Part shown: one piece after another, positions 1-64,000 of the stretch
Numbering within the stretch: position 1 is the stretch's first letter
Layout of the letters: each line of letters begins with the position of its first letter
NCBI GenBank assembly: GCA_022571985.1
Contig: JACZWU010000002.1
Coordinates: 124,001 to 188,000 of the forward strand
DNA: 64,000 bases
Direction: 5' to 3'
From: Candidatus Zixiibacteriota bacterium
GTDB lineage: Bacteria > Zixibacteria > MSB-5A5 > GN15 > FEB-12
Made by a program: the position numbers and the translations under genes
Notes under the pieces: model-generated
Database searches by the model: none
Told to the model about the DNA's origin: nothing
The model's input: only the letters and a program-made list of their open reading frames with translations

Positions 1-2
1 CA

Positions 3-2465
3 GGAGTACTGAATATTACAGTTGATCCTGGTAATCGTAATCCGGATTTGAACGCAATTGAGATTGTTTTTGAAATCAGCTCTGCTTCTGGCGGTGCTTT
101 CTTTGACAATATCAATGTAGTCTTCGATGCAGGTTTTGCAAGTCTCAACAACCGTATCATCGATATGTCAGGAGTAGACAATGTTTCTCCTGATACGATA
201 CGTATTGCGGCCCTTGCAACAGACCCTGGTGACATTTGTCTTTCAGGTGTGACGGTAGTAGCTCAAGTGGAGTTCTTGACCAATGACGTATGTTCAGGTG
301 AAATCTCTCTGGACGGAGCAGTATATACAAGCCCAACGAATCCGTTGCTTGTAGCTTCGACCCAGTTTGTAGACTGCGCAACCAATGCTTTGATTGCAGC
401 AGCAGTAGTAGCCGGAACAGTTACGGTGGTCAATGAAGTCCCTACTATCGACGCCATAGCTAATGTTAGTCTGTCCTGGACAGCGTCCTATTCAGCTCTA
501 GCAACAGCTAACGACCCTGATTTGGCCAATGGCTGTGAAACGCTAACGTTCAGCAAACTGGCTGGTCCGGCTGGTTTGTCAGTAAATTCTGCTACAGGTG
601 CCTTGAGCTGGAGTCCTACCGGCGCAGACATCGGAATTAATGCAGTGACAATCCAGATAGCGGATGCTTGCGGTGCTACTGCAAGTACCAGTTATGAAAT
701 CTGTGTAACTAACGCAGCGCCTGTAATTGCTTCATGTTCAAGTCCCGACCGTACTTGTTGGGGAGCTGAAGTTTCAGGCAGCGTAGACGCTTCCGATCCC
801 GATGGCGGACCGGCAGCTTTATCCTATTCTGTGGCCAGGTTTAATGGTCCGGGAACGGTAAACGTTAGTCCGAGCACGGGTGACTGGAGTTGGCAGATAG
901 ACGAGCAGAACGCTTATATTGGTACATTTACGCTGTGTATTGCAGTGACAGATGGCGCCAATGTTTCGGATCCTTCCTGCAGTCCGTCCAATGCAGACAC
1001 TTGCTGTGTGGAGATTGAAGTCATTCCTACTTTCCGGGTATCTATCGAGAAAACCGAAAGAACATCTTTTGGTTCCATCGAAAATGTCAGTATCACACTT
1101 GACAATAGTACTGACCCAGGTAACCCGATGGGTGGATATGATCTCTTGATTCAGTATGATGCCTCAGCATTGTCCTTTAACTCAGCTGCAATCGGCGCCT
1201 TGATTGAAGCCGATGGCTGGGAATATTTTAAATATCGTTTTGGTGAATCCGGTAACTGCGGCTCGAGCGCCTGCCCGTCAGGTATAGTTCGGATAGTAGC
1301 ATTTGCCGAGATCAATGATGGCGCTAATCATCCGGCCGGATTTGGTGAAACCCCGGCAGCCAGCAGCGAACTTACCGTATTGTCATTCTTAGTCACTGGC
1401 GACATTACATTTGAGTGTCAGTACGTACCGATTCGGTTCAAGTGGTATGATTGCGGAGACAATGGCATTTCATCCAAGAGTGGTGACACTCTGTTTATTT
1501 CACGAAATGTCTACGACTTCGATCTCATTGGCAACATAGCCGATCCGAGCGCTTCCTTCCCGACTTTGCAGGGCGCCAACTCAACCTGTGATGTGGCTGT
1601 TGATGACGGAAAACCGGATCTTGAGCGCTGCGTTGACTTCCGGAACGGTGGAATTGACATCGTTTGCCTAGACGAAATTGACGATCGTGGAGATATCAAC
1701 TTGAACAACGTTGCCAACGAAGTTGCTGACGCTGTTCTGTTCACCAACTATTTCATCTATGGTATTTCCGTATTCACCGTTAACCTTGAGGGACAGATTG
1801 CTGCCACAGACGTCAATGCCGATGGCTTGGCCCTGTCGGTTGCTGATTTGGTATACCTGATTCGTATCGTTATTGGCGATGCTCTGCCATATGCCAAAAT
1901 CACTCCGCTGGCGGTTCGTTATACCCATGATAATCAGGGTGTAATGTCGGTTAAGGACGATGTCCAGATCGGCGCTGCTCATATAGTGATTTCTGGCGAT
2001 GTAGAGCCGATTCTATTGGCTGACGAGATGGAAATAAAGTATGCCTTTGATGGCACCAATACCAGGGTTCTGGTCTGGTCCATTGATGGCGACAGCTTCA
2101 CTGGCGATTTCTTAAATGTTACTGGTGATGTAGTTTCACTCGAAATGGCGACTAACGAAGGTCAGCCGGTCAGCCTTGAGGTTCTGCCGACAGAGTACGG
2201 TCTAAATCAGAACTATCCTAACCCGTTCAACCCGAGCACAGTCATCAGCTTCAGTCTGCCGACTCAGAGCGACTACACTATTACCATTTTCAATGTAAAT
2301 GGTCAGCAGGTAGCAGTTCTTAGCGGTTCAGAAGCTGCTGGTCAGCACGAAGTTGTCTGGGAGGCCGGTTCTGTCAATGCTAGTGGTGTCTATTTCTATA
2401 GACTGGTAGCAGAGAACGGTTCCGATCGCTATGTCGACACAAAGAAAATGGTCCTGCTGAAATAA
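3..2465 (+). CDS. Secreted multidomain protein with Ig-like, cohesin-like and dockerin-like regions and T9SS sorting domain (5' truncated)
   Basis: The reading frame is open to the left edge, so the true start and signal peptide lie outside the window. The visible part holds two putative Ig/cadherin-like domains (about residues 140-340, with repeated DPD and SATGALSWSP/SPSTGDWSW motifs), a cohesin-like beta domain (about 345-520, GGYDLLIQYD), a dockerin-like segment with Asp/Asn-rich calcium loops (GDINLNN and DVNADG, about 565-640), and a C-terminal type IX secretion sorting domain starting at NYPNPFNPS and ending KKMVLLK. By family knowledge such proteins cross the outer membrane by T9SS and stay at the cell surface or are released. 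Its ligand is unknown. Two hairpins follow the stop codon. Confidence 0.85.
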   Translation, partial: GVLNITVDPGNRNPDLNAIEIVFEISSASGGAFFDNINVVFDAGFASLNNRIIDMSGVDNVSPDTIRIAALATDPGDICLSGVTVVAQVEFLTNDVCSGEISLDGAVYTSPTNPLLVASTQFVDCATNALIAAAVVAGTVTVVNEVPTIDAIANVSLSWTASYSALATANDPDLANGCETLTFSKLAGPAGLSVNSATGALSWSPTGADIGINAVTIQIADACGATASTSYEICVTNAAPVIASCSSPDRTCWGAEVSGSVDASDPDGGPAALSYSVARFNGPGTVNVSPSTGDWSWQIDEQNAYIGTFTLCIAVTDGANVSDPSCSPSNADTCCVEIEVIPTFRVSIEKTERTSFGSIENVSITLDNSTDPGNPMGGYDLLIQYDASALSFNSAAIGALIEADGWEYFKYRFGESGNCGSSACPSGIVRIVAFAEINDGANHPAGFGETPAASSELTVLSFLVTGDITFECQYVPIRFKWYDCGDNGISSKSGDTLFISRNVYDFDLIGNIADPSASFPTLQGANSTCDVAVDDGKPDLERCVDFRNGGIDIVCLDEIDDRGDINLNNVANEVADAVLFTNYFIYGISVFTVNLEGQIAATDVNADGLALSVADLVYLIRIVIGDALPYAKITPLAVRYTHDNQGVMSVKDDVQIGAAHIVISGDVEPILLADEMEIKYAFDGTNTRVLVWSIDGDSFTGDFLNVTGDVVSLEMATNEGQPVSLEVLPTEYGLNQNYPNPFNPSTVISFSLPTQSDYTITIFNVNGQQVAVLSGSEAAGQHEVVWEAGSVNASGVYFYRLVAENGSDRYVDTKKMVLLK

Positions 2466-2512
2466 GTATTTTCTAAGAAAGTACTTCGGCCAGAATTCAA
2501 AAGATTCTGACC
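2464..2512 (+). terminator. Two hairpins after the T9SS gene, no U-tract
   Basis: AAGTATTTTCT and AGAAAGTACTT (2464-2486) form a near-perfect inverted repeat with one G-U pair. CAGAAT/ATTCTG forms a second one just downstream. No T-run follows, so intrinsic termination is doubtful. They could instead protect the 3' end of the mRNA or mark the convergent gene boundary. Confidence 0.35.
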
Positions 2513-2655
2513 TCAGCATATTCCATATAAATTCTCCCTCTGATTCTGATTTTATCGGGGTCGGGGGGAGTTTTATTTAAGGCGGAACAGAGGGGCAGAT
2601 GAGACACGCCGTTGGCGGCCGCCCACTTTAGTATGCCTGGGGAGTAGGTACTTAG

Positions 2656-3075
2656 CTAAGTAATCTCGCCCGAAATCTCACTTATCCTGTTTAATTCTGA
2701 ATCATCGGTTTTATTTAGTTCCAGTGCCTGTTCAATCAGGTCTTCCAGATTAGAGATACGAAAAGGCTTTGTGAGAATTCCTTCGGCGTTGGCCAGGCGA
2801 GCTGAATCCAAAGTCGACTGACCAGTTATAAAGATTACCGGCAGGCCGGGATAGTTTTCTCTGATTCGGCCAAGCAGAGAGAAGCCGTCCATTTCTGGCA
2901 TTTTGATGTCACTTATGATAAGGTGAAATTTTGACTCAGCCAGTTTTGCCAGAGCTTCTCTGGCACTCTTGGCGTCTTCTGCCGAATAGCCAATAGCTGC
3001 CAGAGTTTCGGTCAGGAGACCAAGCAGTCGGCTGTCATCGTCGACAACAAGAATTTTGGCTGCGGACTTATTCAT
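2656..3075 (-). CDS. Single-domain response regulator (CheY-like receiver)
   Basis: This 139-aa protein is almost entirely a receiver domain. The acidic pocket is at D12-D14, the phosphoacceptor Asp is D56 in IISDIKMPEMDG, a Thr follows in FITGQ, and the conserved Lys is in LTKPF. There is no output domain, only a short acidic tail. It lies 10 bp downstream of the phosphomannomutase gene on the same strand and is probably co-transcribed with it. No histidine kinase is nearby, so its partner cannot be named. Pairing a receiver with a sugar-phosphate mutase is unusual and may be only positional. Confidence 0.88.
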   Translation of the reverse strand: MNKSAAKILVVDDDSRLLGLLTETLAAIGYSAEDAKSAREALAKLAESKFHLIISDIKMPEMDGFSLLGRIRENYPGLPVIFITGQSTLDSARLANAEGILTKPFRISNLEDLIEQALELNKTDDSELNRISEISGEIT

Positions 3076-3085
3076 ATTATTTTTT

Positions 3086-4426
3086 TCAGGACCTGATAAT
3101 TTTCAGGAGCAACTCTTTTTTCTTTTTAAGAATCTCTTTGGTATTGGCTTCAATATTGAGCCTAAGTAATGGTTCGGTATTTGAGCCCCTTAAGTTAAAC
3201 CAAAAATCATCAAATTTTATGGTGAGGCCATCTTCAAGGTCAATAACCCCATCAGAAAAGGCCTGTTTTACCTGTATTATTTTACCCTCGATTGAATCTA
3301 CCCGGCTGTTTATTTCTCCGGACTGGAAATATGGATTCATTGCCGAAATGAGCTCATCAAGTGGTCTGTTTTCTATCGACAGCAGCTCCAGGCAGACTAA
3401 GAAGGCAATCAGGCCGGAGTCTGCAAACCAGTTATCACGGAAATAAAAATGGCCGGAATGCTCACCTCCAAAAATAGCGTTATGCTCCTTCATCAGCGGC
3501 TTTATAAAGGCATGCCCGACTCTGGTGCGGATCGGTTTGCCGCCCAATTTTTCTATGATTTCCGGGACCGCTTTGGAGCAGATAAGATTGTAGAGAATAG
3601 TTTCTCCGGGGTGCTTACTTAACAGCGACTTAGCGACCAGTGCTATTACCATATCCCCGGTTATTTGGTGTCCCAGCTTGTCTACCAGAAACATACGGTC
3701 GGCATCGCCGTCAAAGGCAGCTCCAAAATCGGCCTTTTCTTCAGCCACCGTTTTTTGTAAGTCGACTAAGTTTTCCGGTTCCAAAGGAGATGCCGGGTGG
3801 TTGGGGAAATTTCCATCTAATTCAAAATATAGCCTGGTGACTTCGAGGGGCAGTTTTTCCAGTACAGGCGGAAGAGTCAGCCCGGCCATGCCGTTACCGG
3901 CATCAATAACAATCTTAAACGGTTTTATCCTGGTAATATCTATAAACGAGAGGCAATGGCTGATGTATTCACTTAGAATATCTCGCTTCGAGGTAGACCC
4001 TCTGTTTTGAGCAAGCGGCAGGTTTTCCTGCTCTATCATATTGAGCATTTGCCGCAGGTCCTGGTCGCCAGAGAGCGGCTCGGCGTTTTTGCGACAGATT
4101 TTGAGGCCGTTATATTCTTTGGGGTTGTGGCTGGCCGTAATCATAACACCGCCATCGAACTGGTATTTGCCCACCGCAAAGTAAAGGGCGTCGGTTGAGG
4201 TCAGTCCGATATCGATTACATTGGTGCCGCCGTCGTTTAGTCCTTTGGCCAGATGCTCAAATATCTCATCTGATGAAACCCGCATATCTCTGCCGACCGC
4301 GATAGTTTCTGCTTTTAGATATAGGGACAGAGCCAGTCCTATGGGGTAGGCGTAGTTGGGTTTAAAAGTGTCAGGTACTGTGCCTCTGATGTCATAGGCT
4401 TTGAAGATTATCGGGTCAATTTGCAT
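3086..4426 (-). CDS. Phosphomannomutase/phosphoglucomutase (alpha-D-phosphohexomutase family)
   Basis: The 446-aa protein would interconvert hexose 1- and 6-phosphates for cell-surface sugar synthesis. All four family signatures are present: the phosphoserine loop TASHNP (S99), the metal loop DGDADR (239-244), the sugar-binding loop GEHSGH (321-326) and the phosphate-binding loop RGSNTEP (413-419). The start was set at ATG 4426 because AAGGAG lies 10 bases upstream and the family begins near FKAYDIRG. A longer frame to 4609 adds 61 residues without family similarity or an obvious ribosome site. The response regulator follows 10 bp downstream. Substrate preference (mannose or glucose) cannot be read from sequence alone. 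Confidence 0.92.
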   Translation of the reverse strand: MQIDPIIFKAYDIRGTVPDTFKPNYAYPIGLALSLYLKAETIAVGRDMRVSSDEIFEHLAKGLNDGGTNVIDIGLTSTDALYFAVGKYQFDGGVMITASHNPKEYNGLKICRKNAEPLSGDQDLRQMLNMIEQENLPLAQNRGSTSKRDILSEYISHCLSFIDITRIKPFKIVIDAGNGMAGLTLPPVLEKLPLEVTRLYFELDGNFPNHPASPLEPENLVDLQKTVAEEKADFGAAFDGDADRMFLVDKLGHQITGDMVIALVAKSLLSKHPGETILYNLICSKAVPEIIEKLGGKPIRTRVGHAFIKPLMKEHNAIFGGEHSGHFYFRDNWFADSGLIAFLVCLELLSIENRPLDELISAMNPYFQSGEINSRVDSIEGKIIQVKQAFSDGVIDLEDGLTIKFDDFWFNLRGSNTEPLLRLNIEANTKEILKKKKELLLKIIRS

Positions 4427-4739
4427 CCGGGAAAAGCTCCTTAATCTATCTAAATAATATCGGCCGATATGAGTATCACTAATAAAAATAGACTGTCCCG
4501 AGTGGCCGGTCAACTTTATAAGTGAAATGTCTGAAGTTTTGAGAGTAAACTCTGTCTTAGAGAATTTAATCTTAGCGTCAAAAAGCGGCGAGGCTGAGAA
4601 ACTCACCAAGTGAGCTTGCGTTTTGGGCAGATTTGATTATAATCCGAATCTGATTTTGGCCGACTATGGTAATGCATCCTTTTGGTCAAATGTCGGTATG
4701 GAAATAGTGAATACCCCGGTGGTTTGATAAGAAATTGAT

Positions 4740-4813
4740 GGGCGGTTAGCTCAGCTGGTTAGAGCACCTGCCTTACACGCAGGGGGTCACTGGTTCGAAT
4801 CCAGTACCGCCCA
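4740..4813 (+). tRNA. tRNA-Val (anticodon TAC)
   Basis: The 74-nt sequence folds as a cloverleaf. The acceptor pairs are GGGCGGT/ACCGCCC with discriminator A4813, the anticodon stem is CCTGC/GCAGG, the anticodon TAC is at 4774-4776, and the T-loop contains TTCGAAT. No CCA is encoded. Confidence 0.96.
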
Positions 4814-4925
4814 TATTGAGTTTGGCCGGGTTTGCCAGTACTGCCGGTCAGACAGATAGAAAGTTGCCAAAATCGGCAGTCGGCTTAAGCAAAGCTGACG
4901 ATAGAGATATGTAAGTAATTTGTTC

Positions 4926-4999
4926 GGGGTCGTAGTTCAGTTGGTTAGAACGCCTGCCTGTCACGCAGGAGGCCGCGAGTTCGAGTCTCGTCGACCCCG
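4926..4999 (+). tRNA. tRNA-Asp (anticodon GTC), island integration site
   Basis: The 74-nt cloverleaf has acceptor GGGGTCG/CGACCCC, discriminator G4999, anticodon stem CCTGC/GCAGG, anticodon GTC at 4960-4962, and T-arm GCGAG-TTCGAGT-CTCGT. The serine recombinase gene on the opposite strand ends at 4961 inside the anticodon loop, so the 3' half of the tRNA doubles as the end of that coding sequence. This is the layout expected where an element has integrated at the tRNA 3' end while keeping the tRNA intact. Confidence 0.96.
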
Positions 5000-6433
5000 C
5001 ATTGATTGGAATTCAGTCCCTTTGGCCAGTATGTCAAAGGGTTTATTGTATGTGGGACAAAGGGTTCCACGGTAAAAAGTGCAGTTCGATAGTAACGTGT
5101 TCAACAATTTCCTCTGCCCTTGCCGGTTCCGCTGTAAGTATAAGTCGTAGGCTTCGTTAGCGAGTTCTATAATAGCCGAGCCTGTCTCGTAATAGTTGAC
5201 ATTTGCAGAATCATGGGCCGTGAGTTGATGCTGGATGTCAATCAACGAATCCTCCCATTCCGCTGATTTCCGTTTCCAAAGGTTTTCCGATATCTTTTCG
5301 CTCAGCTTATCCTCGTACGCCCGGTCCAGAAGCCTCCGGACGTGATCCTGCCGCTTTCTGAGTGAACTTACTGCCTGGGCATGAAACAGTCGTTTGTCCC
5401 GCTGACTATCCATCAGCGCTCGTCTGATATCGTTAGCAGCATCTGCGCCGATTCGCACTCGACTTACGACATCGGCCATCAATTCGGCGAGCCTTTCCTC
5501 TCTCACGTACGTGTTGTCACATTTGCCTCGAAACTGGGTGCAATGATAATAGATATATTTCCCTTTCTTGATCTCTGGGGTCATGGCACAGCCACATCTG
5601 CCGCACTTCACTAAACCAGCGAATGCAAGCCGTCGCTTGGTCTCTTTAGGGTGGTTGGCTCTGGCAAATGCTTCTTGGACCTGATCGAAAAGCTTTTTGG
5701 TTATCAGCGGCTCATGCTTCCCCAGGTACCGTTTCCCTTTCCATGCAAATTCGCCGTAGTGAATGGGATTTTTCAGAATTCTGTGGATTCCGGCTTTATT
5801 GATAGTCATTGAATTGCGTGAGAATAAACCAGATTCCCTGGCCTTTTTTGCAAGTCCTTGTAACGAGTATTCTCCGCTGGCATACCACTCGAACAGCTTT
5901 CTGATAAAAGCACGCTTGTCGGGGTCCGGCTCGATCCTGCGCGTCTCCTTGTTGTTCCTATAGCCGACTGGAGCTCTCGAAGGCCAGTGGCCCTGCTCTG
6001 CCTTCTCGGTCTGGCCTTTTCTTACTTCCTCGGAAAGGTTGTCGATGTAGTTCTTGGCCATCAGTACCTTGATGCCGTGAAGGAATTTCTCTGACGACTT
6101 TGAATCTTGGGACAGTACGAAATTCTCTTTCACAAAGTGAAGTTCAACATCAAACTCGTCAAGGGTTACCCAATCCTTGATGTTGCGGTACAGTCGATCG
6201 GTTTTCTCTACCAGAATGAGCTTGCACGCCGTGTTCTTCTGAAGATAAGACAGCATCTGATTGAAGCCGGTCCGTCCTGTTGCCTTTGCGGTTTCAACAT
6301 CGACAAACTCATGTTCTACTTGAAATCCACCCTCAGCAGCGTACTTGCGCAAGAGCTTCATTTGCGAAGGGATAGAGAATCCTTCTCTTTCTTGCTCCTT
6401 TGACGAGACTCTGGCATAAATCACACACTTCAT
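4961..6433 (-). CDS. Large serine recombinase (resolvase N-domain, recombinase domain, zinc ribbon)
   Basis: This 490-aa site-specific recombinase probably integrates and excises the island. The N-terminal resolvase fold carries YARVSS with the nucleophile Ser near residue 10, plus the DRLYRN motif. A recombinase domain follows, then a zinc ribbon (CGRCGC...HC...C), and a Leu/Arg-rich coiled segment. The start ATG 6433 overlaps the TGA of the upstream XRE gene as ATGA and has a GAGGGGG ribosome site; a longer frame to 6514 lacks these. The last twelve or so residues (RGRRDSNSRPPA) are encoded by antisense of tRNA-Asp, so the gene end was probably acquired or restored at integration. It is the last gene of a five-gene recombination operon. 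Confidence 0.93.
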   Translation of the reverse strand: MKCVIYARVSSKEQEREGFSIPSQMKLLRKYAAEGGFQVEHEFVDVETAKATGRTGFNQMLSYLQKNTACKLILVEKTDRLYRNIKDWVTLDEFDVELHFVKENFVLSQDSKSSEKFLHGIKVLMAKNYIDNLSEEVRKGQTEKAEQGHWPSRAPVGYRNNKETRRIEPDPDKRAFIRKLFEWYASGEYSLQGLAKKARESGLFSRNSMTINKAGIHRILKNPIHYGEFAWKGKRYLGKHEPLITKKLFDQVQEAFARANHPKETKRRLAFAGLVKCGRCGCAMTPEIKKGKYIYYHCTQFRGKCDNTYVREERLAELMADVVSRVRIGADAANDIRRALMDSQRDKRLFHAQAVSSLRKRQDHVRRLLDRAYEDKLSEKISENLWKRKSAEWEDSLIDIQHQLTAHDSANVNYYETGSAIIELANEAYDLYLQRNRQGQRKLLNTLLSNCTFYRGTLCPTYNKPFDILAKGTEFQSMRGRRDSNSRPPA

Positions 6434-6618
6434 CGCTTCCGCCCCCTCTCTGAGAGCAGTTTCTGAATATGATACTGCTGGATTTTGTTTGGCCTCGTGT
6501 GACCATTCAGCCACCGGCTGACGGTCACAAAAGCCACGCTCAATAGATCGGCCAACTCCTTCTGCGTGATGCGATGCTCAAGGCGATAATTGTCGAGTCT
6601 TTGTATTAAATCAACCAT
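6430..6618 (-). CDS. Small XRE-type helix-turn-helix regulator
   Basis: This 62-aa protein is almost only a Cro/CI-type HTH (RITQKELADLLSVAFVTVSRWLNG, residues about 17-40) with a basic tail. It probably controls the recombination operon and perhaps itself. Its stop overlaps the start of the serine recombinase, which indicates translational coupling. Three 10-bp direct repeats overlap its start codon and are a plausible binding site. Its length is short for the family but the HTH is complete. Confidence 0.8.
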   Translation of the reverse strand: MVDLIQRLDNYRLEHRITQKELADLLSVAFVTVSRWLNGHTRPNKIQQYHIQKLLSERGRKR

Positions 6619-6645
6619 ATCTCATAATATATCATAAGATATCAT
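6616..6645 (-). promoter_or_regulatory. Three 10-bp direct repeats (operator candidate) over the XRE start
   Basis: On the plus strand the units read CATATCTCAT, AATATATCAT and AAGATATCAT, exactly one helical turn apart. The block overlaps the XRE start codon (6616-6618) and the stop of the tyrosine recombinase. It is also an imperfect palindrome (6617-6642, 22 of 26 positions). Spacing and position fit an autoregulatory operator; this is inference. Confidence 0.5.
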
Positions 6646-7745
6646 TTGTCAAGTCTTATTCCCGCATTCTGTAATGCCTTCCTGAGCTGATTAGGACTGA
6701 TAGATTTCTGGGAATTGGCCACGTCTGGGTTGAAATCCATTACGGACAAAACTTCGCTGACACGATCGTCATCAAGGGTTCCGTAACTACGAAGGGTTGT
6801 CATCACCTGCTCATGGCCGATGTTTTGACTCAATGCCTTCAGTTCTTCTGGCGTACTGCAACACTTGAGGGCAATATGCACATGAGCATGGCGGTATGAA
6901 TGTGGATTGAAATAGGGCAAACACGCTACCGCCGAGCGCATCTTTAGAATGTCTCTGATACTATTGCCCCCTTTCCAGAATAAAGGTTCTACATTATTGG
7001 CTTCAAAGACACTCCCATCCGGTGCCTGAGTCACCCTGGTGCGTGGGAACAACGGGTCATGGGGACCATACTGCCTGATCTGCACGAGATAGTTAATCCA
7101 TTCTCCAATGGTCTTGACTAATAGATCATCAAACGGGAGAATATGAGACGTGATCGTCTTGCCTGACTTGGTTTTCACACCCTGCCTCGGGTCTTGATAG
7201 ATAACTTGTCCTTCAATGTCAATACAGCACAGGGGAAGGCTGCAAGCTGCCGAGTAACGTATACCGGTCAGAAGCATAAACGAGATCAGTGCACGATCCC
7301 GGCGATCCATCTCAGTTTCAATCTTGATCGAGTCCACCAGCGACTTCACTTGTTGCAGAGATGGAAATCTTTTTGGCTGAGTCGCCAGGGCTTCCTGCTT
7401 ACTTCGTCTATCCATTGTTAGGTAGGAGACTGCATCGAGGCTAATTCGAGACCGGAAACCTTGCTGGGTTGACAGCCAGGTAAAGAAGGCCTTGACATGC
7501 CTTAACTGATGATACCTGGTCGTTACTGATAACTTGCGGCCCCGATTAACCTTTTCATTAAGCCACCTCTTGAATCCAGTTGCCTGCCTCTCACTGAAAG
7601 TCGCGAAGTCCTGATAGCTTGTCGACTCCTCAAACAGATGTATAGCTCTTTCAACTACTACGATGGTTGATTCTGAATGCCCCTTTGCCTCCCTTAGAAG
7701 CTTGAAGTATCTCCTCTTCACTTTTTCATTCCGTGCATTTGCCAT
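6642..7745 (-). CDS. Tyrosine recombinase (phage integrase family)
   Basis: This 367-aa protein has a SAM-like N-terminal core-binding domain (about 10-110) and a C-terminal catalytic domain. Catalytic residues can be followed: R163 in TGIRYSA, Lys in the beta-turn near KTKSGK (191-196), H282 and R285 in PHSYRH, H311 in IGHEQV and the nucleophile Y321 in RSYG. It therefore looks active. It lies 6 bp after the zinc-ribbon HTH gene and 23 bp before the XRE gene. Having an intact tyrosine and an intact serine recombinase in one operon is uncommon; one may handle integration and the other an internal or resolution step, or one may belong to a nested element. Confidence 0.9.
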   Translation of the reverse strand: MANARNEKVKRRYFKLLREAKGHSESTIVVVERAIHLFEESTSYQDFATFSERQATGFKRWLNEKVNRGRKLSVTTRYHQLRHVKAFFTWLSTQQGFRSRISLDAVSYLTMDRRSKQEALATQPKRFPSLQQVKSLVDSIKIETEMDRRDRALISFMLLTGIRYSAACSLPLCCIDIEGQVIYQDPRQGVKTKSGKTITSHILPFDDLLVKTIGEWINYLVQIRQYGPHDPLFPRTRVTQAPDGSVFEANNVEPLFWKGGNSIRDILKMRSAVACLPYFNPHSYRHAHVHIALKCCSTPEELKALSQNIGHEQVMTTLRSYGTLDDDRVSEVLSVMDFNPDVANSQKSISPNQLRKALQNAGIRLDK

Positions 7746-7751
7746 GCCGTT

Positions 7752-8249
7752 TCATCCTATTCTCGAGTCAGTGTTACAGTAAGGGATTGAAATACCTGAT
7801 AATCTCTTATCTGCTTGCTGTAGTTTCGTCCACCAAACTGACTCACAAATCGACCTAAGGGATGCAAGCCGTACCACCTTTCCACGGCAGTGGGGACACT
7901 CTGCTCGTACGACAACCAGTTTCGAGTGGTGGCCCAATCTTCGATCAGTGACTTCAATCGAGACTCTATCAGGGCGAGGGATCACTCCTGTTGCACATCT
8001 AAGGCAATAAATTTCATCGGGGCCGAGCGCAGTCCGCCTCTTTTCCAGCCTGGTTTTTAAGAATGACCTTGTTGTATTTCCCAAGAATAGAAGCGGTCTG
8101 GTTTGCTCGTCAATAGCCGACATTCCTTGCTTATGCCAACTCTGAATCGTTCTAACATGAACATCCAATACCTCCGCCAACTCTCGCATAGTATATGACC
8201 GATGCAACCGGAGTCGCATCCGATTTCGCCTACAGCTCCGACGACTCAT
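7752..8249 (-). CDS. Excisionase/MerR-like HTH protein with zinc ribbon
   Basis: The 165-aa basic protein starts with a Arg-rich arm and a helix-turn-helix (residues about 18-42, YTMRELAEVLDVHVRTIQSW), then has four cysteines as CLRC (C82, C85) and CPHC (C118, C121) that would bind one zinc. It is probably a directionality factor or DNA-binding helper for the tyrosine recombinase, whose gene starts 6 bp downstream. The start could also be the internal Met at residue 11. The upstream small ORF overlaps it by 20 bp. No family name was recognised with certainty. Confidence 0.7.
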   Translation of the reverse strand: MSRRSCRRNRMRLRLHRSYTMRELAEVLDVHVRTIQSWHKQGMSAIDEQTRPLLFLGNTTRSFLKTRLEKRRTALGPDEIYCLRCATGVIPRPDRVSIEVTDRRLGHHSKLVVVRAECPHCRGKVVRLASLRSICESVWWTKLQQADKRLSGISIPYCNTDSRIG

Positions 8250-8436
8250 CAGACTCTCCTTTTCGCCAGGCTCTCAACAGTTCGAAGAACTCAGCCAAGT
8301 TTCGACAGGATTCCTCGTATTCGGTTTGAGACATTTTTTGGCACAAGAAAACCACAGAGCCATTCTTGTCTGGAGTATCCATACACGCGGAGTCTTTCAG
8401 TTTCTCCTGAGTCGAATGCTTGGTCTGGCGTGTCAA
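8230..8436 (-). CDS. Small hypothetical protein at head of recombination operon
   Basis: A 68-aa frame with a TTG start at 8436 (GGGTGGTG upstream) overlaps the following HTH gene by 20 bp on the same strand. It is charged, with an acidic C-terminus (GESDESSEL) and one predicted helix (residues about 36-58). I do not recognise it. The operon-like overlap is the main support for its being real; translation could instead begin at an internal Met. Confidence 0.45.
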   Translation of the reverse strand: MTRQTKHSTQEKLKDSACMDTPDKNGSVVFLCQKMSQTEYEESCRNLAEFFELLRAWRKGESDESSEL

Positions 8437-8460
8437 ATGTCACCACCCGGCGAATAAAGA

Positions 8461-8499
8461 ACCCGGAAGGCTGATCTGACTTGAAGGCACCTTCCGGGT
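8461..8499 (-). terminator. 10-bp inverted repeat downstream of the QueC-like gene
   Basis: ACCCGGAAGG (8461-8470) and CCTTCCGGGT (8490-8499) are perfect inverted arms with a 19-nt loop. On the minus strand the hairpin is followed by TCTTTATT. It lies between the QueC-like gene and the recombination operon and probably separates the two transcripts. The 8437-8695 stretch otherwise holds no convincing gene. Confidence 0.5.
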
Positions 8500-8695
8500 C
8501 CCGGCCACATTGGCCTGAGACTGTTCTGTTTGTCAGATCACTGACGCCTTCAGCTCCAATTGGCGATAAATCGATATGGACTGGAAAAAAGATCAGCTCA
8601 AGCCTGTTCCCACAGGCTAACAGAAAGACTCATATAGATTTGCATTGTGAAAAATCTTGGTATTTATCTTGGATGAAACTGCGAGAACTCGCAGA

Positions 8696-10543
8696 TCAGG
8701 ACTTGCCGGACATTTTATCGAAGATTTGGAACTTAGCCACCCAGCCCACCTTTTTCTTGTATGGTGCTATAGGATTGTCAGTCAATCCGAAAAAGTAACG
8801 GAGTACTTTGTTAAGTTCCTCTATCCTTTTCTGCGTTGGACGTTTGAATCCCTTTGCGTCCCAGTTCAAAGTCCCGTTGTTCATAGCAAGTGTTTCCAAT
8901 AGGTCCCATTGCTTGTTTAACATATCCACCCTGCGGCGGTCGCGAAAGCCCATGTCAAAGCCGTGGAATCGTTTTGTGATGCTCCCTACCCGTACGACAA
9001 GAGATTCCCTGGACACCATATCGATCTGGATGTCCTTCCACTGAGTCCCCGGTGGGGTTGGGAAGAGTTTTGGTGGCCCATTTCCAAGCTTCCTATGGCC
9101 ACGTTTGCCAACAATCATTCCGAGAAGCGAGTTGGGTGGAATCCGCCCCTTCCGGATTTCATCGGAGTGCTTCGAGATTTGGCTGGTGATCACTTCCGCT
9201 GCCTGTCGGCCGTGTCGTTCATGAAGGTCATAGAGTAGTTGCCCTGCCTCAGCTATAGGCAAATCAATCTCCCGGGCAATGACAAAACAATCGGGGAACC
9301 GCTCGTAGAAATCGTCAATTCCGATATCTTCAAGAAACCTTGCGTGACCGATGTAATTCTCGACCATTTTTCGCTCGTCTTTTTTCCCCAGCGGATCAAG
9401 AAAAAGCCGGGTTTGATACATCTCCTCCGGATCGAAGTCTTCTAAGTCGTTGTTTAGGATGGCCAGCCGACGCTCAATGCACTGCGAGCAAGTGCCACAA
9501 TGTGTATGTAAGCGGGTGCTGCGCATCGTTCGCGTGCAGCTGCGAGAAATCGGTATTAGCTCCTGTCCGTTATGAGCCTTTAATGTTCTGAGGACATCAG
9601 ACTTGGTTTTGCCAAAGAACGGATTCATTACTTTGAACTCATTCTTGAAAATCGCTGAATATAGCTCTGACATTAGTCTCAGAGTCTTGGGATGTGTTGC
9701 CCTGCTGGCCCGTGCCCCAACCACCTGGTTTGAGATTGGCAGATTGCAGCTAACTATACCGTTCTCGTAGAACTTGATCTCCCGTGAGTCCGTCATGGAC
9801 GCAATCACAGCGGCGATGGACGCGTATAAAAAGGATCGTGAGCGTTGATTGGCGTCTCTTGTGATTCCTTTATCCTTGTTGACCCAGACAGGGATGTGGA
9901 GTAAACGACCTGAAGCGTCAAACCTGTTTTTTAGCGCGGCCACGAGGTCCCGTTGGGGCTTGTCAATTTTACTGACGGGTCGGTGGCTAACAAGTAGGAT
10001 CCTGCGGCTGGTGTCCTGAAGCTCCTCAACAACTCCTGTAAGGGAATCCAAGCCACCCGAAAACAGCAGAATCGAATCTGGCTCAAACCACGGCTTACCT
10101 TCGTCAAATTCGAAGTACGAATCTCTTGGCCAATCTCCTACCAGAGGTCTGAAAACGAACCGATAGTCATCATCGGACATGAAGCTGAGCAATTCCGTAA
10201 GTTTATCTGAGACTTGTTCTCTATTCCAAATTTCTGGGTGCCTTACAGGAATTGACAATTCGAATTGACGATACCAATTTCGACCGTTTTTGGGGAAAGT
10301 GCTACCTCCACGAGTTACCGATTGATCAGCTGAGTAGATGTAGGCGGCGATCTCGAGAAGATCGAGTGAAGATGCGTTTAGGTTTTGTACCAACCGTTCG
10401 CTTATGTTCCAGGCTTTAAGATAGACGTTTACATTGGGCGGAATCGAGTTGAGTCTGCGTGTGTACAGAGATTTCTCTCCCCGAGGCGGATCGTCAGGAC
10501 CGCACCATACGCGCACCACATGGTCGTAGTATTCAGCGGCCAC
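8696..10543 (-). CDS. QueC-like PP-loop ATPase (7-deazaguanine-synthase fold) with extra N- and C-terminal domains
   Basis: The 615-aa protein contains a PP-loop core with SGGLDS (162-167) and the QueC-type zinc site formed by C336, C349, C352 and C355 (HCGTCSQC). Housekeeping QueC is about 230 aa; here about 155 N-terminal residues and about 250 C-terminal residues are added, the last 80 resembling a winged helix. Such enlarged QueC relatives are known from antiphage modules (Qat, type IV CBASS), where the chemistry acts on a partner macromolecule rather than making free preQ0. Other queuosine genes are absent here. It starts at GTG 10543, overlapping the upstream partner gene by 11 bp, so the two proteins are probably made together. 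Confidence 0.82.
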   Translation of the reverse strand: MAAEYYDHVVRVWCGPDDPPRGEKSLYTRRLNSIPPNVNVYLKAWNISERLVQNLNASSLDLLEIAAYIYSADQSVTRGGSTFPKNGRNWYRQFELSIPVRHPEIWNREQVSDKLTELLSFMSDDDYRFVFRPLVGDWPRDSYFEFDEGKPWFEPDSILLFSGGLDSLTGVVEELQDTSRRILLVSHRPVSKIDKPQRDLVAALKNRFDASGRLLHIPVWVNKDKGITRDANQRSRSFLYASIAAVIASMTDSREIKFYENGIVSCNLPISNQVVGARASRATHPKTLRLMSELYSAIFKNEFKVMNPFFGKTKSDVLRTLKAHNGQELIPISRSCTRTMRSTRLHTHCGTCSQCIERRLAILNNDLEDFDPEEMYQTRLFLDPLGKKDERKMVENYIGHARFLEDIGIDDFYERFPDCFVIAREIDLPIAEAGQLLYDLHERHGRQAAEVITSQISKHSDEIRKGRIPPNSLLGMIVGKRGHRKLGNGPPKLFPTPPGTQWKDIQIDMVSRESLVVRVGSITKRFHGFDMGFRDRRRVDMLNKQWDLLETLAMNNGTLNWDAKGFKRPTQKRIEELNKVLRYFFGLTDNPIAPYKKKVGWVAKFQIFDKMSGKS

Positions 10544-11297
10544 CTTGTCGGAACTCGCTGGCTAATTTCTTGAACGCAACATGGGCATAACGCCGCACTG
10601 CCTCGGCCCCAGTATCTCCCTCGTATATCGCCTTACCGATCCATCCAGGCGTAAACTCATCGGTGATCCGAACCATCTGTCTGCAGTACAGGTCGAATTG
10701 CCGGGTAAACTCCGAGTGCTCATCAATATTGGCAAATCGCTTTCCTCCACCCACATGGTGCGGCAACTCTCGGCTCAGATAATAGGACAGATACCTGCTC
10801 GTGAATCCTGCGTAGAACTCATGCATCAGCAATTTGAACTGGTTCCCTTTGAAAGCGGCAGTGAGGGATTTGGCGTCTTCTGTTTCCCCGAACAGTGAAC
10901 CCGTCTTCCCCTTCACATTCTTGGTCAGTGACTCAAGAAAGGCGTCCTGGGCAATCTTGCCAACATCGCTTCTGGGATAGACTTGACTGAGTTGATCCGA
11001 GAACCTCTGGGCAACCGCAGAGAGGAAGCCAAAGGATGATGTTTGAGCAGCGGAATCGATCCCAGCTTGCCGAAGAGCCGATTCTGTATCCTTCTCGCGG
11101 GAAGCAGTCGCCAGACCAATGATTTCATTAAGAACACTTAGAAATCCGGGATCAGCTGGGACTCGGTCTAACCCCGTCAGAGAGGCGCGAAAACTCGCAT
11201 TAGCCAATTCGTGAAGATTGGCCCCATTCTCGAGCAGGCTTATTACCTGTTTCCACCTTTGCGTGCGCGGTAGATTGCCTAACCGTAAATGTCCCAT
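10533..11297 (-). CDS. Unknown partner of the QueC-like protein
   Basis: This 254-aa mostly helical protein has no domain that I recognise. It starts Met-Gly-His, and the start is well fixed by AGGAG six bases upstream, so methionine removal would expose an N-terminal glycine. The middle is Ser/Ala/Leu rich; the C-terminal third is more conserved-looking (FYAGFTSRYLSYYL, then FTPGWIG). It overlaps the QueC-like gene and is transcribed from a good promoter at 11371-11399. By analogy with Qat and CBASS QueC relatives it may be the protein substrate of its neighbour; that is inference. It does not look like QatB in length or motifs. Confidence 0.65.
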   Translation of the reverse strand: MGHLRLGNLPRTQRWKQVISLLENGANLHELANASFRASLTGLDRVPADPGFLSVLNEIIGLATASREKDTESALRQAGIDSAAQTSSFGFLSAVAQRFSDQLSQVYPRSDVGKIAQDAFLESLTKNVKGKTGSLFGETEDAKSLTAAFKGNQFKLLMHEFYAGFTSRYLSYYLSRELPHHVGGGKRFANIDEHSEFTRQFDLYCRQMVRITDEFTPGWIGKAIYEGDTGAEAVRRYAHVAFKKLASEFRQGGR

Positions 11298-11370
11298 TTT
11301 GGGCTCCTGGGTCTATTAGTAGCGGTTCTTATTGTCTTTTAACAAGCGTTCCGAGCTGCGAACCAAAATT

Positions 11371-11399
11371 ATAATAGTTCTTCGAATTTCAGTTGACAA
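11371..11399 (-). promoter_or_regulatory. Sigma-70 type promoter for the QueC-like operon
   Basis: On the minus strand TTGTCA (11394-11399) and TATTAT (11371-11376) are separated by 17 bp. The predicted start point is about 65 bp upstream of the partner gene. Confidence 0.55.
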
Positions 11400-11447
11400 G
11401 GTTTGTTAAATCACAATTATCAGAGTGAGTACATCAAAAAATCGGGC

Positions 11448-11476
11448 TTGTTAGTCAGCTAATTAGCCTGTATATT
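11448..11476 (+). promoter_or_regulatory. Sigma-70 type promoter for the methyltransferase operon
   Basis: TTGTTA (11448-11453) and TATATT (11471-11476) are spaced by 17 bp. The predicted start point (about 11483) falls at the beginning of a perfect palindrome, suggesting repression by a dimeric protein. The divergent promoter of the QueC-like operon lies 50-75 bp to the left. Confidence 0.55.
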
Positions 11477-11480
11477 TGTT

Positions 11481-11497
11481 GATTGGGTAACCCAATC
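11481..11497. promoter_or_regulatory. Perfect 17-bp palindrome, operator candidate
   Basis: GATTGGGTAACCCAATC is a perfect palindrome with 8-bp arms around one central base. It overlaps the predicted transcription start of the methyltransferase operon and lies about 60 bp before its start codon. This is the usual place for a controller-protein or repressor site. As RNA it could also form a 6-bp hairpin at the 5' end. Confidence 0.6.
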
Positions 11498-11558
11498 GGG
11501 GTAACGCAATGTCGTTCAATTGGATGATTGACTTAATTAGATAAATGTAAGGTTTTTG

Positions 11559-14500
11559 ATGGACTTATCTGGAAATACATCAAGAATATTCAAAATCCTC
11601 AAAGGGCTTGACAGCCTTGATAGTCTGAAAGACCTCTTTTGGTCCGGTCTTAATTATGATCGCATTGATAAACGAATCTCACGCAAGTCCTGGGGACATA
11701 TATCATCAGACTCTTTGGCCGAGGATCCGATACTTTGGGCGACTGCAGGTGACGGAAATGCTTTTCATATTATCTATTCGCGGTTGGATTCTGATCGATT
11801 GCTTTTAGGACCGCAGCGCGCAGTTATTGAATCGCTTCTAAAAGAACATCCCTACACCCTTTTTGTGTTTTCAAACAAAGTTCAGACCGATTGGCATTTC
11901 GTCAACGTGCGAATGACAAAAAAAACAATAGATGACGAAGAAACTACCAAAAGCCGAGCAACGCGTCGAATGTTTAGGCGCATTTCAGTGGGTGTTGAAG
12001 ATCGGGCTGGTAATCGTCTGCGAACTGCTTCCGAAAGGCTCTCTAAGATTGACATTGAACAGATCCAGACCACAAACCAAACACCCACGCCTTTGGAAAT
12101 TCAGAAAGCTCATGATACGGCCTTTGACGTAGAAAAGGTCACTGAGCTTTTCTACGACGAATACAAAAAAGTTTTTGACCATCTTCAAAACGATCTTGTC
12201 AGCCAAACAGCTGATAAGAAATGGGCACATGACTATTCGTTGCAGTTTTTGAATCGATGCACTTTCATTTATTTCGTCCAACGTAAGCTATGGCTGAATG
12301 AAGACCCGAACTTTCTCTATTCATTTTGGAAAACATATTTGAAAGCTAAACAACCACAGGACACATTCTGGGAAAAGTGGCTCAATATATTATTTTTTGA
12401 GGCTTTCAATGAAAAGTTTCATGGAGGTCATCGACATTTTCCAGATAATATCAAAGCAGCTCTTCAAACTGCCCCATTTCTGAATGGTGGATTGTTTGCC
12501 GAAAATGACCTGGATAACAAATACGATGGGCAATTTTCGATTACTGATTCTCGTTTTGAAAAAGTCATCGGCTTCTTAGACAGATTCAATTTCACAATTT
12601 CTGAAGACACACCACTTGACCAAGAAGTAGCGGTAAATGCTGAAATGCTCGGTAGAGTTTACGAAAGCCTTGTCAATGTGTCGGAAGAAACAGACGAGAA
12701 GGGCGATGCTGGCATATTTTATACTCCTCGAACCGAAATTGACCTTATGTGCCGACTGACACTTGTGGATCACCTGTCCAATCATCTTGGAGACAAACTA
12801 AAACCGATTTTGTATGAAGCTGTTTTTGCCTATTCTGATGAAGAAAAAGGTGAGGCAGACAGACAATTATCCGGGCAAAATCTCTGGCCGAAACTGGAAG
12901 AGTTACTAAACCGTGTGACCGTTGTTGACCCGGCCTGTGGTTCTGGTTCATTTCTGATTGGCATGCTCCAGATTCTTGATGATCTAATAAAGCGAGGTAA
13001 CATAGTAACTGGCCGAGAGGAAACTCCATACGAAAGAAAAAAACGCATTATCGGACAGTCTCTTTATGGCGTAGATGTAATGCGATGGGCCGTTGATGTT
13101 GCGGAATTGCGGCTGTGGTTACAGCTGGTCATTGAAACTGAATTAGAGTCTGCTGAACTCAAATTCAGACCGCTTCTACCAAATCTTTCATTTAAGATTC
13201 GGTGCGGAGACAGTTTAGTTCAAGAAATTGGCGGAATAAATATGGCTCATATGAGGTCTTCACATATGATTTCTCCGGCGATCAAGGGTAAATTAACGAA
13301 ACTGAAGGGAGACAAACTTAAATTCTATAACAGCGTTACACATACAAGACAAGGCAGCGAAAATCGAATAAAGATAGACGAATTATCTCTATTTAAGGAG
13401 ATTCTTGGTGTTGTCGTAGGTGACTTAAGGTCAAAAGTTAGAAGCAGGAAGAACATTTTGAGTAGTTCCTCAGACTTTTGGGGAGAAGAGTCGGGTCAGA
13501 TCTCAGAAAGTAATCGTCGGAAAGCTGAAGAAGAAATTTCTGTTTTTGAACTTGAACTGGAACAGGCTAATCATGGCTTAAAAGCGTTGTCAAAGGGTTC
13601 CAGCGAAGTGCCGTTTGTGTGGGACCTCGCCTTTGTAGAAGTATTCGAAGGAGATAGACAGGGGTTTGACATAGTCATTGGTAACCCTCCCTATGTACGT
13701 CAAGAGAGTATTTCTGACCCAAAGCTTGACCGCAAAGCAGTTACCAAAGAGAATAAAAGGGTGTACAAGAGTAAATTGATCAATTCTGTCTATGCCAAAT
13801 ATCCTTATTTCTTTGGTAATAACCCCACAAAGCCTAAGCATAAGATAGATGCAAAAAGCGATTTATATATCTATTTCTTTTTTCACTGTCTCTCACTTCT
13901 TCATGATAAGGGGTCGTTTTCTTTTATTACTTCCAATTCGTGGCTTGATGTCGGCTATGGCCGGGATTTACAAGAATTTTTGCTCATCAATGGCCGCGTA
14001 AAAATGGTTATCGACAACAAAATTCGGCGGTCATTCAAAAATGCCAGTGTAAATAGCACAATCACACTGTTGGGCAGTCTAACTGAGAAAAAGAATCTCT
14101 ATGCAAAAGAGTCAATACGATTTGTGATGTTTACCGAACCGTTCGAAAATGTTTTAAGCCCAGTCATATTCCAAGAAATTGAATCAATAACAGACCGCCA
14201 GGTCAAGCCGGAATTCAACATACACGCAATTAGTCAACACAATCTCTATGTAGAAGGCTGTGCAATTGAAACTGATTCAGGAGCAACCTCCAAATCGCAT
14301 TCCCGACGCGGTCCACTTTTAAGAGTGGAAAGATATATTGGCAACAAATGGGGTGGCAAATATTTGAGGGCACCTGACATTTATTGGACAATTTTGGAGA
14401 AAAGTAAAGGCAGGCTGGTGCGGCTGGGAGATATTGCTGATGTTCGGTTCGGAATAAAGACAGGTGCAAACGATTTCTTTTACATTCCCAACGACTACGC

Positions 14501-15311
14501 TGAACTTGTAATTAATAAATCAACTACCGTAGTGCTGCCAAAGAATGGAGAATTTGAGCCGTTTAAAATTGAAGAAGAAATGGCACGTCACGCATTATTT
14601 TCTTTAAAAGACATAGATTCCATTGAGAGAATTAGAGAAAAGAATAAGAAGCTGTTGATAGTCCTTCCTCCAGTGGAAAAACACAGGCTTCCACGAGAGA
14701 TTAGGAATTATATCAATTTTGGAGAAAGCAAAGGATATCATCAGCGTCCAAGTTGTACTACCCGTAAACATTGGTATTCAGTTGGATATGACTGGAAACC
14801 CGCACCATTTATATTTCCTTCTAAGATCGGCGAGCGTTTTCTTGTGTATGTAAATCACTTGAGATTGTTGGAAGATAAGAAACTCTATGGCATAACACCG
14901 CACAAGAGCATTGCCAGTTCCGAACAGTGGGCGGTCGTATTGAATTCAAGTTTATTGAGGCTATTCATGGAAATTACTTCCAGGCAATTAACAGGGGCAC
15001 AGGCGATCGCAGATGTAGACGTAACCGTTGTTAAGAATCTGCAAATTCCTAATCCTGAACTGCTGAATAAGTCGGCCTGTCATGCTGCAATAGAATCTTT
15101 CGATCAAAGAGTGGAATCGTGTTTCAAAGAGTTTGGAATCGACAAATCAATCCCCGTACACAATCAAATACCATCTATAATTGCTCCACGATTAGTCCTC
15201 GATAAACTGGTATTTAGTTTGCTTGGGCTTAACTCGCTGGAACAGACGGAAATTTACCTTGCAATCGCGGACATTGTAAAAGCCAGACTTGATAAAGCAG
15301 ACTCGGTGTAA
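11559..15311 (+). CDS. Eco57I-class adenine-specific DNA methyltransferase with novel N-terminal domain
   Basis: This 1250-aa protein has methyltransferase motif I DPACGSGSF (about residue 457) and motif IV NPPYV (about 709), the NPPY form used by N6-adenine enzymes. A TaqI/Eco57I-like recognition domain follows (about 950-1200, RLGDIADVRFGIKTGANDFF). The first 150 residues form a separate domain (LFW near 26, then PYTLFVFSN...DW at 98-112) that also occurs at the start of the 16835 gene. A helical region (160-400) links it to the catalytic part. I see no certain nuclease motif. ATG 11559 is chosen because TAAGG lies six bases upstream; the preceding TTG is less likely. It opens a tight operon with PLD and PLD-SNF2 proteins. 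Confidence 0.88.
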   Translation: MDLSGNTSRIFKILKGLDSLDSLKDLFWSGLNYDRIDKRISRKSWGHISSDSLAEDPILWATAGDGNAFHIIYSRLDSDRLLLGPQRAVIESLLKEHPYTLFVFSNKVQTDWHFVNVRMTKKTIDDEETTKSRATRRMFRRISVGVEDRAGNRLRTASERLSKIDIEQIQTTNQTPTPLEIQKAHDTAFDVEKVTELFYDEYKKVFDHLQNDLVSQTADKKWAHDYSLQFLNRCTFIYFVQRKLWLNEDPNFLYSFWKTYLKAKQPQDTFWEKWLNILFFEAFNEKFHGGHRHFPDNIKAALQTAPFLNGGLFAENDLDNKYDGQFSITDSRFEKVIGFLDRFNFTISEDTPLDQEVAVNAEMLGRVYESLVNVSEETDEKGDAGIFYTPRTEIDLMCRLTLVDHLSNHLGDKLKPILYEAVFAYSDEEKGEADRQLSGQNLWPKLEELLNRVTVVDPACGSGSFLIGMLQILDDLIKRGNIVTGREETPYERKKRIIGQSLYGVDVMRWAVDVAELRLWLQLVIETELESAELKFRPLLPNLSFKIRCGDSLVQEIGGINMAHMRSSHMISPAIKGKLTKLKGDKLKFYNSVTHTRQGSENRIKIDELSLFKEILGVVVGDLRSKVRSRKNILSSSSDFWGEESGQISESNRRKAEEEISVFELELEQANHGLKALSKGSSEVPFVWDLAFVEVFEGDRQGFDIVIGNPPYVRQESISDPKLDRKAVTKENKRVYKSKLINSVYAKYPYFFGNNPTKPKHKIDAKSDLYIYFFFHCLSLLHDKGSFSFITSNSWLDVGYGRDLQEFLLINGRVKMVIDNKIRRSFKNASVNSTITLLGSLTEKKNLYAKESIRFVMFTEPFENVLSPVIFQEIESITDRQVKPEFNIHAISQHNLYVEGCAIETDSGATSKSHSRRGPLLRVERYIGNKWGGKYLRAPDIYWTILEKSKGRLVRLGDIADVRFGIKTGANDFFYIPNDYAELVINKSTTVVLPKNGEFEPFKIEEEMARHALFSLKDIDSIERIREKNKKLLIVLPPVEKHRLPREIRNYINFGESKGYHQRPSCTTRKHWYSVGYDWKPAPFIFPSKIGERFLVYVNHLRLLEDKKLYGITPHKSIASSEQWAVVLNSSLLRLFMEITSRQLTGAQAIADVDVTVVKNLQIPNPELLNKSACHAAIESFDQRVESCFKEFGIDKSIPVHNQIPSIIAPRLVLDKLVFSLLGLNSLEQTEIYLAIADIVKARLDKADSV

Positions 15312-16367
15312 GTGAGAACAAGTATGAAAAAATTCAAGTCCTACATTCAGGGGACAGACACAAGAAATGACCAATTGCTTTCTCTATTAATAGGAGAGTT
15401 CTCCAATTACAAGTACAATATTATATCAATATGTGCAGCATATGTAACTTATAAGGGCTTATTCCTCGTAAGGGAATTACTTTCACAACTTCCCAAGAAT
15501 CGGAGCAGATGGCTTATAGGGACCGACGATTTTATCAGCGAACCAAATGCGATTAGATTAGCATTGTGGACGCGAAATTCGGAAGTTCGAACAGTTTCAA
15601 TGCTACCTAAAGCTCGATTTCATGCTAAGGCATTTCTTCTTGAAAATTCAGACCAAAATCTTGCGACCCTGATTATCGGTTCTAACAATCTCACAGAATC
15701 TGCACTTAAGAAAAACTGCGAAACTTTTACGTTCAGGCGAGCAAAATCAAAAGCAGAAGTAAAGCGATTAAGGAATTACTGGGAACATCTATGGAAACTC
15801 GGTATTCGTGCTGATGAATCCTCAATAGCAAAATATGAAAATCAGCGCAAAAGAAGAAAGGTTTGCAAATTGCCTGATGTGGAGGATGAAAAAACTTCAA
15901 CGCAATCCAGTGCTAAGAAAAAGATGACCAGCATTACCATGCTTTCCACAACTTCTAAAGTCTGGATTGAACTTGGTAAGAATACGGGCGCTGGGGGGCA
16001 GTTGGAAATTGTAAAGCCTCTTGCACCCTTTCTCGGATTACCTAACTCTCCAAGTAAAGGAACCAGTGTCCAATTGAACATGAAAACCCAAAAAGGGTAC
16101 AAGATTTATAATTTGACCTATACCAAAGGAATGTGGCGATTCATGAATCTTCAAAAAGGATTCTACATGAATCTTCGACCAGATCTAAGTCGACCTTCAC
16201 CGTTTATTCTTGTAATCGAATTTTCGAATGGGAATAAGGTTCCTAAGATGAAAGTTCTTCGAAAAACGTTAAAAAAGGCAAAAAAACTTATTGCCAGTTC
16301 GAAACTAACTGGTTTTATAGGAAAATCGATTCCAACTGCGCAGGGAAGGGAATTTGGATGGCTATAA
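15312..16367 (+). CDS. Phospholipase D-like nuclease protein with C-terminal DNA-binding-like domain
   Basis: The 351-aa protein has one PLD half-site: HAK in ARFHAKAFLL and GSNNLT about 20 residues later, the pattern of single-HKD nucleases that dimerise. The Arg-rich middle (about 175-190) looks like a linker. The C-terminal half (about 205-350) is beta-rich and could be a B3-like DNA-recognition domain as in BfiI-type enzymes; that is inference. Translation begins at GTG 15312 directly after the methyltransferase stop, or at ATG 15324; neither has a strong ribosome site, so coupling is likely. It is the best candidate for the cutting component of the system. Confidence 0.75.
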   Translation: MRTSMKKFKSYIQGTDTRNDQLLSLLIGEFSNYKYNIISICAAYVTYKGLFLVRELLSQLPKNRSRWLIGTDDFISEPNAIRLALWTRNSEVRTVSMLPKARFHAKAFLLENSDQNLATLIIGSNNLTESALKKNCETFTFRRAKSKAEVKRLRNYWEHLWKLGIRADESSIAKYENQRKRRKVCKLPDVEDEKTSTQSSAKKKMTSITMLSTTSKVWIELGKNTGAGGQLEIVKPLAPFLGLPNSPSKGTSVQLNMKTQKGYKIYNLTYTKGMWRFMNLQKGFYMNLRPDLSRPSPFILVIEFSNGNKVPKMKVLRKTLKKAKKLIASSKLTGFIGKSIPTAQGREFGWL

Positions 16368-16388
16368 GAAAGAATCACTTTCGATGAT

Positions 16389-16820
16389 ATGAATAAAAAC
16401 AAACCGAAATCAATGAAGCTTGCGGATCTACACGTTGACAAAGAATTCGCACCGCCGCAGGACCCTGTGTTCATGGAAAAGTACATAGCCTACGAAAAAG
16501 GGGATCTGGCACTGCATATAATTATGGTCCCTGCCGTTTTTGTTGTTCCATACAGCCTTGAGTACTTTCCTGAGAAGTGGACGCCGTTTTTGCCTTTTAT
16601 AAATGAACTACGCCAAAAGATTGAAAAAGAAGACTTCAAAAATTTTCCTTATCCGTATGTATATCAGAAGGGGAGGCATTTCGTAGTATCTGATGACTAT
16701 CCGTCTTATTATGCTTTCGTTGAGTCCGGCAAGGCATGGATGTTTTGTAAATGCCTTGGTGAACCCAATCATCCCGATATAAAGGTACTTGGCGGGCCGT
16801 TCACTAAGAAGAAGAAATAA
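16389..16820 (+). CDS. Hypothetical protein in the methyltransferase operon
   Basis: This 143-aa soluble protein sits 21 bp after the PLD gene and 14 bp before the next gene. It has an aromatic-rich centre (VPYSLEYFPEKWTPFLPF) and a segment (GRHFVVSDDYPSYYAFVESG) that faintly recalls ParB/sulfiredoxin-type folds, and a Lys-rich C-terminus. I do not recognise the family. Tight spacing on both sides supports a role in the same system, possibly as an adaptor or immunity-like factor, but nothing in the sequence shows which. Confidence 0.6.
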   Translation: MNKNKPKSMKLADLHVDKEFAPPQDPVFMEKYIAYEKGDLALHIIMVPAVFVVPYSLEYFPEKWTPFLPFINELRQKIEKEDFKNFPYPYVYQKGRHFVVSDDYPSYYAFVESGKAWMFCKCLGEPNHPDIKVLGGPFTKKKK

Positions 16821-16834
16821 TAACGGGGTTTTGG

Positions 16835-17557
16835 ATGGTATCCGTATCTGATCAAATAGAAAGTTATCTCGATAGTATTTCGGATGACAATTCTATGCGC
16901 CACCTCTTTTGGGACATTCTTGAATTTTCACCAGAGGAATTGTCAATTTCCAAGATTGTCCTTTCAAAAAAGTGTCAAAAGTTTGTGGAAAAATTGGATC
17001 TGTTTGGAAGTCGAGGTGCTCATAAATTAATAGTTGCTACTTTGCGCTCTGGGATGCCTATGTCATCCGAACTTCTAAGGCGCATTGCACGAAATCTTCG
17101 GACTTCGTATCCGTACGGTATATTCCTTTTTACAAACTATTCACGACGAGACTGGCGATTGGCGTATTCCGGCAATGGCCGGTCCGACGACCAACTTCTC
17201 ATCCGACTCGGTGTGCCTGGCTCAAGTAAAGTAATTTCAAGAATGTTTACAAAGTTAGCAGACGAAGCCGAAGATGAAGACACTTTGGGATTAGCCAGCA
17301 GGTTCGATGACATTCTGTTAGATTCAAAACTGAGGTCATATAGTCGCCGCCTTGATATGGAAGTGGGCGGTATATATGTAGATCGCAATTACCAATGGTG
17401 GTGTGAATTGGCCAGTAGAAGTCCGTTACTCACACCCGAAGAAGAGAAATCACTTTTTCAAGAACTTGAAGAATTATGGCCAAGAGAAAGGCGCAGAACT
17501 CCTTTCCCCCGGGCTATGCGATACCAGTATGGCGCAAGATTATTCTATCTAACCTGA
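16835..17557 (+). CDS. N-terminal domain shared with the methyltransferase, running into sigma-70 region 1.2 (upstream part of a frameshifted sigma factor)
   Basis: The 240-aa frame starts at ATG 16835. Residues 20-110 align with the methyltransferase N-terminus: S(M/L)(R/K)xLFW, then PYxIFxFTN...DW against PYxLFxFSN...DW at the same spacing after similar beta-strand segments. Near residue 205 the sequence turns into sigma-70 region 1.2 (SPLLTPEEEKSLFQELEE). The rest of the sigma factor continues in the -1 frame, so this frame ends in 13 or so meaningless residues. A T TTC CCC heptamer lies in the overlap. Either programmed -1 frameshifting gives one fusion of about 470 aa, or the two are separate products, or this is a recent mutation or an assembly error. 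Confidence 0.75.
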   Translation: MVSVSDQIESYLDSISDDNSMRHLFWDILEFSPEELSISKIVLSKKCQKFVEKLDLFGSRGAHKLIVATLRSGMPMSSELLRRIARNLRTSYPYGIFLFTNYSRRDWRLAYSGNGRSDDQLLIRLGVPGSSKVISRMFTKLADEAEDEDTLGLASRFDDILLDSKLRSYSRRLDMEVGGIYVDRNYQWWCELASRSPLLTPEEEKSLFQELEELWPRERRRTPFPRAMRYQYGARLFYLT

Positions 17558-18225
17558 GGTTTGTAATCTATATAATTAAGAAACATTTTTGGTCTCCTAC
17601 TGATCCCGATCAAATGGACTTGGTTCAACAGGGGAATTGGGGCTTAATTGAAGCTGTTCATCGTTACGACAATAGTCAAGAAGCAAAATTCATAACTTAC
17701 GCAGTGTACTATATAAAGGCGTACATTTACAAGCACATAGATGAGCAGGCGGACTTAATTAGATTCCCTTTAAATCAAATACAAAAGCTTAGAAAACTTC
17801 GAAGGGTCAGCCGGGAGTATTTTACAGAAACAGGACGGGGGCCTACTATTATCCAATATGCTTATGAAATGGACTGTTCTGAGGAAGAAGTAGAGCGATT
17901 GAAAGAAATGCCAACAATCAGAGTAGGATTGGAAGAAATAATTGAAGATGATCGAGACGAATTGAAATGCTATATTGACCAAGATTTTATCGAGCGTCAT
18001 GAGTTGTTAAGAGAGATAGAGAAAGCTTTTGATTCTCTCACTCCTCGCGAAGCAGAAGTTCTGAATTTATACTTTGGGTTATACAATGATTTGTCACTTA
18101 CTTTTGATGAAATCGCTGCAAGATTTAGTTTGACCCGAGAAAGAATAAGACAAATCAAGGAAAAAGCAATTAGAAGAATGCGGCATGCCAGTAGGTCAAG
18201 ATCTTTGAGAGCGTACTTAGTATAG
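17476..18225 (+). CDS. RpoD-like sigma-70 family factor (regions 2-4)
   Basis: The 249-aa frame carries region 2.1-2.4 (LRFVIYIIKKHF, DLVQQGNWGLIEAVHRYD, FITYAVYYIKAYIYKHI), region 3 (about 105-140), and region 4 with LTPREAEVLNLYFGL and the HTH FDEIAARFSLTRERIRQIKEKAIRRM. Region 2.4 differs from housekeeping RpoD (YYIKAYI in place of WWIRQAI), so its promoter choice may differ. Region 1.2 is encoded upstream in the other frame (16835 gene). An independent start at ATG 17476 has only a weak ribosome site. It would direct RNA polymerase to dedicated promoters, possibly those of this island. A sigma factor inside a methyltransferase/helicase operon is unusual. Confidence 0.85.
   Translation: MAKRKAQNSFPPGYAIPVWRKIILSNLRFVIYIIKKHFWSPTDPDQMDLVQQGNWGLIEAVHRYDNSQEAKFITYAVYYIKAYIYKHIDEQADLIRFPLNQIQKLRKLRRVSREYFTETGRGPTIIQYAYEMDCSEEEVERLKEMPTIRVGLEEIIEDDRDELKCYIDQDFIERHELLREIEKAFDSLTPREAEVLNLYFGLYNDLSLTFDEIAARFSLTRERIRQIKEKAIRRMRHASRSRSLRAYLV
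17503..17509 (+). other. Candidate -1 ribosomal frameshift site T TTC CCC
   Basis: The heptamer fits the X XXY YYZ slippery form in the frame of the 16835 gene. After a -1 slip, translation continues CCG GGC TAT in the sigma frame and restores a continuous region 1.2-2 sigma sequence. Eight bases downstream GCGATACC...TATGGCGC can form a small bulged hairpin. The site is in the 82-bp overlap of the two frames. Confidence 0.45.
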
Positions 18226-18249
18226 ATATTAGATAGATTGGAATAGACT

Positions 18250-21200
18250 TTGAGCGACATTATAGATAACAGAAGTAAACAGCTTGTAGATCAAATCCAA
18301 ACGATTCTCCCTTCTTCTGAAGTGGCACGATTTGCTGTCGGATATTTTTTTCTATCAGGGTTAATAGGCATTGGCCCAAAGCTGGGCAGCTTGAAAGAAC
18401 TCAAGCTACTTATTGGTAACACTGTTAATAAAGAGACGATTGAGCTATTAACCGAAGGCCATCGACGACTTGACTTGGTTAAAAAACGCCTTGATGCAAT
18501 GCAGTATGCTAAGAGGTCTGACCAAAAGAAATGGGTCGAAGAAACTGCCAAGAATTTGAGAGAGTCAATAGAAGTTATGGATCAAACTGATGAAGGTGAG
18601 CAGATTGTTAAGGTTTTACTGAGACTCATTGAAGAGAAAAAGATAAAAGTACGTGTGTATACTAAAGGCAGGTTACATGCAAAGGCTTATATTTTTGACC
18701 ATAGGTCGCCTGTACCAGGAAACTCAGGAATCGCCATTGTTGGTTCTTCAAATTTGACCTTGTCTGGGATAAGCCACAACACCGAATTGAACGTAGTTGT
18801 GCACGACAATGCGAATTTAGACGATCCGAAAAGCGGTAATCACGGGGAGTTGGTAAATTGGTTCGAGGAACTTTGGGATGAATCTCAAGAATTCGCGTCT
18901 CATCTTGTTAATGAGCTAAAACAATCTTGGGCAGCGCAACTTGCAACTCCTTATGATATCTACATGAAGACTTTGTATACATTGGTAAAAGACCGGCTCG
19001 AAGGAACGGAAGACAAAGAAATCCTTTGGGACGACGACATAACCAGACATCTGGCAGATTTCCAAAAGGTCGCCGTTAGACAAGCAATTCAGATGATTCG
19101 CGAATACGGCGGCTGTTTCGTCTCCGATGTTGTCGGTCTTGGAAAAAGCTATATCGGTGCGGGAATAATTAAGCATTTTGACAGAACCGAACATATTCGA
19201 CCTTTGATTATTTGCCCAAAACCTCTCGAAGAAATGTGGTCTCGTTACAATGAAAGGTATGAATTGAATGCCCAAATTCTGCCTATGAGCATGCTGCAAG
19301 CAGAAGAACGTGGTGTCAATTTGTTTGAAGACCCTCGTTACAAAGATAGAGACTTCGTTCTGATTGACGAGTCACATAATTTTCGCCATCATACTTCCCA
19401 AAGATATCAGCAATTGCAGTCTTTCCTATCAACTGGCAGACGTGTGTGCTTGTTAACAGCTACTCCGCGAAACAGCAGAGCTTTTGACGTATACAACCAA
19501 ATAAAATTGTTTCATCCTGAAGATATAACTGCTTTACCTATTGATCCACCGAATTTGAAAGAATATTTCAAGTCTATTGACAAGGGAGACCGAAGGTTAC
19601 AAGACTTGCTTACACACTTGCTGATTAGAAGAACTCGTCGCCACATTCTCAGGTGGTACGGCTACGCTGAAGACAGTGGTGAACCATTGAGAAATTTTTC
19701 AGATGAAAAGTGTAATGAGTATTTGAATGGTGGCAAACGTGCTTATGTAATGGTTGCAGGCAGGCACCAATTCTTTCCCAAACGAAAGCTCGAAACCTTG
19801 AGATATAGTATTGAAGATACCTATAACGGTCTCTATCAAGAATTGAGAGGGTATCTTGGTCGCCCCTTTCAGCGAGTGCTAAGCAAGGACGAGCTTGCTC
19901 CAAGACATCTTCTGTATGCAAGATACGGAATCTGGCATTATGTAAAGGACGACAAGAAGAGAGAAGCTCCCTATCATGAACTTAAACGTGCCGGAATTAA
20001 CTTAAGAGGTCTTATACGAACAATGCTATTCAAGCGATTTGAATCAAGTGTAGAGGCATTTAGAAAATCGATCAAGAGAATGATTCGTACACATGAAATG
20101 TTCCTCAAATCACTTGAGAATGATATTGTACCAGCTGGAGATGATGTTGATACTCTCTTGGGACAGGCAGGTACCCTTGATGACGAAGATTTGCTCGAAG
20201 CAATCAGTCTCGCATCTGGTAGGTACGATATTTCTGACTTTAATTCCAAATTACTGAAAAAACATGTTGAATCAGATATTTCACTTTTGCGTAAGATGTT
20301 GAAACTTGTCGAAGTTATCACTCCGGCGCAAGACGACAAACTTCAAGTATTTCTAAAAAGGATAAGAAGAACTCCAATCAAGGATAACAAGTGTTTGATT
20401 TTTACTCAGTTCACTGACACTGCTGAGTATATATTTGCAAACCTCAATCCCAAAAATAAAATTGAAGATATTGACATCATCTTCGGTGCAGATAAAAGTA
20501 AAATGAGAATGGTTCGAAGATTTGCGCCTAAATCAAATCCTGAACTTCCTCCAAAAACTTTTGAAAACGAAATAAGATTACTTGTAACAACGGATGTACT
20601 TGCTGAAGGATTAAATCTGCAAGATTGTAATGTTGTTCTAAATTATGATCTCCATTGGAACCCGGTAAGGCTAATTCAGAGAATTGGTAGAATTGACAGA
20701 ATTGGCACCGAGCACGAGACAGTGTACGGCTTAAATTTTCTTCCAGAGACCGCACTTGAAAAAGAATTAGGTATTGCAGCACTTTTGAGCGGTCGAATTC
20801 AAGAGATTCATGATACTATAGGTGAAGATGCTGCGATTCTTGATAATAGCGAAAAGCTAAATTCAGACGCAATGTATTCAATCTATGTCAAGGGTGAATT
20901 TAGCAACCTCGAAGGTGAGGAGGATGAGCTTATGGACCTTTCTGAGGCAGAGGAATTCTTCCGAAATTTGGCCAAAGACGATCCTTCCGAATATGAAAGA
21001 ATTGTCAATCTTCGAGATGGAATTCGTGCAGCCCGCAAATCGAACGAAATAGGCACTTATGTTTTTTTCCAAGCGGGTCGCTATAATAAACTGACTCTAT
21101 GGGGAAAAGATGGTCAAAAACTAACCAGTGATATTCCCCATGTTTTACGTGCCGTTGTTGCAAATAAATATACTGAATCAAGTTCATCTCTTCCTAAAGA

Positions 21201-21582
21201 TTTCAATAAAATAGTAATGAAGGCTAAGAATCAGTTTGATATCGATGTTCAACATCAAGAGTCATTCCGATACCATTCCTTTTCATTAAGTCCTGCTCAA
21301 CGTTACGTGCTAAGGGAATTGAGAGCTCTGTATGCCCTTACAGAAGAAGATGACGACAAGTCAATGATAAATAGGCTTGAAAAAGCTTTCCGAATGACCC
21401 CTACAGCGGCAGTTTCAAAAGAGCTGAACTCTATTAGACGAAACAGCATGATGGGTCAAAGTATGCAAAAAGCCCTTATAACGATATTTCACAATCACAG
21501 ACTTTCGGACAGATTATCTCGGGCCGATCTTGAAATTGAGAGATTAGAGATTCCACGAATTATATGTAGCGAAGCTTTGTAA
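18250..21582 (+). CDS. SNF2-family helicase/translocase with N-terminal PLD nuclease domain
   Basis: The 1110-aa protein starts at TTG 18250 (GGA about eight bases upstream; an in-frame stop lies just before). Its N-terminal domain is PLD-like: HAK in RLHAKAYIFD and GSSNLT (about 140-180). The SNF2 motor follows: Walker A GLGKS (about 297), DESH (about 374), TATPRN, and the C-terminal RecA lobe with TTDVLAEGLNLQ, NYDLHWNP and QRIGRIDRIG. A helical insertion of about 200 residues separates the lobes. Such PLD-SNF2 proteins are often next to Eco57I-class methyltransferases, so it is probably the translocating and cutting arm of a restriction-like system. It ends the operon; no hairpin terminator is seen after it. 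Confidence 0.88.
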   Translation: MSDIIDNRSKQLVDQIQTILPSSEVARFAVGYFFLSGLIGIGPKLGSLKELKLLIGNTVNKETIELLTEGHRRLDLVKKRLDAMQYAKRSDQKKWVEETAKNLRESIEVMDQTDEGEQIVKVLLRLIEEKKIKVRVYTKGRLHAKAYIFDHRSPVPGNSGIAIVGSSNLTLSGISHNTELNVVVHDNANLDDPKSGNHGELVNWFEELWDESQEFASHLVNELKQSWAAQLATPYDIYMKTLYTLVKDRLEGTEDKEILWDDDITRHLADFQKVAVRQAIQMIREYGGCFVSDVVGLGKSYIGAGIIKHFDRTEHIRPLIICPKPLEEMWSRYNERYELNAQILPMSMLQAEERGVNLFEDPRYKDRDFVLIDESHNFRHHTSQRYQQLQSFLSTGRRVCLLTATPRNSRAFDVYNQIKLFHPEDITALPIDPPNLKEYFKSIDKGDRRLQDLLTHLLIRRTRRHILRWYGYAEDSGEPLRNFSDEKCNEYLNGGKRAYVMVAGRHQFFPKRKLETLRYSIEDTYNGLYQELRGYLGRPFQRVLSKDELAPRHLLYARYGIWHYVKDDKKREAPYHELKRAGINLRGLIRTMLFKRFESSVEAFRKSIKRMIRTHEMFLKSLENDIVPAGDDVDTLLGQAGTLDDEDLLEAISLASGRYDISDFNSKLLKKHVESDISLLRKMLKLVEVITPAQDDKLQVFLKRIRRTPIKDNKCLIFTQFTDTAEYIFANLNPKNKIEDIDIIFGADKSKMRMVRRFAPKSNPELPPKTFENEIRLLVTTDVLAEGLNLQDCNVVLNYDLHWNPVRLIQRIGRIDRIGTEHETVYGLNFLPETALEKELGIAALLSGRIQEIHDTIGEDAAILDNSEKLNSDAMYSIYVKGEFSNLEGEEDELMDLSEAEEFFRNLAKDDPSEYERIVNLRDGIRAARKSNEIGTYVFFQAGRYNKLTLWGKDGQKLTSDIPHVLRAVVANKYTESSSSLPKDFNKIVMKAKNQFDIDVQHQESFRYHSFSLSPAQRYVLRELRALYALTEEDDDKSMINRLEKAFRMTPTAAVSKELNSIRRNSMMGQSMQKALITIFHNHRLSDRLSRADLEIERLEIPRIICSEAL

Positions 21583-21632
21583 ATAGACCCCACATATAGT
21601 TGAGTTCCCCTTTTGCAGTGACTGGGTATCTT

Positions 21633-24600
21633 CTATCTTATTAGCATCATTTTCTTACTGTCAACAAATTCCTCAGCTTTAATCCTATAGAAATATACAC
21701 CTGAGGAGACTTCTTCACCATCTTCATTTGTTCCATCCCAAATAACTGCCTTTTTGCCAGCTGAAAGTTGCCCATTCACGAGGGTTTTGACTCTTTGTCC
21801 AAGTATATTGAAAACGTCAAGGGTAACAAAACTTGCAGTCGGTAGAGCAAAATCTATTCTTGTTCTCGGATTAAACGGGTTGGGATAATTCTGTGAAAGC
21901 TCGTACTCACTTGGTAATACTGGAAGATCTATCTCTGAAACACTTGTTAAAATCTGTTCCCATGCATATTCGCTTTCGTTACCAGATATATCATAAGCTT
22001 TAATACTTACGTGCACCTTTTCGGCAGAAAGTCCAGTCAAAGTATATTGTAAACGATTCCCCACATCAATTGGTGATGATTCTCCTAAAACTGTTGCTTT
22101 ACCTTCGTAAGGAGGACCAAGAGTGGTATCGTAAAACACAATGTAGCCCTTTAAATCAGAGTCCAGATTTGCCTGCCAGTATACTTTCACCGAATCAATC
22201 AATCCTGAATCCTGATATTTGACCAAGGAGTCAAGATGGGGCCTTGATGGGGCACTTTCTCCATCAACCAATGTAATCTCTGTTTCACCGTAAGCACTAC
22301 CATAACTGCTAACCACTGCTATTGGTGTTTTACCGGCAAGTATACCAGATCGCAGTTCAAACTCAATTATTCCGTCCTTAGAATGCACCTGAAGCCCCGG
22401 CTGGGTTGTATCATTATCAACGGTCAAAAATGCACACCCATTGACAGTAACTGTAAACTGCATTCCGTCGTTGATTACAGACCCATCATTATTTAGAATC
22501 GTGTCACTTACCACGAAGCAAGTTGACTGACTGTCAGCAAGAATGACCTTTGGATTTGGGTAAAGACCAAAGGAACCAAAGGGTAGTCGAGGAGCCAAAG
22601 TATATGTTCCCAACTGATCAATTGGAGCAGTAACTGTATTACTAATGGTATCAACTGTACCACCAATGAATATCCAAGATTGAGTACTTTTGTCCTCTCT
22701 GTACATTGCAAGTTCAGTTTCAGAAAAGCCCTCAATCTCGGCTTCAAGGAATCGCATAGTCAGAGTTGCGGTGCTGTCGAATATGAGATTGAAAGGTTCG
22801 AATTGATAGAAGCCGCCATATCCATAGGTCATTCCTCGTGACTCTTCAGCAGCAGAACGGATACGCTGATAACTTAGCGCTGCACTGCTTGTGAGCATAT
22901 TCTTAAGTGACAATGGTGATGACCCCCACCAACCCCAGGAATGACATTCAACCTGGGACAAAGTATCAGGAAATGTTGATGAGCCGTAAGTTAAATATGC
23001 AGTCGTATCCCATAAAGACACAGTGCTGTCAACAATATAAAATATGGCCTCCTCTTGAGGCGAACTCTTAAATCCTACTAAATCTAAAAGATTAAATAAA
23101 AACGCTGCGATCTTGATCTCCATAGGTACTTTTTGGCAAATATCGTGGACGAGCTGCCCGTACTCAGCCTCAGAATAGGATGGTTCTGAATACTCTTCAA
23201 GAGGAAAATGTCGTCCACTAATCCATATTCCTTTTGTGTCCTCATACTCAAAGAATTGCTTGAATGAGAATTCGCCGCCCACGGATGCTTCTATTCCTGC
23301 AGTACCCACTTCAATTTCAAATTCGAAAGCGAATACTGTCATCGTGTTTGTGCGTTTTTGGCTATATGTAATTGTTGCCTGTCCTGTTTGAGTTCTCTGC
23401 AACTCGTACGCAACTCCGAAAATGACATCTAAGGGACCGGTAATATTACTGTTTGAAAGAACAAAAGCTTGTCCCTGATTCTGTATTCCAAATAGTCCTC
23501 CGAGTAAATCAACGTTCTCTGCAAGGCCTTGAATTAGTTCCTGACCCCGCATTCTGTAACGAGTCGATCTTTCGTGGCTGTCATTTAGTGCTCCCCAATT
23601 GTAACTAAACTCCATTGACAATTCCTCGGGAAAGGAAGATTGTACGTCAAACAACGCTCCAAATTCGACTCCCGCCCCTACTTCACCCGTGGCCCCCAAT
23701 CCTAAAGGTGTCACATAGAGGGGCAATTCACTAATGGCAACCGAGCCATTGAAATTTGGAAAATGTAGTCCTGCAGCTAAGCTTGCTTCTCCTTGGCCGG
23801 AAAGTCCAACAAGGAATAAAACTTGATTTTCGTTATGAAGATATTTCTGAATCGAATGACCAGTGAATTGTATCCCTACGTCACCGCCGACACCAATAAA
23901 TACATCTATGGTGGGCTGTCCAAGAAGGCCAAATCCTGCTTCTGCATGCGCACCTCCCCCAATCTCAAGTCCGCCTAAGTCCGCGCGGTAAGCGTTTTGG
24001 AACGCTACTGATAATCCATCAGAACCATAGAACTCCAAGATATAACCCAAAAGTCTGATAAGAACATTGTCAAGCGCACTCACGTTTCCATCTACAAACA
24101 GAATATACATAATGGTTGCATCCATGTTGTTGTAATCAGGAAAAGCAAAGCGATACTCATCACCCTGGTGAATAACACCAAATGCTTCAACACTTGCTTC
24201 AGCACCAAATTGCGCCGGACCAAGTTTAGCTTTTAGAGGAGCACCTACTTTGAATTCGACCCCAACCTTGGTTTTCATCTGGCGAACCAGGTGCAGGCTA
24301 TCCCACTGATAGTGAGAATCGTCAAACTCTTTCAAATTGAGGGAAAACCCTTCTCCTTTACCAACCCGAAGCACTGAGATACCGAGTTCCGCATATTTGG
24401 AGTTTTTCCATCCAAAAGTATACTCTTGATCTACAACAATCGAGTTGAAAGATACAGTTTGAATTAACTGGTGACGATTCCCTCGATAGCTGATTTCAGA
24501 AATGGCAAATGTTTCCATGGCACCAACAGAGCCATCTCCTATAATTATTGAAGGCACTTCAATATTGACAATGCCCTGTTCATCTGTCATGAAAGAATCA

Positions 24601-26213
24601 ACCGGAGTCAAAACCACAAACGCCCCAGCTACGGGATCACCAGATATTCCATCTACAAGCCTATAATATCGATGTAATATCCCATTTGCACCAATTTCAG
24701 AAGTGATCGGATTGGGGTTGATAGACAGGTCCGTCAAAGCAAAACTTGAGGAAGATTGGGGCACTAAGGAGATATCCTGTAATGATATTTGACCTTCAAT
24801 TACTGTTATATTTCGGACTGTGTCGGCAGTGTACCCCGCCGCGAACGCCCAAACGGCATAACCGGTTCCTGGTGTTAATCCAAGAATTTGGTATGCTCCC
24901 AAGCCATCAGCAGTATTGCTATTTCCAAGCGTTGCACTGACAAATGCGTTGCCGATTGGATCGTTAGTCGCCGAAGATCTTACTACTCCCGCAATTCCGC
25001 CTGTTGTATAGACCTCAAAGGCATTACCCCATGCCCAGGCATCTGTCTTGACATAAACACTATTGACACTCGTTGTCGTCTTCACCGCTCGAGAGTACAT
25101 TCCCAACTGAGTCGGCTTGTAGTAGTAACGGAACACCGTTGAACCATTGGCCGGTAATGTCTGAGGACCTTTCTCCTGCTCAAAGTCACGACCCCCCGAC
25201 TGGTCACGATCCAACCACAATAACTCACGGGACTGCTGGCTAAAGTCTGTGTGACTCCGAACCGTTACATCAATACGAACAGTCCTCCCCAATTCTACCT
25301 GACCACCATTAGGAATCACTACAGAACTCGCACTGTCTCTGAACACTACATCAGAAGCATACGGCCGATCACGGCGCATCGTATGAAAGGTCGTCTGATT
25401 TGTATTCACCTGAACACCCAACGACGTAGTCCAGTACTCCTTCTCAGAATCAAAAGGGTTAGACCCATAAGAGTAGGCCTCAAGATTATACTGTGCAGCC
25501 GGAATGCTATTCCACTGGACATAACCACTCGAGTTCGTCTGAAGACTGTCATACAACACTGACCAGTTCGAACTGTAACGAAACACCCACGCACCGGATG
25601 TATTTGTCCCGTTCTGATTCTGAACCGTTACTCGTAAGTTGCCAATCGAATGCGCTGTGAGAGCAATTTCATCAATCCATACACCGGCATTCCCGCTTGG
25701 TATAACACTACCATCGCTGACAAAGTCAAAGCTTATGAAAATCCCAGTCTGCCCTGCGTATTGATTCATGTTTATAGTTTTTGTTTGCCAGCCGGAACTA
25801 TTGCCGCTGATAGCCATGAGATTAGCCCAATTGCCTGATTGATTGCGGACGTTTACTTGGAAGAAATCATAGTTAGCCTCAGTATTCATCCAGTACTTAA
25901 AAGTCAACGTCGCACCGCTATAACCCGAAAGGGAGATATTTCTCCGCTGCAAATACGTATTCAAATTATCATCATAAGTAGTCCGCGAATTGCTGCCGTT
26001 GTCTGCACAAAAGGCGCTCCAGCTTCCCGCATATTTCTTGGCATAGTTATCGCCCCATTTGGCGACAGTATTTGAGTTATTGTTCCCGACATACCAGGAG
26101 CCTGGAAACGAACCCTCAAAGCCTTCTGAGAAAATTGTTGTCTGAGCTTGAGCAGTAACCACTACCAAGATCAAATATCCCACAAAAGTGCTGATTAGTA
26201 TCCTTTTTTTCAT
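21633..26213 (-). CDS. Very large secreted protein with T9SS sorting domain
   Basis: The 1526-aa protein has a clear signal peptide (residues 1-23). A jelly-roll/MAM-like domain follows (about 27-190, SxGFEGSFPGSWYVGNN...GVWIDEIAL), then a CarboxypepD-regulatory beta-sandwich (about 405-485, IAGVVRSSATNDPIGNAFV), a long Gly-rich middle (600-950) rich in AEAGFG-type strands, an FN3-like domain (about 1330-1425) and a C-terminal T9SS type A sorting domain (NYPNPFNPR, KKMMLIR). AGGGG precedes the start. It should be exported and cell-surface attached; its target is unknown. It converges on the helicase gene with a 50-bp gap, so it may be island cargo or the first chromosomal gene beyond it. Confidence 0.85.
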   Translation of the reverse strand: MKKRILISTFVGYLILVVVTAQAQTTIFSEGFEGSFPGSWYVGNNNSNTVAKWGDNYAKKYAGSWSAFCADNGSNSRTTYDDNLNTYLQRRNISLSGYSGATLTFKYWMNTEANYDFFQVNVRNQSGNWANLMAISGNSSGWQTKTINMNQYAGQTGIFISFDFVSDGSVIPSGNAGVWIDEIALTAHSIGNLRVTVQNQNGTNTSGAWVFRYSSNWSVLYDSLQTNSSGYVQWNSIPAAQYNLEAYSYGSNPFDSEKEYWTTSLGVQVNTNQTTFHTMRRDRPYASDVVFRDSASSVVIPNGGQVELGRTVRIDVTVRSHTDFSQQSRELLWLDRDQSGGRDFEQEKGPQTLPANGSTVFRYYYKPTQLGMYSRAVKTTTSVNSVYVKTDAWAWGNAFEVYTTGGIAGVVRSSATNDPIGNAFVSATLGNSNTADGLGAYQILGLTPGTGYAVWAFAAGYTADTVRNITVIEGQISLQDISLVPQSSSSFALTDLSINPNPITSEIGANGILHRYYRLVDGISGDPVAGAFVVLTPVDSFMTDEQGIVNIEVPSIIIGDGSVGAMETFAISEISYRGNRHQLIQTVSFNSIVVDQEYTFGWKNSKYAELGISVLRVGKGEGFSLNLKEFDDSHYQWDSLHLVRQMKTKVGVEFKVGAPLKAKLGPAQFGAEASVEAFGVIHQGDEYRFAFPDYNNMDATIMYILFVDGNVSALDNVLIRLLGYILEFYGSDGLSVAFQNAYRADLGGLEIGGGAHAEAGFGLLGQPTIDVFIGVGGDVGIQFTGHSIQKYLHNENQVLFLVGLSGQGEASLAAGLHFPNFNGSVAISELPLYVTPLGLGATGEVGAGVEFGALFDVQSSFPEELSMEFSYNWGALNDSHERSTRYRMRGQELIQGLAENVDLLGGLFGIQNQGQAFVLSNSNITGPLDVIFGVAYELQRTQTGQATITYSQKRTNTMTVFAFEFEIEVGTAGIEASVGGEFSFKQFFEYEDTKGIWISGRHFPLEEYSEPSYSEAEYGQLVHDICQKVPMEIKIAAFLFNLLDLVGFKSSPQEEAIFYIVDSTVSLWDTTAYLTYGSSTFPDTLSQVECHSWGWWGSSPLSLKNMLTSSAALSYQRIRSAAEESRGMTYGYGGFYQFEPFNLIFDSTATLTMRFLEAEIEGFSETELAMYREDKSTQSWIFIGGTVDTISNTVTAPIDQLGTYTLAPRLPFGSFGLYPNPKVILADSQSTCFVVSDTILNNDGSVINDGMQFTVTVNGCAFLTVDNDTTQPGLQVHSKDGIIEFELRSGILAGKTPIAVVSSYGSAYGETEITLVDGESAPSRPHLDSLVKYQDSGLIDSVKVYWQANLDSDLKGYIVFYDTTLGPPYEGKATVLGESSPIDVGNRLQYTLTGLSAEKVHVSIKAYDISGNESEYAWEQILTSVSEIDLPVLPSEYELSQNYPNPFNPRTRIDFALPTASFVTLDVFNILGQRVKTLVNGQLSAGKKAVIWDGTNEDGEEVSSGVYFYRIKAEEFVDSKKMMLIR

Positions 26214-26782
26214 GTCATTCCCCTACAATTTAGAATGCTTGAACCCCGATTATCTACCTTGGTTTTTGAAAGATTCTAATGTGAATCCTTATAAAATGGT
26301 TTTACAGAAACTGAGCGGAGTTTTTCAAACCCCCGTTTTTGATTAATCATGTGCGATATTTATGTCAAAAATCTAATGAATTGCTTCAGCAGCATTACTA
26401 TCGCCACTTGAATCTGAACTAAAGCTACACTTTCAGTTTCGATTTGTCAAACGAAAACGGGGAGGCAAGTGACTACTCCAGAAAGTCTTAGCAAGTGAGT
26501 CTTGATTTTCTTTTTGAATCGAAGACTAATTGTCAAAATTGGCAGGCCATTAGAGAATATTTCGATAAAGATTTCCTATGAGTTTCCTGAGAATTTTCTG
26601 CAAGAGTAAGGTTCCATTAAATAAATTAGACTCGAATTTTCCTCCCCCACCCCTCACCTGCTTGTGAGAAGATCTTTTGAGAGAAAGGACGCTATCTATC
26701 GGTCTAAGCAGCTCCCAAGAAGTACCTAATCAGGCTCTCAAAAGTTCGAGTAACGTCCTGCCGGGGAAGCATAATTCAAGCC
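26214..26782. other. Intergenic region, upstream of repeat copy 1
   Basis: No convincing gene is seen. The left part should hold the promoter of the 1526-aa T9SS gene. Near the right end a T-arm-like module (GTTCGAGTAACGTCCTGCC, 26744-26762, then GGGGAAGC) precedes the family A repeat, as at 47226. Confidence 0.5.
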
Positions 26783-26903
26783 ACATTCTGGATAACCCAG
26801 TTGCGGAAGTCGTCTCGTAGACCCCGCCATTAATTTCGCAGATAAATTTTTATTTTCGTTTAATTATTTGATAGAAACCCACCGCAAGCGGATGGGCCAC
26901 CCG
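26783..26903 (+). repeat. Dispersed repeat A plus hairpin repeat B, copy 1
   Basis: The unit runs from ACATTCTGGATAACCCAG through a hairpin (GCGG-AA-GTC, 8-nt loop, GAC-C-CCGC at 26803-26827) into an AT-rich stretch and then repeat B (CCCACCGC/GCGG-A-TGGG, 26878-26896). Bases 26799-26903 form a 105-bp direct repeat with 27458-27562 (six mismatches). The segment 26813-26835 matches the tRNA-Asp 3' end and flank (4986-5007) with two substitutions and one extra base. Confidence 0.85.
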
Positions 26904-26955
26904 TCGATATAGAATAGATTGTCAATTTATTGCAAAATAAGAAAGGAAGCTCTCT

Positions 26956-27351
26956 ATGAAGAAGAAGAGTTTTTTAGGATTCTGTGTGCTTATTACCACA
27001 CTTATCTTACTCGCTTGTAACGGGGAGGAAGATAATAGTACAGGACCTGACAAAAAAATAAGTGATGTTGCTGGATTTGTAAGGGCAGTCTGTGAACAGG
27101 CCGCATCCTGTCCAGGGATCTCGGCAACACAGACAGAAATCAACACTTACGTTGCGCAAATCGATAGCCGATTTAGTACGTCCCAAATTGAAGAGATGGA
27201 GCGCTTTATTACATATACCAAGAGCCAACAGGACTGCATACTGGAATGCATCGGCGGACTCATCTGTGGTCGATTTGGAGGAAGTATATCAAACATGAGC
27301 GACAGTGACGTCATTGAACCGTTTCGAGCGTGCGAACAGGAGTGCCTCTGA
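26956..27351 (+). CDS. Small Cys-rich lipoprotein
   Basis: The 131-aa protein has a lipoprotein signal peptide with lipobox LLAC (C21) followed by an acidic, flexible segment. The mature part has eight further cysteines, including CEQAASC, DCILEC and ACEQEC, which suggests several disulfides or metal binding. A good ribosome site (AGGAAG) lies upstream. It is probably an outer-membrane or periplasmic lipoprotein of unknown function. It is the only gene between two 105-bp direct repeats, an arrangement like a gene cassette. Confidence 0.7.
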   Translation: MKKKSFLGFCVLITTLILLACNGEEDNSTGPDKKISDVAGFVRAVCEQAASCPGISATQTEINTYVAQIDSRFSTSQIEEMERFITYTKSQQDCILECIGGLICGRFGGSISNMSDSDVIEPFRACEQECL

Positions 27352-27457
27352 AAGATACAGTGAGTTTGACTAACGTGCAGCTGGGAGAAATTAAATTGCA
27401 GTTGGATGAGCCATTTTCCATGCTTACAATAAAGTCACGCCGCATACTCGATTCTAC

Positions 27458-27562
27458 AGTTGTGAAACTCGTCTCGTAGAGCCCGCCATTAATTTCGCAG
27501 ATAAATTTTTATTTTTGTTTAATTATATGATAGAAACCCACCGCAAGCGGATGGGCCACCCG
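27458..27562 (+). repeat. Dispersed repeat A plus B, copy 2 (direct repeat of copy 1)
   Basis: It matches 26799-26903 base for base except six positions. In the small hairpin the inner stem is CTC/GAG here (27468-27470 with 27479-27481) against GTC/GAC in copy 1, a paired change that keeps the stem. Repeat B follows at 27537-27555 and runs straight into a terminator hairpin. Confidence 0.85.
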
Positions 27563-27588
27563 GCCGGTTGTCCGGTGGTGTTTTTTTT
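27556..27588 (+). terminator. Rho-independent terminator after repeat copy 2
   Basis: CCACCCGG and CCGGTGG pair with one bulged C around a short loop and are followed by a G and a run of nine T (27580-27588). It may end the lipoprotein transcript. Confidence 0.75.
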
Positions 27589-27705
27589 GCCTTTCGCTTA
27601 ATTCGCGATTATATTTCAATATAAGAGTACGGTATTAGTTGGGCACAGTATAGAAATTGACTAACATTACCGGCGTAAGTAAAACATAAACTCGGAGATA
27701 CTGAC

Positions 27706-27810
27706 ATGGGCGACAAAGGAAGTAAAGACAAAGGGAAAAGGGAAAAAAGAAAAGAAGCAAAAAAAACTCCCAAGGAAAAACGGAAAGAAAAGATTAAAAA
27801 GAAGCAATAG
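27706..27810 (+). CDS. Lys-rich microprotein upstream of RhlE helicase, copy 1 (34 aa)
   Basis: ATG 27706 follows a GGAG ribosome site. The product is a very basic, Lys/Glu-rich helix (MGDKGSKDKGKREKRKEAKK at the start). It is nearly identical to the 38-aa product at 51540, but CAG there is TAG here, so the last four residues are lost. Amino-acid conservation between the copies and the ribosome sites support translation. Its partner is unknown; being next to an RNA helicase gene, RNA or ribosome binding is a reasonable guess. Confidence 0.6.
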   Translation: MGDKGSKDKGKREKRKEAKKTPKEKRKEKIKKKQ

Positions 27811-27914
27811 AAGGGCAGCTGATAAATACGTATAGATCCTGGCCCTTGATTTCCGCAATTAGATTTCGCAAGATTAGCCTATCTTTTGTTTCGGGTTAGC
27901 TATATTCTAGTCCG

Positions 27915-29072
27915 ATGGTAAGAGAATCACATTCTACTGGGTTTGGCGGCCTGGGTATCGCCCCGGGGCTGCTTTCGGCCATCGCTCGCCTTAAATTCAC
28001 AGAACCAACCCCTATTCAGAGCCGCTCGATTCCGGTCGGACTTGAAGGCAAGGATCTTATAGCGATTGCCCAGACCGGGACCGGCAAAACACTCGCTTTT
28101 GGCATTCCCATGATTCAACGTTTAGCCCAGTTAAATGGTCAGGGGTTGGTGCTTTTGCCGACGCGTGAACTGGCCATACAGGTCAGCGAATCGCTTTATG
28201 CGGTGGGCCGGTCGGTTGGTTTCAGTTCAGCGGTGGTGATTGGCGGAGCGCCAGAAGGACCGCAGAAGCAGGCTTTGAAGAAAAAGCCAAGTGTAATTAT
28301 AGCCACTCCCGGGCGGCTGGTGGATTTTCTGGAACAGCGGGCGGTGAATTTGTCGGCAGTTAAAATTCTTGTTTTAGACGAGGCCGACCGCATGCTTGAT
28401 ATGGGCTTTGCTCCGCAACTCAACAAGATATTAAAAGCGATTCACAAAGAACGGCAGACGATGTTGTTTTCGGCCACCATGCCGCAGGAGATTCTGGAAC
28501 TTGCCCACCGGCATATGAAGCTGCCGATGAATATTGAAATAGCTCCGTCGGGAACAGCTGCTGATAAAGTTGTGCAGGAAGTGTTCTTCATCAAGAAAGA
28601 ATCAAAGACCCGGCTTCTTGATGTTCTGCTTGCCGAATACCACGGATCGGTGCTGGTCTTTACCCGCACCAAATACGGGGCTCGAAAACTAAATCGCAAT
28701 GTTCGCGCCATGGGGCATTCGGCGGCAGAAATTCATTCTGACCGCAGCCTGCCGCAGCGCCGTGACGCACTCGAAGGATTTAAGTCCGGCAAGTACCGGG
28801 TTCTGATTGCCACCGACATTGCAGCGCGGGGCATAGATGTAGCTGGCATTGAGTTAGTTGTAAATTACGATCTGCCCAGCACTTCTGGTGATTATGTGCA
28901 TCGCATTGGCCGGACTGCCCGGGCCGGTTTGGCCGGTCGGGCGATTTCCTTTGCTACCTTTGAACAGAAAAAAGATATCAAGAATATAGAGCGGTTGATA
29001 AAAACCGGGCTGGCTATCAAGCAGGTGCCGTCGTTGCCATCTAAAACAACTCCAAATCGCAGGCCAAAATAA
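27915..29072 (+). CDS. rhlE: DEAD-box RNA helicase, RhlE type, copy 1 (short C-tail)
   Basis: The 385-aa protein has the full helicase core: Q motif (PTPIQSRSIP), AQTGTGKT, PTRELA, TPGRL, DEADRMLDMGF, SAT, then HSDRSLPQRRDALEGF, ATDIAARGID and HRIGRTARAG. It would unwind short RNA duplexes in ribosome assembly or RNA decay. It is almost identical to the helicase at 51750 but stops at NRRPK, lacking the basic RNA-binding tail of about 43 residues in the other copy; downstream similarity resumes near GATTTTCAA, so the tail was probably deleted here. No Shine-Dalgarno is visible; a TATATT box lies about 12 bases before the ATG. Confidence 0.92.
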   Translation: MVRESHSTGFGGLGIAPGLLSAIARLKFTEPTPIQSRSIPVGLEGKDLIAIAQTGTGKTLAFGIPMIQRLAQLNGQGLVLLPTRELAIQVSESLYAVGRSVGFSSAVVIGGAPEGPQKQALKKKPSVIIATPGRLVDFLEQRAVNLSAVKILVLDEADRMLDMGFAPQLNKILKAIHKERQTMLFSATMPQEILELAHRHMKLPMNIEIAPSGTAADKVVQEVFFIKKESKTRLLDVLLAEYHGSVLVFTRTKYGARKLNRNVRAMGHSAAEIHSDRSLPQRRDALEGFKSGKYRVLIATDIAARGIDVAGIELVVNYDLPSTSGDYVHRIGRTARAGLAGRAISFATFEQKKDIKNIERLIKTGLAIKQVPSLPSKTTPNRRPK

Positions 29073-29187
29073 AAGTAAACTGACCCACTACCCGATTTTC
29101 AACCAACTTGACAATGGCCAATAGTACACTGCACGAGATAAAATTGCTGCATAGTCTATTGTTGGGAAACCTACTCTTAAATTAAAT

Positions 29188-30567
29188 CTATAAGATTTTC
29201 TCTAATTCTTTAACTAAAAGGTCAATATCAGATTTTTCTGTGCGAAAATTGGTAATACAGGCTCGTAGGACCGGAATCTTGTTTTTCAACTTTGTCTCTG
29301 AAATCCAAACCCTTTGGCTATCATATAAAAGTTGGAGAAGATTGCTTGGTGAAACTTCCTGGTTTATTATTTTTTCATGTGTGAAACAAACAACCGGCAG
29401 CGGAGTGTCATTCATAATAGTCCACCCTGAGTTTTTCAAAGCCTTACGCAAATGTATACCCATCTGAACCTGGTGTTCAATCATCTCAGCAAATCCGTCA
29501 ATACCAAGTTCTGCAAGACACATGAAGACCTTTAGCCCAATAAAACGTCGCGAGCATTGTATTGTTGTGTCATACAAATCGATTGTATCTCCTGACTTGC
29601 CCGGCATGTATGGTGACACAACTCTAAAAGCTTTTGTAACTGCGTCTTTATGCTTGCAGAAAAACATACCAGCACCCATTGATACCGAGAACCATTTATG
29701 GGCATCGCAGGTAATTGAATCTGCCAGCTCAATACCTGTCAAAAAGGGTTTCAAACGTGGCGACAATATTGCAGCACCTCCGTATGCAGCATCAACATGG
29801 AACCATAACTTATGCTCCTGGCAAAATTCAGCTAACTGGGGAAGTGGGTCTATGACCCCAGCACTTGTTGTACCTGCTGTCCCAACAACCAAAAAAGGGG
29901 CATAACACAGGGCCTTATCTTCCTGCAACTGCTTCGTAAGGTCGTTCATATCAAGCTTCAGACTCTCATCCGTCTCAATAATTCTTAAAGAATTACGCCC
30001 TAATCCGGTGATATGGGCAATCTTGGTAAATGAGTTATGGGCTTCTTCTGTCAGATAGATCAACGGCTGGGACTTAAGACTTAAAATTCCGTTATCGCCA
30101 TATTGTGGAAAGGCCTTCGTCAAAGCTACTATGACTGCGGATAAATTGGCTTCCGTTCCCCCAGTAGTAAAATTAGCGGTGCATGAATCTGTATTAAAAC
30201 CAAATTGAGAGAGCAAATAGTTCAGAGTGAATTGTTCGATTTCGTTCGCTGCAGGAGCATGAGACCAAGAACCTAATTGTGGATTGTATAATGCCACAAG
30301 GGTATCTGCAATTATAGAAGACATTTTTACACCCGGTACGTACAGACCGAAGTAGAGGGGATGTGTAACATGGAGCGTCCACTGACGCATCATCCAGGAA
30401 ATGTCCGAAATCAGTTTATCTAAGGGGACTCTTTCATGGAAATCATATGTGGCATTTAGATGTGCACGTAACTCCTCTGAGTATGCCTTTGGAACTACTT
30501 TACTCTTTTCTACATTTAAGTAAAAATCTAAAACTTCATCCATTAACTGCTTTATAATTGAATTCAT
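29188..30567 (-). CDS. PLP-dependent group II amino acid decarboxylase
   Basis: The 459-aa protein belongs to the glutamate/aromatic amino acid decarboxylase superfamily. The PLP Lys is K291 in CDAHKWFS, the Asp that binds the pyridine nitrogen is D259 in HVDAAYGG, and the ring-stacking His is H177 in EEAHNS. The N-terminal part (HPLYFGLYVPGVKMSSIIAD) matches the tyrosine/DOPA/DAB decarboxylase branch. The substrate cannot be fixed from sequence. It starts 57 bp downstream of the ZIP transporter gene on the same strand. Confidence 0.88.
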   Translation of the reverse strand: MNSIIKQLMDEVLDFYLNVEKSKVVPKAYSEELRAHLNATYDFHERVPLDKLISDISWMMRQWTLHVTHPLYFGLYVPGVKMSSIIADTLVALYNPQLGSWSHAPAANEIEQFTLNYLLSQFGFNTDSCTANFTTGGTEANLSAVIVALTKAFPQYGDNGILSLKSQPLIYLTEEAHNSFTKIAHITGLGRNSLRIIETDESLKLDMNDLTKQLQEDKALCYAPFLVVGTAGTTSAGVIDPLPQLAEFCQEHKLWFHVDAAYGGAAILSPRLKPFLTGIELADSITCDAHKWFSVSMGAGMFFCKHKDAVTKAFRVVSPYMPGKSGDTIDLYDTTIQCSRRFIGLKVFMCLAELGIDGFAEMIEHQVQMGIHLRKALKNSGWTIMNDTPLPVVCFTHEKIINQEVSPSNLLQLLYDSQRVWISETKLKNKIPVLRACITNFRTEKSDIDLLVKELEKIL

Positions 30568-30624
30568 AATTCAATACCCAGACGAACAAGCGTTTAAACC
30601 GCCATATATTTCGTGGTTCATGAA

Positions 30625-31443
30625 TCAACCCAGAGCAACATCGAGCGTCATCATCACCGCAAAGCCTACAATTGCCCCCATGGTAGCAGCATCAGCATGT
30701 CTACCGGCTTGAGATTCAGGAATCAAATCTTCAACCGCCACAAAAATCATCGCTCCGGCAGCAAATGCCAGTGCATACGGCAGGACCGGTTGTGCAATTA
30801 ACACCAAGGCAGCGCCGAACACTCCGGCAATCGGTTCGACCACTCCAGAGAGCTGGCCGTACCAGAAACATTTCATTCGTGGCATCCCTTCACGTCGGAG
30901 AGGCATTGAGACCGCCATTCCTTCAGGGAAATTCTGTATCCCGATTCCAATTGCCAGAGCGACCGCACCGGCCAGTGTTGCAGATGGCAACCCGGCCGCA
31001 ACCGCTCCGAACGCAACCCCAATCGCCAGACCTTCGGGAATATTGTGAAGCGTTATCGCTGAAACCAGTAGTACACTCCGCTGCCAGCTTGTTTTTATAC
31101 CTTCGGCCTTGTTCATCGGGAAACCGGGATGAAGATGTGGCAGAAGCCAGTCAAAACCGCGTAGAAACAGGGCACCGGCCATAAAACCAACCGTCGCAGG
31201 GAGCCAAGCAGGAACAGACTTCCCCTCCGACATCTCAATCGCCGGAGCCAACAGGGACCAAAAACTGGCAGCTATCATAACCCCGGCGGCAAATCCGAGC
31301 AGAATGTCCATGGTTCGCCGCTTCGGTTCCCTCGACAGGAAAACGGTAGCTGCTCCGAGCGCTGTTACTCCCCAGGTGGAACAAGTCGCCAGAAGCGCCT
31401 GCATGATGGGATTCAGCTGGTTGAACCAGTCGGCTATTCCCAT
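30625..31443 (-). CDS. ZIP family metal transporter (GufA/ZupT-like)
   Basis: The 272-aa inner-membrane protein has about eight hydrophobic segments. The metal-path motifs HNIPEG and QNFPEG lie in the fourth and fifth of these; the second motif has Gln in place of the usual His. A Gly-rich first helix (GAATVF) and the [17 protein letters not shown] segment also fit the family. It would import zinc or other divalent ions. A good ribosome site (AAGGAG) precedes the start. Confidence 0.9.
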
Positions 31444-31560
31444 TCCCTATGCTCCTTTCTTTCAGAACCTTGTCGATGGCGGGATTTTGATGTCATTAGA
31501 ACATTCCCTGGTCAGTGTTTATCATTTCAAAGGAAATCACCGCGTAATTTCTGTTTTACA

Positions 31561-31983
31561 TTAGTTTGTGCTGTCTCTTGAAAGAAACAAGACGTACTCG
31601 GCCAGTTTTTCTATTTCTGTTATGGTAAGGGTTCTGCCATAAGGGGGCATCATGGCTGACAAATCAACCGCCAGGCCACCGCCTGTAATTACTTTAACTA
31701 CGTAGGCGCTGTCAGCTTTATTTAGAAAGGTAGAGTCTGTGAAATCTCTTGGTTTAGGCTCCAGATTGTAGGCATTAAAACCGTCACCCTTTCCTGTTGC
31801 GCCATGACAAACTGAGCAATAATGCAGGTACATACGTTTTGAATCCTCAACTGTTACGTCTGTGACTCGGAAAAATTCTCTGGCTGCCTCTAAAGCTAAA
31901 TCCTCTTTCTGAGGACTGTCGTTCTGGCAACTCAAGGCTATAATGACCATTGCCAATATTATTAACGGGAAGAAAAACTTCAT
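31561..31983 (-). CDS. Monohaem c-type cytochrome lipoprotein
   Basis: The 140-aa protein has a lipobox ending at C19 (IALSC), one haem site CSVCH (56-60) and a Met ligand candidate in MMPPYG near residue 113. The fold is that of class I cytochromes c with GKGDG after the haem. It should be a lipid-anchored periplasmic electron carrier. Its start overlaps the stop of the hexahaem gene by 4 bp (ATGA), so the two are translationally coupled. It is the last gene of the respiratory operon. Confidence 0.88.
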   Translation of the reverse strand: MKFFFPLIILAMVIIALSCQNDSPQKEDLALEAAREFFRVTDVTVEDSKRMYLHYCSVCHGATGKGDGFNAYNLEPKPRDFTDSTFLNKADSAYVVKVITGGGLAVDLSAMMPPYGRTLTITEIEKLAEYVLFLSRDSTN

Positions 31984-33773
31984 TCTGGTACCACTTGCTT
32001 CCCGATCAAAAAGGCAGTCAATTGCTTGGCTTCTTTTTCACTAAAGCCATAATTGGGATGAATTGTACTCGGCCGATATTTTTGGGGATTTCGCAGCCAT
32101 TTATAGACCCAGCCGGTTTCCAGCCTTTGGGCGAGATTGTCAAGCGTTGGCCCGACATAGCCACCCTTGCCGTCAATGATATGGCAGCTGACGCATTTCT
32201 GTTGGTCAAAAAGATTCTTGCCCTTACTTGCATCTTCAATTGTGAATTCATATTCGAGAAATTTTGGTATCTCTTTACTTACATAGACCTCTTTTAAGTA
32301 TTTTGCTATTTCTATTGCATCTGGTTCAGTCATTCTGAAGCGAGGCATTCTGGCCGTCACAATAGGTCTAACAGCGTACGGTTTAAGTAAATAGTTTTTC
32401 AGCCACTCATATTTGACTCTGCTGCCGACATTAGTCAATGAAACAGTAGAAATCGTTCCTCCGTATTTTTTGACAGTGTGACAACTGATACAGCTAAATC
32501 GTTCGAAAAGTTCTCCAAACTTGCCCGGAGGTTTAGTGTAAGGTGAACTTTCGAGCTCGTGGACTAAATATTCAGCTGGGTACTCACCTTCTTTGTTACC
32601 CAAGAGAGCGACAGTAATAGCCAGTGCCTCTTGATCGGTAAGATTGAAATTGGGCATATTATAAATTGAATCAAATGCAATCGGATTTTTTATTTTCATG
32701 AAAATCCAGTTGTGCAAATTGCGGGCGACATCGTTCTTGTTCCCGAAATAGAGCGATGACACCGACCTGTTGCCGATATTTGAGAGATCGGTACCGACTT
32801 TCAGCTTCGGAATATCAGCTACATTATGACATCCGCGGCAGCCGTAGCCCCAGAAGATTTGCTTGCCTTTAATTACTTTTTGCTGGCGCTCTTCTGGCGA
32901 TAGAGCCGCTTGAGCTGCATTTAATTTTTGCGGGTAGAGATAGTCATCTTCGGTAAATTCATCGAAAAAATAAGCCGCGATGTCCAATGCCTCTTGATTG
33001 GAGAAATTAAATTCCAGCATTTTTTTGCGCGGCTGGTAATAATGGATGTTACGCAGAAAATTCGGGAGCCACGCTTCTTTTACTTTGTCCCCGACTCTCT
33101 CAAGTTCGGGAGCAAACGTGCCGCCTCGACCATGAATAGAATGACAGGAAATACAGCGTGACTCTCTTACCAGAATATCCCCGCGATCCGGGTCACCTGC
33201 TGCAGTTGGCATCTCATTTATGAAAACCGGCGGAGAGTCTTTGTCGTCCAAACTGATCAAGTATTCTATAAGACTGAACAGCTTTTGGTCATCAAGCCTA
33301 AAAGTCGGCATCCTGGGGTTTTTGAGATAATTGTGCGGATCTTTAAGCCAGTGGTACAGCCAGCCGCGATTCACTTTGTTGCCGATGCCATTAAGGTCGG
33401 GACCCAATTCGTCGACTTTATCCTCATAAAAGTCACTAATACTATGACAGCTGATGCAGCCTTTTTCTCTAAAGAGAATGCGTCCCTGGGTAAGCAAAGA
33501 AGTCTTGGGAACTTCCTCTGATAGATGGCAGGTACCACAGCTGGCTTCGAGGAATTCTTTCGGCCAATCGCTTTTTTCCCAGAACTCTGTGGTCATGTGA
33601 GCTGGTATGGCCCTGAACTCTTCGCTGAAGAAAATTGTTTTTTCGATGTAGGTTAAATCGTCGCTGCTTACAGGAATATTGTTCATAAAGTCGCAGCTTG
33701 TGACCAGGGCCAGAATTGACAAGGCTGCAATTACTAGCCCGACCGAAAACTTCCGATTATTAGCAATATTCAC
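31980..33773 (-). CDS. Hexahaem c-type cytochrome lipoprotein made of repeated cytochrome domains
   Basis: The 597-aa protein starts at GTG 33773 with AGGGA upstream and has a lipobox ending at C27 (LVTSC). Six CxxCH sites are present: CGTCH (79-83), CISCH (106-110), a second CISCH, CRGCH, a third CISCH and CVSCH. Five of them head about 100-residue class I cytochrome domains with a later Met ligand region (RMPTF, KMLEF, NMPNF, RMPRF); the last has IHPNYGF instead, so its sixth ligand may differ. The first site has no domain of its own. It would form a periplasmic electron wire. A hairpin precedes the gene within the operon. Confidence 0.88.
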   Translation of the reverse strand: MNIANNRKFSVGLVIAALSILALVTSCDFMNNIPVSSDDLTYIEKTIFFSEEFRAIPAHMTTEFWEKSDWPKEFLEASCGTCHLSEEVPKTSLLTQGRILFREKGCISCHSISDFYEDKVDELGPDLNGIGNKVNRGWLYHWLKDPHNYLKNPRMPTFRLDDQKLFSLIEYLISLDDKDSPPVFINEMPTAAGDPDRGDILVRESRCISCHSIHGRGGTFAPELERVGDKVKEAWLPNFLRNIHYYQPRKKMLEFNFSNQEALDIAAYFFDEFTEDDYLYPQKLNAAQAALSPEERQQKVIKGKQIFWGYGCRGCHNVADIPKLKVGTDLSNIGNRSVSSLYFGNKNDVARNLHNWIFMKIKNPIAFDSIYNMPNFNLTDQEALAITVALLGNKEGEYPAEYLVHELESSPYTKPPGKFGELFERFSCISCHTVKKYGGTISTVSLTNVGSRVKYEWLKNYLLKPYAVRPIVTARMPRFRMTEPDAIEIAKYLKEVYVSKEIPKFLEYEFTIEDASKGKNLFDQQKCVSCHIIDGKGGYVGPTLDNLAQRLETGWVYKWLRNPQKYRPSTIHPNYGFSEKEAKQLTAFLIGKQVVPE

Positions 33774-33790
33774 TTTAGCATCCCTACAAA

Positions 33791-33815
33791 AAGGCAGACG
33801 GCCAGCGCCTGCCTT
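33791..33815 (-). terminator. Hairpin inside the respiratory operon (partial terminator)
   Basis: AAGGCAG and CTGCCTT pair in 7 bp around an 11-nt loop; on the minus strand the run continues TTTTTG. It lies between the cupredoxin and hexahaem genes and could lower expression of the two downstream cytochrome genes. Confidence 0.55.
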
Positions 33816-33843
33816 ATTTGATATTTCTCCAATATAAATGCAA

Positions 33844-34452
33844 TTATTTTTTCTTCAAAGCAAATTCAATTTCTACAGAGCCGGAGTCCGGCATAACTAT
33901 ACTGACATCCTCCGCTTTGCGTTTAGGGTGCCATACTTTGACATTGTATTTTCCGGGCGGAACACCGCTTATCTTAAAGAAACCAGAGTCGTCCGCTTTA
34001 CTAAAATAAGGATTGTCGATTACTACTACATAGGCCTCCATTTCAGGGTGAACATTACATAGCAAGACCGGGTCACAGACTTTCTCACAGCTATTTTTGA
34101 AAGTGAATGACCTGATGTCTCCTTTTGGCCAGGTTCCCAGATTCATTTTGTCAGCAGATTCATCCGGACTGAAGACGTTGTGGGCGACGTCGTCGCTATT
34201 TAAAAAGTCAACGGTAGTTCCCACCAATACAGGCAGTATATGTGGTGAAAAGATCATATTTAGCTGGTCCATTACCGGATTCTTTTCCGGGGGTATGAAG
34301 TCGCCCGGAGCGCTTTCAATATAAACGACTGTCTTTGGAAGATATTTACTTCTCTTGGCTTTCACAAATCCGGTTATATCTCCTGCATCTGAACTGGCAA
34401 ACTGAAAAATCACCAGGATTAATCCGAGACTTAAGAGTTTAATCAGTTTCAT
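33844..34452 (-). CDS. Secreted cupredoxin-like protein with C-terminal beta-sandwich
   Basis: The 202-aa protein has a signal peptide (1-22), a cupredoxin domain with a type 1 copper ligand set H91 (VAHNVF), C132, H135 and M138 (LCNVHPEM), and a short CarboxypepD-regulatory-like sandwich after residue 145 (GVPPGKYNVKVWHP). It is probably a periplasmic copper electron carrier. It lies between a His-rich lipoprotein and a hexahaem cytochrome, which supports a redox role. Confidence 0.82.
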   Translation of the reverse strand: MKLIKLLSLGLILVIFQFASSDAGDITGFVKAKRSKYLPKTVVYIESAPGDFIPPEKNPVMDQLNMIFSPHILPVLVGTTVDFLNSDDVAHNVFSPDESADKMNLGTWPKGDIRSFTFKNSCEKVCDPVLLCNVHPEMEAYVVVIDNPYFSKADDSGFFKISGVPPGKYNVKVWHPKRKAEDVSIVMPDSGSVEIEFALKKK

Positions 34453-34489
34453 TTTATTTCCTCACTTTCATATAAATTATGATGTTAAT

Positions 34490-35602
34490 TTAGTGGCCAT
34501 CTCCGCCGCCAGCATCTGCTGCATGCTCTCCAAGACCCAAATGCATATTCTCACCGAAGTAAAAGCCTTCATGGCCGTAAATCGGTTTCAGGGTTTTTAT
34601 AATAGTACTGCCTGCTTCAACGTTGATTACAGTCAAAGTTACGATTGAACCGGCCAGAGGCTGCTCGTGAGCTTCGACGGTCGGGTCATCCAGCTTTAAT
34701 GAAAAATTGATAGTTTCGTTTCCTGATTTAGGCAGCAGGCCCATGCCCACAGCGCCATATGTTGCTACCGCTCCGGCCCTGAGAGTTATGTTAAGTGAAT
34801 CATTTGAGGCACCCACCCAGGTAGTCGAACCGACTGTGCCACCTGTAAATTGACTGTCGAAAACAAATCCGGAAAAAGCAGCCGAAATATCGGTTGTCCA
34901 CTTGTTCATTGTCTCCTCGTCACGGAAAAATCCGGGAGGTTCAATTTCCAGACTCAGATTATAGCTGTCGTAGGGCAGCTCCGAGTTTGCTTCGTAACGC
35001 AGGCCATGCTTGGTCTGCACCGGTACCAAATGCACTTCAAATGTGTCTGTGGCACCTTCGGCAAACAGGGTGACATGACAATGAGAGACAGTCAAACCGC
35101 CATGGGCGTCGTGGCCGGTTGCGGTCTCTGCAATCTCCACTATAATATGGTTGGAGCCAGCTTCGGCATGATGTTCGACTAAGGCACCATCGTGTTCCAT
35201 CTCCCACAACTCTTTGGCGGCACCGATAGACATTTTGATATGCATCTGTGGCAGCTCTATCGAACCGACCAGAATATCTGCCGAATCAGCTGTTGCTACT
35301 CCGGCTGCTTTTTGAAGCAGTACTACCGGGTAGGGGCTGCTGACGCCGTGGTGTGCACCAGTGTCGGCTGGGGCATCTGTTCCACCGATTTCGGCCACGA
35401 AGGCGACATTTACCGGCACAGTCCAGTAGTTCCAGGTTTCGACAGTCCTGAGGGCATCGGTTGGCTGGATATTCAGCTGAATTATCAATTCAGTTGACAT
35501 CTCAACCGCTGGTGCTGAGACCGGGTTGTCATCAACGCTGCAGGACAGAAGCGCAAATGCTCCGACAGAGGCTATAATTAAAGTGTATTTGATAAAGGAC
35601 AT
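34490..35602 (-). CDS. His-rich lipoprotein of unknown function
   Basis: The 370-aa protein starts at ATG 35602, chosen because AAGGAG lies eight bases upstream; a longer frame to 35635 would run into the preceding gene. It has a lipobox ALLSC. The middle is rich in His (VEHHAEAGSNHI, HDAHGGLTVSHCHV) and the segment with KHGLRYEANSELPYDSYNL resembles iron-binding Tp34/P19-type beta-sandwiches, though I am not sure. A further His-rich stretch ends the protein. It could bind copper or iron for the neighbouring cytochromes and cupredoxin. Confidence 0.7.
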   Translation of the reverse strand: MSFIKYTLIIASVGAFALLSCSVDDNPVSAPAVEMSTELIIQLNIQPTDALRTVETWNYWTVPVNVAFVAEIGGTDAPADTGAHHGVSSPYPVVLLQKAAGVATADSADILVGSIELPQMHIKMSIGAAKELWEMEHDGALVEHHAEAGSNHIIVEIAETATGHDAHGGLTVSHCHVTLFAEGATDTFEVHLVPVQTKHGLRYEANSELPYDSYNLSLEIEPPGFFRDEETMNKWTTDISAAFSGFVFDSQFTGGTVGSTTWVGASNDSLNITLRAGAVATYGAVGMGLLPKSGNETINFSLKLDDPTVEAHEQPLAGSIVTLTVINVEAGSTIIKTLKPIYGHEGFYFGENMHLGLGEHAADAGGGDGH

Positions 35603-35624
35603 TTTTTCACTCCTTACTATAAAG

Positions 35625-36920
35625 TTAAAACGCAAAATCTAATCTTACATTCAATTTAGAAAAATTCAGATCCGACGGGTCCACAGCTGATTCGACTACG
35701 AACTTTATATTGGCTCGATAGAGTGCCGCGACGCCGGCCACTACACGTTCGATACTTTGCTGAGCTTCCGGTTCGGCTCTTTCGTACCTCGCCAGGGTTA
35801 TCAGCCAGGGATAGATGACCTGGTTAAGTTCCACAAAGCCGAGGTCATACTTTTTGTCTAAAGCCAGATTGCCTTCGACCACTTCGTCCTTACCGCGAAT
35901 CCAGCCGCCAAACAAGTTCGTGTTTTGAAACAGCACATTAAAATCAAGGCCATAGCGCTCTCTGCTCAAATCATTGGAACCAACCAATCCATCATTGGGG
36001 TAGCTGCCGAAATAGGTAAAGCCTCCCAAGGTAATTGAATTGTCAATCCAATTTCTGCCGCGGGGGTCAGCGGTCCCGCCTGAACCGTCGAATCCCATTC
36101 CGCCTAATTTGTAAGCCGCTCTGAAATAACCGTCTTTAGCTGAACTGTTTTCAGCTGCAGCTCCGGACCCGTTGACAAACCCCGCTCCCCAGCGAAACCT
36201 GCTTGAAGCGATTCCTGATAGCTCAACTCCGAGTTGAAACGTTTCAATTCCAAACGATTCATTGCCATGAGCATGACCTGCTTCAAACTCATCCGCCGTG
36301 GGGGAATAAGTATTGAAGGCATAGGGCGTCACCGCCAGACCACGATGATTTGCAAACGGAACAATATTGGGAATGAATTGGCCGATGCGCAGGTTCAGAA
36401 AATGTTCCGGCAGCTTATTGTTAAACAGATTAGAAATCTGAAAGAAGGCTCTGTCAATTGAGCCAATTTCGCCTTCTTCAAATAAGTGGGCACCGGCATA
36501 GAAGCTGACGTTTTCTCCCAGTGTTCCGGCGGTCATGAGAATCAGAGAGGGAGATAAAAATTCTGTCTTTATTTTCCCTTGTCTGTCGTAATTGAAGCCT
36601 GAAGCTACCCTGATTGCGATAGGGGGAGTTCCGGGGATGTCGTTTGGCCAGACGGCGTTCGGGAAAACCTTTTTATAAGCGTCGGCGCCTAAAGAAACCG
36701 GTTCGTCCTTAGTCTGATCGGCATCATCTTCGGGATACTGGAAGCCATTTAAGCGGTAAGCTTCACCAAACGAATTTAGCTTGGGGAAAATCGTATGGCA
36801 GGTTATACAGCTCGTCTCATATTTTCTGGCAAAAGATGGTATAGCGTTAGGCTTGTCCACTAATGCCATTGACACTAAAACGAGTATGCCTATAATCGTA
36901 ATTGTTAGAGTGTGTCTCAT
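35625..36920 (-). CDS. Outer-membrane porin-like protein with N-terminal haem-binding motif
   Basis: The 431-aa protein starts at ATG 36920 (AAGGAG eight bases upstream; the longer frame to 37004 would overlap the previous gene). After a signal peptide it has one CxxCH site, CITCH (38-42), followed by FPKLNSFGEAYRLNGF. The rest is beta-barrel-like with alternating aromatic strands and ends in Phe (RLDFAF), as outer-membrane proteins do. A covalent haem at the periplasmic mouth of a barrel suggests electron transfer to or across the outer membrane; that is inference. Confidence 0.78.
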   Translation of the reverse strand: MRHTLTITIIGILVLVSMALVDKPNAIPSFARKYETSCITCHTIFPKLNSFGEAYRLNGFQYPEDDADQTKDEPVSLGADAYKKVFPNAVWPNDIPGTPPIAIRVASGFNYDRQGKIKTEFLSPSLILMTAGTLGENVSFYAGAHLFEEGEIGSIDRAFFQISNLFNNKLPEHFLNLRIGQFIPNIVPFANHRGLAVTPYAFNTYSPTADEFEAGHAHGNESFGIETFQLGVELSGIASSRFRWGAGFVNGSGAAAENSSAKDGYFRAAYKLGGMGFDGSGGTADPRGRNWIDNSITLGGFTYFGSYPNDGLVGSNDLSRERYGLDFNVLFQNTNLFGGWIRGKDEVVEGNLALDKKYDLGFVELNQVIYPWLITLARYERAEPEAQQSIERVVAGVAALYRANIKFVVESAVDPSDLNFSKLNVRLDFAF

Positions 36921-36942
36921 ATATTGTCTCCTTATTAGAGTT

Positions 36943-37713
36943 TTATTCGCCAGCCCTCTCATTTGCTGATCTGAGATATTCCAGAACTGCTCTGGCTTCA
37001 TCAATACTTAAATCTTGATTGGTCATAATTGTGTAATACTGCTTTTGCAGTGCCTGCACACCGGCGTGACGCCTTATATTTTCTTCAGGATTCAAAATCA
37101 TGTTCATGATAAAAGCAGGAGACCTGTAAGCTGTTACCCCGCGGAGAGGCGGACCCGTGAATCTTTCATCAAGTCTATGGCAGCGATAACAAGTTTTATT
37201 GAAAAGCTTCGCACCATAGGAGGCCAACTTTTCGTTTATGGGATCAACTGTTAATTCCTGTTTGATAGGGCCATAGCCGTTTTTTAAAAAGAAATCATTT
37301 GAAACAATACGGCCTGAAACATTGTAAATTCGTTCACTTACCGGAATGGGCCGGCCGTTTGATTCATATATAGCAGCGTACTTCTTGATGGGCATCTTAG
37401 TCAGTTGGTTAATTCCGCCTCTGTTGAGAGTGTCGAACATGGTAAAAGTAATAAAAATTCCGAGAAAAAGAATCGCCCCGATGAAAATGACGGAATATAT
37501 GCGGTTGTCATATTTGAGATGCATGAAGAAAAGAGCTACCAGAGTTGCCTTTATTGCGGCTATTGACAATGCAACAATAAGATTCCAGGGACCAAAATCT
37601 ATAGTAGAGACTACAACTGTGGCCGTGGTTAAAAGCAGCAGAAGTGCGGCTACAATTAGGTAAACCCTAATTTTTAGGACGTGCGGTTGACTATGTAAAT
37701 CGTGGTCGTTCAT
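36943..37713 (-). CDS. COX4-like membrane subunit fused to cytochrome c
   Basis: The 256-aa protein has three membrane helices (about 14-36, 43-66, 73-95) of the prokaryotic cytochrome oxidase subunit IV type, with HxxHLKY-like AIKATLVALFFMHLKYDNR. A periplasmic cytochrome c domain follows with CYRCH (175-179) and a later MNMILNPE Met-ligand region. Subunit IV proteins are normally about 100 aa and haem-free, so this fusion is notable. No oxidase catalytic subunit is in the window. It follows the Rrf2 gene by 122 bp and leads the cytochrome genes. Confidence 0.82.
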   Translation of the reverse strand: MNDHDLHSQPHVLKIRVYLIVAALLLLLTTATVVVSTIDFGPWNLIVALSIAAIKATLVALFFMHLKYDNRIYSVIFIGAILFLGIFITFTMFDTLNRGGINQLTKMPIKKYAAIYESNGRPIPVSERIYNVSGRIVSNDFFLKNGYGPIKQELTVDPINEKLASYGAKLFNKTCYRCHRLDERFTGPPLRGVTAYRSPAFIMNMILNPEENIRRHAGVQALQKQYYTIMTNQDLSIDEARAVLEYLRSANERAGE

Positions 37714-37835
37714 ATTTTGCGTCTACCTTCAATACTTTTAATCAATTTGAACCTGATCTTTGTCCTTTCATTTCTTTACTATACAGCATCAGCTGTTGAG
37801 TAGTTGACCCACTGATAAAGTATCTTCATAAAAAA

Positions 37836-38273
37836 TTACCTTTCTTTAGCCGCTTTTCTTTTTCGCTTTAAGGTAGTTGCTGCCTGCTCCAAATTTAGCT
37901 CTTTAATCGTACTCAAATATTGTTTCTGGAATTTTTTCCATTGGTCATGCAAGGCACAACTCTCTTCATCGCTGCACTTATCAAGCCCAAGAATACATCT
38001 TTCACTTATGTCCATCTTTCCATCTACCGCCTCGACCACTTGCCCCAAGGAAATGCGCTGAGGTGGACGGGCCAGCCTATATCCTCCGCCTGGACCCTTG
38101 GTGGTAACTATTAGTCCTTTATTTCGAAGCAGATGAAGTATTTTTGATAAAAACTGTTTAGGAATTCCTTCCTCTTCGGCAATTTTTCTTCCCAGCACAG
38201 GATCACCGTCTTTCTGGGAGGCCAAATAAATCAAGGCTCTCAAAGCGTACTGACATGTCGGCGAATATAACAT
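37836..38273 (-). CDS. Rrf2-family transcriptional regulator
   Basis: The 145-aa protein has the Rrf2 winged helix (LYSPTCQYALRALIYLA, IPKQFLSKILHLL, KGPGGGYRLARP) and a cysteine cluster ERCILGLDKCSDEESC that can hold an iron-sulfur cluster. Such regulators (NsrR, IscR, RsrR types) sense NO, redox state or cluster status. It sits at the head of the respiratory operon under a strong promoter and probably controls it and itself. Confidence 0.9.
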   Translation of the reverse strand: MLYSPTCQYALRALIYLASQKDGDPVLGRKIAEEEGIPKQFLSKILHLLRNKGLIVTTKGPGGGYRLARPPQRISLGQVVEAVDGKMDISERCILGLDKCSDEESCALHDQWKKFQKQYLSTIKELNLEQAATTLKRKRKAAKER

Positions 38274-38321
38274 CTAACGTATCCTATTACCTGAATAGTT
38301 CATTACTTACTCAACTACTAT

Positions 38322-38352
38322 ATTATATCGGTATCTGTTATCCTTTTGTCAA
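38322..38352 (-). promoter_or_regulatory. Sigma-70 promoter of the Rrf2 gene
   Basis: On the minus strand a perfect TTGACA (38347-38352) and perfect TATAAT (38322-38327) are 19 bp apart. The long spacer is typical of promoters whose use depends on a regulator; Rrf2 itself is a candidate. The start point would be about 40 bp before the gene. Confidence 0.65.
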
Positions 38353-38550
38353 GCTCTTATGAGAAGTTTTTCACAAAGATTTATCTGGCAAAGTCGCCTG
38401 TGTCGCCCTAACTTATTGTGTATTAGTATCTTAGGTATTCTTTAAGGCTCAAAACAATTACATTAAATACTTAATCAGGTCTCTTTAAAGGGGACCATAC
38501 AAACTTCCTCGGAGCCTCAATAAAGTCTCTCCGGGGGGAGATGATTCAAG

Positions 38551-38683
38551 CCGCATTCTGGATCACCCAGTTGCGAAAGTCGTCTCGTAGACCCCGCCAT
38601 AAAATTCACAGAATAATTCTTACTTTTATATTTATTTTGACAGAAACCCACCACACCGCCTCAGCGGGGATGGGCCACCCGGC
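38551..38683 (+). repeat. Dispersed repeat A plus B, copy 3
   Basis: CATTCTGGATCACCCAGTTG leads into the GTC/GAC hairpin (38572-38597) and, after an AT-rich spacer, repeat B with CCCA...CCGC/GCGG...TGGG (38647-38674). A Gly-rich T-arm-like module (CTCCGGGGGGAG) lies just upstream at 38529. The rest of 38274-38896 holds no gene. Confidence 0.8.
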
Positions 38684-38825
38684 GAAAACAAATTGATACA
38701 AGTATAACAAATGAGAATGTTGAAGATATCTCAAGATTATTATCGCATCAGAGTTTGTTCAGAAACTATTTTTACAAAGACTTAGTAAAATGAGATTTGT
38801 ATAACCAATCCATTAGCAATCTTAG

Positions 38826-38878
38826 GCAGCATTCTCAATCACCCAGTTGCGGAATTCGTCTATTCGGAGGAGCCAATA
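38826..38878 (+). repeat. Dispersed repeat A, diverged copy 4
   Basis: GCATTCTCAATCACCCAGTT is intact but the 3' half differs (TTCGTCTATTCGGAGGAGCC). No repeat B follows. It abuts the end of pbpC. Confidence 0.7.
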
Positions 38879-38896
38879 ATTCTTTTGTCGTGACAT

Positions 38897-41233
38897 TTAG
38901 TGAACTGTAAAGTTGACACTGGAAGAACGGCCGGCATCATCCATACACAACAAATAGTGCTTACCCTTTCTCGGAGTATAGAAGGTAATTTCACTCGACC
39001 GGACTTCCTCAAGATGCTTTCCATCGAGAAACCAGTGCACTTTCCCATCGCCGGACGCTACTGAAGCCTGCAGCCTTATTTTTTGATACTCCGGCAGTAT
39101 CTCTTCAGCAAATTCAAACACTGCGCCCTGTTCAGGGGAAATTATTCTTGGACCAAGCCCATCATTTACTACATAACAAGTTGGGTCATAGGGCGGCAGC
39201 GGACTACTCATACCATTTTCTACCAGCCACGATGCTATTGCCTGCGGCCATTGCTCAATAATTCTTCTCTCACTGTCACGATTGTCAGTGCAACTTGCTC
39301 TCAACCGCAATCCTGACTGCCGGTCGACAGTTATCGGACGATGTACTGAACAGATTGCAGACGGTGATTTGCCGATCAAGAACTTTTCCGTCACTTTTTC
39401 CCGACAAAATCTACTGACTGGCTGACCACTTAGTCCGCAAACCGAGCGCTGCCCAACTTCGGGTGACGGTAGATACCAGACTTTTTCACTTTCTGTCACA
39501 ATTTCAGAAAAGACATCAAACAAAATCGGTGCTGCGGCTGAAGCTCCCACCAAGTCGACCGACCCTTCACCCGAACAGTTGCCCACCCAAATGCCGACCG
39601 TGTACTCTGGATTGTAGCCTATAGCCCAGGCGTCCCGTCTGCCATACGAAGTTCCGGTCTTCCAGGCAATCGGAAACCTTCCGGTTGCGAATTCCCAGCT
39701 ATCGGGCAAATCGGGTCGTTTCAGGTCTACGAGAATATCAGATAAGAGATAACAGGCACCTTCGGAAAATATGCGAACTCCATGATTGTTGCCGGCCTCT
39801 AACAATGTTTTGATTGGTCTATGGATGCCATCCCTGGCCAGTGTTGCATAGAGATTGGTAAGTTCGGTCAATTTAATTTCGCACGCTCCCAGAATCAGTG
39901 GCAGTCCGTATTCGTAATGTCGGCGGTTTAGAGTCGAAATGCCGCCGCGCTGCAAATGTGAGTAAAGGTTTTGCAGGCCAATATCGGCGGTGGCATTGAC
40001 AGCAGGAACATTAAGGGAGTGAATAAGGGCATCTCTAACAGAAATAATACCGCGATATGATTCATCGTAATTCACGGGCCGGTAGCCAGAATAATTAACA
40101 GGTATATCTGCGACCATCTGTTGTGGCGACAGAATACCATTATCAAATGCCAGAGCATATGCAAACGGTTTCAAAGTAGAGCCGGGAGACCTTGGCGCTG
40201 CAGATGCATCAACCTGACCACTGTGTCGCTTATCGTTGAAGTCCGGTGAACCGACCAGAGCACGGATCTCCGCGCTGCTATTATCAATAACAACAATGGC
40301 CAAATTGTAAATATCTTTATTTTCAAGTTTTTGCCGGTAGACCGTTGCAAGCCGTTCACAGACCAATTGTGCTTCATAGTTAACGGTTGATTGCAGACTG
40401 CTGGAATCAGGATAAGAAATTTGCAGAGATACCGTCAAGTGCGGAGCAATCTTTGGAAACGACAATCGCCGCGAGGGCAGTTCTTCGGTCAGTGCCACCA
40501 GATATTCCTGTGAAGATATAAGTTCGGAATTTAACAGGTTGTTCAGAATTTGCTTTGAACGCTTTTTACCGCAAGCAAGGCATTTATCCGGTCGGAGTTT
40601 CTCAGGCGACCCTGGGATGGCCGCTAAAATCGCAGCTTCGGACCAGGTTAGAGCAGTTGGCTCTTTGTCGAAATAAAAGTGTGAAGCCGCACCCACACCC
40701 TCAATATTACCGCCGTAGGGAAGGAGATTAAAGTACATTTCAAGAATCTCAACTTTTGAATAGCGAAGCTCCAATTGCATTGCCCGAAACATTTCAAAAA
40801 GTTTGTTAGGCACTGTTCGCGCCTTAGGCTCAATCATGCGTGCAATTTGCATCGTTATTGTGGAGCCACCACGCACAACCCTACCCTTTTTTATATTAGT
40901 AACAGCAGCATTGACAAGCGATATTGGATTAATGCCGGGATGCAGATAAAAGTATCTATCTTCGGTGTTAATTACGCTTTTTATCAGCTTTGGTGAGATC
41001 TGTTCAAGTGTAACAGGTTTTCTCCAAAATTTATCGACGGAAGTAAATGCGTTTAGGAGTTTTCCTTCACGGCTGTAGATAAATGTAGAATGCGGGCGAA
41101 AAAGTTTGTCTTCGGGAAAAGGTAAGAGCCACTGGTCAACAACGCCTAAAATGGCGACGCTGATTCCAGCAATAATCAAAAATAATTTTGGCAGCTTTTG
41201 TATTCTATAAGTTCGAAATAGACTCCGAATCAT
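38897..41233 (-). CDS. pbpC: Penicillin-binding protein 1C (glycosyltransferase/transpeptidase)
   Basis: The 778-aa bifunctional peptidoglycan enzyme has an N-terminal membrane anchor, a GT51 transglycosylase domain (EDRYFYLHPG, RGGSTITMQIAR), a transpeptidase domain with the active Ser in PGSTLKP and the KTGTSYG motif, and a C-terminal PBP1C domain. It lies 39 bp downstream of the alpha-2-macroglobulin gene on the same strand, the common arrangement of these two genes in bacteria, where the pair is thought to protect and repair the wall. Confidence 0.95.
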   Translation of the reverse strand: MIRSLFRTYRIQKLPKLFLIIAGISVAILGVVDQWLLPFPEDKLFRPHSTFIYSREGKLLNAFTSVDKFWRKPVTLEQISPKLIKSVINTEDRYFYLHPGINPISLVNAAVTNIKKGRVVRGGSTITMQIARMIEPKARTVPNKLFEMFRAMQLELRYSKVEILEMYFNLLPYGGNIEGVGAASHFYFDKEPTALTWSEAAILAAIPGSPEKLRPDKCLACGKKRSKQILNNLLNSELISSQEYLVALTEELPSRRLSFPKIAPHLTVSLQISYPDSSSLQSTVNYEAQLVCERLATVYRQKLENKDIYNLAIVVIDNSSAEIRALVGSPDFNDKRHSGQVDASAAPRSPGSTLKPFAYALAFDNGILSPQQMVADIPVNYSGYRPVNYDESYRGIISVRDALIHSLNVPAVNATADIGLQNLYSHLQRGGISTLNRRHYEYGLPLILGACEIKLTELTNLYATLARDGIHRPIKTLLEAGNNHGVRIFSEGACYLLSDILVDLKRPDLPDSWEFATGRFPIAWKTGTSYGRRDAWAIGYNPEYTVGIWVGNCSGEGSVDLVGASAAAPILFDVFSEIVTESEKVWYLPSPEVGQRSVCGLSGQPVSRFCREKVTEKFLIGKSPSAICSVHRPITVDRQSGLRLRASCTDNRDSERRIIEQWPQAIASWLVENGMSSPLPPYDPTCYVVNDGLGPRIISPEQGAVFEFAEEILPEYQKIRLQASVASGDGKVHWFLDGKHLEEVRSSEITFYTPRKGKHYLLCMDDAGRSSSVNFTVH

Positions 41234-41272
41234 TCTATTTACCCTGGCTAATCATTTTGAAAGTGGCATTTG

Positions 41273-44200
41273 TTATTTCATGTCTACTATTACTACTCTG
41301 CCGGACGAAGCTGCACTTGCTTTCAACGGATTGTACATGCACTCTGCGGCGACAGGCGGAACAATGAAATCACCTCGCGCAATTACCCTGATGCTATAGT
41401 AGTAGTGCTGTGCTTTTCGACCCCTTATGTTTATAAATAACAGAATGCGGTCATCCCGGATGTCCTGATGTTCGAGCTTCGATTGTTTAGCTCGGAATTC
41501 TGGCATAAGATTCTTGCCTTCCAGTCGTGGATTTTCTATTTCAAATCCTGCCGGCAGCAAATCTGCAATTACTACATTATTCAGCGACTCTTCGGTGGTC
41601 TCTATAAAAATATGTCCGATAATCCGAGAGCCCAATTCAACATTTGATAAATTTACCTGTGAGCCGCTTTCTTCGAGATATTCCCGACGCACAACTATAC
41701 CCCGGTCAAATTCAGGTATTGCCCCGCTTTGTGGGACACCGCTGGCCTGCCAGTAGTAGAAGCAAGTCCCTTTTCCTTCAATTGCAATCGTCAGCTCTTT
41801 CCCTCCAATGTCGTTGCTTGAATATGAAAAGTCCTCGGTGCCGAACTGAATTTTTTCCTGCCCATCTATTTGAATATATCCTTTAAAGTCAGCCGGTTCA
41901 GTGTGACTGAAAAATTTCCCTAATGACATAAGTGCAAAGGCTGTTGCCTGCGTGTTGTACCATTGATTCAGCCTCGCCCCCTGCAACAGCGAACGGGCTA
42001 AAACAGCGGCCGAGGGGTTTTCCGCATCAATTGAAAGTAGAAGATCCAGGAGAATGGCATTGGTGCGAACTCCTGATGAAAAATTTCCGCCCGATTGGGG
42101 TGCGGTGAAATCGAGCTGTATATCAAAAGGAATCATCTCTTTGGCTCTTGCGACATCTCCTGCCATTGCCATTGAAGCTGCCAGTTGATAAACGGTGTAC
42201 AATGGAAGTTTGCTTACATTGAGTCCCGACAGGTAGTTAAATAACCTATTATCCAACTTTCCGACTTTAGTCAGAATATAACAAGCATAGACACGCTGTT
42301 CGTTTGAAACATCGGCAAACCCTTTGTCTCGCGCTATGTTCACCAGAAAGCGAATCGTCCGCTTATAGCTTGAGTGATCTATATCATATCCGGCCTGTTT
42401 CGCTTCAACCAGGAAATGTGAGGCATAAATTGACGACCAGTTGTGAATGCGGTTTGACCCCGGCCAGTAAACGAAGGCTCCGCTGCTTTGCTGGTGCCGC
42501 AGCAGTTTATCAATTCCTTCCGCAACAAAGTATTCGTGTCCTTTGCCGCCGAATAATTCCGGCCTGACTATTTTGACCAGGTCATCGAAATAGAGCAATG
42601 GAAACAGCGCCGAGGTTGTTTGCTCAAGGCAGCCGTAAGGGTATCGCAGCAAATACTCGATATTTTGAGTCAATTGCATTGCCGCTAAAGAAGAAGTTCT
42701 AAGAATGTATTCTTCAGTCCCCGTGACCCAATCAGCCGGTAGAGTAATTCTTACCAACGAATCGGCTGTAACTTCTCCTGAACCGAACTTGGTAGTCAGA
42801 GGTACCGCTGGCCGGTTTGCCATCTCAAATGAAACTCGGGAAGTTTCCGCTCCTGCCTGTGTCTCTAACTTGATTTCAATAATCCCCGGAGCAGGCAATG
42901 CTTCAAAAGGAAAAATGACAACACCCTGCTCCTGACTTTTCAAGCTGATCAATTTTGGTTCGGCTGATTCAAGTTTAGCCTGACCGGCAATCTCGACCTT
43001 AACGCTGATATTGGCCGCAGTATCAAGACCATTGAATACTGTCACAATTCCCTGGACTTTATCATTCGGTGCCACGAATCGAGGAAAACTTTCCTGAAGT
43101 ATAATTGGTTCTTTGACCAAGAGACTTGCTGAGGCAGAGCCGAACCTGTCACCATCGGCCGCAACAGCCATTATAGTCAGCTGCCCGTTAAATTGCGGAA
43201 CTTCGAAATCAATTTCCGCATTGCCGGCAGAGTCTACAGCCACAACTCCGCTCCACAACGAGACGGCGTTTACACGCCGTGCCTGAAACGGATTTTGATG
43301 TCTTGTTTCTCTCAAAGAAGAAAAACCACCCGAAGGAGACAGATGACTACCTGCGCGTTCTGTTTCGGGATAGATCAGTGAATACAGGTCATAACCAGCC
43401 ATAGAGGGACGTCTCTTGCCATAAAAGAAACCAAAAGGATCAGGAGTGTTAAAATCTGTCAACTGTAGAATTCCAACATCAACTGCGGCAATAGTTAATT
43501 TTGCGTCCCGGGATCCGTTTGTACTGACCCTAATATTCAGCTTTGAATTAGGCTTAATCTCTTGGGGGCTTTGGACGGTAACATCCAGCCGTCTTTCATC
43601 CTGGATAACTTTTAGAGGTACAATACCGAATGCCCGAGCTGGCGTGTGTTTGCTAATCTCAGCAGCGGGGCGTATTAAAGTTGCCGATATGTAAACATTG
43701 GGCGAATAGCCCCTCTCTACATGTATAGCGATTTCTCCCGTGTTCTCCGTTAAATCAAATGTTAAGTAGTCCTGTATCGTTTGGTTCTCAATTGTTATCA
43801 GCAATTTACCAGCAAACGGTGCCCGGACTAGAAGCATGGCGTTCATGCCCGGAGAATACTCTGTCCTGTCGAGATCAAGCTGCAGCCGGTCAGGTTCTGA
43901 TAAAGACCAGGGAACTCTGCCCCACCCTGCGGCATAAAACTTTACACCGGCTGAATGGCCACCTGCAGGATCACTTGCCACTATTTCGTAATGGCCGTAA
44001 TCCCGAGGAGTGAATTGCACTGTATTACCGTCGATACCGATCGCCTGCCACTTCGATTCTATCGGTTCGGTCGTTCGTTCTGAAACAAAACGATAGCTGC
44101 CATCCGGCTGCTTTTGAAGCATGGAATTATAGACAACTCTAAAGAAACTTAATTGTATTGAGTCCCCCATAGTTGGCTGACCATCGGGCTGAACCAATAC

Positions 44201-46717
44201 AATGCGGGTCTGTACAGATTCACCTACTTTCGCATAACCTTCTAGATTTGTTTTTATCCCTACATATTTTTTGTAAGGATGAATTTTTGCTTCGCTAAAC
44301 GAGCTTACGGCGCGACCTCCGGTTTCTGATACTGTTGCCCACACTCTTGCAGTCAGTAAACCGGGTGGGCGGTGCTTATCGGATATAATATAAATAAATT
44401 CTATAATCCCGCTCTTTGGGAGTTTTGATTCTCCCAGTTTAATCTTTGAAACCGAAGCGTCACGGCCGGGCACTTTGAATTTGTAGCTGCTGTAAGCATT
44501 TGGACGGAAATCCTGTGGCGTTAATATTATTTCTGCTGTTACTTTTTGCCCGGATGCCGGAGCTCCGAATAACATCTGGCCATTTACCGAAGTCTTAATC
44601 GTGTCTCCAATCCGGTAATCGGAGCGGTCGTTTCGCACGGTAACCTTAATTCTGTCAGGCACGAAGTCCTCGACCAGAAACTGAGATTGTCCCAGAACAT
44701 ACCTGTCGGACAGATAGGCAATGGCGCGATATCGACCGGTAGTAATTCCAGATGGGAGTTCAATTTCAATCGCTGCCATCTCCTGCCCTGCTGTCATTCG
44801 GAATTCTCTGAACAGGCGACCACGCGGATCCATTACTTTTATCAAATAAGGAAATGTGCCGAGCCGCGAACCGTTTTCTCCCCTCACGACGCTTACAAGA
44901 TTAGCGGTTTCTCCCGGGCGAAATACTCCCCGGTCAAAGTACATGAATGATTCGTAGGCATCCACCAGGTAAGGGCGACCTGATACGTCGAAATCACGAG
45001 TCGGCAACCGGGTATTATCAAGCCGCATGAAAGACAGGTCACCGTCTATTTCAACTGATATTATGAATGGCTTGTAGCCTTCGATTTGGTCTGCAATATC
45101 AGTAAAGGTTGCCACTCCTTTTGAATTTGTGCGACCCTCCAAAAGCAGTTGATTGTTGCGTGAAAATAATTTAACATTAGCCTTTCTAACTGGCTTTGCC
45201 TCAGATAGGCTGTTTGCCCAGACCAGCAGGTTATGTTCCGACATTCTGGCCATTATTCCGATATCACTCATCATTACCTGCCGTGAATCAGCAATCCAGC
45301 GCGAAGTCTTGTCGCGAGCAGAGATAACGAAGATACCTGCTAAGGTATCACCCAATATTTTCCCGATATCAATTGTTGATATCAGCTCTTCATTGGTATT
45401 GGCTTCAAGCGGAAAATCTTTCAGAAAAGTCCTGCGCCCAAACGCATCACTGGGAGCAGCTGACCAACTGTATCGTTTTGATTTTGTTGCTATATATGTT
45501 ACGAGATTGTTGGCAAAAACCTGACTAATTTCGATTGACAATGTGTCAATATTAATAGTTTTGACTTCCAACAGGCGGCTGCCATCACTGGGCAAATAAA
45601 TGCCCTGCGATGTGAATCTAATAGAGGGACGCAAGTCGCCCATTGTGACTTTTCCGCTGAAGTCTCTTTCAAGCAAAGCGCCATCGGCAGACATCAGTCC
45701 AGCTGCAATCGATACTGTATAAGTTGATCGGGGTTTGAAGTGCCCGCGTAGCTGTGCTCCTCTCCAGTATGAGTCGACAGTAAAAGGTACTGCCGGTTCC
45801 AATTTTACATAATTTTGGATTTCATTGGTTGGGACCTTTCCAGAGAATTGAATCAGAATTGACCCCTGTTTACCGGCACGCTTTTGTTGAACTCGCTCAA
45901 TTATCAAATCCAAATTTGGATTTTGTGGAACTTCCATTGTATAGGTATAATCCACACTAAGACCGTTTCCGCATTCTATGCAGTTAATACCGGCCTTAAT
46001 GATCAATTGATATTGCTGTGCTCCCTCACGAAGATCAAATAACTCCGTGGCAAGACGAAACTGAGCGGAGTTTGCGTCTAAAAGAGATCCACTTTGGGAT
46101 GTATCCGGCCAGATGACTTTTAGCTTCGATGTGGTAGCATCCTTTTTACCTGCTATACGTAACAATCGTTTGAGCTCATCTCTGTTTACGGTATAATTGA
46201 AATCAAGATCTATCACAAGTCGGGCCTTGCGACTGTTCTCTCTATTTCGCTGCGCCCGATACCGAGAGACACTAACCGATAGTGGAGGCGTTTGAAATTC
46301 AAAACTGTAATTCCGGCCTATGGCATTGCCGTTTACATAGCCGCCACCTGCCGATACCAAAGCGGTATATTTAGTGGCCGGGGCTAACGGTTTGGTCGGA
46401 TAAAATGCAATAACGTCGGTTGCAGTCCAGCGTGCCAGACCATCTATTTCCGGATTGAACTTTACAGGTAATTTCCAAACCATTCTATTTATGCTATCCG
46501 GAGGCACCAGCGCATTTGAGAATTTAATAGAAATATTTACAGTTTGTTCTGTGCTTCCCAATGGGCTGAACGACACAACTTTAACATTCGGATCAGGTTT
46601 TGGTCCGGGTACATCGGCCCACAGAACCAACCCCGCCGCAGATATGATTGCTATAATGAGAATCAGCCCCGATGTCTTAGAAATGAATCTCGTACTAATT
46701 ATCAAATTGAGCATCAA
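41273..46717 (-). CDS. Bacterial alpha-2-macroglobulin (YfhM-like)
   Basis: The 1814-aa protein is a periplasmic protease trap. An N-terminal membrane segment (about 15-34) is followed by macroglobulin-like sandwiches, a central A2M domain (SLWSGVVAVDSAGNAEIDFEVP), the thioester motif GCLEQ (C1363 to Q1366) and the alpha-alpha toroid after it. Unlike E. coli YfhM it has no lipobox Cys, so it may be membrane-anchored by an uncleaved helix or be soluble. It precedes pbpC in the same operon. Length matches the family. Confidence 0.93.
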   Translation of the reverse strand: MMLNLIISTRFISKTSGLILIIAIISAAGLVLWADVPGPKPDPNVKVVSFSPLGSTEQTVNISIKFSNALVPPDSINRMVWKLPVKFNPEIDGLARWTATDVIAFYPTKPLAPATKYTALVSAGGGYVNGNAIGRNYSFEFQTPPLSVSVSRYRAQRNRENSRKARLVIDLDFNYTVNRDELKRLLRIAGKKDATTSKLKVIWPDTSQSGSLLDANSAQFRLATELFDLREGAQQYQLIIKAGINCIECGNGLSVDYTYTMEVPQNPNLDLIIERVQQKRAGKQGSILIQFSGKVPTNEIQNYVKLEPAVPFTVDSYWRGAQLRGHFKPRSTYTVSIAAGLMSADGALLERDFSGKVTMGDLRPSIRFTSQGIYLPSDGSRLLEVKTINIDTLSIEISQVFANNLVTYIATKSKRYSWSAAPSDAFGRRTFLKDFPLEANTNEELISTIDIGKILGDTLAGIFVISARDKTSRWIADSRQVMMSDIGIMARMSEHNLLVWANSLSEAKPVRKANVKLFSRNNQLLLEGRTNSKGVATFTDIADQIEGYKPFIISVEIDGDLSFMRLDNTRLPTRDFDVSGRPYLVDAYESFMYFDRGVFRPGETANLVSVVRGENGSRLGTFPYLIKVMDPRGRLFREFRMTAGQEMAAIEIELPSGITTGRYRAIAYLSDRYVLGQSQFLVEDFVPDRIKVTVRNDRSDYRIGDTIKTSVNGQMLFGAPASGQKVTAEIILTPQDFRPNAYSSYKFKVPGRDASVSKIKLGESKLPKSGIIEFIYIISDKHRPPGLLTARVWATVSETGGRAVSSFSEAKIHPYKKYVGIKTNLEGYAKVGESVQTRIVLVQPDGQPTMGDSIQLSFFRVVYNSMLQKQPDGSYRFVSERTTEPIESKWQAIGIDGNTVQFTPRDYGHYEIVASDPAGGHSAGVKFYAAGWGRVPWSLSEPDRLQLDLDRTEYSPGMNAMLLVRAPFAGKLLITIENQTIQDYLTFDLTENTGEIAIHVERGYSPNVYISATLIRPAAEISKHTPARAFGIVPLKVIQDERRLDVTVQSPQEIKPNSKLNIRVSTNGSRDAKLTIAAVDVGILQLTDFNTPDPFGFFYGKRRPSMAGYDLYSLIYPETERAGSHLSPSGGFSSLRETRHQNPFQARRVNAVSLWSGVVAVDSAGNAEIDFEVPQFNGQLTIMAVAADGDRFGSASASLLVKEPIILQESFPRFVAPNDKVQGIVTVFNGLDTAANISVKVEIAGQAKLESAEPKLISLKSQEQGVVIFPFEALPAPGIIEIKLETQAGAETSRVSFEMANRPAVPLTTKFGSGEVTADSLVRITLPADWVTGTEEYILRTSSLAAMQLTQNIEYLLRYPYGCLEQTTSALFPLLYFDDLVKIVRPELFGGKGHEYFVAEGIDKLLRHQQSSGAFVYWPGSNRIHNWSSIYASHFLVEAKQAGYDIDHSSYKRTIRFLVNIARDKGFADVSNEQRVYACYILTKVGKLDNRLFNYLSGLNVSKLPLYTVYQLAASMAMAGDVARAKEMIPFDIQLDFTAPQSGGNFSSGVRTNAILLDLLLSIDAENPSAAVLARSLLQGARLNQWYNTQATAFALMSLGKFFSHTEPADFKGYIQIDGQEKIQFGTEDFSYSSNDIGGKELTIAIEGKGTCFYYWQASGVPQSGAIPEFDRGIVVRREYLEESGSQVNLSNVELGSRIIGHIFIETTEESLNNVVIADLLPAGFEIENPRLEGKNLMPEFRAKQSKLEHQDIRDDRILLFINIRGRKAQHYYYSIRVIARGDFIVPPVAAECMYNPLKASAASSGRVVIVDMK

Positions 46718-47224
46718 TCCCCTCCAAACGTAATATCCTGTTCCAATCGAAACTAACTGCTATTACCAACCCACTCCAGTTTTACATTCGTCCACAGCCT
46801 TTAGTCGATATTTTTTACAAAATGAAGTGAGTCGTACTTGAAAAAAATATAAAACTAATGCTTTGATTCTTGCCGTAAGGATGTATAAAGAATCTTTGGT
46901 TGAGCAGCTGGTTACGGGTCGTGGTTTCGAGTCCTACAGGGGGAGCTACTTTATTGTATACTAATCAGTTATAACAATTTTTCTTCATTCTCTCTCTAAT
47001 AGTAAGTGTGTGAACTTACCGGAGGGCGTGAAGTCAAAGTTGGGCCGTCCGTTAACTGGCTTCTCTATATTGACCTGCCGCCGTTTTATCAAACCCAGTT
47101 GCGTATCTCGCCTCGTGGCTCCGGCCTATAATTGAATAATAGCATTGGTCTTTTCATAAAGCAAAAAGTTGCGAAATTTGTCTAACTGCGCCCTTTTTTG
47201 AAATTACTCCACAACCGGCTGAAA
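46718..47224. other. Intergenic region with tRNA-like and repeat A relics
   Basis: No gene is seen. A tRNA 3'-like fragment lies at 46905-46948 (GTGGTTTCGAGTCCTAC then AGGGGGAGC), with one mismatch breaking the T-stem. Degenerate repeat A pieces lie at 47092-47131 (CCCAGTTGCGTATCTCGCC) and at 47164-47195 (AAAAAGTTGCGAAATTTG). Confidence 0.55.
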
Positions 47225-47308
47225 AGTTCTAAGATCGTCCCGTCGGGGGAGCCTTCTTACGCCGCATTCTCAATCACCCAGTTGCGGAAGTCGTCTCGTA
47301 GACCCCGT
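47225..47308 (+). repeat. T-arm-like module plus dispersed repeat A, copy 5
   Basis: AGTTCTAAGATCGTCCCGTC followed by GGGGGAGCC (47225-47253) resembles a tRNA T-arm and acceptor end. Repeat A follows (GCATTCTCAATCACCCAG, then the GTC/GAC hairpin with CCGT closing as G-U). Repeat B is absent. Confidence 0.75.
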
Positions 47309-47686
47309 AAACTTTATATATGACTCAGCATCAGTTACTTATCAAACCACCCTGATTGGACTTTCGAACTTTTCCCCCTGGTATAAACATGGTCGTCATT
47401 CCTCCCACAGAGTTCGCGAACCAGTGGATTTTAAAACAACCGTGGGAAGTCGAAATCCTTAACCCAAAAGTGGTCCAGTCTACGGGATGACGTCAAATAG
47501 TTACAGGACTAACTTAAGAAGTGGTAGAATAACAGGGGGCAGGTCAGATTCTACCGATAAATGTTTTCGACAACGTGCCGATACTTCCCTATGCAGGGGG
47601 GCGTGTTCCTAATCGCCTTGCAGGAGTTCTGAACTGGGTCAAGATCATTGTGAATTGCGCGTCACTGAAAAATGACATGAGATTAA
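47309..47686. other. Intergenic region upstream of the SBBP gene
   Basis: No gene is seen. A perfect 8-bp inverted repeat GGTAGAAT/ATTCTACC (47523-47530 and 47548-47555) encloses a G-rich loop containing AACAGGGGGCAG. A related AACCGGGGGACAG motif is at 54908, so this may be another dispersed element. The promoter of the SBBP gene must lie here, but I could not pick a clear one. Confidence 0.4.
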
Positions 47687-47698
47687 AAGGAGGCTGCA

Positions 47699-50215
47699 AT
47701 GATCTCACGAATCTTTACGATACAACTGAAACCTAATAGCGTGAGTGTTCTAATCACACTCGTTATTTTATTTTCAACCACACAAGTAGTTTTTCCAAAT
47801 GAATCGATTAAGACAGGTTGGTCAAGTGATAATCTATCAAATGTTCAGGTAACTAAGAGTCTCGCATCTATGCCTCTGTCTTTTACCGAAAATCAAGGCC
47901 AATGGGATGATAAGGTTCAGTTTAGAGCAATTGCCGGTGGAGCTACTATGTGGTTTGCATCCGATGGCGCCTATTATCAATTCACCCGAACAATCAAAAC
48001 AGAAAATTCTGATCCTATTTCTGTTGTAGACAAGCGGTATGGTTTGATGCCGTATGACAGGAAAAATAGACAGCCGAAGGCAGTTGAAACTATGATGATC
48101 AAAGCCCGCTTCGTGGGTTCTAATTCTAACCCGGTTATAGTTGGCTTGGAAAAGATGGAGTACATATGCAACTACTTCATCGGCAATGACCCAGATGAGT
48201 GGCATACAGATGTTCCTAATTACTCTGCTGTAATCTATGAAGAAATATATGACGGTATAGCTTTAAAGTATTACGGTAACGGTAAGCAGATGGAGTATGA
48301 TTTTATTGTCTCCCCCGGCGCTGACTATTCTCAGATAAAGATTCAGTATGAAGGCGCTGAGTCTATCTCAATAAATTCTAATGGCCAGTTGGTAGTTGTG
48401 ACTAAATGGGGTGAAATTGTTGAACAAACTCCTGTTATTTATCAGATAGATAATAGCTCCCGTGTTGCTGTTTCCGGTGAATACAAAATGATGGGTGATA
48501 ATTCTTTTGGGTTTGAACTGAGTGGCTACAATCCGGCATTACCTTTAGTAATTGACCCTGTTTTATTATACAGCACCTACTTAGGCGGTAGTTCATCTGA
48601 TTACGGCTTTGGCATGGCAGTAGATGCTTCCGGGGCGGCGTATATAATGGGGTATACAGAGTCCCCCGATTTCCCGACGCTCAACCCGTATCAGGGAACA
48701 TTTCAAGGTTCTTATGATGCTTTTGTCACCAAGTTAAGCAGTTCCGGCACCAGCCTGGTTTACAGCACATACTTAGGTGGGAATAATTATGATTATGGCT
48801 ATAGCATTGCAGTAGATGCTTCCGGGGCGGCGTATATAACGGGATTAACATATTCCAGCGATTTCCCGACTCTCAACCCGTATCAGGGAACATTTCAAGG
48901 TTTTACTGATGTTTTTGTCGCTAAGTTAAACAGTACCGGCGACAGCTTGGTTTACAGCACCTACTTAGGTGGGAATAATTATGATGATGGCTATAGCATT
49001 GCAGTAGATGCTTCCGGGGCGGTGTATGTAACAGGATATACAGATTCCCCCGATTTCCCGACGCTCAACCCCTATCAGGGAACAATGCCAGGTTCTTCTG
49101 ACGCTTTTGTCACCAAGTTAAGCAGCTCCGGCGCCAGTCTGGTTTACAGCACTTACTTAGGTGGGAATAATTATGATGACGGCTATAGCATCGCAGTAGA
49201 TGCTTCCGGGGCGGCGTATATAACTGGATTAACATATTCCAGCGATTTCCCGACGCTCAATCCGTATCAGGGAACGTTTCAAGGTAATTCTGATGCTTAT
49301 GTCACCAAGTTAAGCAGTACCGGCGACAGCCTGGTTTACAGCACCTACTTAGGCGGTAGTATGGATGATTTTGGCTATGGTATCGCAGTAGATGCTTCCG
49401 GGGCGGCGTATGTGGCGGGATGTACAGCTTCCCCCGATTTCCCGACGCTCAACCCGTATCAGGGAACATTTCACGATTCTGCTGATGCTTTTGTCACCAA
49501 GTTAAGCAGTTCCGGCGACAGCCTGGTTTACAGCACCTACTTAGGTGGGAATAATTATGATGATGGCTCTAGCATCGCAGTAGATGCTTCCGGGGCGGCC
49601 TATATAACGGGATATACAGAATCCACCGATTTCCCGACGCTCAACCCTTATCAGGGAACGATTCAAGGTAATTATGATGCTTATGTCACCAAGTTAAGCA
49701 GTGCCGGTAACAGTCTGGTTTACAGCACTTACTTAGGCGGCAGTTTATTTGATTATGGCTCTGGCATCGCAGTAGATACCTCCGGGGCGGTGTATGTGAT
49801 GGGAGAAACGGAATCCACCGATTTCCCGACGTTCAATCCGTATCAAGATTCACTCAAAGGTTTTACTAATGCTTTTGTGATTAAATTCAGTTCTTTCTCT
49901 ACGGACATTAAAGAATTCGATGTTGATAATTTACCGACAGATTACAAAATGTCTCAAAATTATCCGAATCCGTTTAATCCAACTACTACAATTGAATTCA
50001 AGCTGCCAATAAGATCAAACGTTTCGATAAATATTTACAATATGCTTGGTCAGAAAGTAAAGCAACTTGTCAATCAAGAATTTTCAGCAGGTAACTATAG
50101 GATTACCTGGGATGGAACCACATCCAATGGCGTGAGGGCTTCCACAGGAGTTTACTTCTATCGTCTTGAGACTGAAGATTTTGTCCAGACTAAGAAGATG
50201 ATCTTACTAAAATAG
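47699..50215 (+). CDS. Secreted SBBP-repeat beta-propeller protein with T9SS sorting domain
   Basis: The 838-aa protein has a signal segment (about 10-36) and an ideal ribosome site (AAGGAGG, five bases upstream). An N-terminal beta domain (FTENQGQWDDKVQF, about 58-285) typical of SBBP proteins precedes seven tandem repeats of 64 residues (YSTYLGG...DASGAAYITG...DFPTLNPYQGT...AFVTKLSSSG), which should close a seven-bladed propeller. A T9SS type A sorting domain (NYPNPFNPT, KKMILLK) ends it. It is exported to the surface; binding partner unknown. A terminator follows at 50238. Confidence 0.9.
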   Translation: MISRIFTIQLKPNSVSVLITLVILFSTTQVVFPNESIKTGWSSDNLSNVQVTKSLASMPLSFTENQGQWDDKVQFRAIAGGATMWFASDGAYYQFTRTIKTENSDPISVVDKRYGLMPYDRKNRQPKAVETMMIKARFVGSNSNPVIVGLEKMEYICNYFIGNDPDEWHTDVPNYSAVIYEEIYDGIALKYYGNGKQMEYDFIVSPGADYSQIKIQYEGAESISINSNGQLVVVTKWGEIVEQTPVIYQIDNSSRVAVSGEYKMMGDNSFGFELSGYNPALPLVIDPVLLYSTYLGGSSSDYGFGMAVDASGAAYIMGYTESPDFPTLNPYQGTFQGSYDAFVTKLSSSGTSLVYSTYLGGNNYDYGYSIAVDASGAAYITGLTYSSDFPTLNPYQGTFQGFTDVFVAKLNSTGDSLVYSTYLGGNNYDDGYSIAVDASGAVYVTGYTDSPDFPTLNPYQGTMPGSSDAFVTKLSSSGASLVYSTYLGGNNYDDGYSIAVDASGAAYITGLTYSSDFPTLNPYQGTFQGNSDAYVTKLSSTGDSLVYSTYLGGSMDDFGYGIAVDASGAAYVAGCTASPDFPTLNPYQGTFHDSADAFVTKLSSSGDSLVYSTYLGGNNYDDGSSIAVDASGAAYITGYTESTDFPTLNPYQGTIQGNYDAYVTKLSSAGNSLVYSTYLGGSLFDYGSGIAVDTSGAVYVMGETESTDFPTFNPYQDSLKGFTNAFVIKFSSFSTDIKEFDVDNLPTDYKMSQNYPNPFNPTTTIEFKLPIRSNVSINIYNMLGQKVKQLVNQEFSAGNYRITWDGTTSNGVRASTGVYFYRLETEDFVQTKKMILLK
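48571..49914 (+). repeat. Seven tandem 192-bp coding repeats
   Basis: CAGCAC of each unit falls at 48571, 48763, 48955, 49147, 49339, 49531 and 49723, so the period is exactly 192 bp throughout. Units are very similar at the DNA level, including silent positions, which indicates recent duplication or gene conversion. Confidence 0.95.
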
Positions 50216-50237
50216 CAATAATTTAATTTCTGTATTA

Positions 50238-50268
50238 AGCCAGCAGGTTAGATCTTGCTGGCTTTTTT
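50238..50268 (+). terminator. Rho-independent terminator of the SBBP gene
   Basis: AAGCCAGCAGG and CTTGCTGGCTT pair closely around a short loop and are followed by TTTTTT. Confidence 0.85.
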
Positions 50269-50433
50269 ACTTAAAGGACACCGAGAAACACACATACTTC
50301 CTATTCATATAGTTGATAGCCTTATCCCCATCTTGATAAACTGCACAAGAGACTTAAAATAATCTATTATTACCCGATCAATTATAGAAATGATTGAAGA
50401 TTTGCCTCGTAATTTATTTCATCATAAATCAAA

Positions 50434-50520
50434 AAGTTGCGAAATTCGTATAACCAACCCCTTTTTTTAGGCTGCATTCTCGGTCACCCAGTTGCGAAAG
50501 TCGTCTCGTAGACCCCGCCG
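50434..50520 (+). repeat. Dispersed repeat A, copy 6, with preceding partial unit
   Basis: A partial unit (AGTTGCGAAATTCGTATAACC) at 50436 is followed at 50471 by GCTGCATTCTCGGTCACCCA and the GTC/GAC hairpin. The remaining sequence between the terminator and 50732 shows no gene. The same partial-plus-full layout occurs at 47164-47308. Confidence 0.75.
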
Positions 50521-50732
50521 TTAAGTTTATTAATGACGTATAATCAGAACCCTTTCGTAGTCTCGAACTTTGCTTGATCAATATCAATACTAAGATGGTA
50601 AAATATAATGTGATTGTAATGAGAATAATTTAATTTATATTTGGTACAGTAAAAGCAACAAAGTCTTAAAGATGCAGGCAGTCAATATATGGAGCTTACA
50701 GACTAAGAAAATATTATTCTATATTGGAAATT

Positions 50733-51323
50733 ATGAATAAGGATAATATTAACACAGGTATTTTTATTTTCAATGATGTTCAGACTATGGATTTTGCAGC
50801 GCCTTTGGAAGTCTTCGACCAGTCAGGCTACAACGTCTTTACAGTTGCAAAAACTTTAGAAACTGTAAAAGCTTCTGACCTGAGGAAGTTTTTACCGTCA
50901 TACGAATTCAGAAATTGTCCTGAAATCGAGATTCTGGTAATCCCGGGTGGTCGCGATTTCAATCAAGCCAGTGATCTCGCTGAGACTGAGTGGCTGCAAA
51001 AAACTTCAAAAACAGCTAAGCACATTCTGACAGTTTGCTGCGGTTCAATAGAATTTGCCAAAGCTAGGCTGCTTGGCAACCAGGCCGCCACAACTCATCA
51101 TGGCTATTTGGATGATTTGAAGAAATTCGAACCCAAGGCTGAGATTTTAAGCGGTCGCAAATGGGTAGACAGCGGCAAACTCATTTCGTCAGGAGGTCTT
51201 TGCTCCGGTATAGATGCGGCTCTGCATTTGGTTTCAAAGATTAACGGTATGACTGAAGCCGAAAGAATAGCAAAATGGATGGAGTATCCCTGGGCTAAGG
51301 ATGGCAAAGCCAATTACAAATGA
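50733..51323 (+). CDS. DJ-1/PfpI family protein (isonitrile hydratase/AraC-N-like)
   Basis: The 196-aa protein has the class I glutamine amidotransferase-like fold. The conserved Glu is in PLEVF (26), the nucleophile elbow is TVCCGS (C102), and TTHHGYLDDL (120-129) corresponds to the usual TTHW motif. Closest in layout are isonitrile hydratase and the sensor domain of AraC-type regulators, here without the DNA-binding part. The reaction cannot be named. ATG 50733 is preferred over TTG 50724. It stands alone between repeat copies. Confidence 0.85.
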   Translation: MNKDNINTGIFIFNDVQTMDFAAPLEVFDQSGYNVFTVAKTLETVKASDLRKFLPSYEFRNCPEIEILVIPGGRDFNQASDLAETEWLQKTSKTAKHILTVCCGSIEFAKARLLGNQAATTHHGYLDDLKKFEPKAEILSGRKWVDSGKLISSGGLCSGIDAALHLVSKINGMTEAERIAKWMEYPWAKDGKANYK

Positions 51324-51352
51324 TATGCCTTTATAGGTTTTTCAAATTGCAG

Positions 51353-51385
51353 AGAGTTGTGAAATTCGTTTCGTAAAACCCGCTC
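51353..51385 (+). repeat. Dispersed repeat A, partial copy
   Basis: AGAGTTGTGAAATTCGTTTC and AAAACCCGC keep the GTTTCGTA loop-like core but not a good stem. A GCCG-AC-CGGC hairpin with eight T (51402-51421) follows and may terminate transcription from the DJ-1 gene. Confidence 0.5.
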
Positions 51386-51539
51386 ATGATATCTTAACCC
51401 AGCCGACCGGCGGTTTTTTTTGCTCTTGGCGAGGATATCTGTTATATTAAAATATCAGAGCGCGGTTTTGGTCTGAGATAAATCTAAAAGAGACCGACCA
51501 TCGCCGGCTTAGGTAAAATTTGAACAAGGAGAAACTGGT

Positions 51540-51656
51540 ATGGGTGACAAAGGAAGTAAAGACAAGGGTAAAAGGGAAAAAAGAAAAGAAGCAAAAAAAT
51601 CTCCCAAGGAAAAACGGAAAGAAAAGATTGAAAAGAAACAACAGAAGGGCAGCTAA
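51540..51656 (+). CDS. Lys-rich microprotein upstream of RhlE helicase, copy 2 (38 aa)
   Basis: ATG 51540 lies nine bases after AAGGAG. The product is a 38-aa basic helix ending QQKGS, nearly identical to the shorter copy at 27706. Most differences between the copies are silent or conservative, which supports selection on the peptide. It starts 210 bp before the helicase gene, and the spacer is also conserved between the two copies. Confidence 0.65.
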   Translation: MGDKGSKDKGKREKRKEAKKSPKEKRKEKIEKKQQKGS

Positions 51657-51749
51657 TAAATAGGTATAGATCCTGGCCCCTTGATTTTCGCAATTAGATT
51701 TCGCAAGATTAGACTATCTTTTGTATCAGCTTAGCTATACTCTAGTCCG

Positions 51750-53036
51750 ATGGTAAGAGAATCACATTCTAGCGGGTTTGGCGGCCTGGGTATCGCCCCG
51801 GGGCTGCTCTCGGCCATCGCCCGCCTTAAATTCACCAAACCAACCCCTATTCAGAGCCGCTCGATTCCGGTCGGACTTGAGGGCAAGGATCTTATAGCAA
51901 TTGCCCAGACCGGTACCGGCAAAACGCTCGCGTTCGGTATTCCCATGATTCAGCGTTTGGCTCAGCTGGATGGTCAAGGACTGGTGCTTTTGCCGACGCG
52001 TGAACTGGCCATACAGGTCAGCGAATCGCTTTATGCGGTGGGCCGGTCGGTTGGTTTCAGTTCAGCCGTGGTGATTGGCGGAGCGCCAGAGGGACCTCAG
52101 AAGCAGGCTTTGAAGAAAAAGCCAAGTGTAATAATAGCCACTCCCGGGCGGCTGGTTGATTTCTTGGAACAGCGGGCGGTGGATTTGTCGGCTGTTAAAA
52201 TTCTTGTTTTAGACGAAGCCGACCGCATGCTTGATATGGGCTTTGCTCCGCAACTCAACAAGATATTAAAAGCGATTAACGAAGAACGGCAAACCATGCT
52301 GTTTTCGGCCACCATGCCGAAGGAGATTCTGGAACTTGCTCATCGGCATATGAAGCTGCCGATGAATATTGAAATAGCTCCGTCGGGAACAGCTGCTGAT
52401 AATGTCGTGCAGGAAGTGTTCTTCATCAAAAAAGAATCAAAGACCCGGCTTCTTGATGTTTTGCTTGCTGAATACCACGGATCGGTGCTGGTCTTTACCC
52501 GCACCAAATACGGGGCTCGAAAACTAAATCGCAATGTTCGCGCTATGGGGCATTCGGCAGCGGAAATTCATTCTGATCGCAGCCTGCCGCAGCGCCGTGA
52601 CGCACTTGAAGGATTTAAGTCCGGCAAGTACCGGGTTCTGATTGCCACCGACATAGCAGCGCGCGGCATAGACGTAGTCGGCATTGAACTAGTTGTAAAT
52701 TACGATCTGCCCAGCAATTCTGGCGATTATGTGCACCGCATCGGCCGGACTGCCCGAGCCGGAATGGCCGGTCGGGCGATTTCTTTTGCTACCTTTGAAC
52801 AGAAAAAAGATATCAAGAATATAGAACGGTTGATAAAAACGGGACTGGCTATCAAGCAGGTACCGTCATTGCCATCTAAGAAAATTCCAAATCGCAGGCC
52901 GGCAGCTGCGACAGAACCAACTCCTGCCACAAGGCCAACGCGAACTAAGATAAAACCAAAACCATTTGGCCGTTCTAAAAAGAAGAAAAAGAATCCGAAC
53001 AAAGGCAAACGCCGCCGTTCGACAGGCAGCCGCTAG
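51750..53036 (+). CDS. rhlE: DEAD-box RNA helicase, RhlE type, copy 2 (full basic C-tail)
   Basis: The 428-aa protein has the same helicase motifs as the copy at 27915, with only scattered substitutions. In addition it has a basic C-terminal tail (Pro/Thr-rich, then RSKKKKKNPNKGKRRRSTGSR-like) that would bind RNA non-specifically. It is therefore likely the ancestral, complete form. A TATACT box lies about 12 bases before the ATG and no Shine-Dalgarno is visible, as in the other copy, so the transcript may be leaderless. Confidence 0.92.
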   Translation: MVRESHSSGFGGLGIAPGLLSAIARLKFTKPTPIQSRSIPVGLEGKDLIAIAQTGTGKTLAFGIPMIQRLAQLDGQGLVLLPTRELAIQVSESLYAVGRSVGFSSAVVIGGAPEGPQKQALKKKPSVIIATPGRLVDFLEQRAVDLSAVKILVLDEADRMLDMGFAPQLNKILKAINEERQTMLFSATMPKEILELAHRHMKLPMNIEIAPSGTAADNVVQEVFFIKKESKTRLLDVLLAEYHGSVLVFTRTKYGARKLNRNVRAMGHSAAEIHSDRSLPQRRDALEGFKSGKYRVLIATDIAARGIDVVGIELVVNYDLPSNSGDYVHRIGRTARAGMAGRAISFATFEQKKDIKNIERLIKTGLAIKQVPSLPSKKIPNRRPAAATEPTPATRPTRTKIKPKPFGRSKKKKKNPNKGKRRRSTGSR

Positions 53037-53162
53037 GTATCAAGCCGGATTTTCAACGGTTAAACCACACACCTTGCTCTGATAGACTCATCTCTTATAA
53101 ACCTTCATTACGACAGTGCCGGCGATAGCGTCTTGCTCCGCTGAATCGATATAATGGACGGA

Positions 53163-54623
53163 CTAATTCGGAACCGGTCGCTTGTGCGTGATTAAGCGAG
53201 CGGCATAGGTAGTAATCGCATTAGCGGCCTGGTCGACATTGCTCATGGCTGTCACGGTAAATCCAATATCAGTGAATATTTTTAAGTCGGCGTTGATGCC
53301 CGGCGCTCCGCCATTATGCCCCACCGTGCGATGTCCCTCCCAGATAGCGTCGCTGATTAAATAAGCGTATCTGTCACCGGGTCCAAAATCTACTTTGCCG
53401 GCAGTATAGATTTTAAGCATGTCCGCAGGCAATAGTGTTCCGTCATAAAGTGATCTGGCGAAGCGCTGCAGGTCCTCGACAGTTGAGAATCCGCCGCCTG
53501 CGGCAGAGCCACGTGCAGTATGTTCGAAAATGTTACTGCGGAGTGAATTTGCGTCATTGTCCCAGTAGTAGCCTTGAGCCAAATTAGGAATTACATCATC
53601 TACATGATAGCAATCAGTATTAATCATCCCCGCCGGTCTGGTGACATACTTGCGGATGTAGTCGTGATAGTCCATACCGGAGATCTTCTCAATAATCAGT
53701 CCTAATACTAAAGGCCCGGAATTACTATACTGAAATCTTTCACCCGGCTCGAATGAGAGCGAATTGTTGACCGCTAAATCGGAATAATCTTTGACAGAGC
53801 GAAGTCCTGTCCAGTCCATATTGCTCATCGCCTCCCAATAACTGCCCATGCCGGAAGTGTGGGTCAGTAAATGATGAATAGTAACTTTGCCTGCGACTTC
53901 TTTGTTGGCATAGTCGGGGAGATGCTTGATAATCGGATCATCGAAAGCGAGTTTGTTTTGTGCGGCGAGCTGACATATTGCCACCCCGGTGAACATTTTG
54001 TTCATCGAGCCGAGGTTAAATTTTGTGTCGAGCTGGTTGTCAATTCCCCAGCGCAGGTTGGCTTTGCCATAGGCGCCTGTGAAAAACGGTTTGCCGTCTT
54101 TAGCCAGTGATACTGCACCGGAAAAAACATCCCGGTCAACTAAGTCATCAATGAAGTCGCTAACATACTTTGCGATCTCCTTTGTTGTCAGCGGGCGGTC
54201 CGGGAGATTGATACTTGGGTCTTGACCTGGTGACAGCCCCAATGAAAAAAACTTTTCTGGTCGCTCGCTGTCCATATAAATATCTAGATTTTGCCACTGA
54301 CTGATCGTGCGTGGATTTTCGGTCCTAATGAGTATTTGCAGTTGTGCAGGGTTCGAGACATCGATGTTATGTATCTTAACTTTCCCTAACTCCTGCGAAA
54401 ATCGTTGCAAATGCCCCTGCCAGCGTTCAATCGCCGAGGCGCTGTCGGCGTTAACATAGAACTTTTTTAGAAAGCGACCGCGTTGATCGGTATCTCCAGA
54501 GTTGAGTGATTCAACTATTCCTTCTGCAATTTGTTTGAGTTGAGCTTCGTTTGGTTTGGCCAGGACTAAAGAAGTCAGGCCGATGAGCATAAGGCCAGCA
54601 GCTAATATCAGGAGTTTCTTCAT
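53163..54623 (-). CDS. Serine beta-lactamase-like hydrolase (class C/PBP4* family), secreted
   Basis: The 486-aa protein has a signal peptide (1-22), an N-terminal alpha-beta domain of about 125 residues, and a beta-lactamase/D-aminopeptidase-like domain. The active Ser and Lys are S206 and K209 (GSMNK), the Tyr motif is YSNSG, and HNGGAPG replaces the KTG triad motif, as in many family esterases and peptidases. Real beta-lactam resistance is not implied. Substrate unknown; it probably acts in the periplasm or outside. Confidence 0.88.
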   Translation of the reverse strand: MKKLLILAAGLMLIGLTSLVLAKPNEAQLKQIAEGIVESLNSGDTDQRGRFLKKFYVNADSASAIERWQGHLQRFSQELGKVKIHNIDVSNPAQLQILIRTENPRTISQWQNLDIYMDSERPEKFFSLGLSPGQDPSINLPDRPLTTKEIAKYVSDFIDDLVDRDVFSGAVSLAKDGKPFFTGAYGKANLRWGIDNQLDTKFNLGSMNKMFTGVAICQLAAQNKLAFDDPIIKHLPDYANKEVAGKVTIHHLLTHTSGMGSYWEAMSNMDWTGLRSVKDYSDLAVNNSLSFEPGERFQYSNSGPLVLGLIIEKISGMDYHDYIRKYVTRPAGMINTDCYHVDDVIPNLAQGYYWDNDANSLRSNIFEHTARGSAAGGGFSTVEDLQRFARSLYDGTLLPADMLKIYTAGKVDFGPGDRYAYLISDAIWEGHRTVGHNGGAPGINADLKIFTDIGFTVTAMSNVDQAANAITTYAARLITHKRPVPN

Positions 54624-54820
54624 TCTTATTTCCTTAATTTGGTTATGCGAGAACCTATTCGTTTTTAGTTAGTTCTTTGTAATCATTACGAAATTGCTGT
54701 CACTTAGTTGTGTAACTGGCAGCTGTTTGTTATTTACTCCATAGATATGACACAGCTTTCGCAGAATCGGTTGCCTAATAGTTTTCCCGAGAGTTTTCTT
54801 TTTCTTTGATTTTCAGGCAG

Positions 54821-54840
54821 GAACCCACTCAAAGGGTGGG
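54821..54840 (+). repeat. Hairpin repeat B, isolated copy
   Basis: CCCACTC-AAA-GGGTGGG forms a 7-bp stem with one G-U pair and a 3-nt loop, preceded by CAGGAA and followed by CCAC as in the other B copies. The 54624-54958 gap otherwise shows an AACCGGGGGACAG motif at 54908 and no gene. Confidence 0.65.
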
Positions 54841-54958
54841 CCACACCGCCCAGAATAAGATGTCTTGACCTCTCCTTCCAGCGGAGTTATCTTAAGTGGT
54901 TCTAAAATAACCGGGGGACAGAGTAGGACAACTGCAGCCCGCGGAACTAAGGTGAGAA

Positions 54959-56824
54959 TTGACAAAAATCAGAATCACATTATTTTTAGTACTAACAATA
55001 TTTCTAAACGTTGTTTCAGCAGAAGAGCTCTCTAAGTTTGAAAAACAACTTGAATTAATCGGATACTATCAGCTCATCGTACATGGAAAAGAGTATGTTT
55101 CTGCCGAAGCGCTATCGCAAATGGAATTTAGCGAAGATATGCTTCCACTCAAGTGCGGCACACCAACTGTTGCAGCCTTCGCGATGGGCTTTGACCAGTT
55201 TGATAAAGAGCTAATTTCCCGTCATAGCCTGACATTGTTTGACCGTCCGACCGAGACCGACGAAACCTACGACAGTCCGGGCGGATTTTTCAAAGTTCAC
55301 TTTACTCGCACCGGCTCTCATGCCGTCTATCAACCGGACTCTACTACAGGGAGTATTCCGGACTATGTCTTAAGCGTAGCACAAATTTGCGATTCGGTCT
55401 ATACAATCATCATTAGCACGCTTGGATATCCGTTGCCTCCATCGGACGGTGGCTATGCACAGGGAGTCGACAGCTTGTATGATATCTACATAACAAATCT
55501 GGGAGGAACAGTATTCGGCCTGACCTATCCCGACTCGCTGCAATTCGACAGTATAGGCTCTTTGAGAGGGACATCGTTTATCGAAATTGACAACGACTAT
55601 CAGGAATCGAGTTTTTTGACTTACAATAGCCGTCCGCTTGATGCTGTCAGAATTACGATGGCGCACGAATATTTTCATGCTGTGCAATTTGGAATCGATT
55701 TCACCGAAATGGAAAACTGGACCAGTCCTTGGTCGCAGAGAAGATATTGGTTCGAGATGTCTGCTTCATGGATGGAAGAAGAAATTTATGATGATATAAA
55801 CGATTATTACTCAGTATTGCCTTTCTTTTTCAGAAAACCGCGTGAATCGATTCAGCAGTTTAACGGACCGGCTGATTTTCATCCTTATGGTTCCTGTGTA
55901 TATCCAATCTTTCTAACGGAAAGATACGGAGCGGATATCATCAAATCTATCTGGCTCAAATGCGGCTCAATGGGAGTCGGCCCCAACTTTCTGGAAGCTA
56001 CACAGATTGCAATAGACTCAGCCAGCGGCGGGAGTCAAAATTTTCGTTCTGCCTTTGGTGAGTTCGCTCTTTGGAATTTTTTTACAGGCTCCAGAGCCGC
56101 CAGTGCGCCACCCGGTGTGGGTTATTCCGAGAGAGCCTTTTACCCGGAAATCCCTGAATCTTCATTTACCATTATAAGCAGTTACCCAACTAACTTGACT
56201 GGAAATGCCAATCCCAAAAATCCGGTGCCCAATTCTGTAGCCTATTTAAAACTGGAGAACATGCGGGCAATAGATTACACAGCCGATCCAAATTTCCGGA
56301 TATTTGTTGCATTAGGAGACGGAATTGATTCTTCTCTGCCTCAAGGCTGGGCTTTGGGGACTGTTTTTCAATCTGATACAATTTCAACTGAATATTCTAG
56401 CACACTTTCATTCGGCAATGACGACGCTGTCGCAATTATTCAAATCCCTCAGCCAAGACAGTATCGCTCGGTTACTTTGATTTTGGCTCCGGCCTCCTGG
56501 CGCCGGAAACCATTTAGCTCCATAGATTGGGAAACAAGTTTTGGCTATCTTACCAATGAACTCTTGGTAGACTCTTTGGTAGATACACTTGTTCCAACTT
56601 CATGTTGTGATGGAATGAGGGGTGATTTGAATAGTGATGGTGATGATGCCAATATCCTAGACTTGACCTATTTGGTAGATTTTATTTTTAGGGGTGGCTC
56701 GGTATCATATTGTCCATTGGAAGCTGATCTGAATTCAGATGGAATCACTTCCAATATTCTAGATTTGACATTTATCGTTGATTTTATTTTCCGAGGCAGC
56801 GGATTGTCTCCTGGTCCTTGCTAG
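54959..56824 (+). CDS. Secreted HExxH putative metalloprotease with dockerin-like C-terminus
   Basis: The 621-aa protein starts at TTG 54959 with AAGGTGA upstream and a signal peptide (1-21). HEYFH in TMAHEYFHAVQFG (about residue 236) is the zinc motif of gluzincin-like peptidases, followed by WMEEEIYD, which may supply the third ligand. The overall layout resembles MXAN_6640-type proteins. The C-terminus has two Ca-binding dockerin-like repeats (DLNSDGDDANILDLTYLVDF and DLNSDGITSNILDLTFIVDF, about 560-615). There is no T9SS sorting domain; the dockerin may retain it on a cohesin-like surface protein such as the one at the left edge. Substrate unknown. Confidence 0.82.
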   Translation: MTKIRITLFLVLTIFLNVVSAEELSKFEKQLELIGYYQLIVHGKEYVSAEALSQMEFSEDMLPLKCGTPTVAAFAMGFDQFDKELISRHSLTLFDRPTETDETYDSPGGFFKVHFTRTGSHAVYQPDSTTGSIPDYVLSVAQICDSVYTIIISTLGYPLPPSDGGYAQGVDSLYDIYITNLGGTVFGLTYPDSLQFDSIGSLRGTSFIEIDNDYQESSFLTYNSRPLDAVRITMAHEYFHAVQFGIDFTEMENWTSPWSQRRYWFEMSASWMEEEIYDDINDYYSVLPFFFRKPRESIQQFNGPADFHPYGSCVYPIFLTERYGADIIKSIWLKCGSMGVGPNFLEATQIAIDSASGGSQNFRSAFGEFALWNFFTGSRAASAPPGVGYSERAFYPEIPESSFTIISSYPTNLTGNANPKNPVPNSVAYLKLENMRAIDYTADPNFRIFVALGDGIDSSLPQGWALGTVFQSDTISTEYSSTLSFGNDDAVAIIQIPQPRQYRSVTLILAPASWRRKPFSSIDWETSFGYLTNELLVDSLVDTLVPTSCCDGMRGDLNSDGDDANILDLTYLVDFIFRGGSVSYCPLEADLNSDGITSNILDLTFIVDFIFRGSGLSPGPC

Positions 56825-56890
56825 CAGATATTTTAAAACCGCTGCCTATTGTCTCTAAACTCACCCTGGCGGCTTAATCCAGGTTTTTCA

Positions 56891-56918
56891 TTGACAAATT
56901 GAGATAAAACACTATAAT
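56891..56918 (+). promoter_or_regulatory. Consensus sigma-70 promoter of typA
   Basis: Perfect TTGACA (56891-56896) and TATAAT (56913-56918) with a 16-bp spacer. The start point lies about 130 bp before the typA ATG, leaving a long leader. A second TTGACA and a GGCAG/CTGCC inverted repeat with a T-run in its loop occur in that leader. Confidence 0.75.
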
Positions 56919-57056
56919 AGTCGGGTCAATATTGACATCCGGGCAGGTATATAATCTGTTCGGTTTTTTTCTGCCTGATTTTTCCCTGAAAGTTTAATCG
57001 GTAGATATCTGGAACTATGTTACCTGGCAGCTGTTTCTGCCGATGAAAGATGCTTA

Positions 57057-58970
57057 ATGATTGATATCGCTAAAATTCGAAACCTTGCCATTGTTGCCCA
57101 CATTGATCACGGCAAAACGACCCTTATAGATTCTGTCTTTAAGGCTACTCAGACTTTCCGCGAAAACCAGGAAGTGGTCGAGCGGTTGATGGACAGCAAT
57201 GAATTGGAGCGTGAGCGCGGTATCACTATTCGTTCAAAACACTGCACTGTCTCCTGGAATGATTACCTGATAAATATTATAGATACCCCCGGTCATGCTG
57301 ACTTTTCCGGCGAAGTTGAGCGGGTGCTTTCGATGGTTGATTCGGTGCTGCTTTTGGTTGATGCCAACGAAGGCCCCATGCCCCAGACCCGCTATGTGCT
57401 TATGCGCGCCCTGAAGCTGGGGCTGCGACCGATTGTTATCGTCAATAAAGTCGACCGCCCGAATTCACGGGTAGATTTTACTTTAAATAAAACTTTTGAC
57501 CTTTTTATAGAATTAGGCGCTACCGACGAACAGGCTCATTTTCCGGTGCTCTATGGTTCCGGTCTCGACGGCTGGTTTGTTAAAGATTTAGATAATGTAG
57601 AGAACAAAGGCATGGAGCCTCTCTTTCAAATGATTATAGACGAAGTTCCGGCTCCACAAGTTGACCAAGATGGTGACTTTCTTATGCAGGTCAGTTCACT
57701 TGACTGGGATGATTATAAAGGCCAAATCGGCTGCGGGCGGGTTTTAAGAGGCAGTTTGAAAAAGGGCGAAGAGTTTACCCGCATGGTCACTAAACTGAAA
57801 GACCTATCGGCGCCTGAAAAAGGCTGGGAGTTTGTTTCTGCTTCGAAAGTAAAAGGAATTCATATGTGGGTTACCCGCGGCTTGACGCGGGTCGAAACTG
57901 ACGAAATTTCTGCCGGCGATATTGTCTGGCTGGCCGGACCTCCAGAGATTGGTATTGGTGATACCTTTTCAAAAAATGAAGAGACCGGCGAAGCTTTAAA
58001 ACCTCTTGATATCGAAGAGCCGACTCTTTCAATGTTTTTCTTAGTCAACAACGGTCCGTTTTCGGGTCAGGACGGCACCGCCATTATGCTGCGGCAGTTA
58101 AAAGAACGGCTGGTAAGAGAGCTTCGGGTAAATGTTGCGCTTAGAATGGAAGACGTCGGTCGTTCCGATGGCGTCAAAGTTTCAGGACGAGGCGAGCTTC
58201 ATCTGGCTATCTTAATCGAAGAGATGCGTCGCGAAGGACTTGAGTTCTGTATTTCCCGACCGGAAGTCATCACGCGTCTTGATGAAAGCGGTACGGTTCT
58301 GGAACCGATGGAGCAGCTTATTATTGACGTTCCTGAAGAACATCAGGGGGTCATCATTGAAAAACTTGCCAAACGCAAAGGGCAGCTGACAACTGTAGAA
58401 AATTCCGGTACCAACACTATTCGTATCGAGTTTGAAATACCTACGCGCGGACTTATTGGATACAGGTCGGAGTTTATGACCGACACCCGCGGACTGGGAA
58501 TTATGGCTTCGCGTTTAGTTGGTTACGGTCCCTGGTGCGGTGAAATTGTGTCACGAAGTAAAGGTTCTGTCATCAGTATGGAGACAGGTCCTGCTACTGC
58601 TTATTCTCTGGAAGGGCTGCAGGAGCGCTCGGTTATTTTTATTGAGCCAACGGAAAAGATTTATGTCGGTCAGATTGTCGGCGAAAATGCCAGGAATATG
58701 GATATGACTTGTAACCCTACCAAACGCAAGAACCTGACCAACCATCGGGCGGCCACAAAAGATATAGCTGTTAAACTTGATGTCCCCCGCAAGATGACGC
58801 TTGAGCAGGCCATGGAGTGGATCAGAGCTGATGAACTGGTTGAAGTAACTCCTAAATCAATTCGGATCAGAAAAACAATTTTGGATTTCGATGACCGCAA
58901 GCGCGCTGCGAAAAAACTTCTGGCTTTAGATGAAAGTTCCAGTGTCATGCCTTCGAGAACTCCCGTTTAA
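57057..58970 (+). CDS. typA: Ribosome-associated GTPase TypA/BipA
   Basis: The 637-aa protein is an EF-G-related translational GTPase. The G-motifs are AHIDHGKTT, RGITI, DTPGHADF and NKVDR; the C-terminal domain characteristic of TypA follows (PTRGLIGYRSEFMTDTRG, then NMDMTCNPTKRKNLTN). It acts on ribosome assembly and stress or cold adaptation. It is about 20-30 residues longer than usual. A consensus promoter lies upstream and a perfect terminator downstream, so it is probably a single-gene unit. Confidence 0.97.
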   Translation: MIDIAKIRNLAIVAHIDHGKTTLIDSVFKATQTFRENQEVVERLMDSNELERERGITIRSKHCTVSWNDYLINIIDTPGHADFSGEVERVLSMVDSVLLLVDANEGPMPQTRYVLMRALKLGLRPIVIVNKVDRPNSRVDFTLNKTFDLFIELGATDEQAHFPVLYGSGLDGWFVKDLDNVENKGMEPLFQMIIDEVPAPQVDQDGDFLMQVSSLDWDDYKGQIGCGRVLRGSLKKGEEFTRMVTKLKDLSAPEKGWEFVSASKVKGIHMWVTRGLTRVETDEISAGDIVWLAGPPEIGIGDTFSKNEETGEALKPLDIEEPTLSMFFLVNNGPFSGQDGTAIMLRQLKERLVRELRVNVALRMEDVGRSDGVKVSGRGELHLAILIEEMRREGLEFCISRPEVITRLDESGTVLEPMEQLIIDVPEEHQGVIIEKLAKRKGQLTTVENSGTNTIRIEFEIPTRGLIGYRSEFMTDTRGLGIMASRLVGYGPWCGEIVSRSKGSVISMETGPATAYSLEGLQERSVIFIEPTEKIYVGQIVGENARNMDMTCNPTKRKNLTNHRAATKDIAVKLDVPRKMTLEQAMEWIRADELVEVTPKSIRIRKTILDFDDRKRAAKKLLALDESSSVMPSRTPV

Positions 58971-58994
58971 TCGCTTTATAGATATTATTCCCGA

Positions 58995-59023
58995 AAGTCA
59001 GGATATATATCCTGACTTTTTTT
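58995..59023 (+). terminator. Rho-independent terminator of typA
   Basis: AAAGTCAGGAT and ATCCTGACTTT form a perfect stem with a short AT loop, followed by a run of T. Confidence 0.92.
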
Positions 59024-59083
59024 GTGGCATCGGGATTATAAAGATTCCTATGTTAGACAACTGTATATCTTCAGAAGAGAGTA

Positions 59084-59554
59084 ATGGAACACAATCACAA
59101 TCACCATAGTCATGAAAATCAAATTTCCCCTACAACTAACAAGCTAAAGCTCGCAGCAAGCGCGACTTTTCATTGCCTTTTAGGCTGCGGTCTGGGTGAA
59201 ATTGTTGGCGTTATCATAGGGACGGCTCTGGCTTTTTCCAATGTTCAGACGATTGTCCTGGCCGTCAGTCTTGGATTTGTTTTTGGGTTTGGTCTTGGAC
59301 TAATTCCGCTTCTAAAAGCGAGATTTCGGCTAAAGGACGCTATTCGTCAGGTCCTAATTGCCGAGGGTTTGAGTATCGTAGTGATGGAAACCGCTGAAGT
59401 CTTGATTGAAGTTTACACACCGGGGGTCATGGCAGCGGGACTGGCCAGCTGGCTGTTTTGGGGCGGCATGTTACTGGCCTTAGCTGTTGGATTTATTGCT
59501 GCATTTCCAGTTAATTATATTTTGGTTGGCAGAGGGATCAGGCACGTTCACTAA
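59084..59554 (+). CDS. DUF4396-type membrane protein with His-rich N-terminus
   Basis: The 156-aa protein begins with a His-rich, metal-binding-like stretch (MEHNHNHHSHENQ) and has four hydrophobic segments. HCLLGCGLGEIVG and FWGGMLLALAVGFIAAFPVN are typical of DUF4396 proteins. The conserved His and Cys in the first membrane helix suggest metal or haem handling. Function is not established. It converges on the CDGSH gene. Confidence 0.75.
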   Translation: MEHNHNHHSHENQISPTTNKLKLAASATFHCLLGCGLGEIVGVIIGTALAFSNVQTIVLAVSLGFVFGFGLGLIPLLKARFRLKDAIRQVLIAEGLSIVVMETAEVLIEVYTPGVMAAGLASWLFWGGMLLALAVGFIAAFPVNYILVGRGIRHVH

Positions 59555-59686
59555 TGAAAATGAACTGGTTGATAGTATAAAAGCAACTGTGAGAAATGCG
59601 TTATCGGATATCGATTCCGGAGGGACCCGAGTTTACTCAATCGTCGGAGCGGTATTTATATCTTTTCACTCTATTGGATATTAAGA

Positions 59687-59715
59687 CAGAAACCTACCAA
59701 AGGGCAGGCTACCCA
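59687..59715 (+). repeat. Hairpin repeat B, degenerate copy
   Basis: CAGAAACCTACCAAAGGGCAGG keeps the CAGAAACC lead and a weakened stem, then GCTACCC in place of GCCACCC. It lies between two convergent genes. Confidence 0.45.
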
Positions 59716-59721
59716 CCCAGC

Positions 59722-60354
59722 TTAGTTCTTATCATCCTGAAACTTTATTTGCCAATGTGTCCCATCGCAAAACGGCTTGTTTTTGGAACCGCCGCAGCGA
59801 CACAATGTGAAGTTTTCCCTGGAAGCACCTTCTCCCTGCTTGACACCAACCAGCTCAAGACCTCCGGTGACAACGTATGGCCCATTTTTCGCAACCATGA
59901 TGCCTAGCTCGCCGGCCTGATCTATATTCTCCTGACCATCGACAGAAAATGACAACGCTCCGGAAGGACATTGTTTGATGGTTTCAATAATCTTATCTCT
60001 TAAGGCTCCGTCAGGGTCGATCCATGGTTCCTGGTTCAATCGAAAGACAGAAGCCAGGCCATCGGTGCAGCGGCCAGCGTGAGCGCAGATGCCGCGGTTG
60101 TCGTGTATGTTGATCTGCTTTCCCTGGTAGCTCTCACGCTTATCATCTGCCCGGCCATCAAGTTTGGCATCTGAGAAGCCATTTTTTGAATGGGTCCCGT
60201 CGCAGAATGGCTTTTTTGCTGAACCACCGCATCTGCAGAGTGCGATTTGGCCCTTTACTTCTAGCGGTCCGGTTGAATTTCGAAAGTTTCTCAAATTACT
60301 AACTGAATATGGACCATTTGGCGCCGGCGTAATGGAAGGTTTTGTGGAATTCAT
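59722..60354 (-). CDS. Double CDGSH iron-sulfur protein with ferredoxin-like insert
   Basis: The 210-aa protein has two CDGSH 2Fe-2S sites (C40, C42, C51, H55 and C185, C187, C196, H200; both CRCGGS...FCDGTH). Between them is a divergent ferredoxin domain of the Fer4_19 type (C90, C96, C129; GICAHAGRC...QCPSGAL). This architecture is known in bacteria as a mitoNEET-like redox or cluster-transfer protein. It should be cytoplasmic. It stands alone, with no visible redox partner gene. Confidence 0.9.
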   Translation of the reverse strand: MNSTKPSITPAPNGPYSVSNLRNFRNSTGPLEVKGQIALCRCGGSAKKPFCDGTHSKNGFSDAKLDGRADDKRESYQGKQINIHDNRGICAHAGRCTDGLASVFRLNQEPWIDPDGALRDKIIETIKQCPSGALSFSVDGQENIDQAGELGIMVAKNGPYVVTGGLELVGVKQGEGASRENFTLCRCGGSKNKPFCDGTHWQIKFQDDKN

Positions 60355-60676
60355 ATTTCGTTTTTCCCTATCTTGAATATTCAGTTCAATATATTTCGAC
60401 CAACTTGCGATTAACCGTTTGCGTGATCAACATAAGCGAACACCTGACCTTTCTATTGCCCGACAAAATTACTTGTATGAAATCGGAGATATACCGGCTA
60501 CTTGTAGCAAACCTGAGGTTGTTTCGTGAAAAAGTCAAGGACTAAACAGGCTTATCCCTTTTGCTAATAGTATAGTATCTCAGCCACAGCTTAATTTCTT
60601 GCTGTGCTACACAAACTGATCCTTAAACTTGAAAAGCGTTTCCGGCAACCCAAGGATAGACGATAGCCAAGTGAGA
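60355..60676. other. Intergenic region
   Basis: I see no gene, repeat A or repeat B here. It separates the divergent start of the CDGSH gene from the end of the GT87-like gene, so the CDGSH promoter is probably within its first 100 bp. Confidence 0.4.
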
Positions 60677-61870
60677 TCACAAATCCGTCACGCTCCTACG
60701 AAGAGAAATAAAGCTTGTGGTCAGAAACAGCAGGGCAATCGAGATGAAATAGTACGGACCAGTTTCGATCGCGTTGCCCAAAAAGAAGCAGATCAGGCAA
60801 CCAACCGTCAGGACCGTCACCGATTTGTAAGTTGACCATCGGACGGAAAGAAGCCAAAGGACAAGCAGAGACGCAACGAGGATAAAATACGCAAGATGGT
60901 GCGTCTCGGAAATAGGGGTGATCAGCAATATTGCTAACAGATACAGACTGAAACGCCATACTTCGTTGAGTGAACCGCTCTTTTGAAGCGACAGAAGATC
61001 CACAATAACCGTGACGGTCAGCACAACTCCTGATGCAACATACTTCAGCCACAACCACTGCTCAGACGATGGAACAAGAAAAGTAAGGAACCGATGCAGT
61101 GTAAAAAACATTGAAGGGTCTTCCGCATTGGCTCTGATAGAAAATTTGCCCAGGATGAATCCATGAAAGTACTCGTCATAGATGTTGAACAGTTCAGTAC
61201 CAAGGCTTACCGCTGGTAACAAACACATTCCTGCAAAGAGAACTGAAGTAAGGAAAAACACCCGAAAATCTCTCCTCAATATCACATACACAAGCAGGAT
61301 TAGCGGTACCAGCTTGATCGCACAGGCTGCGGCCAGAAACACTGAAGAAAACAGAAGTCTTTTCCGCAAAAAGTTATCAAGAAATAGTACGCATAAAAGT
61401 AAAACCGGGAAATTGACCTGGCCATTTAACAGATTGTTTTGAATAATCCCGAAAAACAACAATAGCAGTATCGCCAGAGGTGGATACAAGTGACGACCCC
61501 ATTGTACTCCCAGATGTTGCGATGCTAATCGAATAAGAATGCGGATTGAGAAGAATAGTGCCGCCACGTTGATACCGAACCAGATAAAAATGGCCAGCCA
61601 GTATGGAATGACGGTTAAGGGAGTCAGAAGCAGGGCGAAGAACAGAGGGTAAATAAACGTAAACTCCGATTCTGTGAGGTAGGGGTTTTCTCCCTCCAAC
61701 AGTGCCTCGGCTGACAGGAGGTAACTGGTAAAGTCATTGCCTTGATCTCGGTAGGCCTTACGAAAATCCTGCACGAGGAGCACCAGTATGACCAGTCCAA
61801 TCAATGTCAGAGCAACCACCTGCAGCTTGCGAGAGGAGAAATATTTAGAATTTGAGTAAACTGTTAACAA
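60677..61870 (-). CDS. GT87/DUF2029-type polyprenyl-phosphate glycosyltransferase
   Basis: The 397-aa membrane protein has about ten hydrophobic segments. The periplasmic loop after the first helix contains DFTSYLLSAEALLEGENPY, matching the acidic motif and NPY of the GT87 (alpha-mannosyltransferase) group; YPPLAILLLLFFGIIQNNLLNGQVN is also typical. It would transfer a sugar from a lipid carrier in the periplasm. The TTG start overlaps the porin gene by 26 bp; a GTG at 61819 is an alternative. Confidence 0.75.
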   Translation of the reverse strand: MLTVYSNSKYFSSRKLQVVALTLIGLVILVLLVQDFRKAYRDQGNDFTSYLLSAEALLEGENPYLTESEFTFIYPLFFALLLTPLTVIPYWLAIFIWFGINVAALFFSIRILIRLASQHLGVQWGRHLYPPLAILLLLFFGIIQNNLLNGQVNFPVLLLCVLFLDNFLRKRLLFSSVFLAAACAIKLVPLILLVYVILRRDFRVFFLTSVLFAGMCLLPAVSLGTELFNIYDEYFHGFILGKFSIRANAEDPSMFFTLHRFLTFLVPSSEQWLWLKYVASGVVLTVTVIVDLLSLQKSGSLNEVWRFSLYLLAILLITPISETHHLAYFILVASLLVLWLLSVRWSTYKSVTVLTVGCLICFFLGNAIETGPYYFISIALLFLTTSFISLRRSVTDL

Positions 61871-62909
61871 ACAACTCTTTCTCGGTTACGCGCGAAGGGT
61901 CTTCAAAACTTCTGCTGCGAATGTTTATGGATGTTTTAAATCCTTTGGTTGGCACTATTTCTATTCCGGCAATGAGGTAGTTGTTGCCGTCGTTGGCTAA
62001 ATTTGTATTGGGATCATTTAAGTCTATTCGAGCGAATATATTAAGAGTATGAAACAGAGAATTTTCGTCTGTCATGTCCATAAAATATAGCGTGCCATGT
62101 ACTGAAAGCCCGCTTTGCGAGAAGTCATTTGCAAACGGTCCCTGTCCCAAGGTATACCAGTTTAAGTCAGCTCCGATATCAAAAGTATTACGATAAGCCA
62201 GCAATCCTCCGACAGAAATAAGCTGGCGTTTGTAATCAGAAGCTTCAACTAAGTTCGAGATAATGATATTCTGGGTGCCATAATAAAATTGGGCGAGTAT
62301 CGCGGTACGTTTTAAATCGTCATTTTCACGGAATGGGTTCAATCGTCCATAGGCATTAAAGTCTTTCTGACTGTTTTTTTCACCCAGTGCCTTATATGAC
62401 GTACCATTGAATAAAGCTGCGGTAATTTGTCCTAATTTTCCCTCTGTACCGAGAGCTACATTGGCCGACAAACCCAAATCTGAAGTTGTCAGGTATTTGT
62501 TTAAGTCGGCGATTGTTTTGGAGAGATAGCGCCTGCCCCAGAGTTTGTTCTGATAAGCTATATATGGCGTTGGCTGTAAACCGAATCTGATATTAAGAGA
62601 GTTTTTACCAAAGGCCGGTCTCCAGTCAATATAGCCGTACTTGAGAATAATGTTGTACTGCGTGTCGCCGTCGGCGTCTTCTGCTTGGCGCAGGTCTGTC
62701 GTAATTCTCAAGCTGGTAAATTCTGAGAGTTGGGACTTTATAGTCAGATAAGCTCGCCCCAGTCCAAATTCGTTGGCGCTAGCGCTGCCATCGGTTAAGT
62801 CCATACCCCAGTAAGAAAATAATCTTCCGCTGATTTTTGTATCATCTGACTGAACAACTGAAGGAGCGGCCAACAAGCAAGCCAATATTGTCAGAATAAA
62901 GTTTTTCAA
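61845..62909 (-). CDS. Porin-like outer-membrane protein
   Basis: The 354-aa protein starts at TTG 62909 with GAGG upstream and has a signal peptide (1-21). Its strands alternate polar and hydrophobic residues, with phosphate-selective-porin O/P-like features (FGLGRAYLTIKSQLSEFTSLRITTD, then RFGLQPTPYI near 105), and it ends in Phe (NSLLKF). It should form a beta-barrel. The solute is unknown. It overlaps the GT87 gene slightly, which suggests co-expression. Confidence 0.75.
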   Translation of the reverse strand: MKNFILTILACLLAAPSVVQSDDTKISGRLFSYWGMDLTDGSASANEFGLGRAYLTIKSQLSEFTSLRITTDLRQAEDADGDTQYNIILKYGYIDWRPAFGKNSLNIRFGLQPTPYIAYQNKLWGRRYLSKTIADLNKYLTTSDLGLSANVALGTEGKLGQITAALFNGTSYKALGEKNSQKDFNAYGRLNPFRENDDLKRTAILAQFYYGTQNIIISNLVEASDYKRQLISVGGLLAYRNTFDIGADLNWYTLGQGPFANDFSQSGLSVHGTLYFMDMTDENSLFHTLNIFARIDLNDPNTNLANDGNNYLIAGIEIVPTKGFKTSINIRSRSFEDPSRVTEKELFVNSLLKF

Positions 62910-63057
62910 ATCATTTTACCTCTTTAGTATTATCAAAATCATCTCTTTTGTTCATCGACTAATAAGAAATCTTTTCAAAAAATGTGGCGCAACTATAAAT
63001 TTATAAAATTATTTAAGTGCATCTGATAAAATATCATTATAAAAAAACTCGCCGATT

Positions 63058-63999
63058 TTAATGAATTGAAATAAGCGACGACTTTACCACGGGAGAGTCA
63101 CCAACATCGGTCCAGGCTATTATAACGCCATCAGACGTGATTCCCATTCTGGCGAAACCACTTGAGCGGCTGGGCAATGTTTCGGCTACTGTAACAACTT
63201 CGGAAAGTGTTCCGTCTGAACCAACTGTGCGGGCGGCGATGCGTGTTTTGTTTTCGACAGTTTCCAGCCAGCTGACTAAAGCAATATTTTCGTTAATAAA
63301 TATAATATCCACCCGCCCTAATGGTTCACCGGTGTCAATGCGAATGGGGGAATTAAAAGATTTTCCGAAATCATTTGAAAAAGCGCAAAGAACTCTGGCT
63401 TTGCTGTCAGCGCCCATAGTAAACCAGGAGGCCGCGACCTGAGATTTGCTGGCAGACAGAGCCGGGCCATTAACCGGACAGCCAGCTATAAGCCAGCCAT
63501 CGTTTGATATTGAAACAGGATTGCTCCAGACAGAATCGGCAAAGCGCACTATCGACATATCTCTGATTTCTTCTTCAGAACGATCGCGATAAGCAACCAG
63601 CAGAGAGCCATCACCGGCTATAGTCATCGATGTCTGGCAACAGTCGCAAACTCTATTATCGAGCAGCGCCTGGTTTGTAACTTCACCTGCTGCATTGAAT
63701 GTTGCAAAGCGGAGCGTCATCGGGCCGTCTTCGACCATTTCTCGGCCATCAAGCCAGGAGACGGCAAAGTTTCCATTACTTAACGGCTGCATTGATACAA
63801 AGCCATGTTCAGTAGGCGTCTTATCGTCGTGAGGCGAAAATGGCTCCGACCAAATTTTGCCGCCATCGTTTGAATACGCCAGGGTAACATCGTAGGCGTA
63901 GGTGGCTGCGGCAGATTTTACCAGCCAGCTGGCCAGAAGTCGCCCGTTTTCTTGAACGGCTACCGCCGGAAAGTCGGCCCAGTTGACAAACCAGTCGCT
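63058..63999 (-). CDS. BNR/sialidase-like beta-propeller protein (5' truncated by window edge)
   Basis: The frame is open to the right edge; an internal Met at 63792 is not the start. Repeats such as AYSNDGGKIWSEP and AFSNDFGKSFNSP are BNR/Asp-box motifs of a propeller that in the family includes exo-alpha-sialidases. Catalytic residues cannot be judged because the N-terminus is missing. A CDCCQ stretch near the middle is unusual. It precedes the porin gene on the same strand by about 150 bp. Confidence 0.75.
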   Translation of the reverse strand, partial: SDWFVNWADFPAVAVQENGRLLASWLVKSAAATYAYDVTLAYSNDGGKIWSEPFSPHDDKTPTEHGFVSMQPLSNGNFAVSWLDGREMVEDGPMTLRFATFNAAGEVTNQALLDNRVCDCCQTSMTIAGDGSLLVAYRDRSEEEIRDMSIVRFADSVWSNPVSISNDGWLIAGCPVNGPALSASKSQVAASWFTMGADSKARVLCAFSNDFGKSFNSPIRIDTGEPLGRVDIIFINENIALVSWLETVENKTRIAARTVGSDGTLSEVVTVAETLPSRSSGFARMGITSDGVIIAWTDVGDSPVVKSSLISIH

Positions 64000-64000
64000 G

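Follow-up and report, generated by a model that had tools for sequence, protein, structure and literature searches.

A sigma-70-like protein sharing the N-terminal domain of a DNA methyltransferase in a restriction-modification-like operon of Candidatus Zixiibacteriota

Why should a DNA methyltransferase and a sigma-70-like protein encoded in the same operon begin with the same domain? The question is raised by a locus within a stretch of 64,000 nucleotides from a Candidatus Zixiibacteriota bacterium (contig JACZWU010000002.1, positions 124,001 to 188,000 of the forward strand), hereafter called the window. To answer it, the relationship of the two N-termini, the occurrence of similar fusions elsewhere and the properties of the sigma part have to be considered in turn.

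Operon organization and the common N-terminal domain

The locus comprises six reading frames which are all located on the plus strand, with short gaps only. Across 12-22 kb of the window the G+C content drops from 0.47 to approximately 0.40, which fits an acquired block. The first gene (11559-15311) encodes an Eco57I-class N6-adenine DNA methyltransferase (MTase) of 1250 amino acids, which is PglX/Type IIG-like (Pfam Eco57I, E 8e-29; MmeI_Mtase, E 4e-12; PADLOC REase_MTase_IIG, E 2e-51). Its N-terminal domain (approximately residues 1-189; 11559-12125) belongs to no Pfam family and is retained in MTases of the Cyanobacteriota, the Chloroflexota and the bacterium's own phylum as well as in those of viral contigs; the part found also in the sigma protein covers residues ~1-115. 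Two genes classified as cargo follow. The first codes for a NgoFVII-like member of the PLD (HKD) superfamily of nuclease-like proteins with 351 amino acids (15312-16367; PLDc_2, E 1e-6; RE_NgoFVII, E 2e-4, below the cut-off), the second for a protein of 143 residues (16389-16820) that revealed no known family in Pfam, PADLOC or NCBIfam and no plasmid homologue. The sigma-like protein is encoded by two reading frames, ORF1 (16835-17557) and ORF2 (17476-18225). The last gene (18250-21582), the second core gene of the operon, encodes an HKD (PLD)-SNF2 helicase of 1110 amino acids (PADLOC HKD+Snf2, E 2e-70; NCBIfam phospholipD_antiphage, E 1e-48; DrmD, E 2e-40; RapA, E 4e-12). The NgoFVII-type-like PLD protein shares an operon with a helicase that already carries an HKD nuclease domain.

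Divergently from this operon, a protein resembling QatC (E 1e-57, short of the curated cut-off) and an unnamed partner of 254 amino acids are encoded on the minus strand (8696-11297); neither QatA nor QatD was recognised beside the QatC-like protein. The defence genes are adjoined by tRNA-Val, tRNA-Asp, a tyrosine integrase gene (6642-7745, minus strand) and a gene for a small HTH protein that matches mad1 weakly. It is possible that this region (4739-8249) is the edge of an island; repeats of tRNA ends marking the island were not detected to any noteworthy extent.

The preliminary description of this DNA had claimed that the MTase and the product of the gene starting at 16835 resemble each other at their N-termini, and this was borne out. 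The MTase blocks LKDLFW and PYTLFVFSN....DW correspond to MRHLFW and PYGIFLFTN....DW in ORF1 with equal order and spacing, and a pairwise BLASTP of the two N-termini yielded E 6e-5 (single comparison). A profile of 15 MTase N-termini matched ORF1 with 35.0 bits (E 9e-10), a score topping all other non-MTase ORFs of the collected loci and far above the background, as the best of 5000 shuffled sequences reached 7.7 bits. This profile had been rebuilt without two loci that were retrieved through the sigma N-terminus, since the pattern selecting them included the sigma protein. In a motif scan of 84,980 genomes, two loci were found, both with MTases of the same kind, which matched the sigma N-terminus directly (E 4e-9 and 1e-8, single comparisons). 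A profile-profile comparison, the check proposed along with the claim, aligned the MTase family to both known sigma copies over 127 columns with a probability of 98.9% (E 1.1e-17). Judged by these comparisons, the N-termini of the MTase and ORF1 are homologous and the domain is common to both proteins.

Two details of the claim need correction. The resemblance had been said to extend over 110 to 150 residues, of which the lower figure agrees with the window protein (residues ~3-110) and the upper one does not; in the second protein treated below the domain extends to residue ~130. Moreover, a sigma-70 factor had been placed behind the domain within the ORF at 16835. Only sigma region 1.2 (residues ~185-214) lies there, separated from the domain by a linker. 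ORF1 ends past this region, and regions 2, 3 and 4 are encoded by ORF2 (Sigma70_r2, E 6e-10; r3, E 2e-7; r4, E 3e-15), which overlaps ORF1 by 82 bases in the -1 frame.

A second fusion and the MTase-helicase core

When all collected loci were searched by tblastn, one of them, L085, matched both ORF1 and ORF2. This is a 27-kb contig of a viral collection; its retrieval rested solely on the MTase domain, and the sigma protein played no part in it. Its gene order is that of the window: an MTase (7896-11747) is followed by a protein of 428 amino acids (11875-13161) and a helicase (13139-16480). The 428-residue protein unites the shared domain and sigma-70 regions in a single ORF. It aligns first to ORF1 over 219 residues, that is nearly all of ORF1 (E 2e-11), and then to ORF2 (E 2e-14), contains sigma regions 2 and 4 according to Pfam, and its N-terminus matched the profile made of MTases only with 65.9 bits (E 1e-18). 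As the fusion exists as one ORF in L085, it is recurrent and the copy in the window is the split one. If the two frames of the window are joined, a protein of approximately 463 amino acids results, in which regions 1.2 and 2.1 are connected by a linker of 25 residues, compared to 24 in L085. These nearly equal lengths indicate that the two halves belong to one protein, encoded by what was a single gene or is still translated as one. In a phylogenetic tree the two sigma-borne domains clustered, with weak support (68-89%) and on long branches; a single origin of both is likely but not proven.

The MTase and the HKD-SNF2 helicase, either adjacent or with a short run of genes between them, were found in the window and at about 18 other loci. 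The pair is present in plasmids of Thermus, Halorussus, Thermococcus and Anabaena, and also in the own phylum of the bacterium, in Chlorogloeopsis and other Cyanobacteriota, in the Chloroflexota and on two contigs of the viral collection. Since the same two genes recur across these loci, they are regarded as the core of the system. The genes between them vary from locus to locus and include HEPN/MNT, PIN, Uma2, XisI, DUF3644, Mrr_N and AbiEii. Due to this turnover, the interval can be described as a cargo slot, and it is this slot that the sigma protein occupies. Most of the other loci examined possess different cargo or an empty slot. The operon is a restriction-modification (RM)-like system consisting of the MTase and HKD-SNF2 helicase core and a cargo slot of variable content. 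At L048, L074, L075, L081, L082 and L011, the slot was observed to hold toxin-antitoxin pairs (HEPN/MNT, PIN, AbiEii) as well as Uma2, XisI and DUF3644. Of the two viral-collection contigs carrying the pair, L085 and L086, one has it next to a Mu-F-like gene and the other next to a capsid gene, suggesting that (pro)viruses may carry the MTase-helicase system.

How often the sigma fusion occurs was addressed by profile searches of 918 genomes, 132 belonging to the bacterium's phylum and the others sampled from two further phyla (400 and 386). With a profile including the sigma copy, every further copy of the domain turned out to be part of an MTase-sized frame or a short piece, and the short pieces examined were truncated or internally deleted MTase genes rather than stand-alone domains. 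Such remnants of the MTase N-terminus exist at the cyanobacterial loci L072, L116 and L118, one of which has an internal deletion fusing the N- and C-terminal ends. A direct search of plasmids, phages and viral contigs with ORF1 did not yield homologues, and with L085 as query no further sigma fusion was found, plasmids and phages included. The scan of the 84,980 genomes gave MTases only; it was based on a pattern which diverged sigma fusions would escape. The preliminary description had named a repeated co-occurrence of the domain with sigma factors as supporting evidence. This was encountered in so far as a second, unrelated contig bears the fusion in the same slot, with the number of loci standing at two. 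The sigma fusion is rare yet recurrent: two loci on two unrelated contigs, in the same slot.

Sigma body, domain fold and relation to known systems

Both proteins belong to the sigma-70 family, with the core-binding and -35-reading residues of regions 2 and 4. In both, the Pfam domains Sigma70_r2 and Sigma70_r4 scored above the cut-off, and the -35 contact residues of region 4.2 (R-E..R-Q) are retained. In region 4 the window protein shares 81% identity with the RpoD of its host (88% in the 4.2 part), against 41% in region 2 and 26% in region 3. As this identity of region 4 persists although synonymous sites are saturated, selection must have acted on region 4 and the sigma body. By its sequence, the sigma body is close to a host-type RpoD. 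On the other hand, the W-W dyad of region 2.3, which is involved in promoter melting, is lost in both proteins, being replaced by YY in the window and by RA in L085. The sigma finger (region 3.2) is affected too, by a deletion of nine residues in the window and by the absence of most of region 3 in L085. Both bodies have thus lost promoter-melting parts of a housekeeping-type factor. This argues against an ordinary sigma factor but not against membership in the wider sigma-70 family.

For the shared domain, structure models were of limited quality. The sigma N-terminus, modelled with four sequences, reached a mean pLDDT of 62.7, with residues 11-110 averaging 74-90 per block of ten residues, and the MTase N-terminus a mean of 56. 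In both models, helices and strands follow each other in largely the same succession; pLDDT values of 63 and 56 are too weak for a superposition. The best fold match of the sigma N-terminus was the N-terminal endonuclease domain of DrdV (Z 6.9, within the range below 8 in which the best match may be due to chance; rmsd 3.9 Å over 113 residues), residues 5-148 of the model being aligned to 2-144 of the chain. Several PD-(D/E)XK nucleases appeared lower in the same list amid unrelated entries. DrdV was absent from the fold matches of the poorer MTase domain model, all E-values of Foldseek searches with the domain models exceeded 0.01, and a sequence search of the PDB with the domain profile gave no credible match. 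The DrdV match is nevertheless an attractive lead, because the endonuclease domain of DrdV occupies the corresponding position, N-terminal to an MTase of this type. A conserved D...(E/Q)xK catalytic set was not seen by eye in the family alignment, and for this reason the shared domain probably lacks nuclease activity; the helicase, with its HKD domain, is the more likely agent of cleavage. The shared domain may be a degenerate restriction-endonuclease-like module. In the higher-order complexes of DrdV, a Type IIG enzyme, endonuclease domains pair with their own kind (PMC11997821).

Among described defence systems, MzaA is the nearest sigma protein. Mza is an anti-phage operon encoding a sigma-70 family protein, and the sigma regions of the window match the MzaA profile (NF041931, PDLC02203) with E 2e-51. 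Yet, the match covers only the generic sigma part (positions 476-714 of 726), is barely better than that of RpoD and amounts to 176 bits at a cut-off of 800, and ORF1, with the 240 N-terminal residues, remained without a match. Furthermore, none of the partners MzaB-E (MutL, Z1, AIPR) was detected among the operon proteins by Pfam, PADLOC or NCBIfam. For these reasons, an identification of the operon as Mza was rejected.

With DISARM, ARMADA, BREX and the BREX-related (BR) systems the operon shares a PglX-like N6-MTase and an SNF2 helicase of the BrxHII/DrmD/RapA-like type. According to PMC12839542, Type-2 BR consists of an HKD-SNF2 protein, an N6-MTase, a DUF499 ATPase and DUF3780, and its helicases likewise bear an N-terminal HKD nuclease. 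A scan of ten proteins at the locus revealed neither DUF499 nor DUF3780. The window MTase scored 42 bits against the PglX profiles, whose cut-off is 500, and neither PglZ nor BrxC was recognised in the operon, which accordingly does not qualify as BREX. Nor does it qualify as DISARM, as a DrmD-like protein and weak DrmC and DrmMI matches in separate proteins are not accompanied by DrmB, DrmA or a YprA-type helicase in the operon. A sigma protein of this kind is not described in the text consulted from PMC12839542 and PMC12458937; BrxL of BREX, as far as the available text on it goes, has a sigma-like HTH only, in contrast to the full sigma-70 regions present here. Searches of the open-access literature for sigma factors in such systems brought up no description of the arrangement seen here. 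Type IIG/IIL enzymes (DrdV, MmeI) resemble the window MTase by an Eco57I/MmeI-type MTase with an N-terminal domain and are probably distinguished by the D...(E/Q)xK set, which was not seen to be conserved in the window family.

A further lead, and only that, is dCas12f with its partner sigma factor, where a defence-derived DNA-recognition protein acts together with a dedicated sigma factor. Recognition by dCas12f is RNA-guided, whereas the sigma protein of the window has instead a domain in common with the MTase.

Possible functions of the sigma protein

The explanation preferred here, to which we assign a probability of about 40%, is that the sigma protein is an accessory which uses the shared domain to link RNA polymerase with the defence complex. 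The sigma factor of approximately 463 residues, either ancestrally intact or produced after a -1 shift, would be an accessory of the two-gene core, its N-terminal domain being a diverged copy of the MTase domain. It might pair with the MTase N-terminus or replace it on a partner, e.g. the helicase, whereby RNA polymerase would be coupled to the modification/helicase complex and to the modification state of the DNA. Two outcomes are conceivable. In the favoured one, the complex would hold the sigma protein until unmodified DNA is engaged, and the released factor would then drive the defence operon; in the other, the complex would guide the polymerase to sites with or without the mark. Because the copies reside in one operon and the fold is weakly matched by a self-pairing Type IIG endonuclease domain, a role of the shared domain in docking or dimerisation is more likely than one in signal input. 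The motor part of the helicase resembles RapA, a partner of RNA polymerase. Against the accessory role count the small number of two fusion loci, the DrdV match being no better than chance best scores, the loss of melting parts from both sigma bodies and the split gene of the window, from which the full-length protein is perhaps not produced. A more far-reaching notion, that the RM-like complex controls promoter choice and that a sigma factor with the MTase's interface domain converts the encounter with unmodified DNA into a change of transcription, is possible but doubtful. Such a change could switch defence genes on or stall phage transcription; with the melting elements lost, stalling is conceivable alongside the activation of defence genes.

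The same loss could also mean that the protein is a trap, binding core RNA polymerase and -35 DNA without being able to open promoters and, once its N-terminal domain contacts the defence complex on phage DNA, stalling transcription at that place or titrating the polymerase. The missing dyad and finger in both proteins, together with the preserved -35 contacts, are what such a trap would look like. However, sigma factors devoid of the W-W dyad or a classic finger, for instance ECF factors, can be active, and the trap is considered unlikely. A plain autoregulation is about as improbable. In that case, the protein would serve its own operon as an alternative sigma factor, and the domain derived from the MTase would merely bind DNA or confer stability, without any link to the MTase. 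A putative promoter-like site, TTGACA-16-AATTAT (11393-11420, plus strand), is located upstream of the MTase gene, another promoter-like site precedes the L085 operon, and region 4.2 matches that of the host RpoD. Such sites often arise by chance, though, and autoregulation leaves unexplained why exactly the MTase domain has been kept in both fusions.

It is likewise rather unlikely that the gene is decaying in the window, with an ancestral fusion, functional as in L085, split by the deletion of a single base or appearing split through an assembly error. Decay would agree with the single ORF of L085, which needs no shift, and with the weak context of the -1 shift in the window. The frame switch must fall within 17470-17557, where TTTCCCC (17503-17509, plus strand), an in-frame heptamer of the X XXY YYZ type, is a candidate slippery site, suggestive only, that is not followed by a strong structure (RNA fold z -1.2, not significant). 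A programmed -1 frameshift is no more likely as the cause of the split than the loss of one base or a faulty assembly. By contrast, the MTase and helicase genes of the operon are intact, ORF2 has an ATG of its own and region 4 is conserved, which is not expected of a decaying gene. That the two N-termini, with a pairwise identity of only ~23%, resemble each other by chance is refuted for practical purposes by profile scores far above those of shuffled sequences and other ORFs, and by the fusion in L085.

The regulation of RM systems is usually ascribed to small controller proteins or to the MTase itself. If the accessory role is true, a sigma factor equipped with the MTase's own domain would constitute a direct route from 'not self-marked DNA' to RNA polymerase. 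Thanks to the single-ORF fusion in a second system, this idea is testable with purified parts. A link of this sort has not previously been described in the open-access literature searched, and the two fusions raise the possibility of a physical connection between DNA marking and transcription.
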